From positions 1-22,987 of IMG/VR virus record IMGVR_UViG_3300017748_005283: 22,987 nt of DNA; one strand, given 5' to 3'. A program made the translations under genes and the position numbers. Origin of the DNA: a virus. Of the stretch, positions 1 to 22,987 are shown one piece after another (the first letter of the stretch is position 1; the number at the start of each line of letters is the position of its first letter). The notes beneath the pieces are model-generated. The model saw only the letters and a program-made list of their open reading frames with translations. It did not search any database and was not told where the DNA came from.

Positions 1-1
1 A

Positions 2-166
2 GAGTTTGGCTTCGATCAAGAACTGAAACGTCTAGGTTTTTATTTTACTAATGCTGTTTTAATTGATCTTTTAAACAAGGGCGTGTTGACTAGTGACGAA
101 ACTTTCCTAGAAAGAAGACTGGGCAATGACATGTATAAAAAGCACACGGGTAAAGTCAAAAAGTGA
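2..166 (+). CDS. C-terminal end of an unknown protein (5' partial)
   Basis: An open frame runs from the left edge to a TGA at 164-166 and encodes the last 54 residues of a protein whose start lies outside the window. The visible part reads EFGFDQELKRLGFYFTNAV and then a helical, charged tail ending in HTGKVKK. I recognise no family. It lies on the same strand as the following small genes, and about 100 bases separate it from the next start. That gap holds a 9-base direct repeat (167-175 and 184-192) and an AT-rich promoter-like element. The frame is convincing because it stays open for the full 55 codons with mixed, protein-like composition, but the function is unknown. Confidence 0.55.
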   Translation, partial: EFGFDQELKRLGFYFTNAVLIDLLNKGVLTSDETFLERRLGNDMYKKHTGKVKK

Positions 167-235
167 GAGCAGCTCCGTGAGCAGAGCAGCTCATTCCGTC
201 ACAAAAATTTCTCCAGAAAAATGATCTACTAATTA

Positions 236-247
236 ATAGTTATATAC
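236..247 (+). promoter_or_regulatory. Recurrent AT-rich upstream element (ATAGTTATATAC)
   Basis: This near-palindromic element lies 19 bases upstream of the start at 267. The same core, ATAGTTATAT, recurs upstream of other genes in the cargo array (1506, 2239, 5864). It could be a phage promoter element, but no start of transcription can be read from sequence alone. Confidence 0.35.
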
Positions 248-266
248 AACATATCATGGAGAAGTA

Positions 267-647
267 ATGAAACTTAACAAAAATAAACTTAGACGCATGA
301 TCATAGAAAGCTTGAATGAATTGACACTGATTAATAGTGGCGAGCCAAAAGTCGTCGATATGGAAGTAAAATATAATACGGATGAAACCGGTCAACAGGG
401 GGCTCCCGCTTTTATTTTTAGGCATGAGGAGTTAACGGGTGGTATAATGAGGGCTGATATCGATCAAGCAGGAGCGGTACTTAACTCACTTGTTCAAATG
501 GGTTTCACACAAATTAACATCAGCGGACCCTTATCTTATAACACAATTATTGATGATGAAACACAGATGCCTAAAAGCGGTCATCCCTTTGTGAAGGAGC
601 CTATAATGGGGCCTAATAACACCCCATTTTACGACTACAGAGACTAA
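267..647 (+). CDS. Small protein with capsid-targeting-like N-terminus
   Basis: A 126-residue protein of unknown function. Residues 1-16 (MKLNKNKLRRMIIESL) form a basic amphipathic helix of the type shared by many genes in this window. They contain I-I-E, followed by L-N-E, both fitting the (L/I)-x-E rule of T4-type prohead proteases. The body (from about residue 20) has no recognised domain; it contains a GGIMRADIDQAG segment and ends in NNTPFYDYRD. The start is supported by GGAG five bases upstream of ATG. It is followed 24 bases later by another gene of the same class. The DNA encoding the C-terminus is repeated almost exactly at 2009-2045 downstream of a sister gene, showing duplication. 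Inferred role: a packaged head protein. The body function is unknown. Confidence 0.8.
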   Translation: MKLNKNKLRRMIIESLNELTLINSGEPKVVDMEVKYNTDETGQQGAPAFIFRHEELTGGIMRADIDQAGAVLNSLVQMGFTQINISGPLSYNTIIDDETQMPKSGHPFVKEPIMGPNNTPFYDYRD

Positions 648-651
648 TATA
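615..651 (+). repeat. Direct repeat copy 1 (gene 3' end)
   Basis: This 37-base stretch covers the last codons and stop of the gene at 267-647 plus the start of the following intergenic region. It matches 2009-2045 at 35 of 37 positions by my count. Here it is read in frame as NNTPFYDYRD and stop. Confidence 0.85.
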
Positions 652-671
652 TAACAAATTGTGGAGAACAA

Positions 672-1040
672 ATGAAAATTAATAGACGACAACTACGAAG
701 ACTCATTGAGTCGACTTTGAATGAGCGACCAGAGAACGCGCTCGGTAACCCTACAGCTGACAAAGTCCAACACGGATTAAATCAAATGGGATATCGATAC
801 AAGGTCAAAGAAGTTCCGTACATGTCAGGCGGGGTTAACCCGTTTGATGAATTTGATTCAACAGTTATAGGTACACTTGAAAAAGCAGGTTTGTATGATG
901 AGAACGTATACTATGTCGACACAGGTAAAGACTTTACCGCTGTTGACGAAATACAGGGGTTCATTAACGATGTAGCCGGCAATATATTTCACAACTCTTC
1001 AGGTGGGTTCTTAGGGCGTACTGTATTTTTTAGAGGTTAG
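672..1040 (+). CDS. Small protein with capsid-targeting-like N-terminus
   Basis: A 122-residue protein. It opens with MKINRRQLRRLIESTLNE, the clearest example of the repeated signal: a basic helix, then L-I-E and L-N-E tripeptides at residues 11-18. The rest (DKVQHGLNQMGYRYKVKEV, then a segment rich in Asp, Gly and aromatics, ending FLGRTVFFRG) is not a family I recognise. The start is fixed by GGAG six bases upstream of ATG. It follows the gene at 267 closely and is probably co-transcribed with it. The stop codon overlaps a 6-bp hairpin (1035-1052) that lacks a T-run. Inferred to be a small packaged protein cleaved after one of the two Glu residues. Confidence 0.8.
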   Translation: MKINRRQLRRLIESTLNERPENALGNPTADKVQHGLNQMGYRYKVKEVPYMSGGVNPFDEFDSTVIGTLEKAGLYDENVYYVDTGKDFTAVDEIQGFINDVAGNIFHNSSGGFLGRTVFFRG

Positions 1041-1109
1041 GTGCAACTAACCCTCGTGTAAGTGTTCGTTGATGTATTCAGTTAGCTAAATTATAACGAG
1101 AGATTTTTA

Positions 1110-1442
1110 ATGGCAGGACTTAAGACAACGTGGGACATGGGCGATCGAGTTATCCACCTGACAGACGTCATCCGCTACCTCAACAAGAGAAAGCGCCAGG
1201 TGTATAGCATACCCGCAAGAGCTCTTGCCAAAATGCTCGGACGACGACTTGAGACTAGTCGTAAGCGCACCATGCGCGCTGATATCTCAGTACCGATCAT
1301 TGTTGAAGTCGATCGGCAGACGCGGCGACCCGTGGTGGTGCTTGACGGGAATCATCGGCTAGCGAAGGCCATGGCACTTAATACTAATGTGCGCATGCGG
1401 ATCTTGTATAGCGATGAGAGGGATAAATTATTTGGTGCGTAA
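1110..1442 (+). CDS. ParB/sulfiredoxin-fold domain protein
   Basis: A 110-residue protein whose second half, RADISVPIIVEV followed by VVVLDGNHRLAKAMAL (about residues 57-92), has the beta-strand and DGNHR motif of the ParB N-terminal / sulfiredoxin-fold superfamily. In that superfamily, a DG(N/H)HR box binds nucleotide phosphates. The N-terminal half has a basic helical region (RYLNKRKRQVY) and lacks the cargo-type leader peptide. Only a weak Shine-Dalgarno (GAGAG) precedes the ATG. The gene is far richer in G+C than its surroundings (about 55% over 1141-1380 by hand count), with codons such as CGC and GCG that are rare elsewhere in the window. This suggests recent transfer. Whether it cuts DNA, hydrolyses CTP or is a toxin-type ParB-like protein cannot be decided. 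Confidence 0.65.
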   Translation: MAGLKTTWDMGDRVIHLTDVIRYLNKRKRQVYSIPARALAKMLGRRLETSRKRTMRADISVPIIVEVDRQTRRPVVVLDGNHRLAKAMALNTNVRMRILYSDERDKLFGA

Positions 1443-1505
1443 ATTTCATCTATTAATTTTTATTTTTCTCACAAATATTTACGGAGAACTTTTGGCAGTC
1501 TTTTG

Positions 1506-1515
1506 ATAGTTATAT
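1506..1515 (+). promoter_or_regulatory. Recurrent AT-rich upstream element (ATAGTTATAT)
   Basis: Second copy of the ATAGTTATAT core, 36 bases upstream of the start at 1552. It lies in a 109-base gap that otherwise holds only AT-rich sequence with no ORF or hairpin I can support. Confidence 0.35.
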
Positions 1516-1551
1516 CTGGATATCATACGATCATATTATACAGGAGATAAA

Positions 1552-2013
1552 ATGAAACTTAATAGAAGAAACTTGCGAAGGCTCATTGAATCTGTGATTC
1601 TGGAAGGCATGCTGGATAGTGCTCTCGACTCACAATACAACCCCTTTAGTGGTATGGTCGATCAAGCGCCGGCACCACCCATGGTCACCCGCGGAGAATT
1701 AGGCCGTTTCTTTAAAGACCCAAAAGAGGTTTTTGGATCATTAAAAAACGATTATCCTTTCATACAGGTAAACGATACTTTCGCTTTTGTGCCAGACTGG
1801 GCTTATGATATCGGCCCTGGTGGATTGGAAGGCGGTGGCCCGGGCGATGATATTAGTTATGCTATTGAGGGCATGGCGATTAAAGAGGTAGACGTCGACG
1901 GTCCGGAGCCAGGTACACGCTACTACTTTCTTCACCAAGATGGGCGCAAACAGTATCATGGCATTGGGAGCATGGGAAAGCATATGGGGCGCCCCTACAC
2001 AAAAACCCAATAA
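1552..2013 (+). CDS. Protein with capsid-targeting-like N-terminus, apparently frameshifted 3' end
   Basis: A 153-residue protein starting MKLNRRNLRRLIESVILE, with L-I-E and I-L-E as candidate prohead-protease sites, and a good AGGAG four bases from the ATG-proximal spacer. The body contains a proline-rich stretch (DQAPAPPMVT), then FFKDPKEVFGSLKNDYPFI and an Asp/Gly-rich region near residue 90-105. I recognise no fold. The final residues YTKTQ are probably not original. Dropping one A from the A5 run at 2001-2005 puts the frame into PNNTPFYDYRD and a stop at 2039-2041, the same C-terminus as the gene at 267. So the gene is either frameshifted, subject to a +1 shift, or affected by a base-calling error. 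Confidence 0.75.
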   Translation: MKLNRRNLRRLIESVILEGMLDSALDSQYNPFSGMVDQAPAPPMVTRGELGRFFKDPKEVFGSLKNDYPFIQVNDTFAFVPDWAYDIGPGGLEGGGPGDDISYAIEGMAIKEVDVDGPEPGTRYYFLHQDGRKQYHGIGSMGKHMGRPYTKTQ

Positions 2014-2045
2014 CACCCCATTTTATGACTACCGAGACTAATATA
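2009..2045 (+). repeat. Direct repeat copy 2 (out-of-frame gene 3' end)
   Basis: Second copy of the 37-base segment at 615-651 (two mismatches, both compatible with selection on the protein or silent/near-silent change). The upstream gene at 1552 stops inside it in another frame, so the peptide NNTPFYDYRD is present but not translated in the annotated frame. Confidence 0.85.
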
Positions 2046-2052
2046 ATATATC

Positions 2053-2094
2053 ATGAAAATAAACAGAAAGCAACTCCGTAAAATGGTCTTGTGA
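2053..2094 (+). pseudogene. Vestigial capsid-targeting-type leader ORF (13 codons)
   Basis: The ORF reads MKINRKQLRKMVL and then TGA. The first ten residues are a perfect example of the leader shared by the neighbouring cargo genes, but the body is gone. It sits at the same distance after the repeat copy at 2009-2045 as the gene at 672 does after copy 1. It is therefore best read as the remnant of a duplicated cargo gene. There is no clear Shine-Dalgarno (upstream is TAATATAATATATC), which also argues for decay. A functional leader peptide or micro-protein is a less likely alternative. Confidence 0.7.
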
Positions 2095-2128
2095 GTAATG
2101 TCGAGGATGACCCTACGGGGTCTTACTC
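2093..2128 (+). other. RNA hairpin with UACG tetraloop
   Basis: An inner stem GACCC (2109-2113) / GGGTC (2118-2122) closes a UACG loop with a C-G pair, the extra-stable cUACGg form. An outer stem GAGTAA (2093-2098) / TTACTC (2123-2128) encloses it, with a 10-base bulge on the 5' side. It lies in the 248-base gap between the genes at 1552 and 2262. No T-run follows directly, so it may be an RNA-processing or stabilising element rather than a terminator. Confidence 0.5.
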
Positions 2129-2155
2129 GGCGTTCATAGGGTAGGGCTAGCTCGC

Positions 2156-2176
2156 GCCAGTTGACACTGGCTTTTT
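2156..2176 (+). terminator. Intrinsic terminator
   Basis: Stem GCCAGT (2156-2161), loop TGAC, stem ACTGGC (2166-2171), followed directly by five T residues. It ends the first block of cargo genes, ahead of the next promoter-like element at 2239. Confidence 0.7.
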
Positions 2177-2238
2177 GATTTACTCAAAAAATATTTAAAA
2201 TTTGCAAAACATTTAGGTAGATTTATATAATTATGATT

Positions 2239-2250
2239 ATAGTTATATAC
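2239..2250 (+). promoter_or_regulatory. Recurrent AT-rich upstream element (ATAGTTATATAC)
   Basis: Identical 12 bases to the copy at 236-247. Here the element lies only 11 bases before the start codon at 2262 and abuts the GGAG ribosome site, which leaves very little room for a leader. It follows directly on the terminator at 2156, fitting a new transcription unit, although an RNA-level or operator role is possible. Confidence 0.35.
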
Positions 2251-2261
2251 ATGGAGTTAAT

Positions 2262-2600
2262 ATGAAAAAACTTACACGAAAACAATTAAGAAGACTTATT
2301 TTGACGGAATCAGAAGAGGTTGGCTCTTTTTATCGTACAACTTCCGGAGCAATGTTTGGAAATAGTCATTTTGGTGACCCAAGATTTACAGGCCTTACAG
2401 GTTTAATGGAGGCACTTGACGAAGCGCGCGGTCCTATTTATATGATTCGTGCAGTCGCCGAAGACTGTCGAGGTGCTGCAGCTGGTGGAGAGGATTCATA
2501 CGCTATCGATCAAGAGAATTATGATTATTTTGATAATATGGTCAAAATATGTGATGAACTCTTGGAAAAAATGCAGCATGAAGTCCTAATGCAATTTTAA
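2262..2600 (+). CDS. Small protein with capsid-targeting-like N-terminus
   Basis: A 112-residue protein beginning MKKLTRKQLRRLILTESEE. The basic helix is conserved, and possible cleavage sites are less canonical here (I-L-T-E, with S-E-E beyond it). The body has GSFYRTTSGAMFGNSHFGD, a helix GLTGLMEALDEARG, a short hydrophobic strand (PIYMIRAVAEDCRG) and a C-terminal helix (YFDNMVKICDELLEKMQHE). I recognise no family. GGAG is five bases from the ATG. It precedes the probable hydrolase gene at 2635 by 34 bases and is presumably co-transcribed with it. Confidence 0.78.
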   Translation: MKKLTRKQLRRLILTESEEVGSFYRTTSGAMFGNSHFGDPRFTGLTGLMEALDEARGPIYMIRAVAEDCRGAAAGGEDSYAIDQENYDYFDNMVKICDELLEKMQHEVLMQF

Positions 2601-2634
2601 TTTAGACTTAAGACATGGGATAGTTATGATCACT

Positions 2635-3420
2635 ATGAAAATAACAAGAAAACAATTGCGTCGACTCATAATAGAACAAATAGCCGACAACCCTACAGAT
2701 GTCATAGATAAAGATGAATTTGTAGGTCCTTTGCCGGCGAATTACAAATCTGAATCTTTTTTATTAGAAGTGTTACATGATGTAATTGCGGCTAAAGGTA
2801 AATCTAAAAATTACACTGACTTAACTTCACTAGACGGAGGTACAGTAGGTATTGCACATTTTGCCTCGGACGGTCTTGGAGGTCTATATGAAGCTTTCGG
2901 TGATGATTTAGTTAAAAAATATTTTGGCAAGTATAAACCTGATATTGATAGTGTTCAAGCTTTAAAAGACGCAACCTATATGGGGTGGAAAAAAAGCAGA
3001 ACTGGTTTACCTGTCTACTGTCGCGACAAAGGCGGACAGAAAGCTGTTAAAGGTACATGTTATAGAAGTATGACTTGGTGGGTCAAGGGTATGAAAGATT
3101 TTATTTCTAGCCCAGAGTCTAAAAAAATTCAATTAGAAGGTTGGAAAAAAGTTACTGTTAAACCAGCTGATAAAGTCATGGATGATTGGGACAAAGAATG
3201 GTTTACAAAAAGAGGTAGAGCAGTTGGGTACTGCCTTGTAAATAGTGGTGGTCCTAGTTTTTTACGTCGATTGGCCAAAGGAGGGAAGAGATCACCAAAT
3301 GAAACGATTGATGCATACTCAGCAGAACATGGCAGCGTTAGAAAGAGATTTAGAATATTAAATAAAATGTATCCTGATCCTAATTTCAAACCAAAGTCTT
3401 TTCCTAAAAGTTATAAATAA
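2635..3420 (+). CDS. Cargo protein with possible lysozyme/chitosanase-like domain
   Basis: A 261-residue protein. I take ATG 2635 as the start because it gives MKITRKQLRRLIIEQI, the shared leader. An in-frame ATG at 2626 would add MIT and has the better-placed purine stretch (GGGA at 2617-2620), so the start remains open. After the leader, with I-I-E as likely cleavage site, residues about 40-85 read ESFLLEVLHDVIAAKG and then LTSLDGGTVGIAHFASDG. A Glu followed about 25 residues later by an Asp/Gly and xGIxxF segment recalls GH46-type chitosanases and related lysozyme-fold enzymes. The C-terminal 100 residues include two Cys and a basic tail. If this is right, it is a glycan hydrolase carried in the virion. 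The family call is weak; the gene itself is secure. Confidence 0.6.
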   Translation: MKITRKQLRRLIIEQIADNPTDVIDKDEFVGPLPANYKSESFLLEVLHDVIAAKGKSKNYTDLTSLDGGTVGIAHFASDGLGGLYEAFGDDLVKKYFGKYKPDIDSVQALKDATYMGWKKSRTGLPVYCRDKGGQKAVKGTCYRSMTWWVKGMKDFISSPESKKIQLEGWKKVTVKPADKVMDDWDKEWFTKRGRAVGYCLVNSGGPSFLRRLAKGGKRSPNETIDAYSAEHGSVRKRFRILNKMYPDPNFKPKSFPKSYK

Positions 3421-3516
3421 ATTAGTTAAATATATTTTGTAAAGAAATAAGTCCCTATGTATAATCTAATTATTGGAATTATATCCAATAAGCAAGTAGA
3501 TAAAACAGGAGAATAC

Positions 3517-3741
3517 ATGCAATTCAATAAGTCAAAAAGCACAAAACGTTTCAATTTCAATATTAGCCGTGATACTAAGTCTCACCGTTCTGGTGCAAAT
3601 ACAGTAACAATCACAACAAATCCTTCAGATGATTCTTACCTAACTTCACGTTCACAGATCACGATGACGGTTAAAGAAGCAAAAGCTTTTCAAAACTTTT
3701 TAAATACTTATATTAGTGGCAAGACTTCAGTATCTAATTAA
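3517..3741 (+). CDS. Small conserved phage-type protein, unknown function
   Basis: A 74-residue protein, MQFNKSKSTKRFNFNISRD and onward. The start at 3517 is chosen because AGGAG lies five bases upstream. The frame extends to an ATG at 3457, but that adds a hydrophobic stretch (MYNLIIGIISNK) with no ribosome site. The middle (GANTVTITTNPSDDSYLTS) is beta-rich, and the C-terminal MTVKEAKAFQNFLNTY is a helix. It resembles small uncharacterised proteins of marine T4-like phages as I remember them, but I cannot check this. It lacks the cargo leader and is followed by a strong terminator 27 bases downstream. Confidence 0.75.
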   Translation: MQFNKSKSTKRFNFNISRDTKSHRSGANTVTITTNPSDDSYLTSRSQITMTVKEAKAFQNFLNTYISGKTSVSN

Positions 3742-3767
3742 CTGGAACAGATTGTTACCTAAAAAAG

Positions 3768-3799
3768 AAGGTCGGCACAAGCCGACCTTTAATTTTTTT
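3768..3799 (+). terminator. Intrinsic terminator
   Basis: A perfect 9-bp stem AAGGTCGGC (3768-3776) / GCCGACCTT (3781-3789) with loop ACAA is followed by TAATTTTTTT. It ends the transcription unit finishing with the gene at 3517-3741. The A-run before the stem could give weak function on the other strand, but no minus-strand gene faces it. Confidence 0.9.
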
Positions 3800-3864
3800 A
3801 ATTTTAACTTTCTTGATTATATAATTAATAATGACGATAACTCGAGTATCAGGAGAGGATATAC

Positions 3865-4374
3865 ATGAAAATTTCTAAACATAAATTAAAAAAAATTATT
3901 ATAGAAGAAGTTGAAAAAGCCTCACTAAAAGGCAAGAGTTTTCATGCTGATTTAATTAACGAATTACTTCAAGTTTATGATGAGTATGGAATCAAGTGTG
4001 CCTTTATTGGTAAGGCATATAATGAGGATGACAAACCAGGAACGTTGATCCTACTTGATGAATATCGCGATTCTTGTAATAATGCCCCTGGTTCTTTTAA
4101 GAAAGCGTTAGAATTCTTAAAAGATATATATGGAGATTCCAGAGTTAAGAAAATAGCAAAGACAAAATGGAAATATGCAAAAAATAAGAAAAGCAGTCAG
4201 ACAGCTAAATCTCTTGAGTCAGTGTTTTTTCCAAGAAGTTTAGGAGATGAAATATTTGTTATGCCTGCTAGTTGGATCCCTGTCGACTTAATTGAAGAGG
4301 TTTTAAAAGATCCGGAAAGTGGCTTAGAAGACTACCTAATACACATTGAAATGCGTAGTACTGGATTTGCTTAA
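3865..4374 (+). CDS. Cargo-type protein, unknown function
   Basis: A 169-residue protein starting MKISKHKLKKIIIEEVEK, an AT-codon version of the shared leader with I-I-E as the probable protease site. The start follows AGGAG at a workable distance. The body begins with a helix (SFHADLINELLQVYDEYG), then strands IKCAFIGKAY and GTLILLDEYRDS, a Lys-rich segment at about 90-115, and VFFPRSLGDEIFVMPASWIP. No catalytic motif is recognisable. The gene opens the unit after the terminator at 3768. It is inferred to be head cargo on the leader alone. Confidence 0.78.
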   Translation: MKISKHKLKKIIIEEVEKASLKGKSFHADLINELLQVYDEYGIKCAFIGKAYNEDDKPGTLILLDEYRDSCNNAPGSFKKALEFLKDIYGDSRVKKIAKTKWKYAKNKKSSQTAKSLESVFFPRSLGDEIFVMPASWIPVDLIEEVLKDPESGLEDYLIHIEMRSTGFA

Positions 4375-4408
4375 ATTAAATTTTTATATTGACTATTTAA
4401 AAGATATA

Positions 4409-4416
4409 TATAAATG
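4409..4416 (+). promoter_or_regulatory. T4-late-promoter-like octamer (TATAAATG)
   Basis: One base differs from TATAAATA, the -10 element of T4-type late promoters. It is 50 bases upstream of the start at 4467, in a 92-base gap that holds nothing else except the ribosome site. A single octamer in AT-rich DNA is weak evidence. Confidence 0.25.
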
Positions 4417-4466
4417 AAAATACTATATGATATCATTAAAATAACTACCCATAAGGAGAAGTAAAA

Positions 4467-5057
4467 ATGAAAAAAATGAGTAGAAAAGAATTGCGTGTAT
4501 TGATTGAATCTGCAATATTAAAAGAAGATCCGTCGGCAATTGGAGCCTTTGGAGACAGAATTAAACAAGGTGTTAATAGACTTAGAAATCAATCAAGGTT
4601 ACAAGTCGGTGGTGATCCTATGTCAGTTGATGGCTCCGGTCCAATATTAGGTGACTTTTGGATGTATATTACAGGAGAACCTGGATCGTCCGGTGAACAG
4701 TTCGGTGGCGTAAGATTTGCACTAGGCAATGATGGAAAGATGCTAGCATCCTATGATTCAGGAAAAAAAGTTACCTATCGATTTGTTGATGACTTTGATG
4801 GTATCCTAGTCATGGTGCGCGCACAAGGTTCAGGTGACCAGTTTCATAGATTAGCTCACGAACTTAGCAATAAAGGATTGAGTGCCGTTTACGGTAAAGA
4901 CATGTCTAACGTTAACATGGATGATTACATTGAAGAACTTAAGGCTTGTGAGGAGTGGTTAGTTGATAAATTCGAATCCTTAGGAGGAAAACCTTCCGGA
5001 AGCCTTAATGAGTCTAGAGGTACCTTATATAGAAAAAGATACTGGGGAAGATACTAA
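4467..5057 (+). CDS. Cargo-type protein, unknown function
   Basis: A 196-residue protein with the leader MKKMSRKELRVLIESAILKE, having L-I-E and then I-L-K-E. AAGGAG lies eight bases upstream of ATG. The body shows GDRIKQGVNRLRNQSRLQV and then a probable beta-rich domain (GDFWMYITGEPGSSGEQF, VRFALGNDGKML, VTYRFVDDFDGILVMVRA). A helical part follows (DQFHRLAHELSNKG and DDYIEELKACEEWLVDKF), and the tail is basic (YRKRYWGRY). I recognise no family. The stop codon abuts the stop of the minus-strand metzincin gene without a spare base. Confidence 0.78.
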   Translation: MKKMSRKELRVLIESAILKEDPSAIGAFGDRIKQGVNRLRNQSRLQVGGDPMSVDGSGPILGDFWMYITGEPGSSGEQFGGVRFALGNDGKMLASYDSGKKVTYRFVDDFDGILVMVRAQGSGDQFHRLAHELSNKGLSAVYGKDMSNVNMDDYIEELKACEEWLVDKFESLGGKPSGSLNESRGTLYRKRYWGRY

Positions 5058-5480
5058 TTACCAGTAAGGTTTCATGATACCGTGAGATTCATGAAGTAAC
5101 CCAAAAGCATGACCTAGCTCATGTCGAAGTGTAATATTGTCCTTTCTGATCATGTGGTCGGATAGGACAATTTTTGCATCTGTTAAAATTTTTTCATCAG
5201 GTTTGTTCTTATAATAGAAGAAATTTAATTTTGTCTTACCGTAGTCTTCTGTGTATGTTTTATTTCTAGATATTTGTATGACATTACTCTGATGATCACA
5301 ACTAGAGTTGAATTCAACCTCAATAGGCCCTAAGTCAAGTTCTTCCTGCCACCAGTTAATACTTTCAATAACTTCTCTTTCATTAACATGCTGATCACAA
5401 ACTTGAACTTTAGGCGTATTTTCCCAAACATATGTTTCTGAAGCGGCTGTACTGATTAAGTTTAAAAATAGTAAAAACAT
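5058..5480 (-). CDS. Secreted metzincin-type zinc metallopeptidase
   Basis: A 140-residue protein with a short N-terminal signal peptide (MFLLFLNLISTAAS, hydrophobic core then small residues). The full metzincin signature HELGHAFGLLH is at residues 120-130. The three His are zinc ligands and Glu121 is the catalytic base. GIMKP follows, supplying the Met-turn (Met136). Two Cys (29 and 61) could form a disulfide, fitting an extracytoplasmic site. It is short for a matrixin-like peptidase, with the active site almost at the C-terminus. AGAGGA precedes the ATG. It is a single minus-strand gene, divergent from the DUF192 gene and tail to tail with the gene at 4467. Possible roles are host envelope degradation or modification of competing surface proteins; these are guesses. 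Confidence 0.85.
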   Translation of the reverse strand: MFLLFLNLISTAASETYVWENTPKVQVCDQHVNEREVIESINWWQEELDLGPIEVEFNSSCDHQSNVIQISRNKTYTEDYGKTKLNFFYYKNKPDEKILTDAKIVLSDHMIRKDNITLRHELGHAFGLLHESHGIMKPYW

Positions 5481-5530
5481 TTTCTTTCCTCTTTGTTTTT
5501 ATTATAATTAGTTTTGTGCAAGGTTACATT

Positions 5531-5848
5531 ATGACTAAGTTATTTAGAGACTATAAACAAATTAAGACAAGAATTATGGGTAAGAGATATACTCTTTGGA
5601 TCTCCGATACTGACAGGAAAAGAAAGTTAGGTCTATCAGGCATTAAGAACCTGCCTAAGGGCACAGGCATGTTATTTAAATATAATAAATACGTAACTAA
5701 CAGCTTTACGATGAAAAATACTAGCATTCCCTTGACAATAATCTTCTTAGACGAGAGTATGAATGTGTTAGAGGTTTTTAAGTGCAGGCCTTTTTCTAAA
5801 AAGAGTATACAACCTAAAAATCCATATCAATATGTAATAGAAATATAG
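5531..5848 (+). CDS. DUF192 family protein
   Basis: A 105-residue protein starting MTKLFRDYKQIK. ATG 5531 is preferred because AAGG lies seven bases upstream; a GTG at 5516 would extend it by five residues with no ribosome site. The DUF192 pattern is clear: TDRKRKLGLSGIKNLP, then GTGMLFKY, then SFTMKNTSIPLTIIFLDESM and VLEVFKCRPFS. DUF192 proteins are usually small, often periplasmic in bacteria and of unknown biochemical role. Here no signal peptide is visible. It is divergent from the metzincin gene across a 50-base gap and precedes the cargo-type gene at 5898. Confidence 0.85.
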   Translation: MTKLFRDYKQIKTRIMGKRYTLWISDTDRKRKLGLSGIKNLPKGTGMLFKYNKYVTNSFTMKNTSIPLTIIFLDESMNVLEVFKCRPFSKKSIQPKNPYQYVIEI

Positions 5849-5863
5849 AATTAAAGTAGATAT

Positions 5864-5875
5864 ATAGTTATATAG
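5864..5875 (+). promoter_or_regulatory. Recurrent AT-rich upstream element (ATAGTTATATAG)
   Basis: Fourth copy of the ATAGTTATAT core, inside TATATAGTTATATAG and 22 bases before the start at 5898. Related versions occur at 6752-6759 (TAGTTATA, ahead of 6809) and in inverted form at 10294-10303 ahead of uvdE. Confidence 0.35.
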
Positions 5876-5897
5876 TAAAAGTATTCGTGGAGAGCAT

Positions 5898-6731
5898 ATG
5901 TCAAATTTAATTAGTGAAGAATGGATTAAAAGAGAGATTAAAAAGTCTATATTAAAAGAAGTCAATACTAGATATGACATAAAAAATACAAACAATATTA
6001 ATGAAGGAATTGGTGACTTGGCTTTTGACACTGTAGGTTTTGTTTTAGACAAAGCTGGAGGCCTTTTTGATATGATTCCGCTCAAGTATCAGGCTCCCAT
6101 TAAAGACTATATCTTTACTAAGGTAGCTAATTCGTTTGGATTTTCTGCCAATTCAATTATCGGGATGTTTGTCAGATCTTGCATAGCTGAACTTTCGTTT
6201 ACTAAGATGGGAGACATACTTGAGGGTGAAATTGAGTGTTCAGAAGTGACAGAACTGGTGTCTGTTGTCGCTGGTCGTCTATTAACAAAATTCGGAATTA
6301 AAAAGCTAATGGTTTGGATACTACAACACTACGATCTAGGAGAACTCACTAATATTTTGACCGGTTTTGATCCTTTCCAAAGAAATACGCAATATGTTTC
6401 ACAGGGATTACTTCCTAGACTTGAAGATGCTTATTCAGAAGAGAGTATTAGCGATAGCCAGGCTAATAATATAATGAATAGTCTTATTGGTATGGGTCTC
6501 TTACACCTTATCGAAGGCTTCGTCAGAGACTACATTATTGAGAGTGTTGTTCCGGCAGTCTCAGAAAAGCTTTGTGAAATGGATATTGATGATATTAGAG
6601 ACGAGATCGGAGACGCTGACTCCGGTGGGTTCGTAGACAGAATTGCTTCAGCAGGTGCAGAAGTGGGATCAGATGTAGGATCAGATGGTGTCCCTGAACT
6701 TTTACGTCGATTGCCCACAGATCTTTCATGA
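5898..6731 (+). CDS. Cargo-type helical protein, unknown function
   Basis: A 277-residue protein. The N-terminus (SNLISEEWIKREIKKSILKEV) is a looser version of the cargo leader: a basic amphipathic helix ending in I-L-K-E. I-N-E at about residues 33-35 is a better protease match. The body is largely helical with several amphipathic or partly hydrophobic helices (IGDLAFDTVGFVLDKAGGLF, SANSIIGMFVRSCIAELSF, IKKLMVWILQHYDL, GMGLLHLIEGFVRDYI). The acidic, Ser/Gly-rich C-terminus ends PELLRRLPTDLS. None is a clear membrane segment. GGAG lies seven bases before the ATG. I recognise no family. Confidence 0.72.
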   Translation: MSNLISEEWIKREIKKSILKEVNTRYDIKNTNNINEGIGDLAFDTVGFVLDKAGGLFDMIPLKYQAPIKDYIFTKVANSFGFSANSIIGMFVRSCIAELSFTKMGDILEGEIECSEVTELVSVVAGRLLTKFGIKKLMVWILQHYDLGELTNILTGFDPFQRNTQYVSQGLLPRLEDAYSEESISDSQANNIMNSLIGMGLLHLIEGFVRDYIIESVVPAVSEKLCEMDIDDIRDEIGDADSGGFVDRIASAGAEVGSDVGSDGVPELLRRLPTDLS

Positions 6732-6808
6732 TCGTAAGAAAATAATCACATTAGTTATAAAAAATAAAAAAATTGCAGTATAATTCAATATGCCCACAAG
6801 AGAAAATA

Positions 6809-9019
6809 ATGAAATTAAGCGAAAAAATAATAAGAGATATCATAAGAAAAAGAATAATTGAAGCAAAATTATCAGTACTTAATGAGGCAATATCAGTAAG
6901 TGATTATAAAATATCTGACCAAGGCGTATCTTTTGCATTAATTAAGGATAATCCATCAACGATAACAGGAAATAATCCTGTCTACCATGAACTACCTGGC
7001 AGCGCTGAAAATAAATCGGACGGTACTCAATGGTGTAATTACAATGGTCTGACCAATAATACAGTAAGAGGCGTGATCTTAGAAAGTGCCACCGGTCCTA
7101 GCTATTTCATACCTAGACCTTTTTTCACTGATCCTCAAGATTATAACACAAATTATGACAATTGTTCTTTTTTAAAAAAGTTAAGGGGAGACAGCGAATG
7201 GAAAATACTAGGCACAAATAATGATGAGTACAAAGAAGCCATAGAAGCATTCGCAAATGCTATTAGTAACGCGAGAAGCTTACTGGAGACTGAGTTAAAC
7301 GGAAATGATACACCTTTTGATGCATTAAAAAGACTCAATACTGCTAGTTCGAACAGGCCGACTGGGAGAGGTTGGGAATCTTATATGTATCAGGCTTTGA
7401 AAACAGTAGACGGTAATGATTATTCAAATATAAGTAAAGACACAGACAAACTCTCATCGTCATATTCCGGTGGAGACATTAAGGTGGGAGATAGGAATCT
7501 TTCGCTTATCACAAAATCGATATCTAAATCAGGCGGCCAATCAGAGTCATTTAAACAAGCAGTCTACATTAGGGCGATCCTAAAACCAAAAAATGACCCT
7601 TTAGTCATACCTGGATTTACAGGGACAGCATTAGCCGGCACTGCAGCAAATGGACGGACAATAGGTCAGCAAATGTTGAGATCCCCACCCGGGGTTGTAG
7701 GCACAGACTTACATTGGAGAAAAGTCTTAGCAAAACTTAATAATGTACCGCTAACTGATACTGAAGAGTGGTGGGCAGATATATTTTCTGATCTAGTGAT
7801 GGGTAAAGACAACTCCGGAAAAGGTTATAGTTACTCTGATTTTGAGAGGCTGTCAGCAGCTTATTCTGTTAAACAAGAACTTAATGATCCGAATGAAAGA
7901 TTTAGTCTAGGTCAAAGAATTTATAAAAGCTTTAATTCTGATTATGATCCACAAGGAGAGGGTGTAGGTATGCCTGATCAGGCTGACTTCTATGCCAACG
8001 CTTTTACGAAGGTATACAACAAAATGAGAACTGATGCCCAGACACGCTTAAGACAAGGATTGCCTTTACAGTGGTCTCAGGTTAATGGAAACATTCAAGC
8101 CGTAAATTATGATCTAGTTGAACGTGAATACAGGGAAAGTCTTCAAGCCAGCATAGATCAGCTCATACAAGATGAAGATGACATTCAAACTTTAACAATC
8201 GCCGGCGCTGTATCAGGAAGACCGGGTACAGTTAGTACTAATGTTGCTCCGGGTATTCCGGGTAGCGTTACGTTTAATCAAAGTCAAACCACCGGTGGTT
8301 ATCAAAATAATGCTCCTAATCGGGTTACGACAAGAACTACCGTGCCAAGTGATAGAGTGTTAGGCATTGACATGAGACTAGACATTTCCTCCAGTCCTGG
8401 AATTAATAGTTTTGATGACTTAGGTTATGTAAAGGGTTCGAACAAGAAAATCAAAGAGATAATTAGATCGTTAATATCTAGCAACAAAGAGTCTAATTTT
8501 AGAGGCACAACAGTCAGGCTTAAGGTTTATTACAATGATAAAGGCAAGGTTTATAAAATTGCTTTTCTTAGTGCAAGAGATAAAATTTCTAGCATAGTCA
8601 TGACAAAATTTAAAAAAGAATTAAAGACATCTCTTAATAATTTGTCGGTTGATGATTTTAACGTACGGGAGCCGGCGACACGGATTCAAGTGGCTAGTGC
8701 GCCTATAACAAGTACGACAGCCAGTACTACAGGAATATCATCGACAACTACAGAAATAAAAGGACATGTCCGACATGTATACACAAAGTCTGGTATGAGT
8801 TTCACAAGCAAAATAATACCTGATGAAAGCTACGCCGGCGATCCTGCAGTCTTAACAAGTCCGGAGTATGATGGTGAAGGATTGGTCATGGAAGAAATAC
8901 CCAATCCTTCTCGTGACGATCTATCAACTCTATGGTACGAGCATGTCGGTAAAAAGAAGATGGACGAGCAAGGCAGAAAAAATAAGACTTTCGTTAGAAT
9001 TAATTTTAAAGTGTATTGA
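6809..9019 (+). CDS. Large cargo-type multidomain protein, unknown function
   Basis: A 736-residue protein. I start it at ATG 6809; an upstream TTG at 6773 would add 12 residues with no ribosome site. The first 29 residues hold a leader-like basic helix with I-I-E and then L-N-E. About 186-215 contain GRGWESYMYQALKTV followed by SSSYSGGDIKVGDRNLSLITKS, a Glu...GD...K arrangement that could be a degenerate PD-(D/E)xK nuclease or pure coincidence. A Gly/Pro/Ser/Thr-rich stretch (about 470-515) and a Thr/Ser-rich linker (about 630-650) separate C-terminal parts. One of these (about 550-610) is an alpha-beta segment, VRLKVYYNDKGKVYKIAFLS. By size and leader it parallels T4 Alt, a packaged enzyme, but ADP-ribosyltransferase motifs were not found. 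It overlaps the minus-strand gene by 14 bases. Confidence 0.72.
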   Translation: MKLSEKIIRDIIRKRIIEAKLSVLNEAISVSDYKISDQGVSFALIKDNPSTITGNNPVYHELPGSAENKSDGTQWCNYNGLTNNTVRGVILESATGPSYFIPRPFFTDPQDYNTNYDNCSFLKKLRGDSEWKILGTNNDEYKEAIEAFANAISNARSLLETELNGNDTPFDALKRLNTASSNRPTGRGWESYMYQALKTVDGNDYSNISKDTDKLSSSYSGGDIKVGDRNLSLITKSISKSGGQSESFKQAVYIRAILKPKNDPLVIPGFTGTALAGTAANGRTIGQQMLRSPPGVVGTDLHWRKVLAKLNNVPLTDTEEWWADIFSDLVMGKDNSGKGYSYSDFERLSAAYSVKQELNDPNERFSLGQRIYKSFNSDYDPQGEGVGMPDQADFYANAFTKVYNKMRTDAQTRLRQGLPLQWSQVNGNIQAVNYDLVEREYRESLQASIDQLIQDEDDIQTLTIAGAVSGRPGTVSTNVAPGIPGSVTFNQSQTTGGYQNNAPNRVTTRTTVPSDRVLGIDMRLDISSSPGINSFDDLGYVKGSNKKIKEIIRSLISSNKESNFRGTTVRLKVYYNDKGKVYKIAFLSARDKISSIVMTKFKKELKTSLNNLSVDDFNVREPATRIQVASAPITSTTASTTGISSTTTEIKGHVRHVYTKSGMSFTSKIIPDESYAGDPAVLTSPEYDGEGLVMEEIPNPSRDDLSTLWYEHVGKKKMDEQGRKNKTFVRINFKVY

Positions 9020-9428
9020 TCTTTCGCTTTCTACCTTCATATATTGCTTTTCTACCCGGTTTGCTTTTTGCAAAGAGCTTGATCAATTCACCTGCCTTTG
9101 CATTTGCTTGATCCTCATGAAAGCCTCCAGCGTCTCTGATCGGACCTTTTATTAAACCTATTTGATCTTGCATCATGTGTGTCATTTCATGTGCAACAGA
9201 TCTCAAGACATCCGCTAACGCCCTGTTTTTGCAATAGACCTTGCAACAATTATTTCCTACTTCATAAAGTGCCGTCGTTGCTATACCGTGAGGTTCTCGA
9301 GAATTGGTCAGAAAGACACTAAAATCTCCCTCTATTGGTAAACTATCTGCACAAAACAAAATGAATTCTCCAGCAAGTTTAAGCTGCTCAGGTGCATAAT
9401 GCAAGTCATGGTCAACATGTAATTTCAT
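9006..9428 (-). CDS. HExxH zinc metallopeptidase-like protein
   Basis: A 140-residue protein with HEMTH at residues 80-84, the zincin signature. HEDQANAKAGELI follows about 20 residues later, where Glu105 is the likely third zinc ligand (gluzincin-like spacing). The N-terminal part forms an alpha-beta region (EQLKLAGEFILFCADSLP, FSVFLTN), and a Cys pair is present at 61-62. No signal peptide is seen, so it is probably cytoplasmic or virion-borne. GAGGA precedes ATG at good spacing. It lies 15 bases downstream of the trypsin-like gene on the same strand, forming a two-gene protease unit. Its 3' end overlaps the end of the large cargo gene. Confidence 0.8.
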   Translation of the reverse strand: MKLHVDHDLHYAPEQLKLAGEFILFCADSLPIEGDFSVFLTNSREPHGIATTALYEVGNNCCKVYCKNRALADVLRSVAHEMTHMMQDQIGLIKGPIRDAGGFHEDQANAKAGELIKLFAKSKPGRKAIYEGRKRKINTL

Positions 9429-9443
9429 TGCTTCCTCTTTTAA

Positions 9444-10232
9444 TCAATATATATCAATAATTTTATCAACAGACTTTACTAATGATGATATTTTTTCTAT
9501 ATCGGGTCCCATCGATACATTCTCAAATTCCACTGCTGCTGCTACAAGTATTGATACTAGCTCGCCCTTTTCGTTGTATACAGCGGATCCGCTGCTTCCA
9601 AAAGTTGCAGGTACACTATACATGCAAAAGTTTAACTCACACCCTGCGAAATAACCATCGAACATCAACCTAGTGTTTGGTGATCCTATTCCATCCGGTG
9701 CAGCAAAATTATAGACCTTATCACCTATTTTTGGCATTTGCTTCGCAAACTTTACCGGTTTGAAAGTTTCTTTTTTAAATTTAAGAGCTTCTAATAGACA
9801 AAGGTCATTTTCCTCATCCCTAATTATTATTTTTGCTTCTCTTTCTGTGTTACCTATGTGGACCTTTATTGTTCTTGTTCCCTGTAGCGACATGTCCTCT
9901 TCAGGTGGGGTGTCAACGCAAAAATGATTTGCTGTCATAATAAAAACATGAGACTTTGACTGGGATATTACGACGCCGCTAGCGGATGATTCTGGAAAAA
10001 TAATTTCATCACATGTTTCCTTTTTCTTGTCAAATTCTTCACAAAAAACTAAATTAACTTCCTTGACTAAAAATGTAAAATTAGATAGTTGATGTCTGTA
10101 GTTATTGTTGAATTTTGGCGTTACTATTTTTGGGTGACCGTGACAACTAAATAAATAAAACATACTAAATAAAGATAGAATAGATCCCCACATAATTTCT
10201 CTCCAATGTCTAATAAAATAATCTACATGCAT
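9444..10232 (-). CDS. Trypsin-fold serine protease with signal or lipoprotein peptide
   Basis: A 262-residue protein. The catalytic triad is visible: His103 in MTANHFC, Asp143 in EENDLCLLEA and Ser214 in GSSGSAV, which is the S1 family order. The N-terminus has a hydrophobic stretch SILSLFSMFYLFSC ending at Cys30, a possible though imperfect lipobox (Leu-Phe-Ser-Cys), so it is likely exported or membrane anchored. Two starts are possible: Met1, with AAGGG five bases upstream, and Met14 (ATG complementary to 10191-10193), with GGAGAG upstream and a tidier signal peptide. Met14 may be the real start. Several Cys pairs (64/74, 105/145, 198/203) suggest disulfides. It is divergent from uvdE. Confidence 0.88.
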   Translation of the reverse strand: MHVDYFIRHWREIMWGSILSLFSMFYLFSCHGHPKIVTPKFNNNYRHQLSNFTFLVKEVNLVFCEEFDKKKETCDEIIFPESSASGVVISQSKSHVFIMTANHFCVDTPPEEDMSLQGTRTIKVHIGNTEREAKIIIRDEENDLCLLEALKFKKETFKPVKFAKQMPKIGDKVYNFAAPDGIGSPNTRLMFDGYFAGCELNFCMYSVPATFGSSGSAVYNEKGELVSILVAAAVEFENVSMGPDIEKISSLVKSVDKIIDIY

Positions 10233-10319
10233 ATAAACCCTTATAATTTTAAGTATTACACAAAAATGTAACGTACAAAATAGTATTATATAATATAACT
10301 ATACGATCAAGGAGCTATT

Positions 10320-11252
10320 ATGACAATACGTTTAGGTTATGCATGTATTAATATGCATCTTCAAAAAACACAAAAGATAACAACAAATCGAGGTATGATC
10401 AAGCGCACATTCAAGGCAAAGGGTATTTCTTATGCCTCAGAGTTGGCAGAGCATAACACAAGAAACATTTTACCAATTCTTATGTGGAATCACAAGAATA
10501 ACATTAAAGTCTTCCGCATGACATCCTGCCTATTCCCATGGGCATCTGAATATGAATTAGAAGATTTGCCACATTGGGAACAAATACAAATTAATCTTAA
10601 AAAAGTTGGTGCTTATGCAAAACACTGTGGTATACGCCTATCCTTTCACCCGGGACCTTTTAATATTCTCACTAGCCCAAAAGAACATGTCGTTGCCAAT
10701 TCAATTAAAGATCTAGACACCCACGGTAAAATTATGGACACCATTGGTATGGCACGTGATCGCTGGTCAAAGATTAATATTCACATCGGAGCCACATACG
10801 GCGATAAGCAGCCGGCTATCGATCGTTGGTGCAAAAACTACGAAAGGCTACCAGAAAGTGTCAAGACACGTATCACACTAGAAAATGACGACAAGGCTAG
10901 TATGTACAGTACCAAAGACTTATATCAAGTCTACGAGCGATTGGGTGTTCCTATTGTTTTTGACTATCATCATCACAAGTTCTGTACCGGTGGTCAAACA
11001 GAAGAAGAAGCACTTAAATTAGCAGCTAGTACGTGGGGTGATGTGCGTCCGACATGTCACTATTCAGAGTCTAAGGCACTAAATGAAGGACTAAACGTTA
11101 AACCTCAAGCACATAGTGATTATATTTTCCAAGAAGTACAAGACTACGGCTTAGATATTGATGTAGTATTTGAGGCAAAAGCCAAAGAACAGGCGATACT
11201 TAAGTACAGAGAACTATACGGAGATAAACAATGTCAATTACTGGCAAAATAA
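10320..11252 (+). CDS. uvdE: UV-damage endonuclease UvdE-like
   Basis: A 310-residue TIM-barrel endonuclease that nicks DNA 5' of UV photoproducts and other lesions. The family layout is clear: LGYACINM at the start, FRMTSCLFPW, LSFHPGPF (His110), INIHIGATYGDK (His155), ITLENDD (Glu188), VPIVFDYHHH (Asp215, His217/218), CHYSES (His247), His265 and FEAKAKE (Glu285). These match the metal ligands known in the Thermus enzyme. The residue two before His247, which is a carboxylated Lys there, reads Thr here (RPTCH). AAGGAG precedes ATG. Its last 22 bases overlap the start of the nucleotidyltransferase gene, implying translational coupling. It probably repairs sunlight-damaged phage DNA. Confidence 0.92.
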   Translation: MTIRLGYACINMHLQKTQKITTNRGMIKRTFKAKGISYASELAEHNTRNILPILMWNHKNNIKVFRMTSCLFPWASEYELEDLPHWEQIQINLKKVGAYAKHCGIRLSFHPGPFNILTSPKEHVVANSIKDLDTHGKIMDTIGMARDRWSKINIHIGATYGDKQPAIDRWCKNYERLPESVKTRITLENDDKASMYSTKDLYQVYERLGVPIVFDYHHHKFCTGGQTEEEALKLAASTWGDVRPTCHYSESKALNEGLNVKPQAHSDYIFQEVQDYGLDIDVVFEAKAKEQAILKYRELYGDKQCQLLAK

Positions 11253-11935
11253 AACAACATTTACCCCATCAAGAATTATCAGAAAAAATCTGGAAAGAAG
11301 AAAAATTAAAACCTGCGATACGTGAGCAACTGCTAGAAATAGCAGATGTATTCATTGAGTATCTTGGAATTCCTATCGATGTTGCTGATATCACAATGAC
11401 AGGCTCATATGCAAATTACAACTATACACCCTATTCAGACATCGACCTGCATATTATAGTTGATCCAAAGTCCATCAATAAGGATGTTGATTTAGTTGAA
11501 GAATTTTTAAAAGCTAAACGACAATTCTGGAACGATCGACATGATATTAGAGTACTAAATATAGAGGTTGAGATGTATGCGCAAGATATCAACGAACCCC
11601 ATGCTAGTAGTGGTGTATATTCTATCAAGAAAGACGAGTGGATAGAAAAGCCTAGTAAGTTTAGAAAAGAGTTTGATAGGACTAACGTTACCAGAAAAGT
11701 AAAGTATTTTAAAAGGCTTATCGACATAGAAATAGAAGAAGCCAAGATGAATAGAAACATTAAAGGACTAGAAAAACTCATAAATAAAATCCGTGATATG
11801 CGTTCAGCCGGGCTCGAAAAAAGTGGTGAAATGGCCGATGAGAATATTATTTATAAGGTACTGCGCAGTGAGGGAGATATACAAAAACTTTATGACATGA
11901 AAGATAATATCTTCGACGTTGACTTAAGTCTTTAG
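11231..11935 (+). CDS. Nucleotidyltransferase (polymerase-beta-like fold)
   Basis: A 234-residue protein. TGSYANYNYTPYSDIDLHI (about residues 57-75) is the nucleotidyltransferase GS...DxD motif, with Asp70 and Asp72 as metal-binding carboxylates. The third is probably Glu112 or Glu114 in LNIEVEMYAQD. The C-terminal half is helical and basic (KVKYFKRLIDIEIEEAK). Substrate cannot be told; relatives add nucleotides to RNA, proteins or antibiotics. The start lies inside uvdE, with GGAG seven bases upstream. The stop overlaps the end of the convergent cargo gene by four bases. Confidence 0.85.
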   Translation: MSITGKIKQHLPHQELSEKIWKEEKLKPAIREQLLEIADVFIEYLGIPIDVADITMTGSYANYNYTPYSDIDLHIIVDPKSINKDVDLVEEFLKAKRQFWNDRHDIRVLNIEVEMYAQDINEPHASSGVYSIKKDEWIEKPSKFRKEFDRTNVTRKVKYFKRLIDIEIEEAKMNRNIKGLEKLINKIRDMRSAGLEKSGEMADENIIYKVLRSEGDIQKLYDMKDNIFDVDLSL

Positions 11936-12987
11936 TAATCGTACATATCCGAGTCTAAGAAGCGGTCTAGTCTGTATGGAAGATATGGTTTGCCGGATTT
12001 TCTAAGTTCTCTCTGTTTTGCAGCATCTCTATAAACATCTTCTTGCCCTTGCCTAAATCGCTGCTGAGCCCTTCTCTTGAGAGCATAACCGGCATACGGG
12101 CCTTCATCCGGAATTCCCATATCAGATTTAGTGCCTGCGTCAAATGATCCTCTATTCACGCTTGTGTCGTAGAGGCCAAGGTGCTTGTCGATTTCGTCAA
12201 CTGATTGTTGCAGAAACATGTCTTCTTGCTTTTTATTTGCAACGTCTTCTCCTTTCCCAATGTCGCGTCTCACGAGTTTAATTCTGTTAAGTGCTCTTTT
12301 TCTCAACCCCATTATAATTTCTTCAGGGGCATCTTCACTAATTGCTGTAAATATTCTTTGTGCTAGTTCAAAGTTGTTGAATACATGAGGTAAACCTAAT
12401 AGCTTCTGAGTCTCAGACAATATTGACTCTCTAATAATATTTCTTAATTTTGATTCAGTAATTTTACCATTTTCCTGACCTTCATTGATTACTGTTATGT
12501 GATCCGGGCCTCCACCTGAAAGTATTTCTTGGTACTGGATGAGCCAGTTAGAATCATATTCTCCTGCCTTTTTATCATTAGAATATGGACCACCGTGAGG
12601 ATAGTACTTGAAGTTTGGATTCCCACCGCCAAATAATTCTAAAGCATGATATAGTCGGTTCTGACGGTGGCGAGCGATTCTTCGACTAATCGTATTAGAT
12701 CCGGGTACAGTTGGGTTTTGTAATTGACCTAATTGGATATATCGACTTCTTAAAATTTTATATATCATGTCACCGTCAGGTGGTAGGTTATACTCATTGT
12801 ATCTTGGATTGTAGGGATCATTACCACTTGGATCTCTTTGACCGTATTGATTGTATATTTCTCGTGCCTTTTGTATTAATGCATTATCTGCTTGGAAATT
12901 TTCTAAATCCAGATCGTGAGGTAAACCAACAGCTCTTTGAGTTTCTGAAAGTAACATTTTTTTTATTTGATTTTTAGATATATTCAT
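11932..12987 (-). CDS. Two-module cargo-type protein with duplicated leader
   Basis: A 351-residue protein made of two units that begin alike. Residues 3-24 (ISKNQIKKMLLSETQRAVG...) and 176-201 (ITESKLRNIIRESILSETQ...) both end in LSETQ-(R/K)-x-x-GLPH, and both carry the basic helix of the window's cargo leader. Just before the second unit is I-N-E (167-169), a candidate prohead-protease site. Module 1 is rich in Asn, Pro, Tyr and Gly (YNQYGQRDPSGNDPYNPRY); module 2 is helical and charged with a basic, Arg-rich tail. This looks like a fusion of two packaged proteins or a polyprotein. AAGG lies six bases from ATG. It overlaps the 3' end of the nucleotidyltransferase gene and follows the gene at 12996 by eight bases. 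Confidence 0.78.
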   Translation of the reverse strand: MNISKNQIKKMLLSETQRAVGLPHDLDLENFQADNALIQKAREIYNQYGQRDPSGNDPYNPRYNEYNLPPDGDMIYKILRSRYIQLGQLQNPTVPGSNTISRRIARHRQNRLYHALELFGGGNPNFKYYPHGGPYSNDKKAGEYDSNWLIQYQEILSGGGPDHITVINEGQENGKITESKLRNIIRESILSETQKLLGLPHVFNNFELAQRIFTAISEDAPEEIIMGLRKRALNRIKLVRRDIGKGEDVANKKQEDMFLQQSVDEIDKHLGLYDTSVNRGSFDAGTKSDMGIPDEGPYAGYALKRRAQQRFRQGQEDVYRDAAKQRELRKSGKPYLPYRLDRFLDSDMYDY

Positions 12988-12995
12988 AAATAACC

Positions 12996-13907
12996 TTATT
13001 TCTTCTTCTTAGCTTTTTTTACAACTGCCCATGATTTTGAAGGTGTTGCTGAGTTAACTCTTGCATGTGCCCATTGATGTTGGCTCATACCTTTCCTAGA
13101 TCCGCTACTTGCCCAAGCAGCCAGACCTTTTTTATATTCTGCATATACTGAACTAGGAGTCAATCCACGCTTTTCAGCTTTCTTTTTAAGCGTAGCTTTT
13201 GTTTTTGCACTTAAACCCTTGCCTTCTTCCATTTCAGCTGCATCTTCATCTGTTATTGAATTAAGCATTTCTTCTTCTAAGGCCTCCATAATTATTTTCC
13301 TTAATTGCCTTCTAGTTGTTTGTTCTTTCATACTGTCACTCCTCTTTCTTGTTTTAAAACCTTTTTTGTTTCTTTCTTTTTCTTCGCTATCTCCCCTAAG
13401 TTTATATATTCTTGGATCGTTAGGATTCTTTTTATAGAGTTCAGAAGCTTTAGCCATATCTTTACCTCTTTGGCCGCGAGCTTTGTATTTTTTCTTTTGA
13501 TAATCATTAGGTTTAGGTTCAGACTTCTTTTCATTGATTTTGATAAATGACTCGACGACGTCTTCTAAGGTTTCACTTGCAACCTCTTTCCATGGTTCAC
13601 CTTTTTTGTTGGGATCTGGATACGGGTGGCCACAATTTCTGCACTTATCAACACCTTCTTCATTGTGTGTGCCACAATTTGGGCAAACTAGTCTATTCGT
13701 GTCACCTTCATCTAATTTCTTTTCCCTAGCTATTTTATCTATTACTTTTTTAGGTAAGAAATCCATTTTAGTAATCTTAGGATTACCATCAGCTGGAATA
13801 CTTCTATGACCTACATTTTTATCTTTTTTAGACTTACTTTTCTTTTTTTCATTTAGTTTTTGTAAATTGTTCAGAACTTGCTTTATTAATTTAGTGTCTT
13901 TCTTCAT
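12996..13907 (-). CDS. Zinc-ribbon / internal leader / DUF5872-like protein
   Basis: A 303-residue, Lys-rich protein. Residues 1-22 (MKKDTKLIKQVLNNLQKLNE) resemble a cargo leader ending in L-N-E. A zinc ribbon CPNCG...CRNCG uses Cys75, 78, 89 and 92. A second segment, VVESFIKINEKK (117-128), has I-N-E. A third, TTRRQLRKIIMEALEEE (197-213), is a full leader in mid-protein. The C-terminal 75 residues (AKTKATLKKKAEKRGLTP, then SGSRKGMSQHQWAHARVNS) match my memory of DUF5872, found in large viruses and phages. Met193 has its own strong ribosome site, so a 111-residue form is likely. The basic, zinc-binding composition suggests nucleic-acid binding inside the head. Confidence 0.8.
   Translation of the reverse strand: MKKDTKLIKQVLNNLQKLNEKKKSKSKKDKNVGHRSIPADGNPKITKMDFLPKKVIDKIAREKKLDEGDTNRLVCPNCGTHNEEGVDKCRNCGHPYPDPNKKGEPWKEVASETLEDVVESFIKINEKKSEPKPNDYQKKKYKARGQRGKDMAKASELYKKNPNDPRIYKLRGDSEEKERNKKGFKTRKRSDSMKEQTTRRQLRKIIMEALEEEMLNSITDEDAAEMEEGKGLSAKTKATLKKKAEKRGLTPSSVYAEYKKGLAAWASSGSRKGMSQHQWAHARVNSATPSKSWAVVKKAKKKK
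13329..13344 (-). promoter_or_regulatory. Internal ribosome site and start codon within the zinc-ribbon gene
   Basis: On the minus strand GAGGAG (complement of 13339-13344) stands seven bases before an in-frame ATG (complement of 13329-13331). Initiation here gives MKEQTTRRQLRKIIMEALEE and the DUF5872-like domain: a 111-residue protein that begins with the cargo leader, as the free-standing genes do. The site is better than that of the annotated start at 13907. Confidence 0.7.
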
Positions 13908-13923
13908 TATATCAACCTAGTTA

Positions 13924-13931
13924 TATTTATA
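13924..13931 (-). promoter_or_regulatory. T4-late-promoter-like octamer (TATAAATA)
   Basis: A perfect TATAAATA on the minus strand, 16 bases upstream of the start at 13907, within the 86-base divergent gap before the YeaH-like gene. T4-type late promoters consist of just this octamer, and late expression would suit a packaged protein. In AT-rich DNA it may be chance. Confidence 0.4.
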
Positions 13932-13993
13932 TTAACTTAATTCATAATAAGTATAGAATATATATGTAATTATCATCCAGGGTACTAATATAT

Positions 13994-15166
13994 ATGTCAA
14001 TTTTTAAAAATCATAAAACAGTTGCAGATCGATCTGCATCAGATAGAAGGCGCCATAAAGAAAAAATAGACAAGGCAATAAAGGAAGGTATACATGATAT
14101 TGTTGCTGAAGAGTCTATTATCGGTCAAGACGGAAAGAAGAAAATTAAAATACCTGTCAGAGGTATAAAAGAATATCAATTTATACATGGTACAGGTAAC
14201 GGTACAAAAGGCGTAGGTTCTGCACAAGGTCAAGATATTCAAAAAGGTCAGGTCGTTAGAAAACCTAGTCAAAAAGGTCAAGGAAAAGGTAAACCAGGTA
14301 AACCAGGCGACAATAAAGGTGAAGATTATTATGATGTTGAAATATCGCTAGATGAATTAGCAAAATATCTTTTTGACGATTTAAATCTTCCTGACTTAGA
14401 TAAAAAGCAATCTGCAACTGTTATGGCAGAAAAAATTAAAAGAAAGGGTTATCGATCTAAAGGTATTAGGGCTAGATTATCTAAGAAAGAAACTCTTAAA
14501 AATAAGATTAAAAGACAAAATCAGGCGGTTAAAAACGGCACGTATGATCCGGATAGTGAAGAAAGATTTCCATTTCACTATGAAGACTTAAAATATAAAC
14601 ATATCGATGTAAAGAAAAAACCCATTACAAATGCTGTTATTTTTATGATTATGGATGTTTCTGGATCAATGGGAAAGCGTAAAAAATTCTTAGCACGATC
14701 ATTCTTTTTCTTATTATATCAATTTATCCGTTATAAATATCAAACTGTCGAAATTGTATTTATATCGCATACAACTGAGGCCCAAGAAGTAAACGAAGAT
14801 GACTTTTTTAAAAAGGCTAGTAGTGGAGGTACTTTCATATCGTCAGGTTTGACGATGGCAGAAGATATAATTAACGAAAGGTATAGTCCAACTTCCTGGA
14901 ACATATATGCTTTCCACTGCTCAGATGGAGATAATTGGTCCGAAGACAACGATAAGGCATTAGAAAAAATGTCTTATTTGTCTGACGTGAGTCAACTCGC
15001 AGGATATATACAAATTAAACCTGAGCAAAGCTCTATATGGGGTGAAGAAATGGCAAAAGTATTTGAAGTCTTAACTAGTAATAGTTTTAAAGTTTGCCGA
15101 ATTAAAGAGAAGTCTGATATTTGGCCTGAATTTGCCAAACTATTTGGAGGAAAATATGAGCTCTAA
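13994..15166 (+). CDS. yeaH: YeaH/YhbH family VWA-domain protein (DUF444)
   Basis: A 390-residue protein of the YeaH/YhbH (DUF444) family, the same length class as bacterial members. The basic N-terminus has the family's ADRSASDRRRHKEKI segment. A low-complexity Gly/Lys linker follows (about 85-108), and then the VWA domain with the MIDAS motif DVSGSM (Asp221, Ser223, Ser225), SSGGTFISSG (Thr280) and CSDGDNW (Asp311). In bacteria it works with PrkA/YeaG and SpoVR/YcgB in starvation and stress responses; its exact partner function is not known. It is the first gene of an operon. The SpoVR start lies inside its last codons, so the two are translationally coupled. Confidence 0.93.
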   Translation: MSIFKNHKTVADRSASDRRRHKEKIDKAIKEGIHDIVAEESIIGQDGKKKIKIPVRGIKEYQFIHGTGNGTKGVGSAQGQDIQKGQVVRKPSQKGQGKGKPGKPGDNKGEDYYDVEISLDELAKYLFDDLNLPDLDKKQSATVMAEKIKRKGYRSKGIRARLSKKETLKNKIKRQNQAVKNGTYDPDSEERFPFHYEDLKYKHIDVKKKPITNAVIFMIMDVSGSMGKRKKFLARSFFFLLYQFIRYKYQTVEIVFISHTTEAQEVNEDDFFKKASSGGTFISSGLTMAEDIINERYSPTSWNIYAFHCSDGDNWSEDNDKALEKMSYLSDVSQLAGYIQIKPEQSSIWGEEMAKVFEVLTSNSFKVCRIKEKSDIWPEFAKLFGGKYEL

Positions 15167-16481
15167 CTGGGGTGTAAAAGATCTTAAGATATGGGATGAC
15201 AAAATATGTGAAATTGCAAAAAGTTACGGATTAGACTGGCATGAAATAACATATGAAATATGTGATTATTATGAAATGATTGGTCATATGTCATATCACG
15301 GAATGCCTAGTCACTATAATCATTGGTCATTTGGTAAATCATTTGAACAAACACACTTTAATTACAATTTAGGACAAACTGGTTTACCATATGAAATGAT
15401 AATTAATTCTAATCCTTCTATTGCTTATTTAATGATGCAAAACCCATTATATTTACAAATTCTTATTATGGCGCATTGTATTGGTCACAGTGACTTTTTT
15501 AAAAATAACAGATGTTTTAAAAATACTGATCCAGATCATGTAGTTTCTAGAATGAGAAATGCCAAAAAAAGAATTCAAGGATATGTTGAAGATCCACTTA
15601 TAGGGCAAGATAAGGTAGAAAAATTTTTAGATAACTTACACGCAATAAAGTATCAAACCAATAGATATAACTCTCCGAGAAAGTCTAGACAAGATATCAA
15701 AGCCGGCGAAATAAAAAAATATAACAAGTACAAAGAAAAAGGAATTATTTTAAATGCAGATGTACTTCATAGCCAGAGGCTACTGCAGCCAGATCATGAT
15801 ATGCTATCTTTCTTTTCTGAATATTATCCTGACTACTTCAAAGACTGGCAACTGGATTTAATTGACATTGTAAAAGAGGATAGTCAGTATTTTATGCCCC
15901 AAATACAAACAAAAATATTAAACGAGGGTTGGGCTTCTTTTTGGCACTATAAAATAATGCATGATTTAAATCTACCAGATTCAATGCATCTACCTTTTCT
16001 TAAAATGCATAATGCTGTTGTCAGACCACACCTAGGTAGGGTTAACCCTTATCATGTAGGCTTCTATATATTCCAAAAATTAGAAAAAGAGCATGGATTA
16101 GAAAAATGCTTTGAAGTAAGAGAGATAAGTGACGATGTATCAGCACTAAGAATGTTGTTGAATGAAGAAGATTTTAGAGAGTTAAATTTCTTTGCATACG
16201 AAAATAAAAAAGATGGAAGCGCAGTAGTATCTGAAGTTGTGGATCATGATGATTGGAAAGTAGTCAGGAATGAACTAATTAGAAACACAGGAATCAATAT
16301 GATACCGCACGTGTATGTAGACAGCATTGACAAAGCAAACACTCTAATTCTCAAACACGAACATGATGGTAGGGACTTGGACTTGGATTATGCAGACAAA
16401 GTCATGGATCACGTACGGAATCTTTGGCCATATGATGCAAAGCTTTACACTGTAATAGAAGAAGAAGTTTGGGAAATTTAA
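15156..16481 (+). CDS. spoVR: SpoVR family protein
   Basis: A 441-residue protein of the SpoVR/YcgB family. I start it at ATG 15156 (MSSNWGVKDLKIW), which has GGAGG five bases upstream; an upstream ATG at 15132 lacks a ribosome site. Family features seen are the GLDWHEITYEICDYYEMIG opening, GMPSHYNHWSFGKSFE, LMMQNPLYLQILIMAHCIGHSDFF, LNEGWASFWHYKIMHDL and RPHLGRVNPYHVGFYIF. Many conserved His and Glu residues suggest a metal site. The N-terminus overlaps the end of the YeaH-like gene by 11 bases. Its length is close to, or slightly less than, bacterial SpoVR (about 500). Function is known only by association with PrkA and YeaH. Confidence 0.93.
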   Translation: MSSNWGVKDLKIWDDKICEIAKSYGLDWHEITYEICDYYEMIGHMSYHGMPSHYNHWSFGKSFEQTHFNYNLGQTGLPYEMIINSNPSIAYLMMQNPLYLQILIMAHCIGHSDFFKNNRCFKNTDPDHVVSRMRNAKKRIQGYVEDPLIGQDKVEKFLDNLHAIKYQTNRYNSPRKSRQDIKAGEIKKYNKYKEKGIILNADVLHSQRLLQPDHDMLSFFSEYYPDYFKDWQLDLIDIVKEDSQYFMPQIQTKILNEGWASFWHYKIMHDLNLPDSMHLPFLKMHNAVVRPHLGRVNPYHVGFYIFQKLEKEHGLEKCFEVREISDDVSALRMLLNEEDFRELNFFAYENKKDGSAVVSEVVDHDDWKVVRNELIRNTGINMIPHVYVDSIDKANTLILKHEHDGRDLDLDYADKVMDHVRNLWPYDAKLYTVIEEEVWEI

Positions 16482-16536
16482 TTTTACATTCAAAATAGAA
16501 TAAAATATTATTGTAGCGAAACAGGAGAAACAATAT

Positions 16537-18474
16537 ATGTCACGCACTAAAAAAGACTTTTTAGACTTGATCCAAAAGCAAAGAAAAAAGAAAAAGAAAG
16601 AAAAATTTGAAGGCAATTTTTTAGAATACCTTGAAATGATTAAAGAGAATCCTGAGAAAATAAAGTTAGCACATAAAAGGCTTTATGAAACAATTTGCGA
16701 TCACGGTTTGGAAACCGTAGATGTAGGTTCTGATTCATACAGAGATATTTTTAATGGTGACAAAATAAGAACTTATGATTACTTTAAAGAAGAATTTTTT
16801 GGAATGGAGTCAGTAATTAATAAATTAATGAGATTTTTAAAATCAGCTGCCCACAAAGGTGAAGAAAGCAGACAGGTTCTTCTTTTAATGGGACCGGTGG
16901 GTGCTGGAAAATCTGCGCTAACTGAACACATAAAAAGAGCTCTCGATGGCCAAAGATACTACCATTTAGAAGGTGATCCACAGAGAGGTGAACCCCTACA
17001 GTTAATACCAAGATCACTTAGAAGTGAAATGGAAGACGTATTAGGCGTTACGATAGAAGGTGACTTAAGTCCAATAGCTCGGTGGGACTTATTAAACAAG
17101 TACGAAGGAAAATATGAAAATTTTAAAGTTGTAGAGTCGACATATTCCCAACGAGGTAGAAGAGGTATCGCTGTAGTACCTCCTATGGATGCGAATTCGC
17201 AGGATACTTCTGTGTTAATTGGGACTGAGGACATTAGTAAACTAGATCTTTATTCTGAGGATGATCCTAGAGTACTCTCTCTTAACGGTGCGTTTAACGT
17301 AGGTAATAGAGGCATAGTTGAGTTTGTTGAAGTTTTTAAAAATGAAATTGAATTTTTACATACTATGTTAACAGCAACGCAAGAAAAACGTGTACCGACA
17401 CCAGGTAAACATGATATGATTTTCTTTGACGGTGTAATTCTTGCTCACTGTAATGAAAGTGAGTGGAATAGATTTAAATCAGAGCACACTAATGAAGCCA
17501 TCTTGGATCGTGTTGTTAAGATCAATGTTCCCTATGTTCTAGAGTTAGATCAAGAAAAGAAAATATATCAAAAAATGATTCGAAGATCTGATTTTAGAAA
17601 TGCTCATATTGCTCCTCACACTTTGAAAATTGCATCGATGTTTTCTGTAATGAGTCGACTCCAACCTTCTAGAAAGTGTGACTTGCTTACAAAAATGAAA
17701 ATTTATAACGGTGAAGCAATTATTGAAAAAGGCAGAGTTAAAAAGGTTGATATACGTGACCTCAAAGACGAAGCACAACATGAAGGAATGGAAGGTATTT
17801 CCACAAGATTTATAATGAAGTCATTAGACTCAGCTTTATCAGATTCAGATAATGGCATGATAACACCAATTAACGTTGTTGATTCTTTAATTAAGCAGGT
17901 AAAAGAACAAATCATAGACGAGGATGCTAAAACTAGATATCTTGAGATATTACAAAAAATTATTCGAGAAGAATATCTTAGAATTCTAGAAACAGAAATT
18001 GCTAAGGCATTTATAACAGCATACGAGGAACAAGCCCAATCTTTATTTGACTCCTATTTAGACAACGCTGAATGCTTTACAACAAAGACAAAGGTTAAAA
18101 ACAAAATAACTAGAGAAGAATCAGAACCAGATGAAAAGTTTATGAGAACAATTGAAGAAATGATTGGTGTCGTCGGATCAGCCCGAGATGGTTTTAGAAA
18201 TGATGTAACAGCATTTATGTTTTCTAAAATGAGAAAAGGTGAGACAGTTGATTATCGATCTTATGGTCCACTAAAAGAAGCAATTGAACAATATCTTATT
18301 TCATCTGTTAAAGATATTGCAAGAATTGTTACCCGTTCTAAATCGCGCGATGACAATCAAAAGAAAAAATATACTGACATGATTGATACATTAATTAATG
18401 AATATGGATACAATGAATCATCTGCAGAGGAGATATTAACTTATGCTAGCAACAATCTCTGGCGAGATTCCTAA
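16537..18474 (+). CDS. prkA: PrkA/YeaG family AAA+ serine kinase
   Basis: A 645-residue protein, essentially the same length as E. coli YeaG. After a basic helix (QKQRKKKKKEKFE) comes the PrkA AAA+ core with Walker A GPVGAGKS (119-126) and the family's FFDGVILAHCNESEWNRF (about 293-310). The C-terminal kinase-like region runs from about residue 400 (GISTRFIMKSLDSALSDSD) to the end. Reported activities of the family are Ser/Thr phosphorylation and, for the B. subtilis protein, ATP-dependent proteolysis. AGGAG precedes the ATG. It is third in the operon, after YeaH and SpoVR. The next gene begins 32 bases inside its 3' end. All key nucleotide-binding residues are present, so it is probably active. 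Confidence 0.95.
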   Translation: MSRTKKDFLDLIQKQRKKKKKEKFEGNFLEYLEMIKENPEKIKLAHKRLYETICDHGLETVDVGSDSYRDIFNGDKIRTYDYFKEEFFGMESVINKLMRFLKSAAHKGEESRQVLLLMGPVGAGKSALTEHIKRALDGQRYYHLEGDPQRGEPLQLIPRSLRSEMEDVLGVTIEGDLSPIARWDLLNKYEGKYENFKVVESTYSQRGRRGIAVVPPMDANSQDTSVLIGTEDISKLDLYSEDDPRVLSLNGAFNVGNRGIVEFVEVFKNEIEFLHTMLTATQEKRVPTPGKHDMIFFDGVILAHCNESEWNRFKSEHTNEAILDRVVKINVPYVLELDQEKKIYQKMIRRSDFRNAHIAPHTLKIASMFSVMSRLQPSRKCDLLTKMKIYNGEAIIEKGRVKKVDIRDLKDEAQHEGMEGISTRFIMKSLDSALSDSDNGMITPINVVDSLIKQVKEQIIDEDAKTRYLEILQKIIREEYLRILETEIAKAFITAYEEQAQSLFDSYLDNAECFTTKTKVKNKITREESEPDEKFMRTIEEMIGVVGSARDGFRNDVTAFMFSKMRKGETVDYRSYGPLKEAIEQYLISSVKDIARIVTRSKSRDDNQKKKYTDMIDTLINEYGYNESSAEEILTYASNNLWRDS

Positions 18475-19675
18475 GGTAGAAGTATATAGTAGAGACGTCA
18501 TTGATAGATTTCTAGCAAATGAAAAAGCTCATTTTTTAAGTTTTGAAAATAGAAATGCGCTATACCAAAACAAAAAGCTAATAACCACATCAGGATTGAA
18601 CTATTTAAATATTCTTCCAGAAGGAAAGACAAATACTGTCCTTAAAAACTTATTATTGAAAGAGTATAATGAATGTGAAAAAGTATATCCATACTTGGGT
18701 GATGTTTTTTTAGAATTATTTTTTAACAAAAAAGTAAAGATTAAGAGTCTTAAAAGATTTGAGAAGAAAAGTGAAAAAAACTTTTTAAAATCTTTAAGAA
18801 CGGAAGTGAAAAATATAACATCATGGATCATGAACAACATTAATCTTGAAAGAGCTATTAACATCCAGTCAACAACCCAAAAAGATATAATTTTAGAACT
18901 TGAAGATGAATTTTCTTTAAAGTTTTCTTACGACTTTGATTTCTTCAATAATTTAAGTAATTTAACTTTTAGAGAGTATAAATTTATTATTATAGATGGT
19001 TATATAGAAACTGTTGGTGAGGTTCATCACCTATTTTCAAAAGCAAATATTAATAAAATTCCCTACGTTGTATTCTGTTATGGCATGTCTGATGAAGTAA
19101 AACATAATATCATGATCAATAACAGGCAAGGAAGGTTTTGCATACTTCCTGTTTCGTTAGACGTTAATGATGAAAATACTTTAAATATTTTAAATGATAT
19201 AGCAATACTCCATGAAGGAGATGTAGTTTCTAGTAATATGGGTCAAACAATTTCGCAAGAGATAAGAAAAGAACTTAAATACGGTAAAAAAATAACATTT
19301 CGTAAAAATTCAATACAACTTACGCCTAAAGCTACGATTAAAAAGATTGAATCACATAAAAAGTTTTTAATAAAAAGACTAGATGATGCAATGACAAAAG
19401 GAGACGTAAACCTAGACCCTATTAAAAACAGGATAAAAAACTTTTCAATGAAAAAACTAAATATATATCTACCAACTGATTTAGTTGTTGATAATGGCTT
19501 TCAAAGAGAATTAGTATATTCTTTGGCTTTCTTAAGAAACATAAATAAAGAATATAAAATTTTATCTTATCTTGAAAGGGAGTATTATATTCCTAAGCAA
19601 TTTTTAGACCTTGTAGAAAAAAAGTCTAAAAGTCTAAGGGAAATATTTCAAAATATAGAAATAGTCTTAACATAG
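18443..19675 (+). CDS. Divergent GroEL-like (chaperonin) protein, probably ATPase-less
   Basis: A 410-residue protein. The central part follows the GroEL apical domain in order: YKFIIIDGYI (GroEL PFILLADKKI), KIPYVVFCYGMSDEVKHNI (GKPLLIIAEDVEGEALATL) and RQGRFCILPVSLDV (RGIVKVAAVKAPGF). It continues with LNDIAILHEGDVVSSNMG (LQDIATLTGGTVISEEIG), YGKKITFRKNSI (LGQAKRVVINKDTT) and a helix IESHKKFLIKRLDDAM. The N-terminal part could be a degenerate equatorial domain (ITTSGLNYLNIL against ITKDGVSVAREI), but the ATPase motif GDGTTT is not present. The protein ends some 130 residues before GroEL would. The alignment is by eye from memory. GAGGAG lies ten bases from ATG; the start is inside prkA. It could be a substrate-binding subunit or a decoy that modifies host GroEL. 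Confidence 0.65.
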   Translation: MLATISGEIPKVEVYSRDVIDRFLANEKAHFLSFENRNALYQNKKLITTSGLNYLNILPEGKTNTVLKNLLLKEYNECEKVYPYLGDVFLELFFNKKVKIKSLKRFEKKSEKNFLKSLRTEVKNITSWIMNNINLERAINIQSTTQKDIILELEDEFSLKFSYDFDFFNNLSNLTFREYKFIIIDGYIETVGEVHHLFSKANINKIPYVVFCYGMSDEVKHNIMINNRQGRFCILPVSLDVNDENTLNILNDIAILHEGDVVSSNMGQTISQEIRKELKYGKKITFRKNSIQLTPKATIKKIESHKKFLIKRLDDAMTKGDVNLDPIKNRIKNFSMKKLNIYLPTDLVVDNGFQRELVYSLAFLRNINKEYKILSYLEREYYIPKQFLDLVEKKSKSLREIFQNIEIVLT

Positions 19676-19687
19676 GAGATATAAAAA

Positions 19688-19924
19688 ATGGCAAAAGTAA
19701 AAAGTTCAAATAAACAAAAAAGCAGTAAAGTTGAAATAATGAGAACAATTGCGACGTCAATTGAATTTATCAAAAATCAGATAGCTAACGATCTAATAGA
19801 GGCAAAAAGCAAAAAAATTATTGACTTAGAAAACGATGATTTGCAGAAAATAACATCGATAGTTGAAAATAGCATCACAGCTTCTTTCGTAAGAGTTTCT
19901 GGACAAATTGAATCGAGATTGTAA
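19688..19924 (+). CDS. Small helical protein, unknown
   Basis: A 78-residue protein: a Lys/Ser-rich start (MAKVKSSNKQKSSKVE), then helices IMRTIATSIEFIKNQIANDL and DDLQKITSIVENSITASFV. I recognise no family. AGGAGA precedes the ATG, and the gene sits 12 bases after the chaperonin-like gene and three bases before the next gene, so it is part of the operon. Size and position would allow a co-chaperonin-like or adaptor role, but no GroES motif (mobile loop, beta barrel) is visible. Confidence 0.75.
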   Translation: MAKVKSSNKQKSSKVEIMRTIATSIEFIKNQIANDLIEAKSKKIIDLENDDLQKITSIVENSITASFVRVSGQIESRL

Positions 19925-19927
19925 ACA

Positions 19928-20401
19928 ATGTTAGGCGTAACGCATACAATTGAATGTCATTGTGTATTACCCTTGTATAAAAATAAGTCACCCTCTGTTT
20001 ATCACAAGTTTGCTGTTTACAACAAAGTAGATGAAAATGGAAGAGTACTATCTAAGTATGTTAACTGCAATAATTGCGGAATTACACACTTTGTTTATGA
20101 GATATGCAAGTCAGAAATAAAGGTGGGTAAAGAAGATCTACCAACTGTCAGAAGAATTGATGAAGTTAAACTTTCACTTCCAGAAAAACTAGTTAAATTT
20201 TTAGAATCTTACGAAGTACAAACTTTTGTATATGAAAAAATAGAAGATGCAATTAGCAAATCAATATATCCCACAGAAATAATTTTGAAAAGAGAAATAA
20301 TTGATGAATCACACCATGTAAAGATTATTAAAGTGACATCAGAAAATAAATTCACAGTTAATACTGAAGTGATTAATACAATAATTAGAGGTACCGCTTA
20401 A
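19928..20401 (+). CDS. Putative zinc-binding protein, unknown function
   Basis: A 157-residue protein. The first 55 residues have IECHCVLPLYKN and VNCNNCGITHFVYEIC, which would supply two pairs of Cys (with a nearby His) for a zinc ribbon. The rest alternates strands and helices (EVKLSLPEKLVKFLESYEV, EIILKREIIDESHHVKIIKV). I recall similar small proteins in marine T4-like phage genomes but cannot name the family. It starts three bases after the previous stop and its own stop overlaps the next start (TAATG), showing tight coupling in the operon. Confidence 0.75.
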   Translation: MLGVTHTIECHCVLPLYKNKSPSVYHKFAVYNKVDENGRVLSKYVNCNNCGITHFVYEICKSEIKVGKEDLPTVRRIDEVKLSLPEKLVKFLESYEVQTFVYEKIEDAISKSIYPTEIILKREIIDESHHVKIIKVTSENKFTVNTEVINTIIRGTA

Positions 20402-20655
20402 TGAGTTATTCAGTTAAATTAGAAAAATTGGCAAAAGAAAAACAAAAGTCTAGAGATATTGTAAAAGAAATATTAAATTTTGGAGTAACAGAACAGCAAA
20501 AACTAGATATTATTAATGGAATTGCTGTGTCTTTAGAAAATAACAATGCATTAAAAGAATTATCACTAGTACTTAAAAAGTATAGAGAATTAATTAACAA
20601 AGAAGAAGAAGAAGATAATAATAGTAACAATAATAATAAAATTATTCTAGAATAA
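20401..20655 (+). CDS. Small helical protein, unknown
   Basis: An 84-residue protein, all helical in appearance (VKLEKLAKEKQKSRDIVKEI, VTEQQKLDIINGIAVSL, ALKELSLVLKKYRELI), ending in a low-complexity acidic and Asn-rich tail (KEEEEDNNSNNNNK). Translation starts by re-initiation at TAATG from the zinc-ribbon gene. No family is recognised. The pattern of short helices with a regularly placed hydrophobic face would fit a protein-binding adaptor. Confidence 0.72.
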   Translation: MSYSVKLEKLAKEKQKSRDIVKEILNFGVTEQQKLDIINGIAVSLENNNALKELSLVLKKYRELINKEEEEDNNSNNNNKIILE

Positions 20656-20669
20656 GACAGGAGGATATT

Positions 20670-20861
20670 ATGTCGTTAAATGAAAGCTTGCTATCGCAAT
20701 TTGAAGAACTAAAACTTTTAGTAGAAACACTACAGACAGATGTAGTGAAAAATGCCCAAGGAAATAAATCAGCAGGTATTAGAGCTAGAAAAGGTTTAAG
20801 GGAAGCAAAAAAGCTAGCGTCAACAATTGTTAAAACGTCTTTAGAGACCGACAAGAGTTAG
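20670..20861 (+). CDS. Hc1-like (histone H1-like) DNA-binding protein
   Basis: A 63-residue protein. SQFEELKLLVETLQTDVVKN forms an acidic coiled helix and AQGNKSAGIRARKGLREAKKLA (about residues 29-50) is the basic GNKxAGxRARK motif seen in Hc1-type histone-like proteins of Chlamydia and Bacteroidetes. It lacks the long Lys/Ala tail of chlamydial Hc1. It has the best Shine-Dalgarno of the operon (AGGAGG, spacing five), suggesting high output. It is the last gene before the terminator at 20882. Likely role: DNA or nucleoprotein compaction, possibly of host or virion DNA. Confidence 0.7.
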   Translation: MSLNESLLSQFEELKLLVETLQTDVVKNAQGNKSAGIRARKGLREAKKLASTIVKTSLETDKS

Positions 20862-20874
20862 ATATTACAACTAT

Positions 20875-21126
20875 TTAATTTAAACTCAGAGATCCTATTT
20901 TGTCTCTGAGTTTTTTTATTGCGTTTTTTTCTATTTGACATATTCTCATTCTAGTTACTTTAAAAATATCACCAATATCCTGAAGTGTAGTTTTGTCTTC
21001 GTTAAATTCTTCGTCCTTCAAAAGTAAAATACAGCAGTTGTTTGACTTACCACAGTTAATCCAATACCTGCAATCTTTTATGTCACACGATTTGCTATTC
21101 TTTTTATTATAATTAAAACATTTCAT
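20875..21126 (-). CDS. Small Cys-rich protein with sigma-70 region-4-like HTH
   Basis: An 83-residue protein. Residues 46-73 (TTLQDIGDIFKVTRMRICQIEKNAIKKL) match the helix-turn-helix of sigma-70 region 4.2 very well, as compared with a typical bacterial TLEEIGKVFGVTRERIRQIE. The N-terminal 32 residues contain six Cys (3, 14, 19, 25, 31, 32), probably a zinc-binding module. Regions 2 and 3 of a sigma factor are absent, so it cannot be a complete sigma factor. It may bind -35-like DNA or the beta flap as a transcription regulator. AAGGAA precedes the ATG, with CATAAATA further upstream. The 3' end lies inside the terminator of the opposing operon. Confidence 0.8.
   Translation of the reverse strand: MKCFNYNKKNSKSCDIKDCRYWINCGKSNNCCILLLKDEEFNEDKTTLQDIGDIFKVTRMRICQIEKNAIKKLRDKIGSLSLN
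20882..20917 (+). terminator. Strong intrinsic terminator
   Basis: A perfect 11-bp stem AAACTCAGAGA (20882-20892) / TCTCTGAGTTT (20903-20913) with a ten-base loop runs into a T7 tract. It ends the yeaH-to-Hc1 operon. The same bases encode the last residues of the minus-strand sigma-like gene, so the hairpin is also coding. Confidence 0.93.
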
Positions 21127-21146
21127 ATTATACGTTCCTTATGTGA

Positions 21147-21154
21147 TATTTATG
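21147..21154 (-). promoter_or_regulatory. T4-late-promoter-like octamer (CATAAATA)
   Basis: Seven of eight bases match TATAAATA; the first base is the one that varies in cyanophage-type late promoters. It lies 20 bases before the sigma-like gene's start, in the 67-base divergent gap shared with phoH. Confidence 0.35.
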
Positions 21155-21193
21155 ATTATACATCGATATCTTTAAATTAACAAAAGGATGAGC

Positions 21194-22549
21194 ATGACAG
21201 ATAGAAAAATATTTATTATTGATACAAGCGTTCTACTTTATGATAAAAATTCAATACATTCCTTCCCGGAAAACGACGTTTTAATACCCTTGGTTGTCTT
21301 AGATGAACTAGATAGATTTAAAGATAAAAAAGGATTGGTAGGAGAAAATGCAAGATATATTAATAGATACTTAGATGATTTAAGAAAAGAAGGATCTTTA
21401 CACAAAGGAATAAAGATTGCAAATGGTCAAACAATCAAAGTTGCACTATCAGGATTTAAAAAAGTTCCAATCGGACTAGATCCTGACTATGCTGACAACA
21501 AGATGATATCCTTGGCTTTAAGTATACAAGAAAACGTAGAAAATAAAGTTGTATTGATCACCAAAGATATAAACTTTAGAGTTAAGTGTGATTCTCTTGG
21601 TATATGCTCTGAAGATTACTACAAAGATAAAGTAACGATAGAAGGTGAAGAGGCATTTAAAGGATATGTTGAGATTGAGGCTTACGATCCATTTACTATT
21701 GATGAACTCTATGATTATGTAAAAAATAAAGAAGGAACTGAAGATTGTTTAGAGAATTTTTTAGAACTTTTTGAAGATCAGCACAATAGGAAACCCTACG
21801 AAAACGAGTATTTTTGCATAAAATACGATTCTAAGTCATTTATAGGTAAATACGAAGAAGGTGTCATAACAAGAGCCTTAAAACCGGGTGAGTTATTGGA
21901 GTCTTTTGCAAGATTAGATATTAGGGCAAAAAATAGAGAACAGTTATATGCTCTTAATTCTCTATTAGACCCGTCTTTACCTCTAGTAACAATCTCGGGC
22001 TTAGCTGGTAGCGGTAAAACATTTATTACGCTTATGGCAGCATATGCAATGGTTCAAGCAGGATACTATGAAAGAATTGTCCTTACGAGAAATGTTCAGC
22101 CTGTGGGGAGAGATATTGGATATTTGCCCGGGTCTATGGAGGAAAAAATGAATCCATGGATTGCTCCTATCATGGACAATTTAAGAGTAGGTCTTAAGGA
22201 CAATAATCTTTCACTATTCAATACACTCAGATCACAAGGCGTCATTGAAATAGCACCGTTATCTTATATAAGAGGAAGAACCTTTAATGACAGCATACTT
22301 ATCATGGATGAAGCACAAAATGCTACTATTCATGAACTTAAAACAGTGATAACAAGAATGGGTGAAAATTCTAAAATTATTCTTTTAGGAGATGTAGATC
22401 AAATTGACACTCCCTATATTGATGCGCTGTCTAACGGTTTGACAATAGTTGCAGAAAAATTCAAGAATCAAGCTTGTGCTTCTCATGTTGCACTAAAGCG
22501 TGGAGAAAGATCTCATTTAAGCGCAGTTGCAGCATCAATTCTAGGATAG
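21194..22549 (+). CDS. phoH: PhoH family ATPase with N-terminal PIN domain
   Basis: A 451-residue protein. I use ATG 21194, which has AGGA five bases upstream; the ATG at 21188 overlaps that site. The N-terminal about 130 residues are a PIN RNase domain: FIIDTSVLLYD (Asp), PLVVLDELDRFK (Glu), DPDYADNKMISLAL and LITKDINFRVK supply its acidic residues. The C-terminal PhoH P-loop ATPase has Walker A GLAGSGKT (about 269-276), QPVGRDIGYLPG, Walker B LIMDEAQNA (about 371-379) and ILLGDVDQID. PIN-PhoH proteins are reported to unwind and cut RNA. PhoH genes are frequent in marine phages, usually without PIN. It is followed four bases later by a virion-type gene. Confidence 0.93.
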   Translation: MTDRKIFIIDTSVLLYDKNSIHSFPENDVLIPLVVLDELDRFKDKKGLVGENARYINRYLDDLRKEGSLHKGIKIANGQTIKVALSGFKKVPIGLDPDYADNKMISLALSIQENVENKVVLITKDINFRVKCDSLGICSEDYYKDKVTIEGEEAFKGYVEIEAYDPFTIDELYDYVKNKEGTEDCLENFLELFEDQHNRKPYENEYFCIKYDSKSFIGKYEEGVITRALKPGELLESFARLDIRAKNREQLYALNSLLDPSLPLVTISGLAGSGKTFITLMAAYAMVQAGYYERIVLTRNVQPVGRDIGYLPGSMEEKMNPWIAPIMDNLRVGLKDNNLSLFNTLRSQGVIEIAPLSYIRGRTFNDSILIMDEAQNATIHELKTVITRMGENSKIILLGDVDQIDTPYIDALSNGLTIVAEKFKNQACASHVALKRGERSHLSAVAASILG

Positions 22550-22553
22550 TAAT

Positions 22554-22865
22554 ATGGCAACAAGAGACGACAATAGATATAGAAAAATATACTCTTTCAT
22601 CCGGAGAAAACCATCACCATCAGGAGACGACGTGACATTTGAATCATCAAAAGCAACAGTGACATCAGCCGATCAAGTCACAATTAATTTTTCAACTGTG
22701 TTTTCATCTGCACCTTTTGTCACGGCAACAGCATATGATAGTGCCACCAACAGTCAAGCCAATGTCAATGCCTATATAATAGCAGTTGCTACTAACCAAG
22801 TAACAATTGGTTTTTCTGCGGCTTTTACTGGAGAAGTACATTATCATGCGATACAAGCAGATTAA
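22554..22865 (+). CDS. Virion protein with H-type-lectin-like domain
   Basis: A 103-residue protein. After a basic start (MATRDDNRYRKIYSFIRRKP), residues about 28-100 form a single beta-rich domain: QVTINFSTVFSSAPFVTATA, VNAYIIAVATNQVTIGFSAAF and VHYHAIQAD. The F...F..xPxV pattern and terminal aromatic/His strand are those of H-type lectin-like domains found in phage fibres and baseplate attachments. The residues are small and polar, as usual in virion surface proteins. It starts four bases after phoH and leads into another virion-type gene, so it probably belongs to a structural module beyond the window. Confidence 0.65.
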   Translation: MATRDDNRYRKIYSFIRRKPSPSGDDVTFESSKATVTSADQVTINFSTVFSSAPFVTATAYDSATNSQANVNAYIIAVATNQVTIGFSAAFTGEVHYHAIQAD

Positions 22866-22880
22866 TTAAGGAGTTAAAAT

Positions 22881-22987
22881 ATGGCATCGAGCTTTAGATC
22901 AGATGACGCACTTCTATCAGGAAGTTTAACACAATTAAAAGATGGAAGTCAGTATTTAATTGGCGGCGCCGGAATCAGCATAGTTAC
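22881..22987 (+). CDS. Probable tail or fibre protein (3' partial)
   Basis: A start at 22881 with AAGGAG eight bases upstream. The frame stays open to the right edge, giving 35 residues: MASSFRSDDALLSGSLTQLK and then DGSQYLIGGAGISIVT. The ending, a hydrophobic GGAGISIVT strand after a short linker, is a style common in phage fibre and tail proteins that begin a repeat of beta segments. The rest lies outside the window, so size and function remain open. Confidence 0.6.
   Translation, partial: MASSFRSDDALLSGSLTQLKDGSQYLIGGAGISIV

Follow-up and report, generated by a model that had tools for sequence, protein, structure and literature searches.

In bacteriophage T4, proteins are directed to the head by N-terminal propeptides, and the cleavage by gp21 falls after L/I-X-E (PMC9026906). 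gp21 itself has an essential short form, gp21s, which is made from an internal start at Met45 (PMC9026906). The polyvalent proteins of phages and conjugative elements carry several domains in each packaged polypeptide, and these are sometimes freed by proteolysis (PMC5512222).

The stretch of viral DNA analyzed here (the window; IMG/VR record IMGVR_UViG_3300017748_005283, 22,987 nucleotides) contains on its minus strand, at 12996-13907, an open frame of 303 codons encoding 303 amino acids. We consider it probable, at roughly 0.62, that in a large T4-related phage this gene specifies a modular capsid-cargo polyprotein which the prohead protease cleaves. Its parts, and a second internal leader found in another gene of the window, are as follows.

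12996..13907, minus strand: fused cargo gene, 303 amino acids, stop codon included; homologues L002-L037.
13848..13907, minus strand: leader-like helix 1, residues 1-20, with LNE (18-20) at its end followed by KKK; helical in the model, conserved as DNKLIKQVLNNLQKLNEKKK.
13617..13688, minus strand: zinc ribbon, residues 74-97 (PF13240/PF13248).
13530..13571, minus strand: leader-like helix 2, residues 113-126, with INE (124-126) at its end followed by KK; model helix 114-129.
13332..13505, minus strand: middle basic helical module, residues 135-192, with RKRSDS at its end; pLDDT about 82.
13339..13344, minus strand: GAGGAG, Shine-Dalgarno (SD)-like, seven bases 5' of Met193; absent from L003 and L002.
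13329..13331, minus strand: codon of Met193, a candidate nested start, in the alignment column of a Lys of D[ST]KKES, a conserved motif.
13269..13331, minus strand: internal leader 3, residues 193-213 (MKEQTTRRQLRKIIMEALEEE), with IME before A and LEE before E; leader matrix score 26.7.
12999..13214, minus strand: DUF5824 module, residues 232-303, with a basic tail; PF19141, E 2.6e-7; pLDDT 80-91, the folded part.
12403..12465, minus strand: second internal leader of the window, residues 175-195 of the neighboring gene 11932-12987; matrix score 29.6; preceding codon GGT, no start.

Three distinct domains, the zinc ribbon, the middle module, and DUF5824, share one chain, in which [LI]xE sites occur as LNE 18-20, LDE 65, INE 124-126, IME 206, and LEE 210; the zinc ribbon (PF13240, E 1.4e-5, residues 75-95) and the tripeptides at 18-20 and 124-126 had been named in the earlier note as additions of the long form, and all are present. 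Pfam matches in the protein are limited to the zinc ribbon and DUF5824, and the domains by which polyvalent proteins are defined, enzymatic or other, are absent. The C-terminal module matches DUF5824 (PF19141) at 31.3 bits, above the curated cut-off of 25, as do all 12 members of set A2. This family, to which phrog_28338 corresponds, is without known function; no solved relative was found by sequence, a literature search found no paper naming it, and a structure search returned no PDB matches below E 0.001, the best viral match being another DUF5824 protein. In the AlphaFold model (mean pLDDT 66, pTM 0.30), helices at 2-31, 114-129, and 192-216 are joined by low-confidence stretches, with better-defined, separately predicted modules between them, like beads on a string.

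The neighboring genes include, in a row at 13994-18474 (plus strand), those for DUF444 (YeaH-like), SpoVR, and the PrkA kinase, a bacterial stress and sporulation set; in the comparison with named phages, the nearest PrkA proteins are those of the Thermus phages phiYS40 and TMA and of very large uncultured phages (about 31-34% identity). The protein adjoining PrkA (18443-19675, plus strand) has a remote GroEL-like match (phrog_5725, E 1e-12). The UV endonuclease UvdE (10320-11252, plus strand) is found in all relatives compared. A row of at least eight leader-bearing genes spans 267-9019 (plus strand), for most of which the three contigs compared show no detectable relative; it appears to be a fast-changing cargo region.

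Relatives of the cargo gene were found at 36 viral loci, with more from a profile search, and 48 distinct DUF5824 proteins were compared; no relatives were detected by tblastn against named phages or in the bacterial and archaeal genomes searched. The module order is a leader-like N-terminus, an optional zinc ribbon, a middle basic module that ends in ...KPRxDTKKES, then a further leader-like helix, and finally DUF5824. The counterpart of helix 1 is conserved in L002, L004, L007, L032, and L035, and that of helix 2 reads NLDE followed by KRKK in L002 and VNLDE followed by KKK in L004.

At seven loci (L009, L012, L013, L020, L024, L026, and L027) two neighboring genes encode the last two modules separately, the middle module forming a leader-bearing gene of its own; both genes begin with leaders of the type M(N/S/Q/D)DLxLLEEFIxEALLDEA. 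The earlier note had pointed to a split version in related phages as a check; it exists, and the break lies at the same junction. In the split pairs the upstream gene ends in RHDSKK and a stop codon, and after a gap of 9-11 nt comes an MNDL leader followed by DUF5824. A leader-like helix with an [LI]xE end stands before DUF5824 whether the genes are fused or split. The window gene is a mosaic: compared with L002, residues 73-112 are 82% identical and the middle module 25%, and identity to L003, the closest relative of the gene, which is without the zinc ribbon, is 85% over the last 165 residues. The identity switch near INE126 coincides with a module boundary, which suggests that modules may be exchanged at leader junctions.

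Leaders were scored with a matrix derived from those at N-termini (consensus KITRRQLRRIIREELA). Applied to the window and three relatives, it identifies 81 N-terminal leaders; in shuffled sequences it identifies none at a score of 12. Seven strong internal copies were found, two of them in the window. Gene 11932-12987 (minus strand) has the leader twice, as MNISKNQIKKMLLSETQRAVGLPHDL at the N-terminus and as KITESKLRNIIRESILSETQKLLGLPHVF at residue 175, with LSE followed by TQ in both. In the 284-kb relative G011, several leader genes, at loci L076 (11033-15030, minus strand) and L072 (5415-6140, minus strand), contain internal leaders with ATG, GTG, ATA, or GTA as the preceding codon; these would be former starts, ranging from intact ones to decayed ones. 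The codons at the start position of internal leaders are ATG, ATG, GTG, ATA, GTA, and GGT, with ATG at Met193. Since internal leaders persist with a start codon (ATG, GTG) or without one (ATA, GTA, GGT), it is the peptide that is kept, not the start, and the conserved element is a leader peptide with an [LI]xE end.

Among these related, and hence not independent, sequences, the 1743 junction residues hold 127 copies of [LI]xE (47 +- 5.5 when shuffled), the 3707 residues of DUF5824 two, and the 1165 residues of the middle module none; part of the excess could reflect the helix pattern, leader helices being rich in L, I, and E. For 45 of 48 members (11 when shuffled), the distance from an [LIV]xE to the helix end is at most three residues, a count somewhat inflated by the trimming of K-rich linkers. 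Where DUF5824 follows the helix directly, with no linker (n = 17), [LIV]xE plus one residue precedes it in every case, x being variable. The N-terminal leaders of the same phages carry [LI]xE in the interval after the core in 74 of 79 cases, compared with 30 expected by shuffling and 27% in non-leader proteins. In the window gene the last [LI]xE is about 20 residues before DUF5824, with an acidic insert between, and a search found the insert of the window and L003 in no further contig. A long polyprotein with internal L/I-x-E sites, as the earlier note proposed, is thus favored by motif enrichment, by a fixed position at junctions across 48 distinct relatives, and by near absence from the modules.

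Of 24 records, six have a gene for a T4-type prohead protease (PF03420), among them G001 and every one of the three longer than 230 kb; none was found on the window, a 23-kb fragment, or on most shorter records. Head targeting, cleavage, and module function are what we infer here, the first two by analogy with T4. The gene would encode three small basic modules (zinc ribbon, helical basic module, and DUF5824), each after an amphipathic leader helix with an [LI]xE end. The leaders would bring the chain to the prohead core, a T4-type prohead protease would cut after [LI]xE at the junctions, and the modules would be released in the head as separate mature proteins. The fused genes and the adjacent pairs, each gene with a leader, would then be equivalent after cleavage; fusion would cost nothing, because cleavage parts the products anyway.

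The alternative that survives best, possible though not probable, is that ribosomes also start at Met193 and make a 111-residue leader-DUF5824 cargo protein beside the long form, a nested gene that could coexist with polyprotein cleavage. T4 gp21, with its essential short form, offers a precedent (PMC9026906). The observations with which the earlier note introduced this idea hold: GAGGAG does stand seven bases before an in-frame Met193 in the ORF, within GAGGAGTGACAGTATG (13344-13329, minus strand), a sequence that occurs once in the window; its SD duplex energy of -8.6 kcal/mol is better than the -3.1 kcal/mol of the annotated start at Met1; and the short product would open with the leader copy scoring 26.7. 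The region from -30 to +33 around Met193 has a folding energy of 0.0, compared with means of -4.2 for annotated starts and -8.7 for other internal ATGs. The ORFs of the window and of three relatives contain 2945 internal in-frame ATGs; an SD energy of -8 or below is found at 21, and one of these, Met193, is unstructured as well, by thresholds picked after the site had been seen. Random codings of RKRSDS with the codon usage of the window yield AGGAG in 4.3% of cases and GAGGAG in 1.2%. The same ORF has SD-like sequences before Met151 (-7.1) and Met207 (-6.1). Measured against chance, the site is unusual, though not extreme, and taken by itself it is a good one for initiation. An out-of-frame ORF at 13328-13534, whose ATGA end falls at Met193, was also considered and was dropped because homology backs the main frame.

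Conservation speaks against the nested start. L002/G001 is syntenic and has the most similar flanking genes (about 91-94% identical: UvdE 93%, SpoVR 92%, DUF444 91%, nucleotidyltransferase 91%), and its internal leader is without the Met and without GAGGAG. L003 keeps the Met, but its SD (now -1.7 kcal/mol) is lost through a synonymous AGG to AGA exchange; of codons 188-192, which directly precede the Met, four (188, 189, 191, and 192) differ synonymously from those of the window. A junction Met is absent from 29 of 38 fused members. Relatives lacking both GAGGAG and Met, which the earlier note had named as evidence against its idea, are found in L002 and most fused members. The other internal leader of the window has no start codon. 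A DNA-pattern search for the SD-Met site returned 12 contigs, all unrelated except that of L003. In the nine fused members with a Met near the junction, the mean SD energy is -4.6, compared with -2.5 for other internal ATGs (p = 0.007), in a set that contains the window itself, selected for its SD; in at least two of them, L151 and L155, GGAGA stems from conserved Met-Glu-Lys codons.

The SD before Met193 is itself formed by the Arg-Lys-Arg-Ser codons of a conserved motif. In seven members (L015, L016, L018, L019, L021, L028, and L030) AGGAG precedes a conserved Met within RRxRMEK in the middle module, where no leader begins, so Arg codons can imitate SDs, and in Arg-rich proteins a GAGGAG ahead of an internal Met argues only weakly for a nested gene. 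Met193 with its GAGGAG is best described as a feature of this lineage that may add some short product; it is not the means by which the family obtains its C-terminal module. Because the start site is not kept in relatives, cutting of one long protein is the likelier source of several pieces. The comparison strengthens the polyprotein reading and leaves the nested gene a weak one. A wider proposal, which we think unlikely as a whole, joins the two: large T4-related phages would use head-targeting leaders inside proteins for both targeting and cutting, their cargo genes would fuse, split, and swap modules at leader boundaries, and in the window a newly arisen start would let the last module be produced by proteolysis and internal initiation together.

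It is quite unlikely that the gene encodes a plain multidomain protein in which the internal helix is only a linker, with neither cleavage nor a second start. Helices of the junction type between domains can be structural. However, [LI]xE is nearly absent from the modules and fixed at the junctions, and the same helix serves as an N-terminal leader where the modules are separate genes.

The remaining suggestion of the earlier note, that two adjacent cargo genes were recently fused in frame with the start of the second one preserved, is very unlikely: the split pairs with their short gaps, the common codon register (KK-stop-SSNM when split and KKESHHM when fused, TAG against GAG), and the Met of L014 exactly at the start position of the split gene speak for two leader-bearing genes as the architecture, and that part stands, but Met193 stands in the column of the leading Lys of D[ST]KKES, before the split genes' stop codon and their ATG register, which makes it a substituted residue at the C-terminal end of the upstream module and neither a relic start nor one preserved from the second gene, and fused forms are widespread and also occupy the deepest-drawn branches of a tree of the 76-column DUF5824 domain (at least six fusion or fission changes; midpoint-rooted, poorly resolved, with few columns, and giving no direction), which leaves "recent" unsupported.

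If the reading as a cleaved capsid-cargo polyprotein is right, the leader with its [LI]xE end is an exchangeable joint, at which cargo genes can merge or split while the contents of the head stay unchanged. In uncultured large phages, mature head proteins and their N-termini could then be predicted by a rule read from sequence, and the processing of capsid-cargo polyproteins would have a case open to testing.

Compared with the described systems, the processing would fit a known kind, that of T4-like head proteins. As in gp21/gp21s, an in-frame internal start would shorten the product of a head gene; unlike that of gp21s, the Met193 start is not conserved, and the short form here is only predicted. 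Like the polyvalent proteins (PMC5512222), the window gene strings several domains in one polypeptide, but these are small basic modules rather than enzyme domains, and a prohead protease would take the place of an embedded peptidase. Another likeness is to the gp21-processed T4 proteins IPI-IPIII and Alt (PMC9026906), which share with this system a short N-terminal leader with L/I-x-E at its end and the use of one leader type on many unrelated cargoes, a T4-type protease being encoded by phages related to the window. The window-type leader (KITRRQLRRIIREE) is of another type than the T4 capsid targeting sequences, and packaging is here deduced from sequence; and, in contrast to IPI-IPIII and Alt, the leaders of the window gene also lie inside one chain, where they separate two or three modules.
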